NCBI RefSeq assembly: GCF_000379125.1
Contig: NZ_KB900626.1
Location: 901,748-965,747, forward strand
Direction: 5' to 3'
DNA from: Methylosinus sp. LW4
GTDB taxonomy: Bacteria > Pseudomonadota > Alphaproteobacteria > Rhizobiales > Beijerinckiaceae
DNA length: 64,000 nt
The position numbers and the translations under genes were made by a program. Below, in pieces: positions 1 through 64,000 of this stretch (position 1 is the first letter of the stretch; the number at the start of each line of letters is the position of its first letter). Under the pieces are notes generated by a model that searched no databases, was not told the DNA's origin, and saw only the letters and a list, made by a program, of their open reading frames with translations.

Positions 1-263
1 CCTCCTTCGGCGCGAGCCGTCAGGAGGATGCGCTGCAAGGGCCGGCGGCCGCCGCCGCGCCGCGTCCGCAGATGCGCCCGCAGGCGCCCGCGCCCTCCCA
101 GGGACATGCGGAATACGCCAAGCGCCCGGTTCCCCAGGCGCCGCAGCAGCCGGCCGGACACGCCGGCCTCGATCCGCATGGCCGCCGCGTCGCGCAGGCC
201 CGCTCGATCGAGGAGGAGCAGCTCGAGATCCCGGCCTTCCTGCGCCGCCAGATCAACAACTGA
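1..263 (+). CDS. ftsZ: Cell division protein FtsZ, C-terminal end (partial)
   Basis: Only the last 87 or so residues are present and the gene runs off the left edge. The visible part is the Pro/Ala/Gln-rich, low-complexity linker followed by the conserved C-terminal peptide EEEQLEIPAFLRRQ. That peptide is the FtsZ tail which binds FtsA and other membrane tethers, so the call rests on it. The GTPase domain is outside the window. A strong hairpin follows 30 bases after the stop, and lpxC comes next, which is the usual alphaproteobacterial order at the end of the division-and-cell-wall cluster. Confidence 0.93.
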   Translation, partial: SFGASRQEDALQGPAAAAAPRPQMRPQAPAPSQGHAEYAKRPVPQAPQQPAGHAGLDPHGRRVAQARSIEEEQLEIPAFLRRQINN

Positions 264-292
264 TCTTTCGTCGCCGGCTCGTGAAAACTGTG

Positions 293-317
293 AAAGGCCC
301 GCTCCGGCGGGCCTTTT
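293..317 (+). terminator. Rho-independent terminator after ftsZ
   Basis: A perfect 10-bp stem (AAAGGCCCGC / GCGGGCCTTT) with a four-base TCCG loop ends in a T-rich stretch. It sits just downstream of the ftsZ stop and separates it from lpxC. Confidence 0.85.
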
Positions 318-468
318 CTCATTCGGATCGGCTGTAACATTTTGTAAAAAACCGTGACTGGAGCCCCGCTGCGGCGCGGATTATTCTGCGCGGGCGCCGC
401 TTCGCCACAATCGCGCATCATCGCGCGCGCGGCGGACTCGACCGCTGTCCCGGAGTGAGACGAAATCG

Positions 469-1386
469 ATGACGTCGCATCGACCGACGAGGATGCAGAC
501 GACGCTCGGCGCCGCAGTGGCGCTGGACGGCGTCGGCGCGCATAGCGGCCTCGCCTCGCGGCTCCTTCTGACGCCCGCCGAAGCAGGCACGGGAATCGTG
601 TTCTCGCGGCTCGGCGGCGTGGATGCGCTGCGCGCCGAGGCGCGCAATGTCTCCTCCACCGATCTTTGCGTGCGGCTCGGCGCCGGCGCCGCGTCCATCT
701 CGACGATCGAGCATCTGATGGCGGCGCTGCGCGGCCTTCGGGTCGACAATGTCGCCATCGAGGTCGACGGGCCGGAGGCTCCGGCGATGGACGGCTCGGC
801 GGCGGCCTTCGTCGCGGCCATCGACGAGGCCGGAATCGTGGCGCTCGACGCGCCGCGCCGCGCCATTGTGATTCGCGCGCCCGTGCGCGTCGCCGACGGC
901 GCCGCCTGGGCGGAGCTGGCTCCCGCTTCCGGCGGCTTCTCCATGGATGTCGAGATTTCCTACGCCGCCGCGCCCATCGGCCGCATGCGGCGGCGGATGC
1001 GGCTGACGCCGGCGAGCTTTCGCGCCGAGATCGCCCGCGCCCGCACCTTCGGCTTTCTGTCGGACGCGGAGCGTCTGTGGCGCGAGGGCAGGGCGCTCGG
1101 CGCCTCGCTGGACAACACCATCGTCCTCTCGGAGGGCCGCGCGCTCAATCCGCAGGGACTGCGCTTCGCCGACGAGTTCGTCCGTCACAAAATGCTGGAT
1201 GTGCTCGGCGATCTCGCCCTCGCCGGCGCGCCGATCGTCGGCGCTTTCCGCTCCTACCGCGGCGGCCATCGCCTCAATCTCGCTCTGGTCGAGACGCTGC
1301 TGGCGACGCCTTCCGCTTTCGCCATCGTCGGCGGCGAGCGTCGGCCGCGCTCGCGCCCCGCCGCCCGTATCGGCGCGTCTGGCTGA
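469..1386 (+). CDS. lpxC: UDP-3-O-acyl-N-acetylglucosamine deacetylase LpxC
   Basis: LpxC is the zinc-dependent deacetylase that makes the committed step of lipid A synthesis in the cytoplasm. The 305-residue length is normal for the family. The zinc-ligand signatures are visible: the first His in IEHLMAAL (about residue 81) and the second His plus Asp in FVRHKMLDVLGDL (about residues 240-250). The catalytic region RTFGFL and the family segments VDGPEAPAMDGSAAAFV and FRSYRGGH are also present. The gene stands alone after the ftsZ terminator, as in many alphaproteobacteria. The ATG at 469 follows a gagtgag-like ribosome site. Confidence 0.96.
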   Translation: MTSHRPTRMQTTLGAAVALDGVGAHSGLASRLLLTPAEAGTGIVFSRLGGVDALRAEARNVSSTDLCVRLGAGAASISTIEHLMAALRGLRVDNVAIEVDGPEAPAMDGSAAAFVAAIDEAGIVALDAPRRAIVIRAPVRVADGAAWAELAPASGGFSMDVEISYAAAPIGRMRRRMRLTPASFRAEIARARTFGFLSDAERLWREGRALGASLDNTIVLSEGRALNPQGLRFADEFVRHKMLDVLGDLALAGAPIVGAFRSYRGGHRLNLALVETLLATPSAFAIVGGERRPRSRPAARIGASG

Positions 1387-1521
1387 GGCTGCGCTTCCGT
1401 TCGTTCGCCATGGCGCGGTCGCAACGCCCGCAACGCGACGCTCCGGCTTGACACCGGCCCTTCCCCCTGCGCTTCTCCGCGGCTAGAAACGTCCCTCCCT
1501 ACGAGACAAAAGACACGCAAA

Positions 1522-3300
1522 ATGCATCGCTATCGTTCGCATAATTGTGGAGAGCCGCGCGAGGCCCACGCCGGCGAGAAAATCCGTCTCTCCGGCTGGT
1601 GCCACCGCATTCGCGACCACGGTGGGGTTCTGTTCATCGATCTGCGCGATCATTACGGCCTCACCCAATGCGTGGTCGATCCTGACTCGCCGGCCTTCAA
1701 GGCCGCGGAGAAGCTGCGCTCGGAATGGGTCGCGCGCCTCGACGGCGAGGTGCGCAAGCGTCCCGCCGGCACAGAAAATCCCGACATGCCGACCGGCCTC
1801 GTCGAGGTCTATGTCACCGAGATCGAGGTGCTCGGCCCCGCCGCCGAGCTGCCGCTGCCGGTCTTCGGCGACCTTCCCTATCCCGAGGAGACGCGGCTCA
1901 AATACCGCTTCCTGGACCTTCGCCGCGAGAAGCTGCACGCCAATATCATGCTGCGCGGCCAGGTGATCGATTCGCTGCGCCAGCGGATGAAGTCTCAGGG
2001 CTTCTTCGAGTTCCAGACTCCGATCCTCACCGCCTCCTCGCCGGAAGGCGCGCGCGACTTTCTGGTGCCTTCGCGCATTCATCCGGGCAAATTCTACGCG
2101 CTGCCGCAGGCGCCGCAGCAGTTCAAGCAGCTGCTGATGGTGGCGGGCTTCGATCGCTATTTCCAGATCGCGCCCTGTTTCCGCGACGAGGACGCCCGCG
2201 CCGACCGCAGCCCCGGCGAGTTCTACCAGCTCGATATTGAAATGAGCTTCGTGACGCAGGAAGACGTGTTCGCCTCGGTCGAGCCCGTGCTGCGCGGCGT
2301 GTTCGAGGAATTCGGCGGCGGCAAGCCGGTGACGCCGGTCTTCCCCAAAATCGCCTTCCGCGAGGCCATGCTGAAATATGGCTCCGACAAGCCGGACCTG
2401 CGCAATCCGCTGATCATCGCCGATGTGAGCGCGGAATTCGCGCGCGACGATGTGAGCTTCAAGGCCTTCAAGGGCAAGGTGGTGCGCGCCATTCCGGCGC
2501 CGGGCGCCGCGTCGCAGCCGCGCAGCTTCTTCGACAAGCTCAATGATTGGGCGCGGTCGGAAGGCGCGCCGGGCCTTGGCTACATCATTTTCGACGAGGA
2601 GAATGGCGCGCTGATCGGCAAGGGGCCGATCGCGAAATTCATTCCGCCGGAGGCGCTGGCCGCGCTCGCCGCCAAGGGCGGCGTGAAGGCGGGCGATGCG
2701 CTGTTCTTCTCCGCCGGCGAGGAGCTGAAGGCCGCCAAGCTCGCCGGCGCCGCGCGTCTGCGCGTCGGAACGGAGCTCGGCCTGTCGAAGACGGATGTCT
2801 TCGAATTCTGCTGGATCGTCGACTTCCCGATGTACGAGTATAACGAGGACGACAAGAAGATCGACTTCTCGCATAATCCCTTCTCCATGCCGCAGGGCGG
2901 CCTGGAGGCGTTGGAGAGCAAGGATCCGCTCGATCTTCTCGCCTATCAATACGACATCGTCTGCAACGGCATCGAATTGTCCTCGGGCGCGATCCGAAAC
3001 CATCGGCCGGACATTATGAAGAAGGCTTTCGAGATCGCCGGCTATGGCGAGGATGTGCTGATCGAGAAATTCGGCGGCATGTATCGCGCCTTCCAATATG
3101 GCGCTCCGCCGCATGGCGGCATCGCGCCGGGCGTCGATCGCATTGTGATGCTGCTCGCGGGCGAGGAGAATTTGCGCGAGGTGGTGCTGTTCCCGATGAA
3201 TCAGCGCGCCGAAGATCTGCTGATGGGCGCGCCCTCCGAGGCGACGGCCAAGCAGCTGCGCGAATTGCACATCCGCTTGAATCTTCCCGAGAAGGGCTGA
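1522..3300 (+). CDS. aspS: Aspartate--tRNA(Asp/Asn) ligase AspS
   Basis: Class II aminoacyl-tRNA synthetase of 592 residues, the full bacterial length with the GAD insert. It has the N-terminal OB-fold ([18 protein letters not shown]), motif 2 around residues 215-235 ([24 protein letters not shown]) and motif 3 near the end ([13 protein letters not shown]). His33 in RDHGG and Gly83 in PAG align with the His31/Gly81 pair that marks non-discriminating AspRS in Pseudomonas. That suggests the enzyme also charges tRNA-Asn with Asp, for amidation by GatCAB. The dual specificity is inferred from these two residues and not shown by the window. Confidence 0.96.
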
Positions 3301-3316
3301 GTCTCGCCGCTGCTAT

Positions 3317-3519
3317 CCTTCTCCCACTTGTGGGAGAAGGTGGCCCGACGTAGTCGGGTCGGATGAGGGCCGCTGCGATTTGCGGCTCTCTCGAAATTTA
3401 TCTCCATGCGCCGGAATGCGACGACAATCCGCGCATGGAATTTCGATCTCGCCCAATTCCGACGGACCCTCATCCGACCCCGCTCCGCGGGGCCTCCTTC
3501 TCCCACAAGTGGGAGAAGG
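3317..3519. repeat. Composite intergenic palindromic repeat, copy 1
   Basis: Two 24-bp perfect hairpins bracket about 155 bases: CCTTCTCCCAC-TT-GTGGGAGAAGG at 3317-3340 and CCTTCTCCCAC-AA-GTGGGAGAAGG at 3496-3519. Next to the first is GGGTCGGATGAGGG and next to the second is its inverse, CCCTCATCCGACCC, so the two ends form a long inverted repeat. A second copy with the same architecture lies at 17122-17334. The element fills the space between convergent aspS and the GNAT gene and could act as a bidirectional terminator. Repeats of this general kind are common between genes in Rhizobiales. Confidence 0.85.
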
Positions 3520-3532
3520 AGGGGGTGCTGGA

Positions 3533-4009
3533 TCATTTTTCCGCGAGATTTTCCAGAGCGGCGCCGGTCGTGCGGCAGATTTTCCATTCATGCATGAGCT
3601 TTGCGCCCTGCGCCTCATAAAAGGCGATCGAGGGCGCGTTCCAATCCAGCACCGACCATTCGAAGCGGCCGAGCCCCTCGGCGACGCAGCGCCGCGCGAG
3701 ATGGGCGAGCAGCGCCTTGCCTATGCCGGCGCCACGAAACTGCGGGCGCACGAAAATATCCTCGAGCCAGATTCCGTGCCGGCCGCGAAACGACGAGAAA
3801 GTATAGAACCACAGAGCGAAGCCCGCCGGCGCGCCGTCCCATTCGGCGATATCGCAGAAGACGCGCGGATTTTGCGCGAACAGCGCGTCGGCGAGCGTCT
3901 CCTCCGAGGCTTCGACCTCATGCGAGAGCTTCTCATAATCCGCGAGCTCGCGCACGAAGGCGGCGACCAGCGCGCTATCCGCGCGCGCGGCTGGGCGGAT
4001 GTGGATCAC
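3533..4009 (-). CDS. GNAT family N-acetyltransferase (SSAT-like)
   Basis: A 158-residue acetyl-CoA-dependent acetyltransferase. The acetyl-CoA loop is FRGAGIGKALLAHLA at residues 91-105. The segments GIWLEDIFVRPQFRG and GRFEWSVLDWNAPSIAFYEAQGA are typical of the spermidine/diamine acetyltransferase-like branch. The substrate cannot be read from sequence. The start is taken as a GTG whose bases overlap the TGA stop of the upstream aminotransferase gene (GTGA), which indicates translational coupling. Longer readings upstream only shadow that gene. It is the last gene of the pabB-pabC-GNAT operon. Confidence 0.82.
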   Translation of the reverse strand: MIHIRPAARADSALVAAFVRELADYEKLSHEVEASEETLADALFAQNPRVFCDIAEWDGAPAGFALWFYTFSSFRGRHGIWLEDIFVRPQFRGAGIGKALLAHLARRCVAEGLGRFEWSVLDWNAPSIAFYEAQGAKLMHEWKICRTTGAALENLAEK

Positions 4010-4716
4010 GCTTCCTCGTCCTCGGCGGTCTCGTCCTCGACGGTCTCTTCCTCGACGATCAATGCCGCGCGCACCAGCCCGCGCACGGAATTGCCGAAAT
4101 AAAATTCGGCGTCGCCGGAAAAATCCTCGAGCCGCAGCAGACTCTCGCGCGCCTTGCCGCTGGCGAGAAGATGCGCGCGCAATGTCCCCGGCAGCAGCCC
4201 GCTGGAGAGCGGCGGCGTCAGCAGCGCGCCGTCTCGCGCGAGAAACACATTGGTGCGCGCGCCCTCGCAAACCTCGTCGCGCTCATTGCGAAACAGCACC
4301 TCGTCGGCGCGGCAGCGCATCGCCGCTTCGGCCAGCTCGCGCTCATAGAGCTCGCGCCGCGTCGTCTTATGGCGCAGCATCGGATCATCGGATTCGAATC
4401 GCGCCTCGGCGACGGCGACGCGCCAGATCGTGTCCGGCGTGATCGCGTCGATCGGCAGCGAGCTCGCTTCGAAACGGCCGTCGCGGCCGAGCGCATAGCG
4501 CACGCGCAGACGATCATCGAGCGGATCGGCGACCTCCTCGTTCAGCGCCGCGAGAAAGGCCTCCTCGCTATGGAGAAAGCCGAGCGCGCGCGCCGAGGCG
4601 GAAAGCCGCGCGATATGCTCGTCGAGATAGAGAAAGCCGCCGTCCTGCGTCCACAGCAGCGTTTCGATCAGGCCGAAGTCTTCGCTCCGGTCAGGAATTT
4701 CGCCTTGATCAGACAT
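4006..4716 (-). CDS. pabC: Aminotransferase class IV, probable 4-amino-4-deoxychorismate lyase PabC
   Basis: A 236-residue fold-type IV PLP enzyme. The start of the domain is FGLIETLLW and the probable PLP lysine is in LRHKTTRRELYE. The segment DEVLFRNERDEVCEGARTNVFL and LLPGTLRAHLL match class IV enzymes. The gene overlaps the 3' end of pabB by 49 bases, so it most likely encodes the lyase that releases p-aminobenzoate for folate synthesis. Other class IV members (branched-chain or D-amino acid aminotransferases) are possible from sequence alone. It ends in an unusual acidic tail of repeated Glu/Asp/Thr. A shorter internal start is possible because of the overlap. Confidence 0.82.
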   Translation of the reverse strand: MSDQGEIPDRSEDFGLIETLLWTQDGGFLYLDEHIARLSASARALGFLHSEEAFLAALNEEVADPLDDRLRVRYALGRDGRFEASSLPIDAITPDTIWRVAVAEARFESDDPMLRHKTTRRELYERELAEAAMRCRADEVLFRNERDEVCEGARTNVFLARDGALLTPPLSSGLLPGTLRAHLLASGKARESLLRLEDFSGDAEFYFGNSVRGLVRAALIVEEETVEDETAEDEEA

Positions 4717-5867
4717 TCCTCATATTCCTCGCGCGCCCGCGAATCGGCGACGACCGCAGAGCCGACGTTGCAGACGAGCTCCCCATCGGGGAAAAGTGTG
4801 AGCGTGCGGATCGCCACATTGAAACGGATCGCCCCGTCGGGCGCGATGAGGCCGAGCGAGCCGCAATAGACGCCGCGGGGCGCGCATTCGAGATCGCGAA
4901 TGATCTCCATGGCGCGAATCTTCGGCGCGCCGGTCACGGAGCCGCAGGGAAACAGGCCCGCGAAGAGATCGGCGAGCGTCACGCCCTCGCGCAGCTTCGC
5001 CTCTATGCCGGATGTCATCTGATGCAGCGTCGGATAGGTCTCGACGGTGAAGAGATCGGTCACGCGCACCGAGCCGACCTCGGAGAGGCGCGAGAGATCG
5101 TTGCGCAGCAGATCGACGATCATCAGATTTTCGGCGCGGGATTTCTCGTCCTGCGTCAGCAGCGCGGCGCGCGCCATATCCTCTGTCGGCAGAAAGCCGC
5201 GGCGCGCTGTTCCCTTCATCGGCCGCGCGCGTATGAGGCCTTCGCAGGCGTCGAAGAAAACCTCCGGCGAGAGCGAGACGATTCTCTCCGCGCCGAGCGC
5301 CACCACGCCGCCATAGGCGACCGGCTGGCGCTTGCGCAGCGCGCGATAGAGCGCCGTCGCCTCGCCCTCATAGCGCCCATGCATGGGGAAGGTCAGATTG
5401 ATCTGATAGACGTCGCCCGCATAGATGAACTCGCGGCAGGCGTCGAAGCGCTCGGTATATTCGGCGAGGCTCCAGGCGGGGGTCAGCGCGACCTCGACCG
5501 CCGCCGTCTCGGTCGCCAGCGAGGCGGCGTTGCGCCACTCATATTGGCGCGGCGCGCGGAAGGCGCCGAAGAGCAGCAGCGGCGTGCGCGCCTGGGGCAG
5601 GGGGCCGCTCGCGAATTTCGCCTCGAGAGCATAGCCCAGCTCATAGCCGGCGTAGCCCGCGAGGAAGAGCCCGCGCCGAGTCGCCGCCTCCATGCGCGCG
5701 AAAGCCGCCGGAACCTCCGCCGCCGTATCGGCGCGGATGATCTCCTCCGGCTCGTCGAAGAGCAGAGCGGCGCCGTTTCGTCCGTCCTCGAAGACGACGA
5801 AGGGGCCATCGGGCGCCTTATTGGGGTCGAAAGGCTCGCGCCCGCGAAGCTCGGCGATATGGAACAT
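4668..5867 (-). CDS. pabB: Aminodeoxychorismate synthase component I PabB
   Basis: A 399-residue chorismate-utilising enzyme that makes 4-amino-4-deoxychorismate from chorismate and ammonia, for folate synthesis. Diagnostic family segments are GDVYQINLTFPM, SPEVFFD, RPMKGTARRG, KSRAENLMIVDLLRNDLSR, TYPTLHQMTS and FPCGSVTGAPKIRAMEII. The PIKGT-like motif is PMKGT, a Lys-containing version expected for PabB. Anthranilate synthase TrpE is less likely given the fused-looking operon with pabC. No glutaminase partner (PabA) is in the window. It is the first gene of a three-gene minus-strand operon. Confidence 0.92.
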   Translation of the reverse strand: MFHIAELRGREPFDPNKAPDGPFVVFEDGRNGAALLFDEPEEIIRADTAAEVPAAFARMEAATRRGLFLAGYAGYELGYALEAKFASGPLPQARTPLLLFGAFRAPRQYEWRNAASLATETAAVEVALTPAWSLAEYTERFDACREFIYAGDVYQINLTFPMHGRYEGEATALYRALRKRQPVAYGGVVALGAERIVSLSPEVFFDACEGLIRARPMKGTARRGFLPTEDMARAALLTQDEKSRAENLMIVDLLRNDLSRLSEVGSVRVTDLFTVETYPTLHQMTSGIEAKLREGVTLADLFAGLFPCGSVTGAPKIRAMEIIRDLECAPRGVYCGSLGLIAPDGAIRFNVAIRTLTLFPDGELVCNVGSAVVADSRAREEYEECLIKAKFLTGAKTSA

Positions 5868-5944
5868 TTAGGACGCGGCGCTCCGGTTCGGAAAGCCCAT
5901 CTTATATCAGCCGGGCCTGCGGATGAAGCCGCGAGTTTGGGGCT

Positions 5945-6379
5945 TCATGGCGGAGCGCCCGAGCCTTTCGTCGGCGCGATTTTTTCGAGCAGCTGGATCA
6001 GCTGCTCGATCTCGGCCGCGCTCAGCTCGGAAAAGGCGCTCTGCAAGGCGTCTGCCAGCAAGGGAGCAGCGCGTTCCAGCAGCTCTCTTCCCGAATCCGT
6101 CAGATGGTGGCGGATCGCGCGACCGGCTCCGCTGATGCGCTCCACGAGGCCGCGCGTCGCCAATTTGCTCACCAGCTCGCCGACGGATTGATCCGTCATC
6201 AGGCACGCCTCGGCGAGCGCATGGGTGGATAGGGCTGGATTGGCGCGAATTCGCTCGAGGACGACCCAGAGCGCCATTGTCAGGCCCACGCTCGCCAGAG
6301 ATCGATCGAAGGCGGCGCTCTTTGCGGTTTGCGCGCGCTTCAGCCCGAGCGCCGCCGCCCTCAATCGGTCATCGATCAT
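5945..6379 (-). CDS. MarR family transcriptional regulator
   Basis: A 144-residue winged-helix regulator. The DNA-binding core is TMALWVVLERI...LSTHALAEACLMTDQSVGELVSKL...GLVER (about residues 33-80), followed by the wing and a C-terminal dimerisation helix pair. It is divergent from a short-chain dehydrogenase gene, and two near-identical palindromes lie between them, one overlapping its own start codon. This arrangement predicts autoregulation and control of the SDR. MarR proteins usually release DNA on binding small aromatic ligands; the ligand here is unknown. Confidence 0.9.
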   Translation of the reverse strand: MIDDRLRAAALGLKRAQTAKSAAFDRSLASVGLTMALWVVLERIRANPALSTHALAEACLMTDQSVGELVSKLATRGLVERISGAGRAIRHHLTDSGRELLERAAPLLADALQSAFSELSAAEIEQLIQLLEKIAPTKGSGAPP

Positions 6380-6429
6380 ATAAGGCTCCTTGTATAACTG
6401 TCGCGATCAATATATAAGGGTCCTTGTAT
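6378..6429. promoter_or_regulatory. Tandem MarR operators between marR and the SDR gene
   Basis: Two 18-bp near-palindromes, ATATAAGGCTCCTTGTAT at 6378-6395 and ATATAAGGGTCCTTGTAT at 6412-6429, differ at one base. Their centres are 34 bp apart, just over three helical turns. The first overlaps the marR start codon and the second lies about 30 bp before the SDR start. Spacing, symmetry and position are what is expected for a MarR dimer binding both promoters. Confidence 0.75.
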
Positions 6430-6458
6430 AAGGGCCTTCAGTTTTCAGGAGAGCGCTC

Positions 6459-7211
6459 ATGTCCATTGTCGACTCGAGGGACGCCGCCGCCCGCGTCGTT
6501 CTTATAACCGGAGCCACTGCCGGCATGGGGCTCGAAATCGCGCGTCAGTTGGCGGCGAAAGGGTTGAAGGTCGTCATCGGCGCGCGCGACGTCGAGCGCG
6601 GCGACTCGATCACGATGGAACTTCGTGCAGGGGGAGGGGATGTCGTCGCGCTCGCGCTGGACGTCACCGATTCCGCCGGCGTTGTGCAGGCCGCGATCCG
6701 GCTCGCCGGCGAGATTGGTCGGCTGGACGTGCTGATCAACAATGCGGGGATCGCCAGGGATCAGCACAAGCGTCCGACGGAAACGACATTGCAGGATTTT
6801 CGCGAGACCTATGAGACGAACGTCTTCAGCGTGGCCATGGTGACGAACGCGTTTCTGCCGTTGCTCATGAAATCGGACGACGCTCGCATCATAAATCAAT
6901 CCGCCTTGCTCGGCTCACACAGCATGACAGCGCGCATGGAGCCGCCTCTGGTGAAGCTCAATTGGCTCGCCTACAATAGCTCGAAAGCGGCGCTGAATTC
7001 GCTCACGCTGGAATATGCGAAGCATTTGAGAGAGACCTCGGTCAAAGTCTATGCGACCTCGCCGGGGCAGGTCGCGACCGCGCTCAATGGTTATCGCGCG
7101 GGCGGGGTGACGTCGGCGGAGGGCGCCGAAGTCGCCGTGCGTCTCGCGACGCTCGACCCGGCGCCGCCGAGCGGCGGCTTCTGGGGGCCTGCCGGGCGAC
7201 TGGACTGGTAG
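6459..7211 (+). CDS. Short-chain dehydrogenase/reductase (classical SDR)
   Basis: A 250-residue NAD(P)-dependent oxidoreductase with a complete classical SDR signature. It has the dinucleotide-binding TGATAGMG at residues 17-24, NNAGIA at 94-99, the catalytic Ser near 148 and YNSSK with Tyr172 and Lys176. An aggag ribosome site precedes the ATG. The gene is divergent from marR and is probably repressed by it through the paired palindromes. Such pairs often deal with reactive carbonyls or aromatic compounds, but the substrate is not identifiable here. Confidence 0.9.
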   Translation: MSIVDSRDAAARVVLITGATAGMGLEIARQLAAKGLKVVIGARDVERGDSITMELRAGGGDVVALALDVTDSAGVVQAAIRLAGEIGRLDVLINNAGIARDQHKRPTETTLQDFRETYETNVFSVAMVTNAFLPLLMKSDDARIINQSALLGSHSMTARMEPPLVKLNWLAYNSSKAALNSLTLEYAKHLRETSVKVYATSPGQVATALNGYRAGGVTSAEGAEVAVRLATLDPAPPSGGFWGPAGRLDW

Positions 7212-7335
7212 AGTCCCCGCGCGCCGAAAATTGCTCCCCGTCCCATTGCGCTATATGGAACATCGGAGCTTTCCCTCCGGTCCCGCGAGCGTTCTCATGC
7301 CCCATTCCACCGATCATTCGTCGAGCGAGCGCGGG

Positions 7336-8211
7336 ATGCGCCTCCTCTTCATCGGCGATGTGGTGGGCAGGGCCGGGCGCAAGGCGATACAGGAGCGGCT
7401 GCCGGAGCTGCGCCGTCGCTGGGCGCTCGATTTCATCGTCGTCAATGGCGAGAACGCCGCCGGCGGCTTCGGCATAACCGAGGCCATTTGCGACGAGATG
7501 CTCGCCGCCGGCGCCGATTGCATCACCACCGGCAATCACGCCTTCGATCAGCGCGAGGCGCTGGTCTTCATCGAGCGCCAGCCGCGGCTGCTGCGCCCGG
7601 TGAATTATCCGCCCGGCACGCCGGGCCGCGGGGCCAATCTCTACACGGCCGAGAACGGCCGTCAGGTGCTGGTGGTGAACGTCCAGGGCCGCGTTTTCAT
7701 GGATGCGCTGGACGACCCTTTCGCCGCCATTGAGCGGGAAGTGGGCGCCTGTCCGCTGGGCATGGCTTGCGACGCGCTCATCGTCGACATACATGCCGAA
7801 ACGTCCAGCGAGAAAATGGCCATGGGCCATTTCGTCGACGGACGCGCCTCTCTGGTGGTGGGCACGCACACCCATGTGCCGACGGCGGACGGGCAGATCC
7901 TGCCCCATGGCACGGCCTATATGACCGACGCCGGCATGACCGGAGACTATGATTCGGTCATCGGCATGGAGAAGGAGGAGCCGCTGCGCCGCTTCACGCG
8001 CAAAACGCCGGGCGCCCGTTTCGAGCCCGCCCAGGGCGAGGCGACGCTCTGCGGCGTCGCGGTGGAGCTTTCGGCCGACGGCCTCGCGCGGCGCATAGCC
8101 CCGGTGCGGATCGGCGGCCGGCTGGCGCAGGCCAAGCCGGACTTCTGGCAGGAGGAGGACGAGGCCCGGGCAGGGCGGCTCGTCGAAGCGATCGGAGCGC
8201 CAAGGCGATGA
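7336..8211 (+). CDS. YmdB family metallophosphoesterase
   Basis: A calcineurin-like phosphoesterase of the TIGR00282/YmdB family, in which characterised members hydrolyse 2',3'-cyclic nucleotides. Metal-binding blocks are visible in order: FIGDVVGRAGR at the N-terminus, VNGENAAGGFG, TTGNHAFDQRE, VDIHAETSSEK with MGHFVDGR, and GTHTHVPTAD. The chosen ATG places the conserved MRLLFIGDVVG at the N-terminus; in-frame ATGs at 7231 and 7297 would add unconserved residues. The stop overlaps the start of the next gene by four bases (ATGA), so the two are translationally coupled. Confidence 0.9.
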   Translation: MRLLFIGDVVGRAGRKAIQERLPELRRRWALDFIVVNGENAAGGFGITEAICDEMLAAGADCITTGNHAFDQREALVFIERQPRLLRPVNYPPGTPGRGANLYTAENGRQVLVVNVQGRVFMDALDDPFAAIEREVGACPLGMACDALIVDIHAETSSEKMAMGHFVDGRASLVVGTHTHVPTADGQILPHGTAYMTDAGMTGDYDSVIGMEKEEPLRRFTRKTPGARFEPAQGEATLCGVAVELSADGLARRIAPVRIGGRLAQAKPDFWQEEDEARAGRLVEAIGAPRR

Positions 8212-9125
8212 GATGGGATCAGCTCGGCCAGTCCGACAACATCGAGGATCGACGCAGCCAGGATTACGCCGACGCCGGCGCGGGGCCGAGCTTCGGCGGC
8301 GGCGGCGGGCTCGGTCTCGGCACGATCGTCATTCTCGGCGTCCTCGCCTATGCGTTCGGCATAAATCCGGCGCTGCTGATCGGCGGCGCGGAAGTGCTCA
8401 GTAATATGCGCGGCGGCGGACAGGTGGCGCAGCAGCGGCTCGACCGCCCGACGCGTCAGGCGCCGACGGGCGCGCCGGCCGATCGCCAAGGCCAGTTCAT
8501 TTCCGCCGTGCTCGCCGGCAATGAGCGCGTGTGGTCGCAGATTTTGCCCGAGCAGAAAGGGATTCGCTTCGACCCCGCGCGGCTCGTGCTGTTCAACGGC
8601 GTCACCGGCTCGGCCTGCGGACGCGCGCAATCGGCGATGGGGCCCTTCTATTGCCCGATCGACCGGAAAATCTATCTCGACACCTCGTTTTTCCGCGACA
8701 TGGATCGCCGCTTCGGCGGCGGCGGCGATTTCGCCTACGCTTATGTGATCTCCCATGAGATGGGCCATCACATCGAGAATCTGCTCGGCATTCTGCCCAA
8801 GGTTCAACGCGCGCAGCAGATGGCGTCGAGCCGCTCCGAGTCCAATAATCTCTCGGTCCGCGTCGAGCTGATGGCCGATTGCCTCTCCGGCGTCTGGGCC
8901 GCGCACGCCGATCAGAATTGGAAGATTCTCGAGAAGGGCGACATAGAAAAAGCCATCAACACTGCGCAGGCGATCGGCGACGATCGTCTCCAGCGTTCCG
9001 CGCAGGGCTATGCGGTGCCGGACAGCTTTACCCATGGCTCCTCGGCGCAGCGCGTCGAATGGTTCCAGCGCGGTCTGCAGACCGGCAAGATCGACGCCTG
9101 CAATACATTCACGGCGCAGCGCTGA
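8208..9125 (+). CDS. Neutral zinc metallopeptidase (YpfJ family), membrane-anchored
   Basis: A 305-residue protein of the putative neutral zinc metallopeptidase family. It has a Gly-rich N-terminus, one membrane segment (about residues 36-53, GLGTIVILGVLAYAFGI) and a periplasmic catalytic domain. The zinc motif HEMGHH is at residues 183-188, and ELMADCLSGVWA supplies the downstream acidic ligand region. GACGRAQSAMGPFYCPID-like segments match the family. It overlaps the phosphoesterase gene by four bases. The natural substrate of this family is not known. A palindromic repeat follows 17 bases after the stop. Confidence 0.9.
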   Translation: MRWDQLGQSDNIEDRRSQDYADAGAGPSFGGGGGLGLGTIVILGVLAYAFGINPALLIGGAEVLSNMRGGGQVAQQRLDRPTRQAPTGAPADRQGQFISAVLAGNERVWSQILPEQKGIRFDPARLVLFNGVTGSACGRAQSAMGPFYCPIDRKIYLDTSFFRDMDRRFGGGGDFAYAYVISHEMGHHIENLLGILPKVQRAQQMASSRSESNNLSVRVELMADCLSGVWAAHADQNWKILEKGDIEKAINTAQAIGDDRLQRSAQGYAVPDSFTHGSSAQRVEWFQRGLQTGKIDACNTFTAQR

Positions 9126-9142
9126 CATTGTTGGACTGAGAC

Positions 9143-9200
9143 GCGAGCCTGAAGGCTCGCGGTCCAGAGCGCGCCATGGGCCGCGAGCCTTCAGGCTCGC
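9143..9200. repeat. 58-bp double palindrome, copy 1
   Basis: Two 18-bp hairpins, GCGAGCCTGAAGGCTCGC at 9143-9160 and GCGAGCCTTCAGGCTCGC at 9183-9200, are reverse complements of each other. They are separated by a GC-rich spacer containing GCGCGCCATGG. A second copy of the same length lies at 11174-11231, so the two copies bracket the S9 peptidase gene. Confidence 0.9.
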
Positions 9201-9238
9201 TCTTCGAAGCGATTTCGATTTTGCGGAGATCGATTGCA

Positions 9239-11149
9239 ATGCCCGACCAGCTTATTCCCAGAGCGCATCTTTTCGGCAATCCGGCCAAGGCGGGAACGCG
9301 GCTGAGCCCGGACGGGAGGCGGCTCGCCTGGCTGCAGCCCGATGCGGGCGTGCTCAATATTTTCGTCGCGCCGCTCGATCGCCTCGAGGATGCGCGCGTC
9401 GTCACCCATGATCGCAAGCGCGGCGTGCGGGACTTCTCCTGGGCCTATGACGGCCACAGCCTGCTCTATATGCAGGACGAGGGCGGCGACGAGAATTTTC
9501 ACGTCTATGTCGTCGACGCCGAGGGTGGACCCGCGCGCGATCTCACGCCTTTCGAGGGCGTCGCCGCGCGCGTCAGCGGAACCAGTCGCAAGATTCGTGA
9601 TCGAATCCTTCTTTCGATCAACCGCCGCGACAAGCGCTTTCACGATCTCTATTCGGCGATCCTCGCCACCGGCGAATTGACGCTGGTGCAAGAAAATCCA
9701 GGCTTCGCCGGCTTCATCCATGACGATGATCTCACGCCGCGCCTCGCGCTGCGCAGAGGCAAGGATGGAAGCAGCGAAATATTGCGTCCCGACGGCGCCG
9801 GCGGCTGGAGCCGATGGATCCTCTTTTCGCCGGAGGATGCGCGCACATCGTCGCCGCTGCATCTCGACGCCGCGGCGAAGACGCTGTTCTTGCGCGACAG
9901 CCGCGGGCGCGACAAGGCGGCGCTGTTTCGCGTCGATGTCGCCACCGGCGAGACCAGGCTCATCGCCGAGAGCGACAAGGCCGATCTCGGTCATGTCATC
10001 GCCGATCGCAATAGCTATGAGCCGCTCGCCTATAGCGTCGAGCGCGAGCGTTTCGAATATGTCGCGCTCGACGATCGCATAAAGGCGGATATCGACTTTC
10101 TGAACGGGCGCGACATCGGCGATTGGAGCATCGGCAGCCGCACCGAGGATGATTCTCTCTGGACCGTCTCGGCGCAATCCGACACCAGCCCGGCCGCTTC
10201 CTATCTCTATGATCGCCGCGCGAAGAGCCTGCGCCTGCTGCATCATGCGCGGCCGCAGCTCATCGGCGCGCCGCTGCAGCCCATGCGCCCGGTGACGATC
10301 AAATCGCGCGATGGGCTCGATCTCATCTGCTATCTCACTTTGCCGCAGACGGCGGAGGCGAAGGCGCCGCAGCCCATGGTGCTCTATGTCCATGGCGGAC
10401 CGTGGGGGCGCGATTCCTTCGGCTATAACGCCGCGCATCAATGGCTCGCCAATCGCGGCTATGCTGTGCTCAGCGTGAATTTCCGCGCCTCGACTGGGCT
10501 CGGAAAGGCCTTCGTCAACGCCGGCGATCACGAATGGGGCCGGCGCATGGACGATGATCTCCTCGACGCCGTCGATTGGGCGATAAGGCAGGGCGTCGCC
10601 GATATGAGCCGCATTGCCATTATGGGCGGCAGCTATGGCGGCTACGCCACTCTCGTCGGCCTCACGCGCAATCCGCAGCGCTATGCTTGCGGCGTCGATG
10701 TCGTCGGCCCGTCCAATCTCGAGACGTTGATCGCAACCATTCCGCCCTATTGGGAATCTGCGCGCGCGCAATTGGTGAAGGCGCTCGGCGATCCGGCGAC
10801 GGAGGAGGGCCGCGCGCTGCTGCGCGAGCGCTCTCCGCTCCATGCTGCGGATCGTCTCGCCAAGCCGTTGCTGATCGCGCAAGGCGCCAATGATCCGCGC
10901 GTGAAAAAAGCCGAGGCCGAGCAGATGGTCGCGGCGCTGGAAGCCAAGAAGATTCCCGTCGCCTATCTGCTCTATCCCGATGAGGGCCATGGCTTTGCGC
11001 GGCCGGAGAATGCGCTCTCCTATCACGCTGTCGCGGAGAATTTCCTCGCTCGTCATCTCGGCGGCCGCGCCGAGCCGGTGCGCGCGGAGGAGCTTTCCGC
11101 GAGCAGCGTGAAGATAGAGAAAGGCGCGTCGGAACTGGCGCTGCCGTAG
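9239..11149 (+). CDS. S9 family (prolyl oligopeptidase-type) serine peptidase
   Basis: A 636-residue protein with an N-terminal beta-propeller-like half (repeats such as LSPDGRRLAWLQPDAG and DFSWAYDGHSLLYMQDE) and a C-terminal alpha/beta-hydrolase domain. The triad is readable: Ser465 in GGSYGGYA, Asp552 in GANDPRV and His584 in DEGHGF. It resembles the acylaminoacyl-peptidase/dipeptidyl peptidase branch. No signal peptide is evident from the chosen start, so it may be cytoplasmic. An in-frame ATG at 9176 falls inside the upstream repeat and is less likely. Both flanks carry the same 58-bp palindromic repeat. Confidence 0.93.
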   Translation: MPDQLIPRAHLFGNPAKAGTRLSPDGRRLAWLQPDAGVLNIFVAPLDRLEDARVVTHDRKRGVRDFSWAYDGHSLLYMQDEGGDENFHVYVVDAEGGPARDLTPFEGVAARVSGTSRKIRDRILLSINRRDKRFHDLYSAILATGELTLVQENPGFAGFIHDDDLTPRLALRRGKDGSSEILRPDGAGGWSRWILFSPEDARTSSPLHLDAAAKTLFLRDSRGRDKAALFRVDVATGETRLIAESDKADLGHVIADRNSYEPLAYSVERERFEYVALDDRIKADIDFLNGRDIGDWSIGSRTEDDSLWTVSAQSDTSPAASYLYDRRAKSLRLLHHARPQLIGAPLQPMRPVTIKSRDGLDLICYLTLPQTAEAKAPQPMVLYVHGGPWGRDSFGYNAAHQWLANRGYAVLSVNFRASTGLGKAFVNAGDHEWGRRMDDDLLDAVDWAIRQGVADMSRIAIMGGSYGGYATLVGLTRNPQRYACGVDVVGPSNLETLIATIPPYWESARAQLVKALGDPATEEGRALLRERSPLHAADRLAKPLLIAQGANDPRVKKAEAEQMVAALEAKKIPVAYLLYPDEGHGFARPENALSYHAVAENFLARHLGGRAEPVRAEELSASSVKIEKGASELALP

Positions 11150-11173
11150 CAGCCGCTTCGCCATTGGACGAGA

Positions 11174-11231
11174 GCGAGCCTGAAGGCTCGCTGTCCGACG
11201 CGCGCCATGGACCGCGAGCCTTCAGGCTCGC
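11174..11231. repeat. 58-bp double palindrome, copy 2
   Basis: The hairpins GCGAGCCTGAAGGCTCGC at 11174-11191 and GCGAGCCTTCAGGCTCGC at 11214-11231 repeat the arrangement at 9143-9200 in the same orientation and with the same spacing. Only a few spacer bases differ. It lies between the convergent S9 peptidase gene and the GT-like gene, where it could terminate both transcripts. Confidence 0.9.
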
Positions 11232-11246
11232 ATCCGAGAATCCATG

Positions 11247-11777
11247 TCAGATCGCGCGGCGGGCTTTCGTCGTCAGCTCGGTCGCGCGCAGCTTTTTGGC
11301 GAGCGTCGCCAGATCGCCGGCGGCGCCGAAATCCTCACGCCGTGCGACGAGGCCCACCGCTTCCGCCAGCCGTGGCGCGATGCGCGTCAGCAGCGAGCTG
11401 GGCGCCGCGCGCAGCACCAGCGCGCGGCCCTGCTCGCCATAGGACAGAGCGTCGCGCAATTCATCGACGAAGCCGCGCTCCGGCGCATGGCCGGCGCGCA
11501 GAACCAGCACATCGGGATAGCGCATCGCCGGCAGCGCGCGGGCGAGGCCGGAACGCGCGTCGACGGCTTCCACCAGCCCGCAGCCCGCCTCCTCGGCGAT
11601 GATTCCGAGACCGGAGTCCGGCGGCCCCACCAGCACGGCGTCGGCGACGAGGCCGGCGACGCAGGCGTCGATGAGCGAGGCCAGCGTGCGCACGATCGCG
11701 TCGCGCTCGGCCGATTCCCGGGCGCGCCCGCCCGTCGCCGGGGGCGTGTCGAATGCGAGTATGACGGCCGAGAGCAT
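11247..11777 (-). CDS. Glycosyltransferase family 2-like protein, degenerate
   Basis: A 176-residue protein whose layout follows the GT-A nucleotide-sugar fold: MLSAVILAFDT, a helix, LVADAVLVGPPDSGLGIIAEEAGCGLVEA, and YPDVLVLRAGHAPERGFVDEL. The usual DxD metal motif is not visible (LRAGHAP takes its place), so catalysis is doubtful. Related short GT2-like proteins occur in Rhizobiales with no assigned role. It stands alone, convergent with the S9 peptidase. The family assignment is by fold pattern only. Confidence 0.5.
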   Translation of the reverse strand: MLSAVILAFDTPPATGGRARESAERDAIVRTLASLIDACVAGLVADAVLVGPPDSGLGIIAEEAGCGLVEAVDARSGLARALPAMRYPDVLVLRAGHAPERGFVDELRDALSYGEQGRALVLRAAPSSLLTRIAPRLAEAVGLVARREDFGAAGDLATLAKKLRATELTTKARRAI

Positions 11778-11876
11778 GAGCGTCGCCAGAGAGAGCGCCT
11801 ATCGTAAGACGCTCATATCCCACATTTTCGCCCTGCTCGGCAAATGCGCCGCGTCAGCCCCGCCGAATGCGTCGCG

Positions 11877-12662
11877 TCAGCTTCGCAACGAGTCGAATGT
11901 CGAGCCGATCTCGGCGGCGTCGAAATCCGCTATGGCCGCGGGCAGCAGCGGGTCCTCGCCCGCGATCCAGCGCCGCTCGGCGTCGGCGTCGTCGAGCGCT
12001 ATGGCGACGGCGCCATTGAGCTCATAGAGGCGCCAGGCGAGGCCGGCCGAGCGCAGCGAGGACATCATCGCATTCTGCACCATGCTGCGGACCATGAGAT
12101 GCGGCGTCGAGACGGCGGTGTCGGCGTCATGGCCGCTGGTCGCGGCGATGCAGGCGTTCTTGTCATAGGAGGCGTGGCCGCGGCAGGCGAGCGGCCGCAG
12201 CCGATAGAGCAGGCAGAGGCCCGCCTCTATGTAAGGGCAGGGCTGGCGCAGCGCCATGCGCGCGTTCTCCGAGCAGCCATTGGCGAATGCGTTGATCGCC
12301 CCTATGCGCCCCGGCAGATCGACGCCGCGCTGCGCCAGCGCGCGCTGATTGGCGTTGACGAAACGCGCGATGAGAAACACCTCCGGCGCCGTGGCGACGA
12401 CGCGCAGCACGCAGCAGGCGGGGCAATCGCCGGCGCAGGCGATGGCCGGCGCGCCCTCCGTCTGAATGGCGAGATTGCCCTCGAAGCTGTCGAAGGCCTG
12501 GAGGCACAGCGCGCCGATGAACTCCGGCCGCGCGCGGCGCTCGCGGATCGTCGCGTCGAAGGCGTCGGCCATAGCGTTGAAGAAGGAGGAGGGGCCGTCG
12601 GAGGTCGGGTCGGTCGGGGTCGGCTCGGTCATGGGCGCGCTCAGGTCGTGGCTCTCGTTCAT
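11877..12662 (-). CDS. YkgJ family cysteine cluster protein
   Basis: A 261-residue protein with the clustered-cysteine signature of the YkgJ/Fe-S or zinc cluster family. CAGDCPACC lies near residue 76 and is followed by CPYIEAGLCLLYRLRPLACRGHASYDKNAC. Such proteins probably bind an Fe-S cluster or zinc; no reaction is established. A perfect 7-bp-arm dyad lies directly upstream of the start codon and may be an operator. The gene is divergent from the small Tyr-rich secreted protein gene. Confidence 0.78.
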   Translation of the reverse strand: MNESHDLSAPMTEPTPTDPTSDGPSSFFNAMADAFDATIRERRARPEFIGALCLQAFDSFEGNLAIQTEGAPAIACAGDCPACCVLRVVATAPEVFLIARFVNANQRALAQRGVDLPGRIGAINAFANGCSENARMALRQPCPYIEAGLCLLYRLRPLACRGHASYDKNACIAATSGHDADTAVSTPHLMVRSMVQNAMMSSLRSAGLAWRLYELNGAVAIALDDADAERRWIAGEDPLLPAAIADFDAAEIGSTFDSLRS

Positions 12663-12685
12663 GTTATGTAAACATGATACATAAC
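12663..12685. promoter_or_regulatory. Dyad-symmetric operator candidate upstream of the YkgJ gene
   Basis: GTTATGT (12663-12669) and ACATAAC (12679-12685) are perfect inverted arms around a 9-base A/T-rich centre. The site abuts the start codon of the minus-strand YkgJ-type gene and lies about 105 bases before the plus-strand small secreted protein. It is A/T-rich in an otherwise very GC-rich sequence, as expected for a regulator-binding site. The regulator is unknown. Confidence 0.45.
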
Positions 12686-12790
12686 GATGAGCAAGCCGCC
12701 GAGTCCCCCAAAATGTCGGCGGCTGGAACTCGCATCCTGCTCGCGCGTTTTCTACCGCTTCGGGGCCGGGCGCGTAAAGGGGAGGACGTC

Positions 12791-13024
12791 ATGGGACGAA
12801 ACCTGTCGAAACTGGCCGCGGCCGCCGTCGCGGCCTTCGGCGTCGCCGGCGCCGCGCAGGCGCATAATGATTTCACCGATCGCGCGGAATATTACGCCGC
12901 CACGCCGCAGGCCCCGGCCTATTACGAGCCGCAATATTATTATGCTTATCCGAGCTATGCGGAGCCGTATTATTCAGGGCGCTCGATCTATGTCGCGCCC
13001 CGGCGCAGGTGGCGCGATCGATAG
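12791..13024 (+). CDS. Small Tyr/Pro-rich secreted protein
   Basis: A 77-residue protein with a clear Sec signal peptide (NLSKLAAAAVAAFGVAGAAQA) giving a mature chain of about 52 residues. The mature part is dominated by Tyr, Pro and Ala (YYEPQYYYAYPSYAEPYYSG) and ends in a basic RRRWRDR. The start follows a strong ggggagg ribosome site. I do not recognise a named family. Similar Tyr-rich small periplasmic or outer-surface proteins are common in Rhizobiales. Confidence 0.65.
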   Translation: MGRNLSKLAAAAVAAFGVAGAAQAHNDFTDRAEYYAATPQAPAYYEPQYYYAYPSYAEPYYSGRSIYVAPRRRWRDR

Positions 13025-13057
13025 GCGGGGATGTCTAAAGAGCGCGAGGCGAGAGTT

Positions 13058-13726
13058 TTAAAACTCGACCTCGAGCTCCTCGATCTCTTCCTTCTCGAGC
13101 TGCGCGGCCGCGATCCATTCCTGCATCGCGGGCAATTCGAAAATGCGGTCGCAATAGGCTTGGCTGACGTCGTCCAGCGGAACGTCGTAAGTGCGAAAGC
13201 GCGTCGCCACCGGCGCGTACATGGCGTCGGCCATGGAGAGCTGGCCGAAGAGATAAGGCCCGCCATAGGTCTCGAGGCATTCGCGCCAGATCTGCGTGAC
13301 GCGCGCGATGTCGCCTTGCGCCTTCGACCAGACCTTGAACTTGGGGAAATGGCCTTTCAGATTCATCGGCAGCGCCGAGCGCAGCGATGTGAAGCCCGAG
13401 TGAATCTCGCCGCAAATGGAGCGGCAATGCGCGCGGCGCATGCGATCGGCCGGCAATAGTCCCGCTGTCGGCGCGATCTCGTTCAAGAACTCTCCGATCG
13501 CCAGAGTGTCCCAAATTTTCGCGCCATCATGCGTGAGGCATGGCACGAGGATGGAGGGCGACAGCAGAAGTATTTCCGCGCGCGCCGCGACGTCGTCGGG
13601 GCTGACGACGATTTCCTCGAAAGCGACGCCGGAAAGCTTGGCCATCAGCCAGCCCCGCAAGGACCAAGACGAATAGTTTTTGCTGCTGATCGTGAGCGTC
13701 GTCGTCGCCGCCGTTTTCGCCGCCAT
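13058..13726 (-). CDS. Glutathione S-transferase family protein
   Basis: A 222-residue GST. The thioredoxin-like N-terminal domain begins LTISSKNYSSWSLRGWLMAKL, with Ser in the position of the activating residue. It continues through SPSILVPCLTHDGAKIWDTLAIGEFL, which is the glutathione-binding cis-Pro and acidic region. The all-helical C-terminal domain includes GPYLFGQLSMADAMYAPVATRF, the usual N-capping box. The ATG at 13726 has an aggaag ribosome site; an upstream ATG at 13801 would add an unconserved stretch. The substrate is unknown. Confidence 0.88.
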   Translation of the reverse strand: MAAKTAATTTLTISSKNYSSWSLRGWLMAKLSGVAFEEIVVSPDDVAARAEILLLSPSILVPCLTHDGAKIWDTLAIGEFLNEIAPTAGLLPADRMRRAHCRSICGEIHSGFTSLRSALPMNLKGHFPKFKVWSKAQGDIARVTQIWRECLETYGGPYLFGQLSMADAMYAPVATRFRTYDVPLDDVSQAYCDRIFELPAMQEWIAAAQLEKEEIEELEVEF

Positions 13727-13851
13727 GAGAAACGCTTCCTCCTTTTCCTTTGGTGGACTGTGCAGCAAGCGCTGTGCCATGCTAGAGCCCGTCCATGGCA
13801 CGGGGCTTGCTCGACCTGCCCCATCGGTAACGGAAGGTTTCGCTCAGCCGC

Positions 13852-15069
13852 ATGATGTATGACGCATATCAGAGCTACGCCGACGTGAGCAATCGACTTC
13901 GTCTGGCGGCGGCGAGCGGCGAGCGACTGGCTCGCCTATGGAAATCGACGCCTTACGCGTCGCCTTTGCGGTGCTTCGAGGCTTATTGCGAGCTGGTCTC
14001 GCTGCTCGGCTTCACGCATGTGCGTCCCGACTATGGCGTCACGCAGATCACGACGCACAATGGCGCCGTCATCGACGTGATAGAAGAGCCGGTCTATTCG
14101 ACGCCCTTCTGCCAGCTGCTGCGCTTCGTGCGCAAGGATGCGGAAAATCTCCCGCGCGTGCTGCTCGTCGCGCCAATGTCCGGGCATTTCGCGACTCTGC
14201 TGCGCGGCACGATCCGCACGCTCGCGCAGGACCACGACGTCTATGTCACCGACTGGATCAACACGCGCGACATTCCGCTCTCGCAGGGCGTTTTCGGCAT
14301 GGACGAGTTCGTCCAGCATCTGATCGATTTTCTGCGCTTCCTCGGCCCGCCCGCCCATGTCGTCGCGGTCTGCCAGCCGACGGTCGCCGCGCTCTCCGCC
14401 GTCTCGATAATGGCCGAGGACAATGACCCCGCGCAGCCGGCGAGCCTGACGCTGATGGCCGGACCGCTCGATGTCAGCGTGTCGCCGACCAAGGTCAATG
14501 AATTCGCCGTCTCCAAGCCGATCGAATGGTTCCACAATAATGTGATCGGCACCGTGCCGCGCATGCTGCCGGGGGCGGGGCGGCGCGTCTATCCCGGCTT
14601 TCTGCAAATCTCCGGCTTCATGAGCATGAACGCCGAGCGCCACGCCAACGCTTTCATCGATCTCTTCCGCCACCGCGTCGAAGGCGATCACGAGAAGGCG
14701 GACCGCATCCGCACCTTCTATGAGGAATATTTCGCGATCATGGACCTCGATGCGGATTTCTATCTGCAGACGATCGAGACCGTCTTCCATAAAAATGCCC
14801 TTTCTGCGGGCAGTCTGCTCTTTAAAGGGCGAAAGGTGACGCCGCGCGCGATCAAGAAGACCTTCCTGCTCACGGTGGAGGGCGAGAAGGACGATATTTG
14901 CGCCGTGGGCCAGACGCTCGCCGCTCAGGATATGTGCAGCGGCCTGCGTCCCTATATGAAGTCGCACCATTTGCAGGCCGGCGTCGGACATTATGGCGTC
15001 TTCAACGGCAAGCGCTGGGACAATCAGATCTACCCTGTGGTGCGCGACCACATTCAAAACAGCCTGTGA
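13852..15069 (+). CDS. phaZ: Intracellular polyhydroxyalkanoate depolymerase PhaZ
   Basis: A 405-residue alpha/beta-hydrolase that mobilises stored polyhydroxybutyrate granules. The lipase-box position is VCQPTVA with Cys174 as the nucleophile instead of Ser, which is characteristic of intracellular PhaZ enzymes. Other family marks are VLLVAPMSGHFATLLRGTIRTL, VYVTDWINTRDIPLSQG and the C-terminal VEGEKDDICAVGQT and GVGHYGVFNGKRW, carrying the catalytic Asp and His. No signal peptide is present. The gene is followed by a GC-rich hairpin. Confidence 0.94.
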   Translation: MMYDAYQSYADVSNRLRLAAASGERLARLWKSTPYASPLRCFEAYCELVSLLGFTHVRPDYGVTQITTHNGAVIDVIEEPVYSTPFCQLLRFVRKDAENLPRVLLVAPMSGHFATLLRGTIRTLAQDHDVYVTDWINTRDIPLSQGVFGMDEFVQHLIDFLRFLGPPAHVVAVCQPTVAALSAVSIMAEDNDPAQPASLTLMAGPLDVSVSPTKVNEFAVSKPIEWFHNNVIGTVPRMLPGAGRRVYPGFLQISGFMSMNAERHANAFIDLFRHRVEGDHEKADRIRTFYEEYFAIMDLDADFYLQTIETVFHKNALSAGSLLFKGRKVTPRAIKKTFLLTVEGEKDDICAVGQTLAAQDMCSGLRPYMKSHHLQAGVGHYGVFNGKRWDNQIYPVVRDHIQNSL

Positions 15070-15073
15070 GCGG

Positions 15074-15101
15074 GCGAAGGCTGCGCTTGCCGCGCCTTCG
15101 C
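15074..15101 (+). terminator. Hairpin after phaZ
   Basis: GCGAAGG (15074-15080) pairs with CCTTCGC (15095-15101) just after the phaZ stop. No T-run follows, so intrinsic termination is only possible. Confidence 0.4.
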
Positions 15102-15605
15102 TGAAGAAGCCTCTTTGAGCAAAGTGGCGAGATGATCGGCGCGGATATTTGTCCGCGGCGGGCGCGGGCCTGTCTCCATCGGAACGCCAAATCGGCAGGC
15201 GCTCAAGGCGCGCGGCGAGGCCGCTCCAACCGTTGTATCGACAACCAGCACACCGGCGCCGGACCAGCCGAGGCCGGGCTGTGACAAATTGTTGCAGGGC
15301 GTCACGGCGGCGCCGCAAGGGCGCGAGGAGGGCTTTCGGCGGGGGTGGATGGTCTCATATAAATATTTGAATTATAATATAATATATAGGTTGTTGAGGC
15401 CTCGTGAAGGTTACTGGATCATTGCCTTCCTCTATAGCCCGACGGGAATTTTTCCTTGAAATTTTTGTGCGGCGCAATATTCTAAGTTCACTGAATTTCG
15501 GCCCGCTCCGTCGAGCATCGTTCCCGAGCCGCGCCGCCGGAATCGTAATTTAGAGAAGCCTTCCGACCGGTTCGACCGTGGCTGCGAAGGCGAGACGAGG
15601 TCACT
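15102..15605. other. Non-coding stretch with an A/T-rich block
   Basis: About 500 bases with no gene I can support. Short open frames on both strands here show no family features. A striking A/T-only block at about 15357-15390 contains TATAAT at 15373-15378 and may be the promoter region of the small membrane protein gene that follows. It stands out from the GC-rich background. Confidence 0.5.
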
Positions 15606-15896
15606 ATGGAATCGATCAAGACTTGGTTTCAGGACTGGTCCGACGCCTGCGAATACGCCAAGGAATGCGCGCCCGACCTGTCTTTCCTCCCCGGCGAGCC
15701 CTTCACCGCGCTTTTCGGCATTGCCGCCGTCTGTTTCCTCGTCTGGTGGTGGAACGAGCGTTCCCTGCGCGCCAAATTGGCGATCGTCGCCAGCGCCTGG
15801 GCCGCGCCGCTGCAGGTCGAGGCTCCCGCGAGCCCGGTCGCCGCTCCTGACCGCGCATGGGCTCTCACCCCGGCCGCTCTGAAGCGCGCCGCTTGA
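15606..15896 (+). CDS. Small predicted membrane protein
   Basis: A 96-residue protein with one hydrophobic segment (about residues 33-48, [19 protein letters not shown]) followed by a basic turn. The C-terminal half is Ala/Pro-rich. No family is recognised. Coding is supported by the codon pattern and the membrane segment, but not by any known domain. It has a long A/T-rich leader upstream and a monocistronic position before mtnA. Confidence 0.5.
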
Positions 15897-16017
15897 TCTC
15901 ACCCGGCGGGCGGCGGCGCGAAAGCGCAGGCCGCCCGATCGCTTTCGGGCGAGAGGTCGACAGGGCGGCGGCCATAGGCTAGGCGTGGAGCAGGACTCCG
16001 CCGGATACGCCGCCGCG

Positions 16018-17106
16018 ATGCGCATCGACTCACGCCATTACCGCACCATCTGGGAAAACGCCGACGGTAGCGTCGAGGCGATCGACCAGATCAAGCTCCC
16101 CCACAGATTCGAGACCAAAAGGCTCGCCTCGCTCGACGACGCCGTCGCCGCGATCGCGACCATGGTCGTGCGCGGCGCGCCGCTGATCGGCGTCACCGGC
16201 GCTTATGGGCTGGCGCTCGCCGCGGCCGTCGATCCGAGCGACTCGGCGCTGGAGGAGGCCCATGCGCGACTCGCCGCGGCGCGCCCCACGGCCGTCAATT
16301 TGCGCTGGGCGCTCGACCGCATGCGTAGGCTGCTGCTTTCCGCGGCGCCCTCGGACCGGCGCGCGCTGGCCTTCGGTGAGGCGGCGGCCATCGCCGATGA
16401 GGACGCGCTCTGCTGCGAGGCGATCGCCGACCATGGCGCGACGCTGATCTGCGCCGCCGCCGCCGAGCATCCGGGCCGGCCGGTCAATATTCTCACCCAT
16501 TGCAACGCCGGCTGGCTCGCCGCCGTCGATTGGGGCACGGCGCTCGCGCCCATCTACAAGGCGGCGCGCGATGGAATCGATCTGCATGTGTGGGTCGACG
16601 AGACGCGGCCGCGCAATCAAGGCGCGAGCCTCACCGCCTTCGAGCTTTCGGGCGAAGGGATTCCCCACACCGTCATCGCCGACAACACCGGCGGCCATCT
16701 GATGCAGCACGGGCTCGTCGATCTGTGCATCGTCGGCAGCGACCGCACGACGCGCATCGGCGATGTCTGCAACAAGATCGGCACCTATCTGAAGGCGCTC
16801 GCCGCGCATGACAATGGCGTGCCTTTCTACGTCGCGCTGCCGAGTTCGACGATCGATTGGTCGATGCGCGACGGCGTCGCCGAAATCCCGATCGAGCAGC
16901 GCGATGCGAGCGAGGTGACGCATATCTCCGGCCTCGCCGACAATGGCGCAGTGACGCGCGTGCAAGTGACGCCGAAGGGCTCGCCCGCCGCCAATTACGC
17001 CTTCGACGTGACGCCTGCGCGCCTCGTCGGCGCGCTGATAACGGAGCGCGGCGTGTGCGCCGCGAGCGAGGCCGGACTGCGCGGATTGTTTCCTGATTTA
17101 GCGTAG
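16018..17106 (+). CDS. mtnA: S-methyl-5-thioribose-1-phosphate isomerase MtnA
   Basis: An eIF2B-like isomerase of about 362 residues that converts 5-methylthioribose-1-phosphate to 5-methylthioribulose-1-phosphate in methylthioadenosine salvage. Family segments are [44 protein letters not shown] (with the catalytic Cys), [29 protein letters not shown] and [25 protein letters not shown] (with the catalytic Asp). The start is set so that [13 protein letters not shown] is N-terminal; an ATG at 15985 is an alternative. It is convergent with a FucA-like aldolase gene, which suggests a shared pathway. Confidence 0.94.
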
Positions 17107-17121
17107 CCGAGGTTCGCGATT

Positions 17122-17334
17122 CCTTCTCCCACTTGTGGGAGAAGGTGGCCCGGCCATAGGGTGTCCGCGAGGACGCCCGTCGTAAACAACGGGCTTTGGC
17201 CGGGTCGGATGAGGGTCCGATGTGATCTGATACTAATCTTTATCTTCGCTTTTCGAATACGAACCGCAGCTTCATCCGCCCTCATCCGACCCTCGCTGAC
17301 GCGAGGGCCACCTTCTCCCGCAAGCGGGAGAAGG
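17122..17334. repeat. Composite intergenic palindromic repeat, copy 2
   Basis: The left hairpin CCTTCTCCCAC-TT-GTGGGAGAAGG (17122-17145) matches copy 1 exactly. The right hairpin CCTTCTCCCGC-AA-GCGGGAGAAGG (17311-17334) differs by a compensating base pair, so the stem is conserved. GGGTCGGATGAGGG and its inverse again lie inside. The middle differs in sequence from copy 1. It fills the space between convergent mtnA and the aldolase gene. Confidence 0.85.
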
Positions 17335-17352
17335 ATGCGCAGCGACGCGATT

Positions 17353-18003
17353 TCACTTAACGGACTTCAATCCGTAATTCTCGAAACGCGCGATCTCGCT
17401 CTCTATCTCCGCCTCGGAGATCAGCGCCGGCTCGCCGGCCATGCGCGCGAGATAATAGAGCTGCGCCAGCGCCTCCAATTCCACGGCGCGCCACATTGCG
17501 CGCTCCAATCCTTCGCCGAGCGCGATCATGCCGTGATTGCCGAGCAGCACGCCATGCGCGCGGCCCAATCCTTCCACCGCGAGATCAGAGAGCGCCTGCG
17601 AGCCGAAAGGCGCGTAATCCGTGCAGCGAATGCGCGACGTTCGGAAAATCCCGATCATATAATGCACGGGCGGAATCTCGCGCCGCAGCGCGGCGAGCGT
17701 CGTCGCATAGGTCGAATGCGCATGCACGACGGCCTGCACATCCGGCCTCGCGCGTAAGATGTCGCGATGCATGCGCCATTCGCTGGAGGGCGCGAGCGGC
17801 CCTTGCGACTCGCCATCGCTCGCGAGCGGCATGCGCGCGATCATCTGCGGGGTCATTGTGGCGTAGGAGATTCCACTCGGCGTGATCAGCATGGCGTCGC
17901 CGTCGCGCGCCGAAATATTGCCGGCGGTTCCGTGATTGAGGCCGAGCGCGTTCATGCTCCGCGCCGCCTCGACGATCGCCTTGCGCTTGCTCTCTTCGGT
18001 CAT
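17353..18003 (-). CDS. Class II aldolase, probable 5-methylthioribulose-1-phosphate aldolase (Ald2-like)
   Basis: A 216-residue zinc aldolase of the L-fuculose-1-phosphate aldolase family. Marks are HGTAGNISARDGDAMLITPSG, the zinc His pair in VVHAHSTYATTLA, LLGNHGMIA and the FucA-type C-terminus ISEAEIESEIARFENYGL. The convergent neighbour is mtnA. In Rhodospirillum rubrum and some E. coli an aldolase of this family splits methylthioribulose-1-phosphate to DHAP and methylthioacetaldehyde (the DHAP shunt). That role is inferred here from context. MtnB dehydratase shares the fold but fits the C-terminus less well. Confidence 0.75.
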   Translation of the reverse strand: MTEESKRKAIVEAARSMNALGLNHGTAGNISARDGDAMLITPSGISYATMTPQMIARMPLASDGESQGPLAPSSEWRMHRDILRARPDVQAVVHAHSTYATTLAALRREIPPVHYMIGIFRTSRIRCTDYAPFGSQALSDLAVEGLGRAHGVLLGNHGMIALGEGLERAMWRAVELEALAQLYYLARMAGEPALISEAEIESEIARFENYGLKSVK

Positions 18004-18035
18004 GATCGGGGCTCCCCTGCGCCGCGGGCGCGCCC

Positions 18036-18064
18036 CTTGCCGAGCGGCGCCGCAGTCCCTACAT
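18036..18064 (+). promoter_or_regulatory. Candidate heat-shock (RpoH) promoter for hslVU
   Basis: CTTGCCG (18036-18042) and CCCTACAT (18057-18064) are separated by 14 bases and resemble the RpoH -35 (CTTGAA) and -10 (CCCCATnT / CCTATnT) elements. The site ends 31 bases before the hslV start. hslVU is a classic heat-shock operon, which supports the reading. Confidence 0.45.
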
Positions 18065-18095
18065 CCGCAAGACTCTTTTTCCAGCCGAGGCTCGG

Positions 18096-18662
18096 ATGAC
18101 ACAAGAACAAAATACGAAACCGGCGAGCTGGCACGCGACGACCATCGTTCTGGTGAAAAAGAACGGCAAGACCGTCATCGCGGGCGACGGACAAGTGAGC
18201 CTCGGCCAGACCATCGTCAAGGCGAACGCCAAGAAGGTGCGGCGTCTCGGCAAGGGCGATGTGATCGCGGGTTTCGCCGGCGCGACGGCCGACGCCTTCA
18301 CTCTGTTCGAGCGGCTCGAGGGCAAGCTCGAGCAATATCCCGGGCAATTGACGCGCGCTTGCGTGGAGCTCGCCAAGGATTGGCGCATGGACCGCTATCT
18401 GCGCCGGCTCGAGGCGATGATGCTGGTCGCCGATCGCGAGGTGGGGCTGACGCTGACCGGCGCCGGCGACGTGCTGGAGCCGGAAGCCTTCGAGCATGGC
18501 TCGGTGGCGGCGATCGGCTCCGGCGGCAATTATGCGCTGGCCGCGGCGCGCGCGCTGCTCGATCAGCCGATAGAGGCGGATGTGATCGCCAAGCGCGCGA
18601 TGGAGATCGCCGCCGACATCTGCGTCTACACCAATCGCAACATCGTGCTCGAATCGATCTGA
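18096..18662 (+). CDS. hslV: ATP-dependent protease subunit HslV
   Basis: A 188-residue proteasome-related peptidase. The mature N-terminal Thr is in HATTIV (Thr15), with the short propeptide expected. The segments [37 protein letters not shown] and [16 protein letters not shown] are family signatures. HslV forms a two-ring dodecamer capped by HslU to degrade unfolded proteins. The gene lies 19 bases upstream of hslU, and the pair is divergent from the aldolase gene. Confidence 0.97.
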
Positions 18663-18681
18663 GCTTCTCCGAGGAACTGAT

Positions 18682-19989
18682 ATGGCCGATTTTTCCCCGC
18701 GCGAGATCGTCTCGGAACTCGACCGATTCATCGTCGGACAGAAGGACGCCAAGCGCGCCGTCGCCATTGCGCTGCGCAATCGCTGGCGCAGGCTGCGCCT
18801 CGAAGGCTCCATGCGCGAAGAGGTGCTGCCCAAGAACATATTGATGATCGGTCCCACCGGCTGCGGCAAGACCGAGATCGCGCGGCGTCTCGCCAAGCTC
18901 GCCAATGCGCCCTTCCTCAAGATAGAGGCGACGAAATTCACCGAGGTCGGCTATGTCGGCCGCGATGTCGAGCAGATCGTCCGCGATCTCGTCGAGGTGG
19001 CGATTTTGCTGGTGAAGGAGCGCCGGCGCAAGGATGTCGAGGCCAAGGCTCAGCTAGCGGCCGAGGAGCGCGTGCTCGATTCGCTCGTCGGCCCGGCGGC
19101 CTCGCCGGCGACGCGCGATTCCTTCCGCAAGAAGCTGCGCGCCGGCGAGCTGGACGATAAGGAGATAGAGGTCGAGCTGGCGCAATCGGGGCCGCAGGTT
19201 CCGATGTTCGAGCTGCCGAACATGCCCGGCGCCAGCGTCTCCGCCTTCTCCATCGGCGATATTTTCGGCAAGGCGTTTCAGGGCCGGCCGAAGCGCCGCA
19301 AAATGCTGGTGAAGGAGGCCCATGGCCCGCTGCTCGCCGAGGAGAGCGACAAGCTCATCGATCAGGAGGAGAGCATCCGCGAGGCGATTTCCGAGGTCGA
19401 GAACAATGGGATCGTCTTCCTCGACGAGATGGACAAGATCTGCGCCCGCGAGGGCAGGGGCGGGGCCGACGTCTCGCGCGAAGGCGTGCAGCGCGACCTG
19501 CTGCCGCTGATCGAAGGCACCACGGTCGCGACCAAGCACGGGCCGGTGAAGACCGACCATGTGCTGTTCATCGCCTCCGGCGCTTTCCATGTCGCCAAGC
19601 CCTCCGATCTCCTGCCGGAACTGCAGGGCCGCCTGCCGATCAGAGTGGAGCTCGCCTCGCTGGATGAGGAGGATTTCCGCCGCATTCTCACCGAGACCGA
19701 GGCCTGCCTCACCAAGCAATATGTGGCGCTGCTGGCGACGGAGGGAGTCGCGCTGGAGATCGCGCCGTCGGCGGTGGACGCCATCGCCCGCGTCGCGGTG
19801 CAGGTGAATTCCTCGGTGGAGAACATAGGCGCGCGCCGCCTGCAGACGGTGATGGAGCGCGTGCTGGACGAGGTGAGCTTCTCCGCCTCCGACCGGGCCG
19901 GCGAGACGGTGACGATCGACGGCGCCTATGTGGAGGAGCATATCGGCGACCTCGCCAAGAACCGTGATTTGAGCCGCTTCATTCTCTGA
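18682..19989 (+). CDS. hslU: ATP-dependent protease ATPase subunit HslU
   Basis: A 435-residue AAA+ unfoldase. Walker A is GPTGCGKTE at residues 57-65 and Walker B is [10 protein letters not shown]. The N-terminal [17 protein letters not shown] and the second-region GRLPIRVEL match the family. The C-terminus ends in SRFIL, the hydrophobic tail which docks into HslV. It feeds substrates to HslV and follows it in the same operon. Confidence 0.97.
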
Positions 19990-20011
19990 CGAGAAAGGAC
20001 GAAAAGCGGGC

Positions 20012-20040
20012 TTGCGGCGCGCGGCGGGCTGCACTATACA
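20012..20040 (+). promoter_or_regulatory. Sigma-70 type promoter for tRNA-Ala
   Basis: TTGCGG (20012-20017) and TATACA (20035-20040) are separated by 17 bases. This gives a good housekeeping promoter about 70 bases before the tRNA gene, with a GC-rich stretch between. Confidence 0.55.
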
Positions 20041-20109
20041 GCCCTCGCGCTGCAGCGGCGACGCCGCGGTTCGCCCCGCCCTCACCCCAGAGAGGGCGGC
20101 GACAAAAGT

Positions 20110-20185
<76 letters not shown>

Positions 20186-20375
20186 AAGACATCCCGCAGC
20201 TCGATCAGCATAAGAGCGCGACCGTTACGGTCGGAAGCTACGGCCAGCTCGGAGCCGATGGCGCCGCGCCTGAGCGTTGCCAAAGCGAGCGCGGCGCTGA
20301 TAGCTTCTCGAGGATCGGCGGGACACTAGCTTCTCAGAGAGAGTTCTAGGAACTCGATTCGGAAAGGGTCCGAAG

Positions 20376-20684
20376 ATGCGCGATCTCCTTTGCTTCGCTC
20401 ACGGCCGAGCTGGCGAGTGGGAGGGCGTTTGCCTCGAGTTCGACCTCGCCGTTCAAGGCCGCAGCTTCAATGAGGTTCGGGAAGCCCTCGAGGACGCCGT
20501 TCGCGACTATGTCGCCGCGGCGAGCGACGAGGACGAGGCCACGCGCGCGAAGCTGCTGGGCCGACGCGCGCCGCTTTGGGTGTTCCTGTCCTGGACGGCG
20601 CGAGTCGTGTGGTCGGCTCGGCGCCATTGGCGCGCCGGCGACGGCGACACCTCGGCGTCCTTCCCCGTGGCCTGTCCGGCGTGA
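20376..20684 (+). CDS. HicB-like antitoxin (DUF1902-type)
   Basis: A 102-residue protein with the HicB-type partial RNase H fold at its N-terminus (GEWEGVCLEFDLAVQGRSFNEVREALEDAVRDYVAAA). It has no DNA-binding domain. The C-terminal half carries a hydrophobic stretch, APLWVFLSWTARVVW, and ends in SASFPVACPA. This form is found in Rhizobiales next to hicA. Its stop overlaps the GTG start of the hicA gene by four bases, so antitoxin and toxin are coupled, with the antitoxin first. Confidence 0.78.
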   Translation: MRDLLCFAHGRAGEWEGVCLEFDLAVQGRSFNEVREALEDAVRDYVAAASDEDEATRAKLLGRRAPLWVFLSWTARVVWSARRHWRAGDGDTSASFPVACPA

Positions 20685-20893
20685 CATTCGATGCGTTCAT
20701 TCGGATATTGGAGCTGAATGGCTTCGCTCTCCATCGTCAGGGAAAGGGTTCACATGCGATCTACCGAGGCGAGGTCGATGGCGAGGTCCGCCTCGTGACG
20801 ATCGCAGCGCATCGGCTGAGCGACGATATCAAGCCCGGCACGCTGGCGTCGATGATCCGGCAATCGGGTCTGCCCAAGAAGCATTTTCGTTGA
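20681..20893 (+). CDS. hicA: HicA-like mRNA interferase toxin
   Basis: A 70-residue protein with the double-stranded RNA-binding-like HicA fold. The catalytic His is in GKGSHAIY (about His25), and IAAHRLSDDIKPGTLASMIRQSGLP is the typical C-terminal half. Translation starts at a GTG that overlaps the antitoxin stop (GTGA). HicA toxins cleave mRNA and are neutralised by HicB. The module lies just downstream of tRNA-Ala. Confidence 0.83.
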   Translation: MTFDAFIRILELNGFALHRQGKGSHAIYRGEVDGEVRLVTIAAHRLSDDIKPGTLASMIRQSGLPKKHFR

Positions 20894-20960
20894 ACGTCCC
20901 AGCTGGAGAGCCGGCCTGATTGTCCAAACGAGGACGACGAACGGCCAATCGCAAAACCCC

Positions 20961-22076
20961 ATGCAGCAGTCTCCAAAGCCTCGTCTCCAGCATCTCGACA
21001 TGCTGCGCGGTCTCTGCGCGCTCGGCGTGGTGGTCAGCCATTTGCGGGCGCTGCTCGTCGTTCCTTACGCCGAGGCGGCGCGGCATGGGCTCCTCGACAA
21101 GTTTCTCTTCACGCTCGGCGGTCTCGGCCATGAATGCGTGATCGCCTTTTTCGCGCTCAGCGGCTTTCTCGTCGGCGGCTCCACTCTCGCGGCGATGCGC
21201 GCGGGGCGCTTCTCCTGGGCGGATTACGGCGCCGCGCGGCTCTCGCGGCTGTGGACCGTGCTGATTCCCGCGCTGGCGCTCACCGCGCTCTGGGACTTCG
21301 CCGGCGCGGCGCTCGGCCCCGCCGGCGCCTATCAGGGCGCGCTGGCGGCGGTGCTGCCGAGCGGACCGACGCCCGCCGAACCGGCGAATCATTCGCTCGC
21401 GACGCTGCTGGGAAATGTATTTTTTCTGCAGACGATCGAGACGCCCGTCTTCGGCTCCAACCGCCCGCTGTGGAGCCTCGCCAACGAGGCTTGGTATTAT
21501 CTCGCCTTCCCGCTGCTCGCCTTCGCTTTCTTCCATCGCGCGCCGCTCGTTCGGGGCCTCTGCGCCAGCGCGGGCCTGCTGACTCTGGCGCTCCTGCCGG
21601 CGGAGATCGCGCTGCTCGGCCTGCCATGGCTCGCCGGCGCGCTGGCCGCCGATCATCCGGCGCGCCCGTCGCCGGCGCGCGCGCTCGGCGGCGCGCTCGC
21701 GACCTTGGCGGCGATCGGCGTCGCCCATGCGTGGCGCAGTATTTTCGGCGATGTGATTCTCGGCTGCGCCATCGCCTACTGGCTGCGCGATCTCGCGGCC
21801 TTTCGGCCTTTCGGCGGGCTCTATGGCGGCGCGGCGCAGGGGCTCTCGGAAATTTCCTACACGCTCTACGCCGTGCATTTTCCGCTGCTGCTGATGCTGT
21901 GGTTCTGGCTGCTGGCGCCCGGCCAGAGTCAGCCGGGCGTCGCCGTCCTCTTGCGAATGGCCGCGCTGATGGCCGTCGCGCTGCTCTATGCGACGGCCGT
22001 CTGGTTCCTGTTCGAGCGTCGCACAAATGTGACGCGCGGCTGGATGCGAGGGCTGATGCGCTGGCGGCCGCTTTGA
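20961..22076 (+). CDS. Acyltransferase 3 family membrane protein
   Basis: A 371-residue integral membrane acyltransferase of the family that O-acylates exopolysaccharide or LPS sugars. The N-terminal motif LDMLRGLCALGVVVSHLRAL has the conserved Arg and active-site His. FFALSGFLVGG and NRPLWSLANEAWYYLAFP are family marks, and about ten hydrophobic segments follow. It is convergent with pstS with 22 bases between them. No associated glycan gene is next to it, so the substrate is not known. Confidence 0.9.
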   Translation: MQQSPKPRLQHLDMLRGLCALGVVVSHLRALLVVPYAEAARHGLLDKFLFTLGGLGHECVIAFFALSGFLVGGSTLAAMRAGRFSWADYGAARLSRLWTVLIPALALTALWDFAGAALGPAGAYQGALAAVLPSGPTPAEPANHSLATLLGNVFFLQTIETPVFGSNRPLWSLANEAWYYLAFPLLAFAFFHRAPLVRGLCASAGLLTLALLPAEIALLGLPWLAGALAADHPARPSPARALGGALATLAAIGVAHAWRSIFGDVILGCAIAYWLRDLAAFRPFGGLYGGAAQGLSEISYTLYAVHFPLLLMLWFWLLAPGQSQPGVAVLLRMAALMAVALLYATAVWFLFERRTNVTRGWMRGLMRWRPL

Positions 22077-22098
22077 AGGCGAGCGCGCGAGCCGGCGA

Positions 22099-23130
22099 TC
22101 AGTCCTTGGCGCCGAAGGCCAGCTTCTGACGCCAGGCCGCTCTGATCTGATCCTTCACCGCATGCGGCAGCGGGATATATTGCAGAGCCTTGGCCGCCTT
22201 GTCGCCATGGGCGAAGGCCCAGTCGAAGAATTTCAGCACGGCCGCCGTTCGCTCCGCCTTCGCCGGCGCTTTCGGCGCCAGCACGAAGGTCGCCGTCACC
22301 AGAGGCCAGCTTTTCTCGCCCGGCATATTGGTGAGATCGACGGCGAAATTATCAGTGGCCGCCCAATCCGCATTGGCCGCCGCCGCGGCGAAGCTCTCCT
22401 CATTCGGCGCGACATATTTGCCGGCGCGATTGAGCAGCTTGGCCGGCGCGAGATGATTGGTCGTCACATAGGAATTCTCGGCGTAGCCGATCGAGCCCAA
22501 GGTGCGCGGAACCTCGCCCGCCGTGCCGGCGCTGCCATGCACGCCGACGCCGCTCGGCCATTCCAGCGTCAGCGCGACGCCCATGCGCGTCTTCCACGCC
22601 TCGCTCATCTTGGAGAGATAGCGCGACAGCGCGAAGGTCGTTCCAGAAGCGTTGGAATGATGGATCGGGACGATCAGCAGATCGGGAAGCGCGAGGCCGT
22701 GATTGAGCGCGACGATCCGCGGATCGTTCCATCGCGTGATCGCGCCGAGATAGATGTCGGCGATGGCCGGCCCGTCGAGCTTCAGCGCATTGGCGCCGAC
22801 ACCGGGGATATTGACGATGATGTCCAGGCCGCCGACGACGGTCGGAAATTGCAGAAGATCGGCCTCTTCTATGCGCTTTGCTTCCATGGCGACGTCGGAG
22901 GCGCCGAAGTCGACGGTTCCCGCCGCGGCCTGCTTTTGGCCGACGCCGGAGCCGGTCGCCTGATAATTCACTTGCACGCCGACGCTCGGCTTCGCCTCCT
23001 GCGCCCAGCGCGTGTAGATGGGCGCGGCGAAAGCGGAGCCCGTTCCCGCAAGGGAAATCTCCGCGCGCGCGGCGTCGAGACTCGATATTGCGGCGATCGA
23101 GATGATAAAAATGCTGCAGGCGTTACGCAT
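22099..23130 (-). CDS. pstS: Phosphate ABC transporter substrate-binding protein PstS
   Basis: A 343-residue periplasmic protein with a signal peptide ending near residue 23. The mature chain begins ISLAGTGSAFAAPIYTRW. Phosphate-binding segments are ATGSGVGQKQ, DFGASDVAM and HHSNASGTTFALSRYLS. No pstCAB genes are adjacent; the gene instead follows phnA on the same strand with a 45-base gap. It may be an accessory phosphate binder linked to phosphonate use. Confidence 0.92.
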   Translation of the reverse strand: MRNACSIFIISIAAISSLDAARAEISLAGTGSAFAAPIYTRWAQEAKPSVGVQVNYQATGSGVGQKQAAAGTVDFGASDVAMEAKRIEEADLLQFPTVVGGLDIIVNIPGVGANALKLDGPAIADIYLGAITRWNDPRIVALNHGLALPDLLIVPIHHSNASGTTFALSRYLSKMSEAWKTRMGVALTLEWPSGVGVHGSAGTAGEVPRTLGSIGYAENSYVTTNHLAPAKLLNRAGKYVAPNEESFAAAAANADWAATDNFAVDLTNMPGEKSWPLVTATFVLAPKAPAKAERTAAVLKFFDWAFAHGDKAAKALQYIPLPHAVKDQIRAAWRQKLAFGAKD

Positions 23131-23175
23131 GGTCGTTCGTCCTGTGGCGAGAAAAAATCACGAATGTCGCGCGCG

Positions 23176-24420
<1,245 letters not shown>

Positions 24421-24488
24421 TCATTGGCGACTTCGCTTCGGCGCTGGTTCATCTAGCAGGCGAGGACGTCATCTCGAAACGAATAAAT

Positions 24489-24505
24489 CTCACAGGCCCT
24501 GTGAG
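24489..24505. promoter_or_regulatory. Perfect palindrome between phnA and the LysR gene
   Basis: CTCACAG-GCC-CTGTGAG has perfect 7-bp arms with a three-base centre. It lies between the divergent phnA and LysR genes, where a LysR-type regulator would bind. It is the best operator candidate in this interval. Confidence 0.6.
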
Positions 24506-24517
24506 CGGAGCCGATAT

Positions 24518-24535
24518 GCTTCACAAAAGCGTCAC
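24518..24535 (+). promoter_or_regulatory. PHO-box-like direct repeat
   Basis: GCTTCAC (24518-24524) and GCGTCAC (24529-24535) form a direct repeat on an 11-base period with AAAA between them. This matches the layout of a PhoB box (two CTGTCAT-like 7-mers separated by four A/T-rich bases), though the match in sequence is partial. It points toward the LysR gene. The phnA-pstS context makes PhoB control plausible. Confidence 0.4.
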
Positions 24536-24588
24536 ATCCGCAGGATGTTCATCGCGGATACGGCGTATGAGAGAGCGAGTGACATGAG

Positions 24589-25500
24589 ATGGCGCGCAAG
24601 CCGCTACCGCTGAAAATGCTGCAGACGCTCGAGGCCGTGGTGCGGCTCGACGGCGTCTCCAACGCCGCCAGGGAGCTCGGCGTCACCCATGGCGCGGTGA
24701 GCCGGCAGATCGCCGCGCTCGAGGAATGGCTCGGGCGCGCATTGTTCGAGCGTGATCGCGGACGTTTGCGTCCGCTCGACGAAACGCGCGAATTCGTCGC
24801 CGTCATCACCGACGGCTTCGAGCGTATGGATGCGGCCATGGGACGCGTCGCGACGGCGCGGCGGCGTCTCAAAGTCTTCGCCCATGCGACTTTCGCGATG
24901 CATTGGCTGGTGCCGCGGCTCGAGCAATTCTACGCGCTGCATCCCGATATCGATGTGCATGTGCAGACGCGTCAGACCGGAGAAGATCCCGCTCTCGCCT
25001 TTTTCGATGTCGCGATCATGCGCGGCTCCGAGCAGATCGGCAATTGGGAGTCCGCTTCCGTGCTGCAAGAGACGCTCACTCTGCTGACGACGCGTCGCCA
25101 TGCGGAGACGCTCGCCGCGCAAGGCGTCGCCGCTCTCCTCGGCGAGACATTCGCCGTCAGCGACACGCGGCCGGGCGAGACCGAGCGATGGCTCGAGGCG
25201 GCGCGACTGCCGCCTTTGCAAAAATGGCGCGTGCGTCGCTTCGGCCATTTTCACACGGCGTTGATGGCGGTTCTCAACGGGCAGGGCGTCGCTGTCGGGC
25301 CGATCGAGCTGACAGCGGGACAGACCGCGGAAGGATCGCTCGCCGCGCCTTTTCCGCAGATCGTCGCGCCCGGTCCGCGTCATGTCGCCTTCATCGATCC
25401 GCAATCGGAGAGCTATCCGATCGCCAAGCGTTTCGTGCTCTGGCTGCGAGAGGCGGCGGGCGCGGCGGACCGAGGCTCAATAGACGAATTTCGACGATGA
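24589..25500 (+). CDS. LysR family transcriptional regulator, probable phnA activator
   Basis: A 303-residue LysR protein of the GcvA-like branch. The N-terminal winged helix is KMLQTLEAVVRLDGVSNAARELGVTHGAVSRQIAALEEWLGRALFERDRGRLRPLDETREF, and the periplasmic-binding-like effector domain follows. It is divergent from phnA across a region with a palindrome and a PHO-box-like repeat. The arrangement mirrors PhnR-PhnA of Pseudomonas fluorescens, so phosphonoacetate induction is inferred. Its 3' end overlaps the convergent small secreted protein gene by 24 bases. Confidence 0.88.
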   Translation: MARKPLPLKMLQTLEAVVRLDGVSNAARELGVTHGAVSRQIAALEEWLGRALFERDRGRLRPLDETREFVAVITDGFERMDAAMGRVATARRRLKVFAHATFAMHWLVPRLEQFYALHPDIDVHVQTRQTGEDPALAFFDVAIMRGSEQIGNWESASVLQETLTLLTTRRHAETLAAQGVAALLGETFAVSDTRPGETERWLEAARLPPLQKWRVRRFGHFHTALMAVLNGQGVAVGPIELTAGQTAEGSLAAPFPQIVAPGPRHVAFIDPQSESYPIAKRFVLWLREAAGAADRGSIDEFRR

Positions 25501-25779
25501 TCCGCGGCCGCGCGGGGCGGGGCCGCTCTGCGCGCCCGGCTTGCCTTCGACGCCCGGCGCGCCGGCGGCGAGGGCGCTCGCATCCAGCGCGAAGCCTTCG
25601 TTCTCGTCGATGAAGCTCGAGCGTCCTTCCACGGATTTCTGCGTCACCGTGCTCGGCGTCACATTTTGTCCGACGGCCGGGCCGGAGGTGCGGCCGCGCT
25701 GCGTCATCTGAGTCTCGGCGACGGCGGCGCCGCCGAAAATCAGAACGAGGCTCGTCGAAACGAGCGCGAGCTTGCACAT
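25477..25779 (-). CDS. Small secreted protein of unknown function
   Basis: A 100-residue protein with a clear signal peptide (CKLALVSTSLVLIFGGAAVA) cleaved before ETQM. The mature part is polar and low in complexity, with Gly, Pro, Ser and Ala predominating. No family is recognised. Its stop is overlapped by the end of the LysR gene on the other strand. It has its own ribosome site (ggagg) before the ATG. Confidence 0.6.
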   Translation of the reverse strand: MCKLALVSTSLVLIFGGAAVAETQMTQRGRTSGPAVGQNVTPSTVTQKSVEGRSSFIDENEGFALDASALAAGAPGVEGKPGAQSGPAPRGRGSSSKFVY

Positions 25780-25857
25780 GGCGTCTCCTCCTTCGCGAAT
25801 TCGATCCGCCCCTTACATCGAACCGGCGGGCCGGGCGGCAAGCGGAGGCGTTTCGCC

Positions 25858-26658
25858 TCAGCCGAGGCGAAGTCGCAGCGCCATCAGAGCGGCGGCGCAG
25901 GCGTTGGAGACATTGAGGCTCTTGATCGGTCCCGGCATGTCGAGCCGCGCGAGAATATCGCAGCGCTCGCGCGTCAGACGGCGCAGGCCCTTGCCTTCTG
26001 CGCCCAGCACCAGCGCCAGCGGCTTGCGCAGCGGGCTCGCCTCCAGCGGCTGCGGACCTTCCGAATCGAGGCCGACGATCAGAAAATCGCGCTCCGCCAA
26101 TTGCTCGAGCGCGCGGGCGAGATTGACGATGGAGACGATCGTCACATGCTCGAGCGCGCCGGAGGCGGCCTTGGCGAGCACGCCGGTGAAATCCGGGCTG
26201 TGGCGCTCGGTCACGATCAGCGCATCGACGGCGAAGGCCGCCGCCGTGCGCAGAATCGCGCCGACATTGTGCGGATCGGTCACTTGATCGAGCACGAGGA
26301 TGAGGCCGCTCTTCGGCTCTATGTCGGCGATCTCCGCCTCCGGCAGCGGGCGCGCCTCCAGCATCAGCCCTTGATGCACGCTCTCCTCGCCGAGCCGTTG
26401 CGACAGCGCGCGCGGGTCCACGATCTTCGGCGTGAGGCCGGCGGCGGCGGCGAGCGGCGCGATGCGCTCGGCGGCGTTCTCCGTCGCATAGAGCGCCAGC
26501 AATTTGCGCCGTCCTGCGATGAGAGCCTCGCGCACAGCATGGGCGCCGTAGAGCACGACGACATCCGCTCCGGGGCGGCGGAAGGGCGTCTCCTCTTTCG
26601 GCGGATGGCGCGGCGGCGGGCGGCGGCCGCGGTCCTTGCCGGCGGGCGGACGGCTCAT
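25858..26658 (-). CDS. rlmB: TrmH/SpoU family 2'-O-methyltransferase, probable 23S rRNA (Gm2251) RlmB
   Basis: A 266-residue SPOUT methyltransferase. A basic N-terminal extension precedes the substrate-binding domain [26 protein letters not shown]. The SPOUT knot motifs are [22 protein letters not shown] (motif 1), [21 protein letters not shown] (motif 2) and IPG-like [21 protein letters not shown] (motif 3). RlmB methylates G2251 of 23S rRNA, and the domain order fits. The start overlaps the ispE stop by four bases (ATGA), so the two genes are coupled. Confidence 0.88.
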
Positions 26659-27521
26659 CGCAGCACCGCCGTTTTTACCCACCAGTCGGCGTGCTGGCGG
26701 CGGATCACCGCCGCCGCGCGGGCGGCCGCCTGACGGGTGGAGAAAAGAGCGAAGCAGGTCGCGCCGGAGCCGGACATTCGCGCGAGCCGGCAACCCTTGG
26801 CGGCGGACAGCACGGCGAGCGCGTCGACGATGACGGGCGCCTCGACGCAGGCGGCGTCCTCCATGTCGTTGCGGCCGCGGCGCAGCGCCGCCGCTATCCC
26901 CTCCGCGCCCAGCGCCGCCGCGATCTCGGGATGCGGAGCCGCGCCGGTCGTTTCGCCCGGGGCGAGGCCGAGGCGGGTGAAGACGCCGCGCGTCTCAACC
27001 GGCGCGCCGGGATTGATGAGCAAGGCGGGCAGCGGCGGCAGGCCGAGTGGGGCGCCGATGGTCTCGCCGCGGCCGAGCATGTAGCGGGCGCGAGGGCAAA
27101 GGCAGACGGGCACGTCGGAGCCGGTGGCGCGGGCGGCCTCCAGCAGGCGCGGATCATCCGCGGCGAGCCCATTGGCGCGGGCGAGCAGCCGCAGCGCCGC
27201 GGCGGCGTCCGAGGAGCCGCCGCCTATGCCGGCCGCGACCGGCAGATATTTGGTGAGATGAAAGGCGCCGAGACGCAGGCCGGGGACGCGCTCCGCGAGA
27301 TGCTGGGCGGCGCGCAGCACCAGATTATCGGCGTCCGAGCCGGCGGCTGCGGCGGTGGGACCGTCCACGGCCAGCGACAGCGCCTCGCCGGGCTCGAGAC
27401 GCAGGCTGTCTCCGGCGCCGGAGAAGGCCACGAGGCTCTCGAGCTCGTGATAGCCGTCGGCGCGGCGGCCGAGAATGTGAAGCGTCAGATTGATCTTGGC
27501 GGGGGCGCGCGTCGCGAGCAT
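26655..27521 (-). CDS. ispE: 4-diphosphocytidyl-2-C-methyl-D-erythritol kinase IspE
   Basis: A 288-residue GHMP kinase of the non-mevalonate isoprenoid pathway. The N-terminus [25 protein letters not shown] holds the catalytic Lys region. The ATP loop is [20 protein letters not shown], the catalytic Asp lies in [10 protein letters not shown], and [14 protein letters not shown] is the third GHMP motif. It shares the pathway with dxr at the right end of the window, which serves hopanoid and undecaprenyl synthesis. It is transcribed with rlmB. Confidence 0.95.
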
Positions 27522-27740
27522 GAATTCCGGTGTCTCGGCCTATGGAACGGTCCGGGCGCGCCGGAAGCGGGCGACAGATGCGCCGCCCGCGCCGGACCTG
27601 TCAAGAACGCGCCGACCTCCAGCTAGACCGCCGATGCGGCCGAAATTCGACCGGGCGTCATACGAATGCGCGTGGCGTGCGCGTTCTCCGAAACCCGCTC
27701 GCGGATGGCTGCGCGCATCGTCGAGCGTGTGGGTTGCCGG

Positions 27741-28166
27741 TTATCGCACCGAGCCGACCGCCTGTCCTTCTGCGTGAGGGAGCCTGACGGCGAAGGCGCC
27801 GGGGCCGAGCAGGGCCTGCACGATCAGGAGCGCCGTCCACAGCGCTGGAAACTCCCATCCGCCATTGGCGTTGGAGAACAGCCAGCCATTGGGCAGATGC
27901 ACGAGCAGCGCGCCGATCATCACGGGAATGAGCGCGACGGACACGATGCGCGTGAGCGCGCCGAAGATCAATGCGAGGCCGCCGCCGATCTCCGCGGCCA
28001 CGACCACATAGGCGAGCAGCGAGGGATAGCCGAGCTGCTCGAAGAATTTCGCTGTTCCAGGCAGGGTGAACACGAAGACTTTGAGCAGCCCATGCGCGAG
28101 AAACAGCGCGCCGAGGCTCACGCGCAGCAGCAGAGCAGCGTAATCCGCATTGCGAACATTGGTCAT
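27741..28166 (-). CDS. DoxX family membrane protein
   Basis: A 141-residue protein with four hydrophobic helices. The family signature LLRVSLGALFLAHGLLKVFVFTLPGTAKFFEQLGYP is at residues 11-50, and AEIGGGLALIFGALTRIVSVALIPVMIGAL follows. A good ggatcgagag ribosome site precedes the ATG at 28166. It sits downstream of the pirin gene on the same strand. DoxX proteins of this kind are linked to redox or thiol stress, but the activity is unknown. Confidence 0.86.
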   Translation of the reverse strand: MTNVRNADYAALLLRVSLGALFLAHGLLKVFVFTLPGTAKFFEQLGYPSLLAYVVVAAEIGGGLALIFGALTRIVSVALIPVMIGALLVHLPNGWLFSNANGGWEFPALWTALLIVQALLGPGAFAVRLPHAEGQAVGSVR

Positions 28167-28224
28167 TCTCTCGATCCTTCTTTCATGATTTGCGAAGGCC
28201 GGCGCGTCGGCGCCGGCTCGTGTG

Positions 28225-28923
28225 TCACGCGGCGTCGACGAGGACGATCTCGCTGTCCTCGAGCGCGGCGACGCGCAGAATGTCGACATCGCTGATCGCC
28301 GCGCCGTCGCGGGCGTTCACGCGCACATCGTCGATCCGCACGGCGCCGACAGCCGGCACGAGATAGGCTTTGCGCGCGCGGCCGAGCGCATATTCCGCCG
28401 TCTCGCCGGCCCGCAGCGTCGCGCCGACGACGCGCGCGGCTGTGCGGATCGGCAGCGCGTCGCCGTCGTTGTCGAAGCCGGAGGCCAGGGTGACGAAGCG
28501 GCCCGAACGATCTCCCTTGGGGAAGGGACGGGAGCCCCAGGCGGGCGCGCCGCCGCGGGTCGTCGGCAGAATCCAGATCTGAAAGATCCGGGTCGGCTCA
28601 TTCTCGAGATTATATTCGGAATGCGCGACGCCGGAGCCCGCGCTCATCACCTGCACGTCGCCGGCCTCGGTGCGGCCCTTGTTGCCGAGGCTATCCTGAT
28701 GCGTGATCGCGCCCTCGCGGACATAGGTGACGATCTCCATGTCGCGATGCGGATGCGTCGGAAAGCCCGTGTGCGGTGCGATCGTGTCGTCGTTCCAGAC
28801 GCGCAGATCGCCCCAATGCATCCGTCTGGCGTCGTGATAGTCGGCGAATGAGAAATGATGCTTGGCGTCGAGCCAGCCGTGATCGGCGCCGCCGAGGCTG
28901 TCGAAAGGTCTCAGTTCGATCAT
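28225..28923 (-). CDS. Pirin family protein (YhhW-type, possible quercetinase)
   Basis: A 232-residue bicupin. The metal-binding N-terminal cupin reads FPTHPHRDMEIVTYVREGAITHQDSLGN and QVMSAGSGVAHSEYN, which supplies the three His and one Glu. The C-terminal cupin is less conserved. YhhW has quercetin 2,3-dioxygenase activity in vitro; the natural role is not known. It forms a unit with the DoxX gene and is divergent from a LysR gene, an arrangement seen in many proteobacteria. Confidence 0.9.
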   Translation of the reverse strand: MIELRPFDSLGGADHGWLDAKHHFSFADYHDARRMHWGDLRVWNDDTIAPHTGFPTHPHRDMEIVTYVREGAITHQDSLGNKGRTEAGDVQVMSAGSGVAHSEYNLENEPTRIFQIWILPTTRGGAPAWGSRPFPKGDRSGRFVTLASGFDNDGDALPIRTAARVVGATLRAGETAEYALGRARKAYLVPAVGAVRIDDVRVNARDGAAISDVDILRVAALEDSEIVLVDAA

Positions 28924-29035
28924 TGCAAATCTCCTGTCGCGACATCGGTCGCTGTCGATGGAGACGGATTTAAGAGTTGCGCGCCCTTCTGTTCAGTCGG
29001 ATAATTTTGGTCGAACTGTTCGAGAAAGTTGAAAA

Positions 29036-29965
29036 GTGAGCAATCCGGGCGCGCCCAGCCTCGACCAGCTGACCATCTTCCTGGCCATTGTCGACGCCGG
29101 CAGCTTCGCCGGCGCGGCGCGGCGGTTGAATCGCGCCGTCTCGGTGATCAGCTATGGAATCGCCAATCTCGAGGCGCAGCTCGGCATAGAGCTGTTCGAG
29201 CGCGAGGGAACGCGCAAGCCGCGGCTCACCGTGGCGGGGCGCGCGCTGCTGGCGGAGGCGCGGGCGATCTCGCGCGGCGTCGAGGATTTGCGCGCCAAGG
29301 TCAAAGGCCTGCTCGAGGGGCTGGAGGCGGAGGTCGATCTCGCTGTCGATGTGATGCTGCCGACGGAGCGGGTGGGGACCGTGCTGCGGGAATTCGCGGG
29401 GCGATTCCCGACCGTGCAGCTGCGGCTGCATGTGGAGGCGCTCGGCGCGGTCACGGCGATGGTGCAGGGCGGCGCGGCGATGATCGGCGTGTCCGGCCCG
29501 CTCGCGCTCGGCGTCGAGGGGATTGAGAGCATAGCGGCCGGATCGGTCGCGCTGATCCCGGTGGCGGCTCCCGATCATCCTCTGGGGCGCATGGCGCGCA
29601 TCCCGCCCGGCGCCGCGCGCGAGCATACGCAGCTCGTGCTCACGGATCGCTCGCGCTTCACCGAGGGGCGCGATTTCTCGGTGGTCAGCCCGCGCAGCTG
29701 GCGTCTCGCCGATCTCGGCGCGAAGCACGCCCTGCTGCGCGAGGGCGTCGGCTGGGGCAACATGCCTCTGCAAATGGTCGCGGACGATCTGGCGTCGGGC
29801 GCGCTCGTGCGGCTGGCCATGTCGGATCAACGGGGCGGAATTTATCGCTTCTCGTGCATTTGGCGGCGCGAGGCTCCGCCGGGGCCGGCCGCCACCTGGC
29901 TGGTCGATCGCTTCGTCGCGCTGGGCGCGGAGGATTTGCCGGTCGAAGGGCTGAGCGACGTTTGA
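29036..29965 (+). CDS. LysR family transcriptional regulator
   Basis: A 309-residue LysR protein starting at a GTG. The winged helix is SLDQLTIFLAIVDAGSFAGAARRLNRAVSVISYGIANLEAQLGIELFERE, and an effector-binding domain follows. It is divergent from the pirin-DoxX pair and so is their likely regulator. Unlike most LysR proteins it has Val-Ile-Ser-Tyr in place of the usual Ser-x-x-Ser in the recognition helix, which may alter its site. An imperfect dyad is present in the shared upstream region. Confidence 0.87.
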   Translation: MSNPGAPSLDQLTIFLAIVDAGSFAGAARRLNRAVSVISYGIANLEAQLGIELFEREGTRKPRLTVAGRALLAEARAISRGVEDLRAKVKGLLEGLEAEVDLAVDVMLPTERVGTVLREFAGRFPTVQLRLHVEALGAVTAMVQGGAAMIGVSGPLALGVEGIESIAAGSVALIPVAAPDHPLGRMARIPPGAAREHTQLVLTDRSRFTEGRDFSVVSPRSWRLADLGAKHALLREGVGWGNMPLQMVADDLASGALVRLAMSDQRGGIYRFSCIWRREAPPGPAATWLVDRFVALGAEDLPVEGLSDV

Positions 29966-30044
29966 GCTCGGCGCCGCCGGCCGGAGCCGCGCGCTCCGAG
30001 CCCGGGTCTTGACGGCCGTCCGCCGATCATGGACCCTTTTCGGC

Positions 30045-30461
30045 ATGGCGAAGCTATGGGCGATTTGGGGACGGCTGGCGCGCATGCTCGCGCTGAGCGG
30101 GATCGTCGCGCTTTTTCTCGCGCAGGCGGTCGCCTCCGCGCGTCCCGACGCGTCGAGCTTCGGCGGCTCCGCCTCGCTCTCCTCGTCGGACCGGCTCTGC
30201 CGTTCGGCCGCCACCGAGGCGGCTCATGACGTCGCCGACGCCCATGGCGGTCATACGGGCGGGGGCCATCATTGCGACTCGTGCCCCGCCATCTGCGGCG
30301 GTGGCGCGGCGGACGCCATTGTCGCGCCCCTTCGGCTCGGCGCGGCTCTGCCCCATGCGCCGCCCGCCGTCGTGGCGTCGCGGGCGGTCGAGGCTCCGGC
30401 TCGCCGCCGGCCCGGCTGGCGCTGGTCCTGGTCGTCGCGCGCGCCGCCGCTCGGCGCCTGA
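30045..30461 (+). CDS. DUF2946-like His/Cys-rich secreted protein
   Basis: A 138-residue protein with a hydrophobic N-terminal signal segment (MLALSGIVALFLAQAVASA). A metal-binding looking motif, HGGHTGGGHHCDSCPAICGG, lies near residues 68-87. The C-terminus is Arg/Trp-rich. Short His/Cys-rich proteins of this sort are often found beside copper or TonB-dependent uptake genes. It directly precedes the ECF sigma gene by 72 bases and may form part of the same locus. An in-frame TTG at 30009 is less likely as start. Confidence 0.55.
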   Translation: MAKLWAIWGRLARMLALSGIVALFLAQAVASARPDASSFGGSASLSSSDRLCRSAATEAAHDVADAHGGHTGGGHHCDSCPAICGGGAADAIVAPLRLGAALPHAPPAVVASRAVEAPARRRPGWRWSWSSRAPPLGA

Positions 30462-30533
30462 TCGCGCCGCTCGACGCGACGGCGCCGCGCTCTTCCCGCC
30501 GCCAATCCTTTCGCACGCATTCGGACGCCGCGC

Positions 30534-31034
30534 ATGTCGGACAGCAAATTCTTGTCGTTCCGCGAGCTTTTCCTCCGCAACAAGCGCGGCCTGCTCGCTT
30601 TTCTGACGCGCCGGGTCGGGCGCGAGGAGGCCTCCGATCTGCTGCAGGAGACCTTCGTGCGCGCGCTCCGCCACGATCGTTTCGAGAGCGTCGCCGATTC
30701 GACCGCCTTTCTGAAGCAGATCGCCATCAATCTCACCAGGGATTTCGCCCGTCGCCGCAAGACCGAGACTCGCTATCTCGATTTCGGCGATCCGCCCGTC
30801 GAAGCGCCCTCGGACGCGGCGACGCCGGAAGAATCGCTCGATCGCCGCCTCGAGGCGCGCATCGTGCTGGAGACGATCGAGGCGCTGCCGCCCCGCTGCC
30901 GGGAGGTCTGCGTGATGGTGATGCACGAAGGCGTCTCCCTGAACGAGGCGGCGCGGCGGCTCGGCATTTCCGAGACGATGGCGCGCCGGCACTTGCGGCT
31001 CGCGCTGCTGCGCTGCCGGGCGGCGCTCGATTGA
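30534..31034 (+). CDS. ECF sigma factor, FecI/MbnI-like
   Basis: A 166-residue extracytoplasmic-function sigma factor. Region 2 is RRVGREEASDLLQETFVRALRHD and region 4 is IEALPPRCREVCVMVMHEGVSLNEAARRLGISETMARRHL. It is of the iron/copper-starvation FecI type. It precedes a FecR-like anti-sigma gene and a TonB-dependent receptor gene, as in fec and mbnIRT. It most likely recognises the shared motif seen before fecR, the receptor and mbnP. No such motif is visible before its own gene. Confidence 0.9.
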   Translation: MSDSKFLSFRELFLRNKRGLLAFLTRRVGREEASDLLQETFVRALRHDRFESVADSTAFLKQIAINLTRDFARRRKTETRYLDFGDPPVEAPSDAATPEESLDRRLEARIVLETIEALPPRCREVCVMVMHEGVSLNEAARRLGISETMARRHLRLALLRCRAALD

Positions 31035-31051
31035 TTTATTTTGGCGCTCCG

Positions 31052-31080
31052 GTTTCGTTTTCCGTTCCGGCGCGTCCTAT
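31052..31080 (+). promoter_or_regulatory. Candidate ECF-sigma promoter before fecR
   Basis: GTTTCGTTTTCCG (31052-31064) followed by CGCGTCCTAT (31071-31080) resembles a FecI/PvdS-type promoter with a CGTC -10. The 13-base upstream half is identical to that before the receptor gene, and the downstream half CGCGTCCTATGAG is identical to that before mbnP. It ends 48 bases before the fecR start. Confidence 0.6.
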
Positions 31081-31127
31081 GAGACAGCAGAGGGCGGAGG
31101 AGCCGCGGCGATCGATGGCTATGACCA

Positions 31128-32075
31128 ATGACCGACTATAGCGACGGTTTCGATCACGACAGCCCGCGCGTCGCCGCCGTCAATTGGTGGATACGGATGC
31201 GGGCCGGGGCGCTTTCGGCCGCCGAAAAGGCCGAATTCGACGCCTGGCGAGCGGCGGACCCCGCCAATGCCGCGGCCTTCGACGATATGGCGGACATGTG
31301 CGGCTTCGTGGAGAGGCTCGCGCCGAGCCGGCGTCCCGAGCCGCCGCGCGTCGCTCCCCGTCGCCGGGCCTCGCTGGCCGGCGCGGCGACGATGGCCGTC
31401 GCGCTCTGTCTCGCCATGGCGGTCGGCTTCGGCGATCTCGCGACCTGGCTTCGCTCGGACCTCTACGCCGGCGTCGGCGACCGCAAGAGTGTGACGCTGG
31501 AGGACGGTTCGCGCGTGGAACTCGACGCGAGGTCGGCCATTGCGCTGCATTTCGAGCCCGGCCGTCGGCGGCTGACGCTGCTCGAGGGCGAAGCCTGGTT
31601 CCAAGTCGCGCCGGACGCCGCGCGGCCCTTTGTCGTGGAGGCGGCCGGGGGCTCGGTGACGGCGCTGGGCACGGCCTTTGACATTGCGCTCGACAAGGGC
31701 GAGGCGCGCGTCACCGTCACCGAGCACAGCGTCGCGGTCGCGAGCGGCGGCGATTCCGTGGTGGTGGGGGAGGGCGCGCAGAGCGCCTTTTCCGCCGAGC
31801 GCGCGGCGCGGCCCGAAGCCGTCGACGTCAAGCGCGCCACGGCTTGGCGGCGCGGCAGGCTGATCTTCGAGAACAAGCCGCTCGGCGAAGTGCTCGCGGC
31901 GCTCGGCCGACACCGGCGCGGCTATGTCTATTGCATCGGCGAAGCGAGCTGCGAGCGGCGCGTGACCGGCGTTTTCGACGCCGAGAATCCCGCCCAGGCG
32001 CTGCGCGAGATCGAGGCCTTTCTCGGCCTGCGCGCCATTCATGTCACCGACTATCTGATCCTGCTCCACGGCTGA
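31128..32075 (+). CDS. FecR family anti-sigma / sigma regulator (MbnR-like)
   Basis: A 315-residue inner-membrane signal transducer. The cytoplasmic sigma-binding domain begins AVNWWIRMRAGALSAAEKAEFDAWRAADPANAAAFDDM. One transmembrane helix (about residues 83-103, AGAATMAVALCLAMAVGFGDL) follows. The periplasmic FecR domain has VTLEDGSRVELDARSAIALHFEPGRRRLTLLEGEAWFQV. The last part, LGEVLAALGRHRRGYVYCI, resembles the domain that meets the receptor's signalling domain. It has its own ECF-type promoter candidate. Confidence 0.9.
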   Translation: MTDYSDGFDHDSPRVAAVNWWIRMRAGALSAAEKAEFDAWRAADPANAAAFDDMADMCGFVERLAPSRRPEPPRVAPRRRASLAGAATMAVALCLAMAVGFGDLATWLRSDLYAGVGDRKSVTLEDGSRVELDARSAIALHFEPGRRRLTLLEGEAWFQVAPDAARPFVVEAAGGSVTALGTAFDIALDKGEARVTVTEHSVAVASGGDSVVVGEGAQSAFSAERAARPEAVDVKRATAWRRGRLIFENKPLGEVLAALGRHRRGYVYCIGEASCERRVTGVFDAENPAQALREIEAFLGLRAIHVTDYLILLHG

Positions 32076-32115
32076 GGCGTTTTTCGCCTCGCGCGAAAAA
32101 AATTTGCTCCGCGAC

Positions 32116-32142
32116 GTTTCGTTTTCCGCATCGACCGCGTCC
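32116..32142 (+). promoter_or_regulatory. Candidate ECF-sigma promoter before the TonB-dependent receptor gene
   Basis: GTTTCGTTTTCCG (32116-32128) is identical to the copy before fecR, with CGCGTCC at 32136-32142. The spacing is one base longer than before fecR. It lies 60 bases before the receptor start. Confidence 0.6.
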
Positions 32143-32201
32143 AGCAAGACGGGGGCATTTCAGCGCCCCGAGGCGGACGATCGTTACGGAGATGCGGAGA
32201 C

Positions 32202-34748
32202 ATGGCGAGGAAGTCGGCGCGCGGCGAGCGGCGAGGTGAAGCGAATATGGGTTCGGCGGTCGCGGCGGCGGCGTTCGGCGCCTTGATGACGGGAGCGGGA
32301 GTCTCGGATTCTCCAGCGCAGGCCGCTATTGCGCCGCAGGAGCGCTCGGGCGCGATCCAGAGCTACCGCATTCCCGCGGGCTCGGTGGCCTCGGCGCTGA
32401 ATGTCATCGCCGATGAGAACGATCTCCATGTGCTCTACGACGCGCGCCTCACCCATGGCCGCATGACGCCGGGGCTTTCCGGCAAATATTCCGTGCAGGA
32501 GGCGCTCGGCGCGCTGCTGGCCGGCACCGGCCTCACTTACGAATTCTCGCGCGACGGGCAGGCGGTGTCGATCGTGCTGGCGCAGAACGACGCCGCGACG
32601 CAGAACGACGCCAGCGGCGCAGCGGCGCTGCCGCCGATCGACATTGGCGCGCAGACTGGGCGCAAGGACGGCGCGCCGAGTGGCGGCCGCGCGGCGCCGG
32701 GGCCGGGCGATCGCTATACCGGCTATAACGCCGCGAGCGCGCCGGCGACTCTGAAGACCGACACGCCGCTGTTGAAGACGCCGATCGCCATCGAGGTGGT
32801 GACGCGCCAGACGATGGACGATCAGCAGGCGATTTCAGTCGGTGACGCGCTGCTCTCTAATGTCAGCGGCGTGACTCCGGTCGCCAATGCTTTCGACCTC
32901 TTCAAAATTCGCGGCTTCTACAATCCTCTCGGCAATGGCTATAAAAACGGCTTGATGGAGTATCACCTCCGCAATCTCGACACCACTAATCTGCAATCAG
33001 TCGAAGTGCTGAAAGGGCCTGCCGCGATGCTGTTCGGCCGCGGCGAGCCGGGCGGCATCGTGAATCTGGTCGTCAAGCGACCGCTCGAGACGCCCTATTA
33101 TTCGGTGCAGCAGCAGGTGAAATCCTTCAATGGAACGCGCACCACGCTCGACGCCACCGGGCCGCTGACGCAGGACAAAGCGATCCTCTATCGATTCAAT
33201 GGCGAATTCTACAGCACCGATTCCTATCGTGATTTCGTGAGCGACCGGAATCTCTTCCTCGCGCCGACGATCTCGATTCGTCCGTTCGAGCAATTTCGCA
33301 TGAACATCGATTTCGAATATCAGAACAGAACCTATGTCGACGATTACGCGATCCTGCCGGCGGTCGGCGGAGGCCCCGCCAATATTCCCATCAGCCGCTA
33401 TCTCCAGATGCCGTCGATCATGACGACGATGCCCGATCATGTCGACCGAAAGCGCATCGCCTATGACTGGACGTGGGATTTCGCGCCGGACTGGAGCCTC
33501 ACCAATCGGCTCGGCTATTACAACATCGGCACTCGGAACGAGAATGTCACCGGCGCCGGCTTCAATGCGACGACAGGCGTGCTGACTCGCCTATTGAACT
33601 ATTTCCCTGGCTACACGGACCAGAGTCTCGCCCTCAATCTCGATCTGAAAGGGAAATTCGCAACCGGGCCGCTCGAGCATTCGATATTGGTCGGCTATGA
33701 TTATTTCGCGACCATCATGCCGTATTACAATTATTATTTTTTGAACGCCGCCAGCTCGATCAACATTTACGCGCCGTCCTATACGCAGCTCGAGAATCCC
33801 TATCGATCTCTCTATTACGGCCAGGCGGGCCAAAAATGGACAGGCGTCTATGGGCAGGACATGATTTCCTTCCTCGACGACACGGTCCATGTGCTGCTAG
33901 GCGGACGCTATGATTGGACGGAGACGGGTTCGAACAAAGTCTTCTCCTCTCTCTACGCCGCCCGCAATTCCTACGTGAACAACTATGCCGAGTCCTTCAG
34001 TCCGCGCGTCGGCGTCGTCTATCAGCCGCTGCCCTGGCTATCGCTCTACGGCAATTTCACGCAATCTTTCGGCGCGAACAATGGCCTGACCAACCGGCTG
34101 ATACCGCTCGCGCCGCAAAAGGGCGAGCAATTCGAGGGCGGGCTGAAGGCGGAACTCCTCGACAAGCGCCTCACTTTGACGATGGCCTATTTCGATATCC
34201 ACAAGACCAATATCCCCTATACGGATCCGACCGACTCGAGCAACACGCTGCTGATCGGCAAAGCGCGCAGCCAGGGTTTCGAATTCGATCTGACGGGACG
34301 CATAGACGACAATTGGAGCGTCATCGCCAATTACACGCATGACGACGTGCGCACGGTGCAAGGCGCGAGCTCTTATAATCCGCTGACGCTCAGCGCGACG
34401 CAGCTCGCGGTCGCCGGCACGAAGCTGCCCGCGAGCCCGCGCAACTACGGCAATCTCTGGGTGAAATACGACGCTGACGGGCAATTCGACGGATTGAGCC
34501 TCGGCGGCGGCGTTACGGTCGTCGAGAGCTCGCTGGGCGACAATGCGAACTCTTTCGTCCTGCCCGGATATACGCTGGTCAATGGAATGATCGCCTATAC
34601 CGCCAAGGTCGCCGGCTATACGGTGACCGGCCAGCTCAACGTCAAGAACATCGGCAATGTGGTCTATTATCCGACGTCGACGGACCGCTACACAATCATG
34701 ACCGGCGCCCCCCGCACCTTCCTCGGCTCGCTGCGCGTCGAATTCTGA
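32202..34748 (+). CDS. TonB-dependent receptor with STN signalling domain (MbnT/FecA-like)
   Basis: An 848-residue outer-membrane importer. A signal peptide and an STN signalling domain (IQSYRIPAGSVASALNVIADENDLHVLYD... to about residue 128) come first. A TonB-box-like LPPIDIG, the plug (IEVVTRQTMDDQQ, VLKGPAAMLFGRGEPGGIVNLVVKRP) and a beta-barrel ending in Phe (LRVEF) follow. The STN domain signals through FecR to the ECF sigma. The ligand is a metallophore; the adjacent MbnP/MbnH genes suggest a copper chelator such as methanobactin, but a siderophore cannot be excluded. Confidence 0.9.
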   Translation: MARKSARGERRGEANMGSAVAAAAFGALMTGAGVSDSPAQAAIAPQERSGAIQSYRIPAGSVASALNVIADENDLHVLYDARLTHGRMTPGLSGKYSVQEALGALLAGTGLTYEFSRDGQAVSIVLAQNDAATQNDASGAAALPPIDIGAQTGRKDGAPSGGRAAPGPGDRYTGYNAASAPATLKTDTPLLKTPIAIEVVTRQTMDDQQAISVGDALLSNVSGVTPVANAFDLFKIRGFYNPLGNGYKNGLMEYHLRNLDTTNLQSVEVLKGPAAMLFGRGEPGGIVNLVVKRPLETPYYSVQQQVKSFNGTRTTLDATGPLTQDKAILYRFNGEFYSTDSYRDFVSDRNLFLAPTISIRPFEQFRMNIDFEYQNRTYVDDYAILPAVGGGPANIPISRYLQMPSIMTTMPDHVDRKRIAYDWTWDFAPDWSLTNRLGYYNIGTRNENVTGAGFNATTGVLTRLLNYFPGYTDQSLALNLDLKGKFATGPLEHSILVGYDYFATIMPYYNYYFLNAASSINIYAPSYTQLENPYRSLYYGQAGQKWTGVYGQDMISFLDDTVHVLLGGRYDWTETGSNKVFSSLYAARNSYVNNYAESFSPRVGVVYQPLPWLSLYGNFTQSFGANNGLTNRLIPLAPQKGEQFEGGLKAELLDKRLTLTMAYFDIHKTNIPYTDPTDSSNTLLIGKARSQGFEFDLTGRIDDNWSVIANYTHDDVRTVQGASSYNPLTLSATQLAVAGTKLPASPRNYGNLWVKYDADGQFDGLSLGGGVTVVESSLGDNANSFVLPGYTLVNGMIAYTAKVAGYTVTGQLNVKNIGNVVYYPTSTDRYTIMTGAPRTFLGSLRVEF

Positions 34749-34808
34749 TCGGCGGGCGCCTCGGGGCGGGAGATTTGCGCTGATCGCAAAAAATCTTTCG
34801 TCCCGACA

Positions 34809-34837
34809 TTCCCTTTTTGCCGTCTCGCGCGTCCTAT
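34809..34837 (+). promoter_or_regulatory. Candidate ECF-sigma promoter before mbnP
   Basis: CGCGTCCTATGAG (34828-34840) repeats the downstream half of the fecR promoter exactly, and TTCCCTTTTTGCCG (34809-34822) is a weaker form of the upstream half. It lies about 65 bases before the mbnP start. Confidence 0.5.
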
Positions 34838-34905
34838 GAGGTAGGCGAGTCCCTCGAGAGTTCGCGGTCGGCGGAACGTCCGGCCGATAGATGGAGGAAG
34901 TCGAG

Positions 34906-35886
34906 ATGCGGAATTTGCGAAAGCTCGGATTTGCGGCCGTGGCGGCCGGCTATTTTTGCGGCGTTTGCGGGCCGGCGCTCGCCGCCTCCGGCGAGACGAA
35001 GCCGGTCTCGATCGCCTTCGCGTTGGTCGACGACGGCAAGGAGGTCGGCTGCGGCGCGCCGCTCGCCAATCTCGGGACGAGCCATCTCGCCGCCAAGCTC
35101 CATGATGCGCGTTTCTATGTCTACGGCTTCAAGCTGATCGACGCAAAGGGCAAGCGCACGCCGGTGTCGCTGGAGCAGAGCGAATGGCAATATGGCGACG
35201 TCGCTCTGCTCGATTTCAAAGATGCGCGCGGCGGCAATAATCCTTGCACGGCGGGCAATCCGGCCAAGAACGTCCGCATCGTCGGCAGCGCGCCGGCGGG
35301 CGCCTATGTCGGCCTCGAATTCTCGGTCGGCGCGCCGGTGGAGACGATCGTCGACGGCAAGCCCGTCGCGATCAATCACTCCAATGTCGAGACCGCGCCG
35401 GCTCCGCTCGATGTGGTCGGCATGGCGTGGAACTGGCAGGCCGGCCGCCGCTTCGTGACTTTCGAGTTCGACCCGGAGACGCCCGTCATCAAGGCCGATG
35501 GCTCCAAGGCGCGGACCTGGATGGTGCATATCGGCTCCACCGCCTGCAAGGGCAATCCGGCGACCGGCGAGATCGTCTCCTGCGCGCATGAGAACCGTTT
35601 CTCCGTGACGCTCGATCGCTTCGACGCCAAGACGCAGCGCGTCGAGCTCGATTTGACCCGCTTGCTCGCGAATTCCGACCTCGCGGTCGACAAGGGCGGC
35701 GCGGTCGGCTGCATGGGCGCGCTCGACGATCCCGAATGTTCCGCCGTTTTCGCGGCGCTCGGCCTCAATCTCGGCGACAGCGCAGCGGGCGCCGGCGATG
35801 CCGGCAAGCAGGCCAAGCCCGGCGTCTCGTCGATTTTCAAGGTCGGCGCTTCGACGCCGGCGAAAATCGTGGGCGCGAAGCAGTGA
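34906..35886 (+). CDS. mbnP: MbnP-like periplasmic copper protein (four-Cys metallo-mystery pair protein)
   Basis: A 326-residue secreted protein with a signal peptide ending in ALAA (residues 1-27). The family Cys pattern is visible: VGCGAPLANLG, NNPCTAGN, STACKGNP and VSCAHEN, with two more Cys in VGCMGALDDPEC. In Methylosinus MbnP a Trp is oxidised by MbnH to kynurenine, making a copper-binding site; candidate Trp residues here are in SEWQYGDVALLDF and MAWNWQAG. The ATG at 34906 is chosen because a GGAGG ribosome site lies 8 bases before it. It overlaps mbnH by four bases. Confidence 0.86.
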   Translation: MRNLRKLGFAAVAAGYFCGVCGPALAASGETKPVSIAFALVDDGKEVGCGAPLANLGTSHLAAKLHDARFYVYGFKLIDAKGKRTPVSLEQSEWQYGDVALLDFKDARGGNNPCTAGNPAKNVRIVGSAPAGAYVGLEFSVGAPVETIVDGKPVAINHSNVETAPAPLDVVGMAWNWQAGRRFVTFEFDPETPVIKADGSKARTWMVHIGSTACKGNPATGEIVSCAHENRFSVTLDRFDAKTQRVELDLTRLLANSDLAVDKGGAVGCMGALDDPECSAVFAALGLNLGDSAAGAGDAGKQAKPGVSSIFKVGASTPAKIVGAKQ

Positions 35887-37031
35887 GCCGGGCGGCGCTC
35901 CTCGGGTCGATGCTCGCCGTCGCGACGGCTTGCGCCGCGACCGCCGAGCCGACGGAATGGAAATGGGAGCTTCCCAAATATGTTCCGCCGCCGCGCGTGC
36001 CCGCCGACAATCCCATGTCGGAGGAGAAGTTTCAGCTCGGACGGCGCTTGTTCTTCGACAAGCGCGTCTCGGGCAATGGAACGCTCTCCTGTTCCTCCTG
36101 TCATTTGCAGGAGCGCGCCTTCACCGATGGGCGCGTCGTCAGCGTCGGCTCGACCGGCGACAAGACGCCGCGCAATGCGCCGTCGATCGTCAATTCCGGC
36201 TGGCATGCGACGCTCACCTGGGCCAATCCGGCGCTGGTGACGCTCGAGCGCCAGATGGAAAATCCGCTCTATGGCGAGCGGCCGATCGAGATGGGCGTCA
36301 ATGACGCCAATAAGGCGGAGATCGTCGCGCGTTTCCGCAACGACGCGGATTATAAGAAATGGTTCGCCGCCGCTTTTCCCGAGAAGAAGCCGGCCGAGCA
36401 AATCTCCTTCGAGACGATCATCAAGGCGATCTCGGCCTTTCAGCGCGGCGTTGTCTCCTTCGACAGCCGCTACGACCAATATCTGCAAGGCAAGATCAAG
36501 CTGACGGAGGCGGAGCAGCGCGGGCACGATCTCTATTTCGGCGAGAAGGCGGAATGTCATCACTGCCATGGCAGCGTCAATCTCGACGATCAGTTCGTGC
36601 ACGCCAAGACGCGCGAGGCGGAGACGCCTTTCCACAACACCGGGCTCTACGACATCGACGGAAAGGGCGCCTATCCAGAGCCCAATCGCGGCCTCTACGA
36701 CATAACGCAAGACCCGGATGATATGGGCAAGTTCCGCGCGCCGAGTCTGCGCAACATAGCGGTGACGGGCCCTTATATGCATGACGGAACGGTCGCGACG
36801 CTCGAGGAGGTCATCGACATCTATGCGCGCGGCGGCCGGAAGATCGCGAGCGGCGCCAAGGTCGGCGACGGCGCGGCCAATCCGTTGAAGAGCCCGCTGA
36901 TCGTGAAGATCGATCTGACGCCGCAGGAGAAGGCCGATCTGCTCGCCTTTTTGAAGGCGCTCACCGACGAGACTCTGCTCACCTCGCCGCGCTTCTCCGA
37001 TCCGTGGAAGACGCAGGCCGCGGGGAAATAG
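35883..37031 (+). CDS. mbnH: MbnH-like di-heme cytochrome c peroxidase family enzyme
   Basis: A 382-residue di-heme c-type protein of the CCP/MauG superfamily. Heme motifs are CSSCH (residues 70-74) and CHHCH (residues 225-229). Two Trp residues, in SGWHATLTWAN, lie in the inter-heme region. The N-terminal signal segment ends in VATAC. MbnH oxidises a Trp of its MbnP partner to kynurenine. It starts at a GTG overlapping the mbnP stop (GTGA), so the pair is translationally coupled. This is not a classical H2O2-scavenging peroxidase given the partner. Confidence 0.87.
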   Translation: MSRAALLGSMLAVATACAATAEPTEWKWELPKYVPPPRVPADNPMSEEKFQLGRRLFFDKRVSGNGTLSCSSCHLQERAFTDGRVVSVGSTGDKTPRNAPSIVNSGWHATLTWANPALVTLERQMENPLYGERPIEMGVNDANKAEIVARFRNDADYKKWFAAAFPEKKPAEQISFETIIKAISAFQRGVVSFDSRYDQYLQGKIKLTEAEQRGHDLYFGEKAECHHCHGSVNLDDQFVHAKTREAETPFHNTGLYDIDGKGAYPEPNRGLYDITQDPDDMGKFRAPSLRNIAVTGPYMHDGTVATLEEVIDIYARGGRKIASGAKVGDGAANPLKSPLIVKIDLTPQEKADLLAFLKALTDETLLTSPRFSDPWKTQAAGK

Positions 37032-37328
37032 CCGGGAGATGAGCGATATTGCGTATTCAGTTGTATGTATTGTGAGCGTATATCATCTATACGGATAGAA
37101 ATTAAAGACGACCGTGTTCTGCGTTTTGCTTGCCTGAAGTTATTTCTATTATATATTCCTCGTTCATTGGCGTATGCGGCGGTAGAGCAGGGCGCAAGCT
37201 CCGATGGCGAGGACGCGCGTCTCGGAGAAGGATGAGCGATTGCTCGTCGAGCGCCGCGTCCGATCGCCGCAAGCGTCGTCCCATTTATTCAAATGTCCTC
37301 AGCGACATTCATGCGAGCAGATTTCGAC

Positions 37329-37691
37329 ATGACCAATATTGCTCGAGATAGGGAGCCCGGCGACCTCGACCGGGCGCGCGCGGCCGAGGCTCGCGGACTG
37401 ATCGACGCGCTTCGACCTTGCCTGCCGCTCATGGCGCATCCGCGCGGACGATCATTGGCTTTGTCGATCGCCGCCGCGCGGCGTCGCGGCGCGGACCGGC
37501 GATGCACTGTGACCAATATATTCGACGCCGGCGACGCTTTCGGCCTCATGTGCCAAGTCGAGGTCGGCGGCGGCGGCGCGCCCGCGATCTTCGTGGCGCC
37601 CATCGACGAGCTGGCGTTCGGGCGGCATCCGATCGCGCGCGCGGTCGCCGATTATCGACGCCGCCGCGCGCGCGTCGTCGGGGCCTCATGA
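37329..37691 (+). CDS. Hypothetical protein
   Basis: A protein of about 120 residues with no recognised domain. It has an Arg-rich N-terminal half and a segment TNIFDAGDAFGLMCQVEVGGGGAPAIFVAPIDELAFGRHPIARAV that may form a small alpha/beta fold. An upstream ATG at 37293 would add 12 residues. It lies alone between mbnH and the arsenic operon, preceded by about 290 bases of unusually A/T-rich sequence. Coding is likely from codon use, but the function is unknown. Confidence 0.5.
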   Translation: MTNIARDREPGDLDRARAAEARGLIDALRPCLPLMAHPRGRSLALSIAAARRRGADRRCTVTNIFDAGDAFGLMCQVEVGGGGAPAIFVAPIDELAFGRHPIARAVADYRRRRARVVGAS

Positions 37692-37726
37692 GAGGCGAGG
37701 GCGGACGCGCTCGGCCTTGACGTCCT

Positions 37727-37754
37727 CCATATTTCAAATATATTGGAACTATGG
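37727..37754. promoter_or_regulatory. ArsR operator overlapping the arsR start
   Basis: A 28-bp dyad: arms CCATATTTCA (37727-37736) and GGAACTATGG (37745-37754) around AATATATT, which is itself self-complementary. Twelve of 14 base pairs match. It covers the arsR start codon and lies where a -10 element would be, so ArsR binding would block transcription. Confidence 0.65.
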
Positions 37755-38095
37755 AAAAGAATGACGCCATCACGGCGCTCGTGGCGCTCGCCCACGAGTC
37801 TCGGCTCGATATTTTCCGGCTGCTGATGCAGGCCGGTCCCGAAGGGCTTCCCGCGGGGCGGATCAGCGAGCGGCTGGGGCTTCCTTCGACCACGCTGTCC
37901 TTCCACCTCAATCAGCTCAAGCACGCCGATCTCGTGACCTTCCGTCGGGACGGCCGCTCGCTGATCTATTCGGCCGCCTATCCCGTCATGAACGCGCTGC
38001 TCGCCTATCTGACGGAGAATTGCTGCAAGGGCGACGCCGCCGCTTGCTGCGCCACAGAAGCCGATACGACCTGCCAGACCGAGAGGGTCCCATGA
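37751..38095 (+). CDS. arsR: ArsR family arsenic-responsive repressor
   Basis: A 114-residue winged-helix repressor (ALAHESRLDIFRLLMQAGPEGLPAGRISERLGLPSTTLSFHLNQLKHADLV). It has no CVC box in the recognition helix. Arsenic ligands are C-terminal: Cys91-Cys92, Cys99-Cys100 and Cys108. Known ArsR proteins with only C-terminal Cys include some selective for methylarsenite. This fits the following arsI gene, whose product acts on methylarsenite. It overlaps arsI by four bases (ATGA). Confidence 0.9.
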   Translation: MEKNDAITALVALAHESRLDIFRLLMQAGPEGLPAGRISERLGLPSTTLSFHLNQLKHADLVTFRRDGRSLIYSAAYPVMNALLAYLTENCCKGDAAACCATEADTTCQTERVP

Positions 38096-38604
38096 AGCGC
38101 CTGCATCTGCATGTCTCCGTCGACGACCTGCCGCGATCCATCCATTTCTACAGCGCGCTGTTCGCCGCCGCGCCGACGATCGAAAAGCCCGATTACGCCA
38201 AATGGATGCTGGACGATCCGCGCGTGAATTTCGCCATTTCGGCGCGGGGCGGGTCGAGCCTCGGATTGGAGCATCTCGGCATTCAGGTCGAAACCACGGA
38301 CGAGCTGCAAGAGGTCTATGGACGCCTGAAGCAGGCGGGCGGGCGCATCTACGAAGAGGGCGCGACCACCTGCTGCTATGCGCAGTCGGAAAAGTCCTGG
38401 ATCGCCGATCCGCAAGGGCTGATGTGGGAGACCTTCCTCACGACGGGCGAGAGTCCGGTCTATGGCGGCGATCCGGCGCTGGACGCGCTCGAGAGCGAGG
38501 CGAAAGCCTGCTGCGCGCCGACGACGCCGCAAGGCGAATGCTGTCCGCCGAAGCCGGAGCTTCCCGCGAAGGCGCCGTGCTGCGGCGCGAAGGAGCCGGC
38601 ATGA
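38092..38604 (+). CDS. arsI: ArsI/CadI family C-As lyase, Cys-rich tail
   Basis: A 170-residue vicinal-oxygen-chelate enzyme that cleaves the carbon-arsenic bond of trivalent methylarsenicals using Fe(II) and O2. Probable iron ligands are His5, His61 and Glu113. The vicinal arsenic-binding Cys94-Cys95 lies in TTCCYAQ. The C-terminal tail contains three more Cys-Cys pairs (ACCAP, ECCPP, PCCGAK). The stop overlaps arsC by four bases. The neighbouring arsenate reductase and efflux permease handle the inorganic arsenite it releases. Confidence 0.88.
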   Translation: MKRLHLHVSVDDLPRSIHFYSALFAAAPTIEKPDYAKWMLDDPRVNFAISARGGSSLGLEHLGIQVETTDELQEVYGRLKQAGGRIYEEGATTCCYAQSEKSWIADPQGLMWETFLTTGESPVYGGDPALDALESEAKACCAPTTPQGECCPPKPELPAKAPCCGAKEPA

Positions 38605-39038
38605 GCGCGACCGATGTGATCGTCTATCACAATCCCGATTGCGGAACGTCGCGCAACACGCTCGGCCTCATCCGCAACGCCGGCATAGAGCCGCATGTGA
38701 TCGAATATTTGAAGACGCCGCCGACGCGCGCGCTGCTGACCCAGCTCATCGCGCGAATGGGAATATCGACGCGGGCGCTGCTGCGCGAGAAGGGCGCGCC
38801 CTTTCACGAGCTCGGACTCGGCGATCCGACGCTGACCGACGAGCAATTGCTCGATGCGATGATGGCGCATCCGATCCTCATCAATCGTCCGATCGTCGTC
38901 ACTTGCGAGGGCGTGAGGCTGTGCCGTCCGTCGGAGGCGGTTCTGGATATTCTGCCGCTGCCGCAACGCGGCGCGTTCCGCAAGGAGGACGGCGAGCTCG
39001 TCGTCGATTCCGAAGGTCGGCGCGCGGCGACGACATGA
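38601..39038 (+). CDS. arsC: Arsenate reductase ArsC (glutaredoxin-dependent)
   Basis: A 145-residue thioredoxin-fold reductase. The active-site Cys14 is in YHNPDCGTSRNTLGLI, and HPILINRPIVV and CEGVRLCRPSEAVLDIL carry the conserved Arg residues. It reduces arsenate to arsenite, which Acr3 then exports. Translation is coupled to arsI by an ATGA overlap, and acr3 follows after 57 bases. Confidence 0.93.
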   Translation: MSATDVIVYHNPDCGTSRNTLGLIRNAGIEPHVIEYLKTPPTRALLTQLIARMGISTRALLREKGAPFHELGLGDPTLTDEQLLDAMMAHPILINRPIVVTCEGVRLCRPSEAVLDILPLPQRGAFRKEDGELVVDSEGRRAATT

Positions 39039-39095
39039 TGCGCCCGCAGGCCGGGTCGCAAAAGCCCTACGATATTCTCGACGAAAGGAACGCCG

Positions 39096-40196
39096 ATGGA
39101 ATTGCGCGCAGCTCGGGCCGCCACGGGGCCTGATCGTAGCAAAGCGCCCGCTGCGCCCGCCATGGGCGTTTTCGAGCGCTATCTGACCCTATGGGTTGGC
39201 CTCTGCATCATCTTCGGCGTCGCGCTCGGCCAGGCGGCTCCCGTCGTCTTTCACGCGATTGGAGAAGCGACGATCGCGCAAGTGAATCTCCCGGTCGCGG
39301 CGCTCGTGTGGCTGATGATCGTCCCCATGCTGCTGAAGGTCGACCTCGCGGCGCTGGCAGAGGTGCGCGCGCATTGGCGTGGCGTCGCCGTCACGGTCGG
39401 GGTCAATTGGCTGGTGAAGCCCTTCTCGATGGCGCTGCTCGGCTGGCTGTTCATCGCGCATCTGTTCCGGCCCTATCTGCCGGCCGATCAGATCGACGCC
39501 TATATCGCCGGCCTCGTTCTGCTGGCTGCGGCGCCTTGCACGGCCATGGTGTTCGTGTGGTCCAACCTCGTCGACGGCGAGCCGCATTTCACTCTTTCGC
39601 AGGTCGCGCTCAATGACACGATCATGATTGTCGCCTTCGCGCCGCTGGTCGCTCTGCTGCTCGGCTTGTCGTCCATTGCCGTCCCATGGGGCACGCTGCT
39701 GCTGTCGGTCGCGCTCTATATCGTCGCGCCGGTGATCGCCGCGCAGCTCTGGCGGCGTTCGCTGCTGGAGACGGGCGGCGCGGCGGCGCTGGCCGCGACG
39801 CTGCGCGCGCTCGGCCCGCTCTCGCTCGCCGCTCTGCTGCTCACACTGGTCATTCTGTTCGGCTTGCAGGGCGAAGAGATCGTGCGGCAACCGCTGGTCA
39901 TCGCGCTATTGGCGACGCCGATTCTGATCCAGGTGTATTTCAACGCCGGCCTCGCCTATCTCGTCAATCGCCGCCTCGGCGTCGAATGGCGCGTCGCCGG
40001 ACCTTCCGCGCTGATCGGCGCCAGCAATTTCTTCGAGCTCGCCGTCGCGACGGCGATCGCCCTCTTCGGCTTCCAGTCGGGCGCCGCGCTCGCGACCGTC
40101 GTCGGCGTGCTCGTCGAGGTTCCCGTCATGCTCTCCGTCGTCCATATCGTGCGGCGCTCGCGGAATTGGTACGAGGCCGGCGCCCGGGCCCTTTGA
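39096..40196 (+). CDS. acr3: Arsenite efflux permease Acr3
   Basis: A 366-residue inner-membrane transporter of the BASS/Acr3 family with about ten hydrophobic helices. FERYLTLWVGLCIIFGVALGQ is the family start, and LVLLAAAPCTAMVFVWSNLVDGEPHFTLSQVALND contains the essential Cys of the fourth helix. It expels arsenite using the proton motive force. An aaaggaa ribosome site precedes the ATG at 39096. It ends the arsRIC-acr3 operon, and an intrinsic terminator follows. Confidence 0.95.
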   Translation: MELRAARAATGPDRSKAPAAPAMGVFERYLTLWVGLCIIFGVALGQAAPVVFHAIGEATIAQVNLPVAALVWLMIVPMLLKVDLAALAEVRAHWRGVAVTVGVNWLVKPFSMALLGWLFIAHLFRPYLPADQIDAYIAGLVLLAAAPCTAMVFVWSNLVDGEPHFTLSQVALNDTIMIVAFAPLVALLLGLSSIAVPWGTLLLSVALYIVAPVIAAQLWRRSLLETGGAAALAATLRALGPLSLAALLLTLVILFGLQGEEIVRQPLVIALLATPILIQVYFNAGLAYLVNRRLGVEWRVAGPSALIGASNFFELAVATAIALFGFQSGAALATVVGVLVEVPVMLSVVHIVRRSRNWYEAGARAL

Positions 40197-40233
40197 CGCT
40201 TTTCGCGAATTGCGCTAAACGACTGCCGTAACG

Positions 40234-40263
40234 AGCCCCGGCGTTACCCGCCGGGGCTTTTTC
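40234..40263 (+). terminator. Rho-independent terminator between acr3 and purA
   Basis: AGCCCCGG (40234-40241) pairs with CCGGGGCT (40251-40258), a 9-base loop lies between, and a TTTTTC run follows. It ends the arsenic operon and isolates purA. Confidence 0.85.
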
Positions 40264-40295
40264 TTGGGCTCACGCAGAAAGCAGACTGAAGCGCC

Positions 40296-41591
40296 ATGGC
40301 GAATGTGGTCGTGGTCGGCGCCCAATGGGGCGACGAAGGCAAGGGCAAGATCGTCGATTGGCTCTCGCTCGAGGCCGATGTGGTGGTGCGCTTCCAGGGC
40401 GGCCACAACGCCGGCCATACGCTCGTCATCAATGGCGTGACCTATAAGCTCGCGCTGCTGCCCTCGGGCATTGTGCGGCCGGGCAAGCTCTCGGTCATCG
40501 GCAATGGCGTCGTCGTCGATCCGCATTTTCTCGTCGGCGAGATCGAGCGTCTGCGCGAGCAGGGCGTCGAGATCGGCCCCGAGAATTTCAAGATCGCCGA
40601 GAACGCCCCGCTCATCCTTTCCCTCCACCGCGAGCTGGACGCTTATCGCGAGGAGGCGGCCGGCAATGGCGTGAAGATCGGCACCACCAAGCGCGGCATC
40701 GGCCCCGCCTATGAGGACAAGGTCGGGCGCCGCTCGGTGCGGCTGATGGACCTCGCCGAGCCGGATGCGCTGGACGAAAAAATCATCCGCTTGCTCGCCC
40801 ATCACAATCCGTTGCGGCGTGGACTGGGCTTGGCGGAGATCGAGCCGGCGACCGTGCGCGACGAGCTGCTCTCCGTCGCGCCCAAGGTTCTGCCTTACAT
40901 GGATGCGGTGTGGGAGCTGCTCGAGGACCTCCGCCGCGCCGGCAAGCGCATATTGTTCGAGGGCGCGCAGGGCGTGCTGCTGGACGTCGATCACGGCACC
41001 TATCCCTATGTGACCTCCTCCAACACGGTCTCCGCCTCGGCGGCCAGCGGCTCCGGCCTCGGGCCGGGGGCGATCGGCTATGTGCTCGGAATCGCCAAAG
41101 CCTATACGACGCGCGTCGGCGGCGGGCCTTTCCCCACTGAGCTCCATGACGAGATCGGCACGCTGATCGGCGATCGCGGCCATGAGTTCGGCACCAACAC
41201 CGGCCGTCGGCGGCGCTGCGGCTGGTTCGACGCGGTGCTGACGCGCCAGGCCGTGAAGACCTCCGGCATAGACGGCATCGCCTTGACCAAGCTCGATATT
41301 CTCGACGGTCTCGAGAAGATCGAAGTGTGCACCCATTATCTTCTGGACGGCGTCCGCATCGACCGTTTGCCGGCCTCGCAATCGGCGCAGGCTCGGGTCG
41401 AGCCCGTCTATGAGACGATCGAGGGATGGCAGGGAACGACGGGCGGCGCCCGCTCCTGGGCCGATCTCCCGGCGCAGGCGATCAAATATGTGCGCCGCAT
41501 CGAGGAATTGATCGGCGCTCCGGTCGCGCTCCTCTCCACCAGCCCCGAGCGCGATGACACGATTCTGGTGCGTAATCCTTTCGAGGATTGA
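40296..41591 (+). CDS. purA: Adenylosuccinate synthetase PurA
   Basis: A 431-residue enzyme that joins aspartate to IMP using GTP, the first step from IMP to AMP. The GTP loop is [14 protein letters not shown] (catalytic Asp near residue 12). [53 protein letters not shown] and [15 protein letters not shown] follow in order. Length and all motifs are complete. It is monocistronic or cotranscribed with the membrane protein gene 32 bases downstream. Confidence 0.97.
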
Positions 41592-41623
41592 CGAGAATCG
41601 TCCGAGGTGGTCTTAGAAGCCCC

Positions 41624-42883
41624 ATGGCCGACTATTATTCGCTGCTCGCCCGCGCGGTCGCCGCTCTGCCGCAATCCGCGCCGGAATCGCGGCAAGCGGT
41701 CTATGAGCGAGCCCGCAAGGCGCTGTTCAACCAGCTTCGCAGCATTCAGCCTCCCGTCGCCGAGGAGGACATAGACGCCGAAGGCCGTGCGCTGGACGAG
41801 GCCATCGCGCGTCTCGAGCTCGAGGTCGTGCGCGACCAGCAGAGCGGTCGGGAGCCCGTCGCCGCGCCGGCGCCCAAGGAGAAGCGCGCGCCCGAGCCGG
41901 AGACGAAGGAGCCGGCCAAAAGCGCCGAGCCTGACGCGGCTGAGCCGGCCGCCGTCGAGCCGCCGACGGAAAGACCCGCCCCGGTCGAGAAAGCGCCTCG
42001 CGCCGAGAAGCCAGCGCCTGTCGAGAAGCCCGCCCCGACGGAGGAGGCTCCGACGCAGCCGCAGCGGCCGCCGGCGCCGCTTCCGCCTTTGCCGGAGCCC
42101 GCCAGCGTCTCGCGCCGCGTCATCGTCATCGGCGGCGTTCTCGCCGCCGTGGTGGCGCTGGTCGCGGTTCTGGCGCTGCAATTCCGCGAGCGGCCGGAGG
42201 ATCTCGCCAAGCTGCAGCCGGAGCCCGCCCCCGTGGAGAGCGGCGAAGGCGGCAAGCTGGCCGATCGCATCGGCGGCGACAGCGATGCGACGCCGCCGTC
42301 GCCCTCGCGCGCGCCCTCCGAGCAGCGCAGCCAGCCGGTCGCCGTCGCTCAAAAGGCCGAGCTCTGGGTCGCCGCGCCGGAGGAGGCCGCCAAGGTCAAG
42401 ACTTTCCCCGGCACGGTCGTCTGGCGGCTGGACAGCATACCGGCAGGCCCCGGCCAGCCGGTCTCGCCGGCGATCCGCGGCGAGATCGATTTTCCGACCG
42501 CCAAGCTGAAGACGACGATCGTCATTCAGAAGAATCTCGATCCGACGCTGTCGGCCTCGCATACTGTGAATTTGTCGTTCAATCTCGGACCGGGCAATGA
42601 GCTGAAGCGCATAAAGGCGATCGGCCCGATCCAGATGCGGCGGCCGGAGGCGCAGTCGGGCGAGCAGGTGGCGGGCGTTCCCGTGCCGATCACCGACAAC
42701 GCCTTTCTCATCGGCCTGCTGCGCGGCAATCGCGAGGCCCGCAATGTCGTGCTGCTGCGCGCGCCCATGGTGCTCGATCTGCCGATGCAGCTCGAGGACG
42801 GCCGCGCGGCGACGATCTCGCTGGAGAAAGGCCCCGGCGGCGAGCGCGTCTTCGCCGACGCTCTGGACGCTTGGTCGAAATAA
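41624..42883 (+). CDS. Conserved membrane-anchored protein of unknown function
   Basis: A 419-residue protein. The N-terminal domain (YYSLLARAVAALPQSAPESRQAVYERARKALFNQLRSIQPP) is conserved in Rhizobiales. A long Pro/Glu/Lys/Ala-rich linker, one membrane helix (RRVIVIGGVLAAVVALVAVLAL, about residues 166-187) and a C-terminal domain of about 180 residues follow. The C-terminal part (TVVWRLDSI...GEIDFPTAKLKTTIVIQKNLDPTLSASHT) looks like a periplasmic beta-rich domain. Proteins of this layout are common next to purA in Rhizobiales, and no function is known. Confidence 0.75.
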   Translation: MADYYSLLARAVAALPQSAPESRQAVYERARKALFNQLRSIQPPVAEEDIDAEGRALDEAIARLELEVVRDQQSGREPVAAPAPKEKRAPEPETKEPAKSAEPDAAEPAAVEPPTERPAPVEKAPRAEKPAPVEKPAPTEEAPTQPQRPPAPLPPLPEPASVSRRVIVIGGVLAAVVALVAVLALQFRERPEDLAKLQPEPAPVESGEGGKLADRIGGDSDATPPSPSRAPSEQRSQPVAVAQKAELWVAAPEEAAKVKTFPGTVVWRLDSIPAGPGQPVSPAIRGEIDFPTAKLKTTIVIQKNLDPTLSASHTVNLSFNLGPGNELKRIKAIGPIQMRRPEAQSGEQVAGVPVPITDNAFLIGLLRGNREARNVVLLRAPMVLDLPMQLEDGRAATISLEKGPGGERVFADALDAWSK

Positions 42884-42963
42884 TCTCACCGAAACAATCT
42901 CCGTGAATTCGGCGCGCCGCCGCGGCTTCACGCCATGGCCGCCGCGGCCCTATAATCGCGCGC

Positions 42964-44997
<2,034 letters not shown>

Positions 44998-45110
44998 AGA
45001 TCGAGGTTGTAAATCGCCAAGGCTCGGCTAGTCTCGGGGCTGGGGCGACGACGCCGGAGGCCATTTCGGCGAGCGGCCCATGCGGCAACCCGTTTTCGAA
45101 GCGTTTTTTC

Positions 45111-47384
45111 ATGCATGATTTGCTCAAATTCGAGAAGCTCGTCTTCGCTTGCGAGCGATTGGCCGAGCGCAACCCGCGCGCCTATCGCATCCGCGTCTTC
45201 CTGCTGGCGACGCTCGGCTTCGCCTTCATCGCCGCGATCCTGCTGCTTTCGGCCGGCGCGGGCCTGCTGCTGCTCTACGAGGCTTTCGCGCATAATCACC
45301 TTGTGATCATCAAATTCGCTTTGATTCCGACCGTGATCGCTTGGCTGCTGTGCCGTTCGCTGCTGGTGCGGATCGAGCCGCCGCAGGGCGTCGAGATCAC
45401 GCGCCAATCCGCGCCACGGCTTTTCTCGCGGATCGACGAGGCGCGCGCGAAGCTGATGGCGTCGCCCATTCATCGAGTCGTCGTCGATGTCGGCAGCTTC
45501 AATGTCGGGGTGATGCAGGTTTCGAGCTTCGGCGTCTTCGGTCGACCGCGCAATCATCTCGTCATCGGCCTGCCTTTCCTCGAAGCCGTGACCGTCGAGG
45601 AATTCGATTTCGTCCTGGGCCACGAGCTCGGTCATCTCTCTAGCAGGCAGACGCGCTTTCGAAATTGGATCTATCGTGTCCGCCAAGCCTGGCCGCGCAT
45701 TCTGGCGGCGTTGTCCGGCGGCCGGAACATCATGAGCGGCGTCTTCACGCGTTTTCTGAATTGGTATGCGCCCTATTTCAACGCCTATAGCTTCGTGCTG
45801 GCGCGCGCCAATGAATATGACGCGGACCGCGCCGGCGCGGAGGTCGTGGGAGCCGCCGTCGGCGCGCATGCGCTTTTGGCTTCGGACGTGTTCCACGATC
45901 ATCTCCAGAACGAATTTTGGCCCGCCTTGTTCCGCGAGGCCCGAGCCGATAGCGAGCCGCCGAGCGATCCTTTCGCGCGCTCTCTGCAGGCGCTGCGGCG
46001 AATCTCGCCCGCCGAGATCGACGCGTCGATGCGGCGCGTCCTCGCGCGTCGGACCTCGCTGGCGGACACACATCCTTGCGTCGCCGATCGACTGCAGGCG
46101 CTCGGCGAGACGCCGCGGCCGCCCGAGGTTCTTCAGCGCTCCGCGGGCGAGGCCCTGCTCGGAGAGCTGCGCGAGCGTCTCGTCGCCGAGGCCGATGCGA
46201 AATGGTCGAATGCGATAAGGGAACAATGGGCGCAGGCGCGCGAGCGTCATCAGAAGCTCGCGGAGCGCGTATCCGAATATAGCGGCGGCGTCGACGCGCT
46301 CGATGAGAGCGGATTGCTCGACTATGCGGCGCTGATCGAGGAGGCCGAGGGGCGGGAGCGGGCGCGGCCCTTGGTCGAAGCGGCTCTGTCGCGCCAGCCG
46401 GATCACGCTCCGTCGCTCTTCATGCGCGGAAGGCTGCGTCTCGCCGATGGCGACCATGATGGCGTTCTGGACATAGAACGTGCGATGGAGCTGTCGCCCG
46501 ACGCGCGAGAGCCGGGGTCGCGCATTCTCGCCTCCTATTTCCTCGGTCGTCGCGACATCGAGCGGGGCCTCCGCTATGTCGAGACGGTGCAGGAGGCGGA
46601 TCAGCGCAGGAGCGCGGCGGAAGCCGAGCGTTCCAACGTCCTGCCGACCGATGATCTCACCGATCATGGACTCGGCGCCGCCGAGCTCGAGCGTCTGCGC
46701 GCGACGCTCGCCGATCTTCCCGTCGCCAGCGTCTGGCTCGTCGGACGGGAGCTGAAGCTTTCACCCGGGCTCAGATGTTATGTCGCGGTCGTCGCTTTCG
46801 CCCGCAAGGTCGCGGCGACTCAGGAGCGGTTGAACGCAATTCTCGACGCGATGCCCGAAGACGGGTTCAAGATCGTGACCGTCGCGGACCCGAAGGGCGC
46901 GGTGACGCGAAAGATTGCGGCGATGGAGGGAGCGCTCGTCTATGGAAAGGCGCGCGATTTTCGCGGCTGGTCCGGCATTGTCCGGGACGCGGCGACCAAT
47001 TGGTCGCGCCGGGCTTTCGGATCGGCGCGACGACATCCGGCGAAGGTCGCAGGCGCGTTGGCGGTCGCGCTGCTTGTGGCGGGATATGCGCAGTTCCGGC
47101 ATGACCCGAGGGCGCGCTTCGCCTATGCGACGCTGCTGATCGATCTCGGCGCCGCCGGAGCGGCCGAGGCGCAGCTGAATCTTCTTCTCGGAGAGGACGG
47201 CGGTCTCGACGACAATCGCTTTCCCGATTTGGAGAGCCGGGCGCGACTGACTTTTGCGGAATTGCTCGTGTCACGGTCGCGCGACCGCGAAGCGCGGGAG
47301 ATCGCTCTGCCGGCATGCCGATGGCGAATGCCGGATACGCTGAAAGCGCGTCGCGACGCGCTCGGCTTCTGCAGCCGCCGCTGA
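45111..47384 (+). CDS. M48 family metallopeptidase with TPR-like region
   Basis: A 757-residue membrane-bound zinc protease. Two hydrophobic helices (about residues 27-55 and 65-80) come first. The zinc motif HELGH is at residues 171-175, and NEYDADRAGAEVVG supplies the third ligand. The second half contains helical TPR-like repeats (VEAALSRQPDHAPSLFMRGRLRLADGDHDGVLDIERAMELSP) and a further hydrophobic stretch near residue 655. The combination of an M48 domain with a long C-terminal repeat region suggests quality control or adaptor function at the inner membrane. The ATG is taken 114 bases after the nadE stop. Confidence 0.85.
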   Translation: MHDLLKFEKLVFACERLAERNPRAYRIRVFLLATLGFAFIAAILLLSAGAGLLLLYEAFAHNHLVIIKFALIPTVIAWLLCRSLLVRIEPPQGVEITRQSAPRLFSRIDEARAKLMASPIHRVVVDVGSFNVGVMQVSSFGVFGRPRNHLVIGLPFLEAVTVEEFDFVLGHELGHLSSRQTRFRNWIYRVRQAWPRILAALSGGRNIMSGVFTRFLNWYAPYFNAYSFVLARANEYDADRAGAEVVGAAVGAHALLASDVFHDHLQNEFWPALFREARADSEPPSDPFARSLQALRRISPAEIDASMRRVLARRTSLADTHPCVADRLQALGETPRPPEVLQRSAGEALLGELRERLVAEADAKWSNAIREQWAQARERHQKLAERVSEYSGGVDALDESGLLDYAALIEEAEGRERARPLVEAALSRQPDHAPSLFMRGRLRLADGDHDGVLDIERAMELSPDAREPGSRILASYFLGRRDIERGLRYVETVQEADQRRSAAEAERSNVLPTDDLTDHGLGAAELERLRATLADLPVASVWLVGRELKLSPGLRCYVAVVAFARKVAATQERLNAILDAMPEDGFKIVTVADPKGAVTRKIAAMEGALVYGKARDFRGWSGIVRDAATNWSRRAFGSARRHPAKVAGALAVALLVAGYAQFRHDPRARFAYATLLIDLGAAGAAEAQLNLLLGEDGGLDDNRFPDLESRARLTFAELLVSRSRDREAREIALPACRWRMPDTLKARRDALGFCSRR

Positions 47385-47504
47385 CGTTTTCCATCGAGAA
47401 AGGCGGCCGTGCGCCTCGCCGGCGCATCTGCGTCGGCGAGACCTGAGTGAGGCGGGGCTGCGCAAGAAGCGAACGCTCGCAGGCCCTCCAATGACTGTCC
47501 GAAG

Positions 47505-47588
47505 TCACATATTCGCGAAAGCGGTGATCGCGGCAGTGACGGCGGCGCAGGTCGCGACGATCGATAGGATAGCCGTAATCGTGTTCAT
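47505..47588 (-). CDS. Possible 27-residue small membrane protein
   Basis: The reverse strand reads a short open frame whose product is nearly all hydrophobic or small residues (MNTITAILSIVATCAAVTAA then ITAFANM). It has a ggggaaag stretch six bases before the ATG. It lies in a 340-base gap between convergent genes. It would form a single membrane helix. There is no independent evidence that it is translated, and the rest of the gap holds nothing I can support. Confidence 0.3.
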   Translation of the reverse strand: MNTITAILSIVATCAAVTAAITAFANM

Positions 47589-47727
47589 GAGCGCTTTCCC
47601 CATTTTGTTCGTCGTTATGGGGACGAGCGCGCCGCTCCTAGCGGGCGCTCGCCCTGGGTCGACGGCTCACGATAACACGCCCTGGTCCACTTTGCGACAT
47701 TTTGTCGCGCCGCAGATTCAGCTTTTG

Positions 47728-48420
47728 TCAAAATTTCTCGCACCATGGCCGTAGCTCGACCTCGAAGGACCAGGCGCTGCGCTTTTGGCGCAGGAGATCG
47801 ACATAGGCGTCGGCGATGGCGTCCGGCTCGAGCGTCGCGTCGGCGGGATCGACGCGGCCGGCGTCGCGAATCACGCCGTCTATGACGATATGGGCGACAT
47901 GCACGCCCTTCGGCCCCAATTCGCGCGCCGCGCTCTGCGCCAGCGCCCGCAGCGCGAACTTGCCCATGGCGAAGGGGGCGGAGATCGCATAGGCCTTCAG
48001 GCTCGAGGTCGCGCCGGTGAAGAAGAGCGCGCCGCGTCCGAGCTTCTCGAAGCGCTTGGCCGCCTCGCGCGCGACCAGAAACCCGCCGAAGGCGTTGACG
48101 TCGAAAGCGCGCCGCACGGCCTCTGGATCGAGCTCGGCGAGCGCGCCGCGGATACGCGCGCCGGCGTTGTAGACGACGACGTCGATCTCTCCGAGCTTCG
48201 CCTCCGCCACCTCGAACAGCGCCGCGACCGAGGCGGGATCGGTGGCGTCGGCGGCAAAGCCCTCGGCGCCGGTCGCCGCCGCAATGGGGGCGAGCCGCTG
48301 CGCGTCGCGGGCGGCGACGCCGACCTTCAGCCCGGCGGCGGAAAAGCGCCGCGCCAGCGAGGCGCCGACGCCGGGGCCGGCGCCGATGATGAGCGCGGCG
48401 CGATAGGGAATATCGTTCAT
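47728..48420 (-). CDS. SDR family protein with Phe in place of the catalytic Tyr
   Basis: A 230-residue Rossmann-fold protein. The cofactor loop is IIGAGPGVGASLARRF (atypical GxGxGxG), YNAG takes the place of NNAG, and the catalytic serine region is TGATSS. At the catalytic position the sequence is F150-AMG-K154, so the Tyr of YxxxK is Phe while Lys is kept. Related SDRs with this change are widespread and not characterised. It lies 38 bases downstream of the CmcJ-like gene on the same strand, so the two may act together. Confidence 0.8.
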   Translation of the reverse strand: MNDIPYRAALIIGAGPGVGASLARRFSAAGLKVGVAARDAQRLAPIAAATGAEGFAADATDPASVAALFEVAEAKLGEIDVVVYNAGARIRGALAELDPEAVRRAFDVNAFGGFLVAREAAKRFEKLGRGALFFTGATSSLKAYAISAPFAMGKFALRALAQSAARELGPKGVHVAHIVIDGVIRDAGRVDPADATLEPDAIADAYVDLLRQKRSAWSFEVELRPWCEKF

Positions 48421-48458
48421 TTTTCGTCCTCGAGGCTCGGCCGCATGCGCGGCGAGGG

Positions 48459-49316
48459 TCATTCGTCGAAAGCGACGAAGCAGCGCAGCTCTATGCTCTC
48501 GCGCGGGCGGGCGTTCTGCGGCGTCGCCGGATCGTCGAAGGCGGTGTGAGGCGAAAAGCGCGCCACATCGGCGCGGGAATCATAGCATTTGAGCAGCAGG
48601 ACCTCGCCGCGGCGCATGCGCGGATAATAGAACCAGCGCTGCTGCGGCGAATAGGCGAGGGCGTAGGTCTCGCCGCGCCGGTCGCGGAAGACGAGATCGC
48701 AGGCGACGAGATCGCCGGGCGCGACGCTGCGCGCGTCGCAGACGGCCAGCGGCGCGTCCTCCACCGGGCCGAACAAGGGCCGCCACACATTGATGATGGC
48801 GAAGCGCGGGCGCGAGAAGCGCTCGGCCGCATCTCCCATAATCTCGCGCAGCCGTTTGGGCGCGGATTGGAGCGTCTGGTCGACATGCGCGCGGCCCACG
48901 GGCTCGCGCGGCGAGCCGTCGACGGAGCGCCGAAAGCTCAGCGGGCCGGGGCGCATCCGCTTGCGCAGCGTATGGTCGTAGATATGGACCTCGCGCGCGC
49001 CGAGCGTCTCCTTCAGCAGCGCCTCGGTCTCGGGATAATAGATCGCGCGCAATTGCGCCTCGCTCCAGAAATCCTCGACCATCGTCGGCGCCGCGAGGAG
49101 CTGGAATCCTTCGCGATCTATGACGGCGTCGGCGGCGTGGCGACGCGCATCGGCGATGCTGGTCTGTTGCGGCAAATATTCGCCGCTCTGCCAGCCGGCG
49201 CCCGGCGGCGGCTCGAATGTGTAGGAGACCGGCTTTGTGTCGGTCGGCTTCAGATAGAAAAGCTCGGCGATCGTCGCCGCGCTGTCGGCCGGAGCGCCGG
49301 AACGGCTCGTCTCCAT
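48459..49316 (-). CDS. CmcJ/NvfI family oxidoreductase-like protein
   Basis: A 285-residue protein of the CmcJ-like family, which includes the 7-alpha-hydroxylase/methoxylation partner of cephamycin synthesis and fungal AsaB/NvfI oxygenases. Recognisable segments are YDHTLRKRMR, GRAHVDQTL, RFAIINVWRPLFGPVEDAPLAVCDARSV and YYPRMRRGEVLLLKCYDS, with HTAFDDP near the end. The His and Asp of HVDQT and the His of HTAFDDP are candidate Fe(II) ligands. The reaction here is unknown. A start at 49316 is chosen, though an upstream ATG (49451) is possible. Confidence 0.75.
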   Translation of the reverse strand: METSRSGAPADSAATIAELFYLKPTDTKPVSYTFEPPPGAGWQSGEYLPQQTSIADARRHAADAVIDREGFQLLAAPTMVEDFWSEAQLRAIYYPETEALLKETLGAREVHIYDHTLRKRMRPGPLSFRRSVDGSPREPVGRAHVDQTLQSAPKRLREIMGDAAERFSRPRFAIINVWRPLFGPVEDAPLAVCDARSVAPGDLVACDLVFRDRRGETYALAYSPQQRWFYYPRMRRGEVLLLKCYDSRADVARFSPHTAFDDPATPQNARPRESIELRCFVAFDE

Positions 49317-49389
49317 GCTCGTCGCCTTCGGTGGGAAAAAAGCGCCTCTCGCGCCTCGCTGGATAAATCTACCAGTCTGGTCGAAATAT

Positions 49390-50508
49390 TCAACGGGGCG
49401 AGAGGTCGGAGTCGACGGTGACGATGTTGCGGCCGCGCGATTTGGAGACATAGAGCTTGGCGTCGGCGCGCTGGATCAGATTCTCGGCGCTCTCATTGGG
49501 CGCCAGCTGGGCGACGCCGAAGGAGGCGGTGATGCGGCCGATCGGCGCGCCGCCCTTGATCGCCCATTTCTTGGTCTCGAATTCGGCGCGAATGCGCTCG
49601 GCCGCCATTTTCGCCTCGGCATAGGAGACGGCGGGCATGATGATCGCGAATTCCTCGCCGCCATAGCGTGCGACCGTGTCCTTCTCCTCGACATGCTTGG
49701 TCATCGTCCTGGCGAAATTCTTCAGCACCTCGTCGCCGATGAGATGGCCATGGCCGTCATTGATCTTCTTGAAATTATCGATGTCGGCCATGATGAGGCT
49801 CAAGGCGCTCGCCGTCGAAGCCGCGAGCTTCGCCTCGCGCGCCAGCGTTTCGTCGAAATGGCGGCGCGTGAACACTTGCGTCAGCGAGTCGCGGACATTG
49901 AGCTCCTGCGTCTCGGCCAGCTCGGCGCGCAATTGCGTGATCTGCCGCTGCGAGTCCTCCAGCTGGCGCTGATGCTCCTCGGTCTCGCGCAGCATCTTCT
50001 GATTTTCGGCGATCAGCAGCACGATGGCGGCGCGGATCTGATCCGGGCTCGTCGTCGCCGTGATCTCCTTGTGGCCTTTCGCGAGGGCGGCGGAATAGGT
50101 CTTGTTGCTGTCGAGATGCGAGCGCACCAGAGTGAGAATCGTTCCGAGCTCGCCGTCGATCAGCCGCCGCGTCTTGGCGAAATCCTCCGGCGCTCCCGTC
50201 GCTGCGGCGCCGTCGCGTCCCGAGCGCGTGACGATCTCCACGACGCGCGGCGTTCCCATCACGACGCCGATGAAGGAGACGGAGATCAGCGCCAGATTGC
50301 GCGCCAAGGCGAGCGGCTCATGGGCGATGCGCAAGCGCTCGCCGGAGGCGCCCACGATTGTCGTCTCCCAATTGTCGAGCGACCATGACCAGAGCGAGGA
50401 AGGGTCCGGCGCCGAGAAAAAGCCGGCCCGGCTCAGAGCGAACACGCCTGCCGCGGCGACGAGCGCGCAGCCCGCGACCAAAGCCCAGCTTCTCGAATCG
50501 AGTTTCAT
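49390..50508 (-). CDS. Membrane-associated diguanylate cyclase (GGDEF)
   Basis: A 372-residue signalling enzyme. A membrane segment lies near the N-terminus (ALVAGCALVAAAGVFALSRAGFF) and a second near residues 70-85. A coiled-coil stretch (LLIAENQKMLRETEEHQRQLEDSQRQITQLRAELAETQELNVRD) leads into the GGDEF domain. The active loop is YGGEEF, and DIDNFKKINDGHGH is the metal site. No RxxD inhibitory site is evident before GGEEF (VARYGGEEF). It should synthesise c-di-GMP, which commonly controls surface polysaccharide and attachment; a glycan island lies next to it. Confidence 0.9.
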   Translation of the reverse strand: MKLDSRSWALVAGCALVAAAGVFALSRAGFFSAPDPSSLWSWSLDNWETTIVGASGERLRIAHEPLALARNLALISVSFIGVVMGTPRVVEIVTRSGRDGAAATGAPEDFAKTRRLIDGELGTILTLVRSHLDSNKTYSAALAKGHKEITATTSPDQIRAAIVLLIAENQKMLRETEEHQRQLEDSQRQITQLRAELAETQELNVRDSLTQVFTRRHFDETLAREAKLAASTASALSLIMADIDNFKKINDGHGHLIGDEVLKNFARTMTKHVEEKDTVARYGGEEFAIIMPAVSYAEAKMAAERIRAEFETKKWAIKGGAPIGRITASFGVAQLAPNESAENLIQRADAKLYVSKSRGRNIVTVDSDLSPR

Positions 50509-50737
50509 CTTGGTCCGTCTCTCCCGTCTCTCCCGTCTCGGCCGGCGAGAAAATTCTATCCGCATCGTCTCGCCCGCGGGAAAAACATGCTCGCCGACGG
50601 GACGCGAATCAGAAAATGCCCGGAAACTATTTTCCTCTCTCCTCGGCGCGCGTCCATAGCGACGTTCGCGCCGGCGCGCGAAGCCTTTCGAGCGGGAGAG
50701 GACGTTTTTTTGAGGAAACGGCGGCGGCTGGCCGGGC

Positions 50738-51397
50738 TCAGACGCCCCGGCCGCTCTCGTCCATCGCGACGCGGCGCGCGTCGGTGAGCGCCTTGATGGC
50801 GAGGCCGCAAATGGCGAAACCCGCCAAAATCAGGATGGCGGCGTCGAGCCGGGAGACGCCGACGTCATTGGTCTCGTCTATTCCCATGGCGTGTGCGGCG
50901 AAAGGCCAGAGCGCCATCAGCAGCCGGAACTCGGTCGCGCCGAGGCCGATATAGGCCATTTGCTGAACGTGGCGGACGATCGCGCGAATATAAGTATAGG
51001 CCGAGAAGAGCAGATAGCAGATCAGCACGACGAAGGCCGATTCGATCGACAAGAAGGGCGAGAGGCCGAAGGCGACGATCAGCAATATTTGGGAGAAGAG
51101 ATCGAATGTGTGCTCGACGAGGCCGAGCCGCGGATCGACGCTCTTGCGATGCAGCGCCAGCCTGCCGTCCAGCGCCGCGCCGAACCAGTTGAGAAAGACG
51201 CCCAGCGGAATCAATGGCATCCACAACGCCGACCAACGGCAGCCGACGAGCGCGACGGCGGCCACGCAGGCGCCGAACAGTCCGATGCGCGTCAACTGCA
51301 GAGGCGTCACCGATTCCGGCAGCTCGATCACGAGCGCGCGCAGCAGCCGTTGCTCGGCCGGAGCCAGGAAGCTCTGATGGTGATCGGCGGTCTTCAT
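50738..51397 (-). CDS. CDP-alcohol phosphotransferase paralogue, catalytic motif degenerate
   Basis: A 219-residue integral membrane protein closely similar along its length to the intact protein encoded at 56053-56805. The canonical motif is D-x2-DG-x2-AR-x8-G-x3-D-x3-D. Here the first Asp is Ala (NWFGAALDGRLAL), the Arg is Leu, and the third Asp is Glu with a one-residue deletion (RLGLVEHTFD). The remaining Asp residues are kept. It probably lacks normal transferase activity and may be a partner or regulator. It is divergent from the transketolase-like genes. Confidence 0.82.
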   Translation of the reverse strand: MKTADHHQSFLAPAEQRLLRALVIELPESVTPLQLTRIGLFGACVAAVALVGCRWSALWMPLIPLGVFLNWFGAALDGRLALHRKSVDPRLGLVEHTFDLFSQILLIVAFGLSPFLSIESAFVVLICYLLFSAYTYIRAIVRHVQQMAYIGLGATEFRLLMALWPFAAHAMGIDETNDVGVSRLDAAILILAGFAICGLAIKALTDARRVAMDESGRGV

Positions 51398-51567
51398 GAG
51401 CGACGCACTCCGCGGTTGCCTCCGCTCGTTCGTTTGCGCTTCGGACGATTTTTGTATTGTCGCATATCGTCGGCGGCGCGCAAGCCCGAGCGAGAGCCGC
51501 CGGCCTTAAGCCAAGCGTTAACCTTTCGAAAGGCATAGTGCTCGCGAAAATGGCGAGGACATGACCG

Positions 51568-52404
51568 ATGGCGAGAGCAGGCTCGGCGCGGGGCCGGAAA
51601 CATTCGCCCCTATCCTATGACGAAGCGGCGGCGGCCGCGCGTTGCGCGGCGGCGCGGCGGCGCGTCATTTCCATGTCTTATAGCGCCAATTCGGCTCATC
51701 TCGGCTCCTCGCTCGGCGTCGTCGAGATTCTCGACGCCGTGCTCGCCGTCTCCGATCTGCGTCCGGCGACCGCCGGCGCGGCGGACCGCGATCGCGTCAT
51801 TCTCTCCAAAGGCCATGCGGCCATGGCCTATTACGCCGCTCTCGAGCAATATGGCCTCGTCGCGCCCGGCCTTCTCGACGCCTATCTGCAGAATGGCACG
51901 CCGCTCTGGGGGCATGTCGGCCTCACCGAGGCGGTCCCCGCCATCGACGCCACCAGCGGCTCGCTCGGCCATGGCCTGTCGCTGGCGGCGGGCTTTTCAC
52001 TCGGCCATCGGCTGCGCGGAAGCGCCCATCGCGTCTTCTGCATTCTCTCCGACGGCGAATGCGACGAGGGCTCCACCTGGGAGGCGGCGCTCTTCGCCGG
52101 CGCGCGCAAGCTCGCCTCGCTGACCGCTATCGTCGATTACAATCACATTCAATCGCTTGCGCCGACGCGCGAGGTGATGGACCTCGAGCCCTTCGGCGCC
52201 AAATGGCGCAGCTTCGGATTCGAGACGATCGAGCTCGACGGCCATGATTGGGCGGCGCTGGTCGCGGCGCTGGAGCAGCCTTCGCGCGGACGCCCGCGCG
52301 TCATCCTCGCCCATACGGTGAAGGGCAAGGGCGTCGCCCGCATAGAGAATACGGTCGCCTCGCATTACAAGCCGGCGCTCGCCGCCGATCTGGAGCTCGC
52401 CTGA
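51568..52404 (+). CDS. Transketolase-like protein, N-terminal (TPP-binding) subunit
   Basis: A 278-residue protein matching the N-terminal half of transketolase. The TPP motif is SDGECDEGSTWEAALFAGARKL...DYNHIQS, and LSKGHAAMAYYAALE and ATSGSLGHGLSLAAGFSLG are conserved. The C-terminal half is made by the next gene, whose start overlaps this stop (TGATG). Split transketolases of this kind sit in carbohydrate or antibiotic clusters and use ketose donors. It starts a unit containing an SDR and an export lipoprotein, so an unusual sugar is its likely product. Confidence 0.9.
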   Translation: MARAGSARGRKHSPLSYDEAAAAARCAAARRRVISMSYSANSAHLGSSLGVVEILDAVLAVSDLRPATAGAADRDRVILSKGHAAMAYYAALEQYGLVAPGLLDAYLQNGTPLWGHVGLTEAVPAIDATSGSLGHGLSLAAGFSLGHRLRGSAHRVFCILSDGECDEGSTWEAALFAGARKLASLTAIVDYNHIQSLAPTREVMDLEPFGAKWRSFGFETIELDGHDWAALVAALEQPSRGRPRVILAHTVKGKGVARIENTVASHYKPALAADLELA

Positions 52405-53345
52405 TGCGCAAGCGGATCATCGAGCTCATAGAGGCGGACGCCAGCGTCGATCCCAGAATCGTCTTTCTCACCGGCGATCTCGGCTTTTCTTTCGTCGAGC
52501 CGCTCGAGCAGGCGCTCGGCGAGCGTTTCGTCAATATGGGCGTCGCCGAGGCCAATATGGTCTCGGTCGCCGCCTCGCTGGCCGCCGGCGGCTTTCGGCC
52601 CTTCGCCTATTCCATCGCGCCCTTCATGACGGCGCGCTGCCTCGAGCAGATTCGCAACGACATCTGCTATCAGCGCCGCGCCGTGCGGCTGATCGGCGTC
52701 GGCGCGGGCTTCTCCTACGGCACGCTCGGTCCGTCGCATCATGCGCTCGAGGACGCCACGATCATGGCGGCGCTGCCCGATCTCGTCGTCGCCAATCCGG
52801 GCAACGCCGCCGAGCTCGATCGCTGTTACGCGGCGCTGCTCGACGATCCGCGCCCCGCCTATTTCCGCATCGCTCGTGAGAGCGGCGCCTCTTATGGCGC
52901 GCCGATCTTCTCGCCGCAGACGGCGGCTTTCGCGGCGCGCCGCGGCGCCGATGTCACCCTGGCTGCGAGCGGCGGCTCGGTGACGCAATGTCTCGCGGCG
53001 GCGGAGAATTTGGCGGGGGAGGGGATCGAGGCCGCCGTCGTCAGCGTTCCGATCGTCCAGCCTTTTCCGGCGGAGGCTTTCGCCGCTCTGCTCACCGGCG
53101 CGCCGGTCGTGTCGGTTTTCGAGGGCTATCGCGGCAATCCGCTGTCGGTCGGCGTCATGGAGACTCTTCTCGCGCGCGGGATGGGCGAGGCCTTCGTCGA
53201 TCTCACCGCGCCGCAGGCTTTCCCCAGCCTCGTCGGCGACACGGAGACTCTGCGCCGCCGCGCCGGGCTCGATCCCGCCGCCATCGCCGCTCGGGCGCGC
53301 GCGGTCGCCGGACGGGACGCCGGCAAGATCGGAGCGCGCGCATGA
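52404..53345 (+). CDS. Transketolase-like protein, C-terminal subunit
   Basis: A 313-residue protein with the pyrimidine-binding and C-terminal domains of transketolase. FLTGDLGFSFVEPLEQALGERFVNMGVAEANMVSVAASLAAGGFRPFAYSI holds the conserved Glu of the TPP site, and GPSHHALEDATIMAALPDLVV is also present. It pairs with the preceding subunit; the shared TGATG overlap gives 1:1 translation. A four-base overlap (ATGA) couples it to the SDR gene that follows. Confidence 0.9.
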   Translation: MRKRIIELIEADASVDPRIVFLTGDLGFSFVEPLEQALGERFVNMGVAEANMVSVAASLAAGGFRPFAYSIAPFMTARCLEQIRNDICYQRRAVRLIGVGAGFSYGTLGPSHHALEDATIMAALPDLVVANPGNAAELDRCYAALLDDPRPAYFRIARESGASYGAPIFSPQTAAFAARRGADVTLAASGGSVTQCLAAAENLAGEGIEAAVVSVPIVQPFPAEAFAALLTGAPVVSVFEGYRGNPLSVGVMETLLARGMGEAFVDLTAPQAFPSLVGDTETLRRRAGLDPAAIAARARAVAGRDAGKIGARA

Positions 53346-54466
53346 ATGCGGCTCCCGATGGCGCGCTGCTGCTGACTCATCCGCTCTATCGCGCGGATAT
53401 CGCCGATATTCTCGCCGCCGATCTGCCCTGGGAGCGGCTCGCCGGGCGCACCATTCTCGTGACCGGGGCCAATGGCTTTCTGCCGGCGATGATGGTCGAC
53501 GCTCTGCTCGCTCTCGCCGAGAGCCGGCCGGACATCGGCCCGAATGTGCTGGCGCTGGTCCGTTCACGGGAAAAGGCCGAGCGCCGCTTTCGCGCGCATC
53601 TCGACAATCGCGCTCTGACGATCGTCGAAGGCGATGTGGTCGAGCCCTTCGATCAGCCCGGCGCGGTCGATATGATCGTCCACGCCGCCAGCCAGGCGAG
53701 CCCGCGCTATTATGGCATAGATCCGGTCGGCACGGCGGCGCCCAATGTGATCGGGACCTCGCGGCTGCTCGATCTGGCGCGGCGCAAGAACGCCTCCCGC
53801 TTCCTCTATTTCTCCAGCTCCGAGGTCTATGGCGCGCTGCCGCCGCAGGCCCAGCCGGTGGAGGAGACGGTGTTCGGCCGGCTCGATCCGGCGACCCAGC
53901 GCGCCTGCTACGCCGAGTCGAAGCGCATGGGGGAGACGCTCTGCGTCGCCCATTGCGCGCAATATGGGACGCAGGCGGTGATCGTGCGGCCCTTCCATAC
54001 TTACGGGCCGGGCATGCGGCTCGACGACGGCCGCGTCTTCGCGGATTTCGTGCGCGACATTGTGACGGGGCGGGACATCGTCCTCAACAGCGATGGATCG
54101 GCCGAGCGCGCCTTCTGCTATCTCGCCGACGCCGCCCGCGCCTTCTTCGCCGTGCTGCTGAAGGGGGAGGTCGGCCATGCCTATAATGTCGGCAATGGCG
54201 AGGCGGTCGCCTCCGTCCGCGGCCTCGCCGAGACTTTGGTGGGCCTCTATCCCGAGCGCGGTCTGTCGCTGCGCTCGAGCGTTCCGCTCTCCGGCTATTT
54301 GCCGAGCGTGGTTCAGCGCTCCGCCCCGGACACGACGCGGCTGGAGACGCTGGGCTGGCGCCCACGAATCGGAATCGCCGAAGGCTTCCGACGCACCATC
54401 GATATATACCGCGATATTTTCGCGGACGCCGCCGTCGTGGCCGCTCGAGCGCACGCTCTGCGATAG
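53342..54466 (+). CDS. NAD-dependent epimerase/dehydratase (extended SDR)
   Basis: A 374-residue extended SDR that acts on nucleotide sugars. The NAD loop is ILVTGANGFLPAMM, the Ser motif is FSSSEVYG, and the catalytic pair is in CYAESKRMGE. VIVRPFHTYGPGMRLDDGRVFADFVRDIVTGRDI and ERAFCYLADAARAFFAVL are family segments. It is coupled to the transketolase subunits by an ATGA overlap, so it probably modifies the sugar they produce. Possible reactions are epimerisation, dehydration or decarboxylation; none can be chosen from sequence. Confidence 0.9.
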   Translation: MNAAPDGALLLTHPLYRADIADILAADLPWERLAGRTILVTGANGFLPAMMVDALLALAESRPDIGPNVLALVRSREKAERRFRAHLDNRALTIVEGDVVEPFDQPGAVDMIVHAASQASPRYYGIDPVGTAAPNVIGTSRLLDLARRKNASRFLYFSSSEVYGALPPQAQPVEETVFGRLDPATQRACYAESKRMGETLCVAHCAQYGTQAVIVRPFHTYGPGMRLDDGRVFADFVRDIVTGRDIVLNSDGSAERAFCYLADAARAFFAVLLKGEVGHAYNVGNGEAVASVRGLAETLVGLYPERGLSLRSSVPLSGYLPSVVQRSAPDTTRLETLGWRPRIGIAEGFRRTIDIYRDIFADAAVVAARAHALR

Positions 54467-54693
54467 AATTCGCGCGATCAGCCGGAATTCATGCGCGAAA
54501 TCCAAAGTCGTCCCGTGAGAGCCTATCTTCGCGGCGCCTGCATTTTGTTAACCATGGCCTGTAGCGAACGGGTCACAGCCGGGCGATAAAGGGTTCGCGT
54601 GGCGTGGAAGGCCTTGTCTTCGCCAAAGAGACAGGGTCATTTGGGCGCGCGGCGAAGCTCCGGGAGCGGCTCGGAGCATTGGTCGGGGGCGGC

Positions 54694-55866
54694 GTGGTTT
54701 TGAAGACGCTTCGTATTTTCGGGGTTTTTGCGGCTGCTTCGCTCTCGGGCTGCAGCCTGCTTCCGGGCAGCGGCCCGTCGGGCGATGCGGTGATGACCGC
54801 CGGCGTGCCGAGCGAATCGCAGCCGGAGACGGCCTTCGCCCTCGTCGAGATCGACGGCCAAGTGGTGGCGGCGCTGGCCAAGCATGGCGCGCCGGGCCTG
54901 CGCGGGTCCTTCGGCGATTATCGTCCGCCGGCCTCGCAGCCGATCGGGGTCGGCGACACGTTGCAGATCACTCTTTGGGAGGCGGCTGCGGGCGGTTTGT
55001 TCTCCTCGCCGGCGACGGATCGAACCAGTCCGGGCTCGCGCTCGGCGGCGATTCCCGATCAGACGGTCGGGCGCGACGGCTCGGTGACGGTTCCCTACGC
55101 CGGGCGGATACAGGTCGCCGGCCGCACCCAGCAGGAGGTGGAGGCCGTCATCATCGAGCGGCTGCGCGGCAAGGCGATCGAGCCGCAGGCGCTGGTCAAT
55201 GTGTCGCGCAACATCAGTAATACGGCGACGGTGACGGGCGAGGTGACGCAGGGCGCGCGCGTGCCGCTGACCTTGCGCGGCGACCGCGTGATGGACGTCA
55301 TCGCCCAGGCGGGCGGCTTCCGCTCGCCGGTGCATGAGACCTTCGTCAGCCTGACGCGCGGCGACCGCACGGCGCGCGCGCCGATCCAGGCGTTGCTCGC
55401 CAATCCGCGCGAGAATATATTCGTGCGCCCGGGCGATGTGCTGACGGTGGAGCGCACGCCGCAGACTTTTACCGTCGCCGGCGCGACCGGGGCCAACGCC
55501 GTGGTGCCCTTCGACGCGCGGGGAATCACCCTGGAGGAGGCGATCGGCAAGGCCGGCGGCCTCGCGGACCAGCGCGCCGATCCGAGCGGGCTGTTCGTGC
55601 TGCGCTATGAGCAGACGGCTGTGATCGCGGATTATCCGACCGTGTCGCCGCTGCTGGCCTCGCAGCGTCAGGTTCCGGTGGCCTATCATCTCGACATGCG
55701 CAGTCCGGCGGCGCTGTTCACGGCGCGTCGGTTCGCGATGCGGGACAAGGACATATTATATGTGTCCAACGCGCCTGTGACGGAGATCGCCAAGGCGTTC
55801 CAGCTCGTTTCCATGCTGACGCAGCCGGCGATTCAGGGCGCTGCGGTCGGCGCTGCGGTGAAGTGA
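54694..55866 (+). CDS. Polysaccharide export outer-membrane lipoprotein (Wza-like)
   Basis: A 390-residue lipoprotein with a lipobox (AAASLSGC) at about residue 20. The polysaccharide biosynthesis/export domain begins IGVGDTLQITLWEAAAGG and DQTVGRDGSVTVPYAGRIQVAGRTQQEVEAVIIERL. Two SLBB-like ligand-binding segments follow (ATVTGEVTQGARVPLTLRGDRVMDVIAQAGGF and FTVAGATGANAVVPFDARGITLEEAIGKAGGL). It should form the outer-membrane pore for a capsule or exopolysaccharide. A GTG at 54694 with GGGGGC before it is preferred; an ATG at 54604 is possible. Confidence 0.9.
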   Translation: MVLKTLRIFGVFAAASLSGCSLLPGSGPSGDAVMTAGVPSESQPETAFALVEIDGQVVAALAKHGAPGLRGSFGDYRPPASQPIGVGDTLQITLWEAAAGGLFSSPATDRTSPGSRSAAIPDQTVGRDGSVTVPYAGRIQVAGRTQQEVEAVIIERLRGKAIEPQALVNVSRNISNTATVTGEVTQGARVPLTLRGDRVMDVIAQAGGFRSPVHETFVSLTRGDRTARAPIQALLANPRENIFVRPGDVLTVERTPQTFTVAGATGANAVVPFDARGITLEEAIGKAGGLADQRADPSGLFVLRYEQTAVIADYPTVSPLLASQRQVPVAYHLDMRSPAALFTARRFAMRDKDILYVSNAPVTEIAKAFQLVSMLTQPAIQGAAVGAAVK

Positions 55867-56052
55867 CCACTCATGCGCGAAACTATTATCGGGACGTCTG
55901 AAATTCGTCCCGAGGCGTGATAGCGATTGACGCGACGGCAAGCCGCGGGCAAGCTGACGATGGATATTATTGCGGTGCAATAGAGCGCGTGGCCGCTGGT
56001 GAGGACGCCAGACAAGGGCTGCGAGGGCGGGCTTGGTTTTCGAGGGGGTTTC

Positions 56053-56805
56053 TTGGCGAACCGATTGAACACGAGCCTTTTGGCGATCGGCGAGCGGCGC
56101 GTGCTGCAGGCGCTGGCGCCGCGGCTGCCCGTCTGGACCACGCCGGATCATCTGACGGCGGCCGGGCTGATCGGCGCGGCGATGACGGCGGCGGGCTTCG
56201 CGCTCAGCCATTGGTCGGCCGGCTTCCTCGCAGTGGTCGTGGCGGGCCTGTTCCTGAACTGGTTCGGCGATTCGCTCGACGGGACGTTGGCCCGCTATCG
56301 CGGGATCGAGCGTCCGCGCTACGGCTTCCTTCTGGACCATTCGAGCGATCTGATCGCGCAGAGCCTGATCGTCGTGGGCCTCGGCGTCTCGCCCTATTTC
56401 ACGCTTCCGTCGGCGCTGTTCGTGCTGTCGCTCTATCTGCTGATGAGCTCCTACACCTATCTGCGCGTGGCGACGGCGGGCGTGCATCGCCTGTCCTATG
56501 GCGGCATGGGCGCGACGGAGTTCCGCATTCTGGTCGCGGCCTGGAGCCTCTTCGCCTGCTGGCTCGGCCCGCAGGTGGTGGAGGCGCGGCTGTGGCGCTT
56601 CTCCATTCTCGACGTGACGATCGGAACGATGTCGGCTATCGCCTTCGCGCTCTTCGTGCTGATGGTGCGTCAGGATCTGTCGCGGATGGACCGCGACGAC
56701 GACCAGGAGACGGCGACCATTCACCGCCTGCCGACGCGCCGCCACGCGGCCGAGCCGGCTGCGGCCGAGCCTGCGCGCGAGCTTCCCGGCGTCTCGGCCG
56801 GCTGA
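56053..56805 (+). CDS. CDP-alcohol phosphotransferase family protein (intact motif)
   Basis: A 250-residue integral membrane enzyme with the complete motif: NWFGDSLDGTLARYRG then RYGFLLDHSSDL. It transfers a phosphoalcohol from a CDP-alcohol, or uses one as acceptor. About six helices surround the active site. It starts at a TTG preceded by a strong AGGGGG ribosome site. It is the paralogue of the degenerate protein encoded at 50738-51397, and the two flank the transketolase-SDR-export genes. The alcohol is not known. A soluble Ala/Pro-rich tail follows the last helix. Confidence 0.88.
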   Translation: MANRLNTSLLAIGERRVLQALAPRLPVWTTPDHLTAAGLIGAAMTAAGFALSHWSAGFLAVVVAGLFLNWFGDSLDGTLARYRGIERPRYGFLLDHSSDLIAQSLIVVGLGVSPYFTLPSALFVLSLYLLMSSYTYLRVATAGVHRLSYGGMGATEFRILVAAWSLFACWLGPQVVEARLWRFSILDVTIGTMSAIAFALFVLMVRQDLSRMDRDDDQETATIHRLPTRRHAAEPAAAEPARELPGVSAG

Positions 56806-56910
56806 CGACGACGAAACAGGACGGCAGGCCCGGTTTTGACGGCGCATCAGATTTTCCAGCGTGACGACCTCTGGCGGGGCGCCGTCCTGCGGCGCGAGCG
56901 TGAGCTCGCG

Positions 56911-56940
56911 GCGGGACTTGCTTTCGCGGGACTTGCTTTC
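56911..56940 (+). repeat. Perfect 15-bp tandem duplication
   Basis: GCGGGACTTGCTTTC is present twice in direct succession (56911-56925 and 56926-56940) in the 212-base space before hpnA. Confidence 0.85.
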
Positions 56941-57017
56941 ATGGGCGCGCGCCCCAGATGCGACGTGGGAGCGACGCCTCCGGCGCCGCCACAATGGAGC
57001 CTGTCGACGTTTTGGCC

Positions 57018-58070
57018 ATGACGAGCGACATGCGCGATATCGCCCTCGTCACTGGCGCGAGCGGTTTCATCGGAGGAGCGGTCGCCGGCCTGCTGCACGA
57101 GCAGGGCTTTCGCGTGCGCGCTTTCGTCCGGCCGACGAGCCCGCGCGCCAATCTCCGCCCGCAATATGAGATTTTCGAAGGCGATGTGACCGATCGCGAG
57201 AGCCTGCGCGCCGCGCTCTCCGGCGTGCGCTACCTCTTCCATGTCGCCGCCGACTATCGCCTCTGGGCGCCCGATCCCGCTGTCGTCATGCGCACCAATC
57301 TCGAGGGAACGCGCATCGTCATGGAGGAGGCGCTGCGCGCCGGCGTCGAGCGAATCGTCCATACCAGCAGCGTCGCGACGCTCGCGCCCGACGCCTCCGG
57401 CCTCTGCGACGAGACGCGCCGGCTCGCGGCCTGCGACCGCCTCGGCGCCTATAAGCGCAGCAAGCTCCTCTCGGAGCGGCTGGTCGAGGATATGGTGGAG
57501 CGGCTGCAGCTGCCGGCCATCATCGTGAATCCCTCCGCGCCGCTCGGCCCGGGCGACGTCCGCCCGACGCCGACCGGCCGCATCGTCCTCGAGGCGATGC
57601 GCGGCAATATGCCGGCCTATGTCGACACTGGCCTCGCCGTGGTGCATGTGGCCGATGTCGCCGCCGGCCATCTCGCCGCTCTGCGCCAGGGACGAATTGG
57701 CGAGCGCTATATTCTCGGCGGCGAGAATGTCGAGCTCTCCGAGCTGCTCGCCGAGGTGGCGAGGCTCGTCGGCGGCCGTCCGCCGCTCATGCGCCTGCCG
57801 CGCTGGCCGCTGCTGCCGCTGGCGCACGCCAATGAGGCGTTGGCGCGGCTCACCGGCCGCGAGCCTTTCCTCAATGTCGAGAGCCTGCGTCTCTCGGCGA
57901 CGACCATGTTCTTCGACGATTCCAAGGCGCGCCGCGAGCTCGGCTACTGCTCGCGCCCCTATCGGCAGGCCCTCGCCGACGCCGTGGAATGGTTCGGCGC
58001 CCGCGCCGCCGAGACGCGGCAGGCGCCGCGCGACGCACGCCGCGCGCCGGACGGAGCGCCGGGCGAATAG
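57018..58070 (+). CDS. hpnA: Hopanoid-associated sugar epimerase HpnA
   Basis: A 350-residue extended SDR matching the hopanoid-associated epimerase family. The NAD loop is LVTGASGFIGGAVAGLLHEQGFRVRAFVRPTSPRANL. HVAADYRLWAPDPAVVMRTNLEGTRIVMEEAL and VERIVHTSSVATLAP are hallmark segments, and the catalytic YKRSK pair is present. VNPSAPLGPGD and FNVESLRLS-like segments follow. HpnA is thought to act on hopanoid side chains or their sugars. No other hpn gene is in the window. The start may also be the ATG at 57030. Confidence 0.88.
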   Translation: MTSDMRDIALVTGASGFIGGAVAGLLHEQGFRVRAFVRPTSPRANLRPQYEIFEGDVTDRESLRAALSGVRYLFHVAADYRLWAPDPAVVMRTNLEGTRIVMEEALRAGVERIVHTSSVATLAPDASGLCDETRRLAACDRLGAYKRSKLLSERLVEDMVERLQLPAIIVNPSAPLGPGDVRPTPTGRIVLEAMRGNMPAYVDTGLAVVHVADVAAGHLAALRQGRIGERYILGGENVELSELLAEVARLVGGRPPLMRLPRWPLLPLAHANEALARLTGREPFLNVESLRLSATTMFFDDSKARRELGYCSRPYRQALADAVEWFGARAAETRQAPRDARRAPDGAPGE

Positions 58071-58164
58071 CGTCGGCGCCCTTGTAGCGTCAGCGCCCTT
58101 GCGCGCGGCCGCGCGACGAGGCAATTCTCCGCGCGTGGCTGGGTTTTCTCAAGACGAGCGTCGG

Positions 58165-58503
58165 ATGATCATCGATCGGCGTCCGCCCGCGCGCGGCGCG
58201 GGACGGCGCTTGCTCTTTCTCATGCGTTTCGCCGCATCGGCGGCGGCGCTCTCAATTCCCGAGGCGGCTTTCGCGCAGGCGGCTCCCGGCTTCAATCTCT
58301 GCGTGCAGCCGGGCGCGCCCCCTTGCGTCTTCATGCCCGGCCGGGCGGCGGAGGCCTGCGGGGCCGAGGTCGAGGCCTATATCGCCTCCGTGTTCCATTA
58401 TCGCGAATGTCTCTCCAAGGAGAGCGAGCGCGTGATTCGCGAATCGAACGACGTCATCGACCATTGGCGATGCCGGGAGCGCGGCGAGCGGTGCCGCAAA
58501 TGA
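58165..58503 (+). CDS. Small Cys-containing secreted protein
   Basis: A 112-residue protein with a signal peptide-like N-terminus (FLMRFAASAAALSIPEAAFAQ). The mature part has six or more Cys (LCVQPG, PCVFMPG, EACGAEV, RECLS, HWRCRERGERC), suggesting disulfides in the periplasm. No family is recognised. It overlaps the glycosyltransferase gene by four bases (ATGA), so it belongs to the same unit. Confidence 0.62.
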   Translation: MIIDRRPPARGAGRRLLFLMRFAASAAALSIPEAAFAQAAPGFNLCVQPGAPPCVFMPGRAAEACGAEVEAYIASVFHYRECLSKESERVIRESNDVIDHWRCRERGERCRK

Positions 58504-59798
58504 AGCGGCCCGTGGTCTATGACGTCACGCGGCTCGTCACGCGCGCGCTCAATCCGACGCCCAATGGCATAGATCGGGTCGATTTCGCCCTGGCGCGGCA
58601 TTTTCTCTCGGGCGAGGGCGGCGTCGCGCTGGCCGCGGCGGCGCTCGGGCCGCGGCTCGCCTCCGCCGAGGCGGGGCTGCGCACGCTCATCGACATAGAG
58701 ACCTATTGGAACGAGCTTCGCGATTCCTCCACGGACGACGGCGCCTCCACGGACGAGATGTACGAGCGTGTGGTCGCCTCGCTCGGCGCGACGCCGCAGG
58801 AGCCGCGGGCGCCGAGGGTGGCGCGTCGCGATTGGGCGATCGTTCGAGAGAATTGGCGCGCCATGCGGCGCTGGGCTCTGCGTCTCGGGCGGCCGCCGTC
58901 GGAGGCGCCGGCGGGCGCCGTGTTCTTCAATGCGAGCCAGTTTCCCGTGCATAAGGAATGGCATTTGCGCTGGCTCGACGCGCGGCCGGACGTGAAGCCC
59001 GTCTTCTTCGTCTATGATCTCCTGCCGCTGGACGCGCCCGAATTCTTCCGTCCGGCCGAGCGCGACAAGCATCGTCTGGTCATGGGCAATATCGTGCGGC
59101 GGGCGGCGGGGGTCGTCGTCGCATCGGCTTCGGTCGCGCGCCGGGTCGCGGACTATGCGAAAGAGAAGGGCAGGGGCGATCTGCCGGTCTGCGTCGCCGG
59201 CCTGCCGGCGGCGCCCGCCTTCGAGCGCGAGGCGGTCGCCGATCCGCGGCTCGCCGACACGCCTTATTTCGTCTTCTGCAGCACGATCGAGCCGCGCAAG
59301 AATCATATGCTTCTGCTCGACGTCTGGCGCGAGCTGGCCGAGCGCGAGGGCGCAGGCGCGCCCAAGCTCGTCCTCGTCGGCAAGCGCGGCTGGCACAATG
59401 AGAATGTGCTCCGCATGCTGGAGCGCTGCGCGGCCCTGCGCCCGCATGTGGTGGAGGCCTCCGGCCTGTCGACGCCGGCGATGCGGCGGCTGCTGGCCGG
59501 CGCTCGCGCCGCGCTCGCGCCCTCCTTCGCGGAAGGATTCGGGCTCCCCATCGCCGAGGCCGCGGCCTGCGGCGCCCCGATCATCGCCTCCGACATAGAG
59601 ATTTTTCGCGAGATCGCCGACGACACGCTCGACTATATCGATCCGCTCGACGGCCTCGGCTGGCGCGACGCGATCCTCGACTATAGCGCCCCCGATTCGC
59701 CGCGCCGCGCCGCGGCTTCGCGGCGGATCGCAGGGTTCCCGCGCCGCGACGCCGCTTCTTTTTTCGAGACGATCGACGAATTCCTCCGCGCTTTGTGA
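58500..59798 (+). CDS. Glycosyltransferase family 1 (GT4-like)
   Basis: A 432-residue GT-B glycosyltransferase. The C-terminal domain has TPYFVFCSTIEPRKNHMLLLDVWRELAEREG, VLVGKRGWHNENVLRML and the donor-binding ALAPSFAEGFGLPIAEAAACGAPIIASDIEIFREI. The N-terminal half is long, with an inserted region around residues 90-150. It transfers a sugar from an NDP-sugar in polysaccharide or LPS synthesis. It lies at the end of the glycan island and just before the pyrH cluster. Confidence 0.9.
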   Translation: MKRPVVYDVTRLVTRALNPTPNGIDRVDFALARHFLSGEGGVALAAAALGPRLASAEAGLRTLIDIETYWNELRDSSTDDGASTDEMYERVVASLGATPQEPRAPRVARRDWAIVRENWRAMRRWALRLGRPPSEAPAGAVFFNASQFPVHKEWHLRWLDARPDVKPVFFVYDLLPLDAPEFFRPAERDKHRLVMGNIVRRAAGVVVASASVARRVADYAKEKGRGDLPVCVAGLPAAPAFEREAVADPRLADTPYFVFCSTIEPRKNHMLLLDVWRELAEREGAGAPKLVLVGKRGWHNENVLRMLERCAALRPHVVEASGLSTPAMRRLLAGARAALAPSFAEGFGLPIAEAAACGAPIIASDIEIFREIADDTLDYIDPLDGLGWRDAILDYSAPDSPRRAAASRRIAGFPRRDAASFFETIDEFLRAL

Positions 59799-59893
59799 AC
59801 GCGCCCGTTTCCGCGGCGCGGCGCGCCTTGCCGGAGCGGCGGCGGTTTCCTATTAAGGTCGAACAAAGGCTCACCAGCGAAAGAGAGGCGTCG

Positions 59894-60622
59894 ATGACGG
59901 ACCCTTCGAGCCCGCCGAAATGGAAGCGGGTCGTCGTCAAGCTCTCGGGCGAGGCGCTGATGGGCGACGCCCCGCATGGCCTGCACGCGCCGACATTGGA
60001 GCGCATCGCCAAGGATCTCGCCGCCTCCGCCGCGCTCGGCGTGCAGATCGCGGTCGTCGTCGGCGGCGGCAATTTCTTTCGCGGCATTCAAGGCGCCGAC
60101 AAGGGCATAGAGCGCGCTCGCGCCGATTCGATCGGCATGCTGGCGACGGTGATGAACGGGCTCGCGCTCGAGCAGGCGATAGAAGCGCAGGGCCGCCAGG
60201 CGCGCGCGCTCTCGGCCGTGCCCATGCCCTCGCTCTGCGAATCCTATTCGCGGCGGGCGGCGCTGCATCATCTCGACAAGGGCCGCGTCGTCATCGCCGC
60301 CGGCGGCACGGGCCTGCCTTTCTTCACCACCGACACGCCCGCCGTGGTGCGCGCCGCCGAGCTTTCGGCCGACGCCGTGCTGAAGGCGACTCAGGTCGAC
60401 GGCGTCTATACCGCCGATCCCAAGCGCGACCCTTCGGCGCGGCGCTATGAGCAGCTGACTCATGACGAGGCCATCGCCAAAAGCCTCGCCGTGATGGACA
60501 CCGCAGCCTTCGCTCTTGCCCGCGAGAACAAGATTCCCATAATCGTCTTCTCCATCGCCGAGGCGGGCGCGATCCGCGCGGTGCTGGAAGGAAGAGGGCG
60601 GGCCACCCATGTCGTTCCTTAG
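59894..60622 (+). CDS. pyrH: Uridylate kinase PyrH
   Basis: A 242-residue hexameric amino-acid-kinase-fold enzyme that phosphorylates UMP to UDP. Segments KRVVVKLSGEALMGD, VVVGGGNFFRGI, GMLATVMNGLALEQAIEAQG, IAAGGTGLPFFTTDTPAVVRAAEL and VDGVYTADPKRDPSARRY are all present. The ATG at 59894 puts the catalytic region at the N-terminus and follows an AGAGAGG ribosome site. It begins the conserved cluster pyrH-frr-uppS-cdsA-dxr. Confidence 0.96.
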   Translation: MTDPSSPPKWKRVVVKLSGEALMGDAPHGLHAPTLERIAKDLAASAALGVQIAVVVGGGNFFRGIQGADKGIERARADSIGMLATVMNGLALEQAIEAQGRQARALSAVPMPSLCESYSRRAALHHLDKGRVVIAAGGTGLPFFTTDTPAVVRAAELSADAVLKATQVDGVYTADPKRDPSARRYEQLTHDEAIAKSLAVMDTAAFALARENKIPIIVFSIAEAGAIRAVLEGRGRATHVVP

Positions 60623-60752
60623 CGGACGAGCGCCTTCTGGATGCGGCGGCGATTTCCGCCTCGGCGGATTATGTTCTATGAAACGCTCCGACCCTGAGCC
60701 GGCGCGGCCCGCTCGTTCGAACCGAAGACATCACGAATAGGCAAAGTTTCCT

Positions 60753-61313
60753 ATGGCTCAGACTTTCGATCTGCCCGAACTGAAACGCCGCATGCAGGGC
60801 GCGCTGGCGACCCTCAAGCACGAGCTCGGCGGGCTTCGCACCGGACGCGCCTCGGCGAGCCTGCTGGAGCCGATCCATGTCGAGGCCTATGGCCAGGCGA
60901 CTCCGCTCAATCAGGTGGCGACGATCAGCGTGCCGGAGTCGCGCATGCTGGCCGTGCAGGTGTGGGACAAGGGCCTCGTCGGCGCCGTCGACAAGGCGAT
61001 TCGCGATTCCAATCTCGGGCTCTCGCCGACCATCGAGGGTCAGGTGCTGCGCATTCGCACGCCGGAGCTCAACGAGCAGCGCCGCAAGGAGCTGGTGAAG
61101 GTCGCGCACAAATATGCCGAGGATGCGCGGGTCTCGGTGCGCCACGTTCGGCGCGACGGCATCGATATATTGAAGAAGCTGCTGAAAGATCACGCTCTTC
61201 CCGAGGACGACTCCAAGCGTCACGAGGCCGAGGTGCAGAAGGCGACCGACGAGTCGGTGCGCGAGATCGACACCATGCTCGCGCAAAAAGAAAAAGAGAT
61301 CATGCAAGTTTGA
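60753..61313 (+). CDS. frr: Ribosome recycling factor Frr
   Basis: A 186-residue protein that, with EF-G, splits the post-termination ribosome. [53 protein letters not shown] and [23 protein letters not shown] and [27 protein letters not shown] are signatures. Length is standard. It follows pyrH after 130 bases. Confidence 0.97.
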
Positions 61314-61386
61314 TTTGTCTTTTCGATTTTCACGAGACGCCGGCCGGTCCGGCCCGAGCTCTCGAGTATGGCGCGGAACAAAAAAA

Positions 61387-62166
61387 ATGGGAGATGGTGG
61401 AATATTGGAGCTGGGAGCGCCGGCCTTGGCGCCGAGATCCGGGCCGCGTCATGTCGCTTTGATCATGGACGGCAACGGCCGCTGGGCGGCCGCGCGAGGC
61501 CTGCCGCGATTCGAGGGTCATAGGCGTGGCGTCGACGCTCTGCGCAAGACCGTGCGCGCGGCGATCGAGCTCGGAGTGGATTATCTGACGGTCTATTCCT
61601 TTTCTGTGGAAAATTGGTCGCGTCCGCCCGAGGAGGTGCAGAGCCTGCTCGCGCTGCTGCATCGGTTCATCCGCAACGACCTCGCCGAGCTGCAAGGCAA
61701 TAATGTTCGCGTGAAGGTCATCGGCGCGCGCGCGGATCTCTCGGCCGAGATCGCCGGGCTGCTGCGCGAGGCCGAGCAGATGACCGCCGCCAACACTGGT
61801 CTCACCCTCGTCGTCGCCTTCAATTATGGCGCGCGGCAGGAGATCGCCGCCGCGGCGCGCGCGCTCGCGGAGGAGGTCGCCGCCGGCCGTCTGCGTCCGC
61901 AGGACATAGACGCCGAGGCGATCGCCCGACGTCTCGACACGGCCGATATTCCCGATCCCGATCTCATCATCCGCACCAGCGGCGAGCAGCGCCTGTCCAA
62001 TTTCATGCTGTGGCAGGCCGCCTATGCGGAGCTGCTGTTCGTGCCGGTCCATTGGCCGGACTTCAGCCGGGCGGATTTCGAGGCGGCGATCGACGAATAT
62101 GCGCAGCGCGATCGGCGTTTCGGCGGGCTGGCGCCGGTCGATCGCAGAGCGAAGACCGCTTCATGA
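61387..62166 (+). CDS. uppS: Isoprenyl (undecaprenyl) diphosphate synthase UppS
   Basis: A 259-residue cis-prenyltransferase that builds the C55 lipid carrier for peptidoglycan and surface glycans. The substrate-binding loop is [30 protein letters not shown] (catalytic Asp). [23 protein letters not shown] and [26 protein letters not shown] complete the family blocks. The ATG at 61387 is selected; an earlier frame start at 61315 adds unconserved residues. It overlaps cdsA by four bases. Confidence 0.95.
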
Positions 62167-63029
62167 GCGAATCTTTCGAGCCGCCCGCCGCCAAAGCCGG
62201 CGCGAGGGGCGGTCAATTCTCCGATCTCGGTCCCCGCATCGGCTCGGCGGCGGCGCTGATCGCGACCGCGGTCGTCGCGCTCTATGTCGGCGGCGACGCT
62301 TTCGCGCTGTTCTGGCTGCTCGCCGGCTTCGCCGTCTCCTGGGAGTGGCAGAGCATCGTCGGCGGCAAGATGGCGCTCGCGCGCTTCGCGCTCGGCGGCG
62401 CCTCTCTCGCCGGGGCGACGGCCTTCGCCGCCCATGGCGGCGGCCCGGCCGCGCTGGTCTCGCTCGTCTTCTTCTCGGCGATTCTCGCAATTCTCGCCGG
62501 GCCCGGCCGCCGGCTGTGGGCGCCGGCCGGCCTGCTCTACGCTGGCTCCTTGATCGTCTCCACCAATGTGCTGCGCCATTCGTCCGATTATGGCGCGCTC
62601 TCCATCGCCTGGCTGTTCGCCGTGGTCTGGGGCACGGATGTGATGGCCTATTTCGGCGGCCGCCTGATCGGCGGGCCGAAGCTATGGCCGCGCGTCTCGC
62701 CGGGCAAGACCTGGTCGGGAACGCTGGTCGGCGTCGCCAGCGGCGCGCTGGCGGGCGTCGGCGTCGTCTATCTCAGCCGCTGGAGCGCGGCGGCGACCCT
62801 GCCTTTGTTTTTCGTCGGCATTGTCGCGGCGGCGCTGGCCCAGGCGGGCGATCTTTTCGAATCCTGGATCAAGCGACGCTTCGGCGTGAAGGATTCGAGC
62901 CGGCTCATCCCCGGCCATGGCGGCGTGATGGATCGCGTCGACGGCTTCATCTTCGCCAGCGCCTTCGCGGCCATGCTCGGCGGTTTGCGCGGTCAGGAGT
63001 CCCTGGCCGCCGGCATCTTCATCTGGTAG
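62163..63029 (+). CDS. cdsA: Phosphatidate cytidylyltransferase CdsA
   Basis: A 288-residue integral membrane enzyme that makes CDP-diacylglycerol from phosphatidate and CTP. The C-terminal signature is [30 protein letters not shown]. About eight helices precede it, with [22 protein letters not shown] in a loop. The start overlaps the uppS stop (ATGA). CDP-lipid supply links it functionally to the CDP-alcohol enzymes earlier in the window. Confidence 0.95.
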
Positions 63030-63039
63030 GCGGCGTCAC

Positions 63040-64000
63040 ATGGCGACAGGGACAGGATCGGATCAGCTCGGGACGGGGTCGCGCGGCCGGCCGCCGAAGC
63101 GAATCGCGCTGCTCGGCGCGACCGGATCGATCGGTCGCTCCACCGTCGATCTGCTGCTGCGCAACCCGGAAGCCTATTCCGTCGCGGCCATCGCCGGCGG
63201 GCGCGACCACGCCGCTCTGGCGCGGACGGCGCTGGCGGTGAAGGCCGAATTCGTCGCCATTCGCGACGAGGACGGCTATGCGGCGCTGAAGGAGGCGCTC
63301 TCCGGCACCAATATTCAGGTCGCCGCCGGACGCGAGGCGGTGATCGAGGCCGCGACGCGCGAGGCCGATCTCGTCGTGTCGGCCATCGTCGGCGCCGCCG
63401 GGGTCGAGCCGACTCATGCGGCGCTGGAGCTCGGCCGCGTCGTCGCCCTCGCCAACAAGGAATGCCTCGTCTGCGCCGGCGGGCCCTTCATGCGCACGGC
63501 GCAGCAGAAAAAGGCGCGGCTGCTGCCCATCGACAGCGAGCATAACGCCATTTTCCAGGCGCTCGGGGGCGAGGACGTCTCGCGAATCGAGAAAATGACC
63601 ATCACCGCCTCCGGCGGCCCGTTCCGCACCTGGACCAGGGAGGCGATCGAGGCCGCGACGGTGGAGCAGGCGCTCAACCATCCCAATTGGGCGATGGGGC
63701 CGAAAAACACGATCGATTCGGCCAGCCTGATGAACAAGGGCCTCGAGCTGATCGAGGCGCATCATATTTTCGCCGTGCCGGCGGAAAAGCTCGATGTCGT
63801 CGTGCATCCGCAATCCATCGTGCATGGGCTCGTCAGCTTCACCGACGGCTCGGTCACGGCCGGGCTCGCCCGCCCGGACATGCGCGTGCCGATCGCCCAT
63901 TGCCTGGCCTATCCCGAGCGAATCGAGACGCCGGCGCCGCGGCTCGATCTCGTCGCCCTCGGCGCGCTCACTTTCGAGAAGCCCGATCTCGACCGTTTTC
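63040..64000 (+). CDS. dxr: 1-deoxy-D-xylulose-5-phosphate reductoisomerase Dxr (partial)
   Basis: The first 320 residues of DXP reductoisomerase, which converts DXP to MEP with NADPH. The N-terminal loop KRIALLGATGSIGRSTVDLLLR, the segments LANKECLVCAGGPFM, LLPIDSEHNAIFQAL, TASGGPFRTW, NHPNWAMGPKNTIDSASLMNKGLELIEAHHIF and VHPQSIVHGLV are all present. The gene runs off the right edge. It shares the MEP pathway with ispE at 26655-27521. Confidence 0.96.
   Translation, partial: MATGTGSDQLGTGSRGRPPKRIALLGATGSIGRSTVDLLLRNPEAYSVAAIAGGRDHAALARTALAVKAEFVAIRDEDGYAALKEALSGTNIQVAAGREAVIEAATREADLVVSAIVGAAGVEPTHAALELGRVVALANKECLVCAGGPFMRTAQQKKARLLPIDSEHNAIFQALGGEDVSRIEKMTITASGGPFRTWTREAIEAATVEQALNHPNWAMGPKNTIDSASLMNKGLELIEAHHIFAVPAEKLDVVVHPQSIVHGLVSFTDGSVTAGLARPDMRVPIAHCLAYPERIETPAPRLDLVALGALTFEKPDLDRF

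Follow-up and report, generated by a model that had tools for sequence, protein, structure and literature searches.

Which ligand does a methanobactin-type receptor serve when no methanobactin biosynthesis gene lies beside it? Copper supply decides which methane monooxygenase these bacteria use, and the question is raised by a locus of Methylosinus sp. LW4 within the 64,000-nucleotide stretch of DNA analysed here (the window). A preliminary description of this DNA had reported consecutive genes for a sigma factor, FecR, a receptor, MbnP and MbnH, implied that the strain produces no methanobactin, and read the locus as serving the uptake of a metallophore made by others.

Gene content of the locus

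The five genes are real, run in one direction (+) and are identified by their domains, NCBIfam scores and PDB matches (Table 1), as the preliminary description had it. Its 157-base gap between the receptor gene and mbnP also stands if MbnP starts at ATG 34906 (142 bases from the other possible start, 34891). The mbnH gene begins with a GTG that overlaps the mbnP stop, and the genes of the locus probably form one transcript. At the DNA level, window positions 29968-34748 are 82.6% identical to a locus of Methylosinus sp. C49 (G300:C1:2.13 Mb), the 5' edge of this module lying 77 bases upstream of a small upstream ORF (uORF). Downstream of mbnH lies an ORF that two relatives keep at the same place (84% and 88% identity). 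When positions 26001-42000 were scanned by seed and pattern, neither an mbnA-like peptide nor any relative of mbnB, mbnC, mbnM or mbnN turned up, in agreement with the earlier statement that no precursor or biosynthesis gene lies nearby; the locus itself, having no mbnA, mbnB and mbnC, is not a methanobactin biosynthesis operon.

Table 1 Features of the locus (positions in the window)
Feature	Coordinates	Strand	Evidence
5' module edge	29968..30044	+	DNA similarity to the C49 locus starts at 29968
CruR/CutF-like uORF, 138 aa	30045..30461	+	DUF2946 score; CXXC and RAPP
MbnI-like ECF sigma factor	30534..31034	+	Sigma70 regions 2 and 4; sigma70-ECF 72.2 bits
MbnR-like FecR anti-sigma factor	31128..32075	+	FecR 71.0 bits, DUF4880; tree
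MbnT-like TonB-dependent transducer, 848 aa, mosaic	32202..34748	+	STN, Plug, barrel; trees; domain identities
STN signalling region (about residues 45-140)	32334..32621	+	Identity in 40-residue windows; whole stretch 50-180 also compared
Linker (about residues 140-185)	32619..32756	+	Relationship switches here; putative recombination zone
Plug (185-292) and barrel (293-848)	32754..34745	+	Domain identities
MbnP	34906..35886	+	NCBIfam, PDB match, WxW motif
MbnH di-heme enzyme	35883..37031	+	NCBIfam, PDB match, two CXXCH
Conserved ORF, no family name	37293..37691	+	3' of mbnH

The strain has its own methanobactin operon

The absence of mbnA, mbnB and mbnC from the scanned region would fit a strain that makes no methanobactin and depends on others, but gene content speaks so directly against a non-producer that we regard this reading as extremely improbable. 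On contig C2 of this genome lies an operon of the order I-R-T-sigma-DUF4189-mbnN-A-B-C-M, in which MbnB (427.8 bits, cut-off 325), MbnC and MbnM all exceed their family cut-offs, accompanied by an mbnN-like gene, an MbnA-like precursor that ends MCACNPPWCGTC, and the operon's own I-R-T. Across the genome, MbnC and an MbnB above its cut-off are each found a single time, on C2. The biosynthesis genes sought by the preliminary description are hence absent near the locus and present elsewhere. The C2 operon has no mbnPH; its receptor is nearly identical to that of the genome G301, and the precursors of the two strains end alike.

Phylogenetic position of the receptor

The N-terminal STN domain and the adjoining MbnI and MbnR assign the window receptor to MbnT group I. 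In a tree of 56 rows it falls within a clade of 23 (support 100/100) that includes four mbn-operon receptors with two precursor types, namely those of C2 of the present genome (G000), G301, C49 operon 1 and G297. The mbn-operon receptors of M. parvus, OB3b and C49 operon 2 fall outside, and because OB3b MbnT1, the proven self receptor, is among them, the clade is without a biochemically tested anchor. Within the clade the window receptor appears beside the operon receptors of C49 and G297 (94/94 for the whole protein, 95/96 for the barrel), a placement that is good but not absolute. The Methylocystis mbn loci were located with family NF040705 over 248 genomes.

The locus shares the order of sigma factor, anti-sigma factor and transducer with the ferric citrate system FecIRA, but FecA stands apart from the window receptor in the tree. 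Both FecA and FhuA lie far outside its clade (25% identity over 390 residues and 27% over 734, respectively), and none of the ferric citrate and siderophore receptors in the set, Pseudomonas receptors included, groups with it; the grouping named in the preliminary description as a refutation did not appear. These results bear on the possibility that the receptor takes up some other copper ligand, or else a ferric siderophore, with the PH pair acting independently. The best general family of the receptor is the siderophore receptor TIGR01783 (321.1 bits, cut-off 223.5), and among solved chains CntO/FoxA and FhuA are the nearest in sequence, as this possibility would have it; nevertheless, the receptor is nested among mbn-operon receptors and mbnPH adjoin it, and we consider such a ligand quite unlikely.

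OB3b MbnT2, which takes up heterologous methanobactin, could not be pinpointed in the comparison set: three group II-like receptors were at most 48% identical to seven OB3b receptors, and Peng et al. (2022; PMC9601215) give 57% between MbnT2 and MbnT-SV97. No receptor of SV97 or SB2 was identified in that set.

Mosaic structure of the receptor

At the level of its sequence the receptor is a mosaic, with a signalling region that goes with FecR and a plug and barrel that group elsewhere. The STN region is about 95% identical to that of the C49 2133k locus and 38-52% identical to the C49 mbn-operon receptor (40-residue windows), and the FecR of that same 2133k locus is the nearest to the window FecR (93%). 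By contrast, the plug and barrel are 88 and 82% identical to the C49 mbn-operon receptor, and 67 and 67% to the operon receptor of the strain itself; as a yardstick, the receptors of C49 operon 1 and G297, which have identical precursors, are 88 and 76% alike in these domains. In the trees, the signalling domain and FecR fall in one group, whereas the plug and barrel join receptors from operons in which MbnA ends MCSSCPMCGPLCP, and in AU tests the data of each part reject the grouping of the other (p 5e-33 and 3e-6). The linker between the two parts may be the zone of recombination.

Comparable cases occur in relatives. An isolated receptor of C49 mirrors the present one, being 88 and 80% identical in plug and barrel to the operon receptor of our strain. 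In M. sporium DSM 17706 (G304), which has no MbnB over the cut-off and no MbnC, the receptor is 98 and 97% identical in plug and barrel to the operon receptor of G297, but just 52% in the signalling region.

Uptake of others' metallophore, as first proposed, accordingly survives in a narrower form, in which the plug and barrel are placed with receptors whose operons encode a different precursor, without the non-producer that was part of it.

MbnP and MbnH

Window MbnP (287.7 bits against 140 for TIGR04052; PDB match 7l6g, E 2.8e-150) retains the WxW motif, and MbnH (486.1 bits against 362.85 for TIGR04039; PDB match 6e1c, E 6.8e-208) has two CXXCH. A 2021 PNAS paper reportedly describes kynurenine-dependent copper binding by MbnP. 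The pair is related to other isolated PH pairs; MbnP is the sole copy found in the genome and MbnH the only one above the family cut-off.

These observations would also suit a locus that mainly serves the strain's own methanobactin, with the receptor as a second self receptor and PH as the end of the mbn operon moved elsewhere, given that the C2 operon has no PH of its own. Moreover, G000, G297, G300 and G301, four genomes in which MbnB exceeds its cut-off, each have a single MbnH over the cut-off, and it sits outside the mbn operon. We nevertheless find a self receptor unlikely: the C2 operon already has one, and the window receptor is too distant from it in plug and barrel, as given above. 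The PH part of the argument is compatible with secondary uptake of foreign methanobactin.

Among 10 genomes of the genus, MbnPH and MbnT-like receptors are found in the identical eight. That PH follows the receptors and not mbnB rests on one genome, G304, in which MbnPH are retained, together with G303, where an internal stop interrupts mbnB. In G297, the receptor at the matching locus is gone by a clean deletion, P and H are retained, and all that the mbn operon has of the pair is an mbnH remnant. The role of MbnPH may be maturation or copper release; that the pair is present where mbnB and mbnC are lacking, and that it survives deletion of the adjacent receptor, point to copper handling after uptake.

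The small upstream ORF

The preliminary description began the locus at 30045, the ATG of the uORF, and did not mention the uORF itself. Its product has a signal-peptide-like start (judged by eye), the motif HHCDSC and the C-terminus SSRAPPLGA, and scores 23.7 bits against DUF2946 (PF11162; cut-off 23.7) from this ATG and 23.4 from 30009. An excess of differences at third codon positions is weak here as proof of coding (differences by codon position 28, 22 and 33 in one pair; 47, 51 and 49 in the other).

As the first gene of an operon (judged from spacing and direction) with CXXC and a C-terminal RAPP, the uORF resembles CruR. The relevant passages on CruR of Bordetella pertussis (Roy et al. 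2022; PMC9426467) and on CutF (PMC9973294) likewise describe a first gene of a receptor operon with CXXC and a DUF2946-like product, the RAPP terminus being common to CruR and the uORF; those on CruR already mention MbnPH-like genes in operons that begin with cruR. Unlike those of CruR and CutF, as described there, the uORF is followed by sigma and anti-sigma genes, its gap to the next gene is 72 bases rather than the 162 of B. pertussis, and its CXXC-RAPP spacing is 51, identical in two homologues and outside the CruR value (45 within one or two residues).

A comparable uORF stands at 21 of 25 related loci, including the mbn operon of OB3b, whose uORF gives no DUF2946 match. It is not specific to methanobactin, because 20 of 35 further TonB receptors inspected in the genome have a RAPP or RSPP uORF ahead of them. 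The same wide occurrence would be compatible with a siderophore or other ligand, but the window uORF belongs to a kind for which a copper response is known.

Relation to known systems and proposed function

The type of locus is already known, because isolated IRT-PH loci have been on record since 2013 and a receptor for foreign methanobactin had been described by 2022. For Methylosinus sp. LW3, LW4 and M. trichosporium OB3b, the pertinent passages of Kenney and Rosenzweig (2013; PMC3621798) describe isolated mbnPH pairs whose neighbours are MbnT-like receptors together with MbnI and MbnR, that is, the gene set of the window away from the mbn operon; two such loci (L103 and L104) are found in the genome that we take to be OB3b (G305). 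Relative to the account in those passages, the receptor mosaic, the predicted ligand type, the uORF and the co-occurrence of PH with receptors are additions. What is new here is the mosaic, the co-occurrence across 10 genomes and the RAPP uORF that heads the operon.

Secondary uptake of foreign methanobactin was rightly said to be known: in the passages of Peng et al. (2022; PMC9601215) on mbnI2R2T2, OB3b imports heterologous methanobactin by means of MbnT2, which works with I2R2. The window resembles that system in having a secondary STN receptor with sigma and anti-sigma factors in a strain that is, by gene content, a producer, and in having I-R-T apart from mbnABC; it differs in that those passages describe I2, R2 and T2 with no PH beside T2. 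They also state that a non-cognate methanobactin induces mbnT2, so specificity may not follow from homology.

The reading that suits the locus best is that it would take up foreign methanobactin, and we think it probable that uORF-I-R-T-P-H is an operon for secondary methanobactin uptake and copper handling in a Methylosinus-like strain with its own mbn operon elsewhere. The plug and barrel would import neighbours' methanobactin in its copper-loaded form, of the kind that precursors ending MCSSCPMCGPLCP encode; ligand binding would be signalled through STN, FecR and the sigma factor to raise the operon, and under copper-rich conditions transcription could, through the RAPP uORF, stop ahead of the sigma gene. 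MbnH would oxidise MbnP to create a periplasmic copper site, which could serve copper from both the window receptor and the strain's own receptor.

More tentatively, as a conjecture somewhat less likely than not, Methylosinus may build receptors for the methanobactins of neighbours by exchange of plug and barrel at the STN-plug linker while keeping the resident sensor cassette (RAPP uORF, sigma, anti-sigma and STN). The RAPP uORF would then be the copper-sensing negative element proposed for mbn operons, acting also on the canonical mbn operon of OB3b, and MbnPH a receptor-side copper-release pair common to all methanobactin receptors of the cell. In Pseudomonas, receptor groups for pyoverdines are read from genomes. 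If the transport half is indeed swapped under a resident sensor, strain-to-strain competition for copper could become readable from genomes in a like manner. Kenney and Rosenzweig (2013; PMC3621798) raised the possibility that mbn genes have a negative regulator which binds copper, and the RAPP uORF that heads these operons, that of OB3b included, is a concrete candidate for it.

The locus and a methanobactin operon elsewhere in the genome

As the preliminary description had it, the genes for an ECF sigma factor (I), a FecR protein (R), a TonB receptor (T; STN, plug and barrel domains), MbnP (P) and MbnH (H) stand in a row on contig C1 of Methylosinus sp. LW4, all five co-directional; the window covers C1:901748-965747. 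Both MbnP and MbnH exceed their NCBIfam cut-offs and match solved chains (7l6g and 6e1c, respectively). The reported lack of biosynthesis genes near the locus also holds, a search of 26001-42000 finding no mbnA-like peptide and nothing related to mbnB, mbnC, mbnM or mbnN. Position 30045, taken originally as the start of the locus, is the ATG of a 138-aa ORF (uORF) that the description leaves out. Among the neighboring genes, a small conserved ORF has no match in Pfam or NCBIfam, and its family recurs adjoining mbnH or near mbn operons (L030, L078, L105, L106, L109, L115). An ArsR-type regulator (Pfam) opens a short gene run, with a putative glyoxalase-fold protein, ArsC-type reductase and ACR3-type arsenite exporter, named by reading the ORFs, downstream.

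Coordinates of the features in the window and of the biosynthesis genes on contig C2
Feature	Position	Strand	Remarks
uORF, 138 aa	30045-30461		CDSC motif; C-terminal SSRAPPLGA; signal-peptide-like start (by eye)
I, R, T, mbnP, mbnH	30534-37031		same strand
mbnH	start 35883		GTG start codon; overlaps mbnP stop
small conserved ORF	37293-37691		
ArsR-type gene run	37751-40196		
mbnB, mbnC, mbnM	C2, about 370-373 kb	minus	

The preliminary description implied a non-producer. The proposed search for mbnABC elsewhere, performed on the 4.8-Mb genome (three contigs), overturned the non-producer reading at the level of gene content: MbnB (427.8 bits against a cut-off of 325), MbnC (224.5 against 185) and MbnM (467.1 against 285) are all encoded on C2, in an operon with the order, on the minus strand, uORF, I, R, T, second sigma factor, DUF4189 protein, mbnN-like aminotransferase, MbnA-like peptide (MTIKVVKKEILPVIGRVQAMCACNPPWCGTC), mbnB, mbnC, mbnM. 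The aminotransferase, labelled hisC-like by NCBIfam at a score below cut-off, we take to be mbnN by its position. The only MbnP and MbnH over cut-off in the genome are those in the window. The second sigma factor and the DUF4189 protein are located between the receptor and mbnN, inside the operon (L030 8717-9967); in M. trichosporium OB3b, weaker relatives come after mbnH (L105). Of the five DUF692/MNIO genes of LW4 (L003-L007), a single one passes the MbnB model, and the remaining four may serve different peptide pathways.

Kenney and Rosenzweig (2013, PMC3621798) describe isolated PH pairs that neighbor an MbnT-like receptor accompanied by I and R, and Peng et al. (2022, PMC9601215) show that uptake of a foreign methanobactin depends on MbnI2R2T2 and say that group I producers also have alternative receptors. 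The window locus is of a known kind, misread as that of a non-producer; three features take it beyond the routine, namely a mosaic receptor, the co-occurrence of PH with receptors of this type, and a copper-type uORF.

A mosaic receptor

The closest paralogues of the window receptor are encoded at C1:690875 (66% identity) and in the C2 mbn operon (62%), the next best being at 50%. A 56-receptor tree nests it inside a clade of 23 rows (support 100/100) that also has the mbn-operon receptors of LW4, G301, G297 and operon 1 of Methylosinus sp. C49. FecA, FhuA and two Pseudomonas receptors branch far away from this clade, on long branches; in the phylogeny suggested in the preliminary description, the receptor does not group with ferric citrate or siderophore receptors. 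MbnT1 of OB3b and the mbn-operon receptors of M. parvus and of the second C49 operon, which complete the set, fall outside the 23 rows.

The nearest relative changes along the protein. Residues 50-180 are 85% identical to the receptor of the 2.13-Mb locus of C49 (C49 2133k) versus 49% to the C49 mbn-operon receptor, whereas the order is reversed in the plug (70% versus 88%) and the barrel (66% versus 82%); sliding identity puts the switch at about residues 140-185. Trees of the signalling part and the barrel (24 rows each) conflict in topology, and each grouping was subjected to an AU test on the data of the other part. The signalling data group the window receptor with C49 2133k, sporium C3 and G301 694k (100/99) and reject the barrel grouping (p 4.95e-33). 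The barrel data group it at 95/96 with the C49 operon, G297 operon, G301 694k and sporium C22 receptors, and on them the signalling grouping is rejected (p 2.56e-06). Both p values are optimistic because the groups were chosen after the identities were known. The FecR tree, built without sporium C3, follows the signalling part, the FecR of the window being 93% identical to that of C49 2133k, and DNA homology to C49 2133k starts at 29968, shortly 5' of the uORF. The same break is sharper in sporium C22 and G301 694k, which share 97-98% of the plug and 96-97% of the barrel with the G297 operon receptor versus 50-52% of the signalling part. For pyoverdine receptors, PMC11444679 assigns specificity to plug-near regions. 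As far as a broad search of the non-subscription literature on receptor recombination goes, a mosaic MbnT appears to be unpublished. On the OB3b plasmid pOB3b1 (L077), a uORF-I-R-T module without PH is flanked by transposase genes, which suggests a mobile module.

Distribution and fate of mbnPH

Among 10 genomes of the genus, MbnP and MbnH exceed their cut-offs in the same 8, and these 8 also encode MbnT-like receptors (E at most 1e-150); no MbnP, MbnH, MbnB or MbnT-like receptor passes the cut-offs in G299 and G302. MbnB is over cut-off in 7 of the 8; M. sporium DSM 17706 (G304) has PH and no mbnB over cut-off. In G303, mbnB has an internal TAG (L112, contig C66), and an intact isolated mbnPH is present on another contig. 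PH is separable from biosynthesis on the basis of one genome, G304, plus G303. Of the 7 genomes with mbnB, OB3b is the only one whose mbn operon was seen to include mbnH, the mbnB contigs of G298 and G303 being too short to place it. The mbn operons of C49 (L107) and G297 (L110) contain an intact mbnP and an mbnH remnant of 91-92 aa (20-24 bits). In its tree, the window MbnP joins the isolated MbnP proteins of sporium, C49 and G297, with SH-aLRT values of 95 and 99; the MbnH tree has the same nearest rows, but every set including the window row is below 95. G297 is syntenic to the window locus (94% over 22001-27656) and lacks 27657-29999 and 30056-34371, with P and H intact; at the latter gap, the flanks meet at a single point.

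The uORF

The window uORF matches DUF2946 with 23.7 bits, exactly at the cut-off of 23.7. In 21 of the 25 IRT or PH loci, I (P in four Methylocystis loci) is preceded by an ORF with a RAPP or RGPP end, the exceptions being L104, L111 (contig edge), L159 and L161; 18 of the 21 have a CXXC, the nearest one being spaced 45-51 from this end. DUF2946 was matched (Pfam, E up to 0.5) by 6 of 10 such ORFs tested, one above the cut-off and the window's at it; the OB3b mbn-operon uORF gave no match. As a control, 35 regions upstream of other TonB-receptor places in LW4 (leaving out the fragment C2:133139) yielded 20 such uORFs, one ending in RSPP, distributed over 15 of 19 receptors that are 35% or more identical to that of the window versus 5 of 16 below; two (L201, L205) are 1.5-1.6 kb from the receptor, and no I or R turned up in the interval. 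When the residues of 2057 segments were shuffled, RAPP-end ORFs with CXXC averaged 0.05 versus 19 observed, and 26 other loci (723 segments) gave none. Therefore, the RAPP uORF of this genome is a real and widespread class, an mbn-specific one being ruled out by the 20 other receptor regions. These 20 uORFs (L175-L207) form a large single-genome set of possible arrest peptides.

In the presence of copper, CruR represses the receptor genes that follow it (PMC9426467); its arrest was demonstrated in vitro (PMC12992588), and CutF control runs opposite to that of CruR (PMC9973294), so that uORF homology is compatible with either direction of control here. MbnPH-like genes were already noted in cruR operons by Roy et al. 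(2022; PMC9426467), the only paper combining methanobactin and DUF2946 found in the non-subscription literature searched, and Kenney and Rosenzweig (2013) allow that a copper-binding negative regulator may exist.

Predicted ligand

The precursor end is identical in C49 operon 1 and G297 (MCSSCPMCGPLCP), and the receptors of these operons share 88% of the plug and 76% of the barrel. The window receptor is closer to those of C49 operon 1 (88/82%, plug/barrel) and G297 (84/74%) than to that of its own C2 operon (67/67%), and its ligand is predicted to be the methanobactin of the C49/G297 precursor type. M. sporium DSM 17706, with neither MbnC nor MbnB over cut-off, still has a receptor of the C49/G297-operon type. 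Conversely, the receptor of the isolated IRT-PH locus of C49 is 88/80% identical to the mbn-operon receptor of LW4. Judging from these identities, LW4 and C49 look reciprocally equipped with receptors for each other's methanobactin type.
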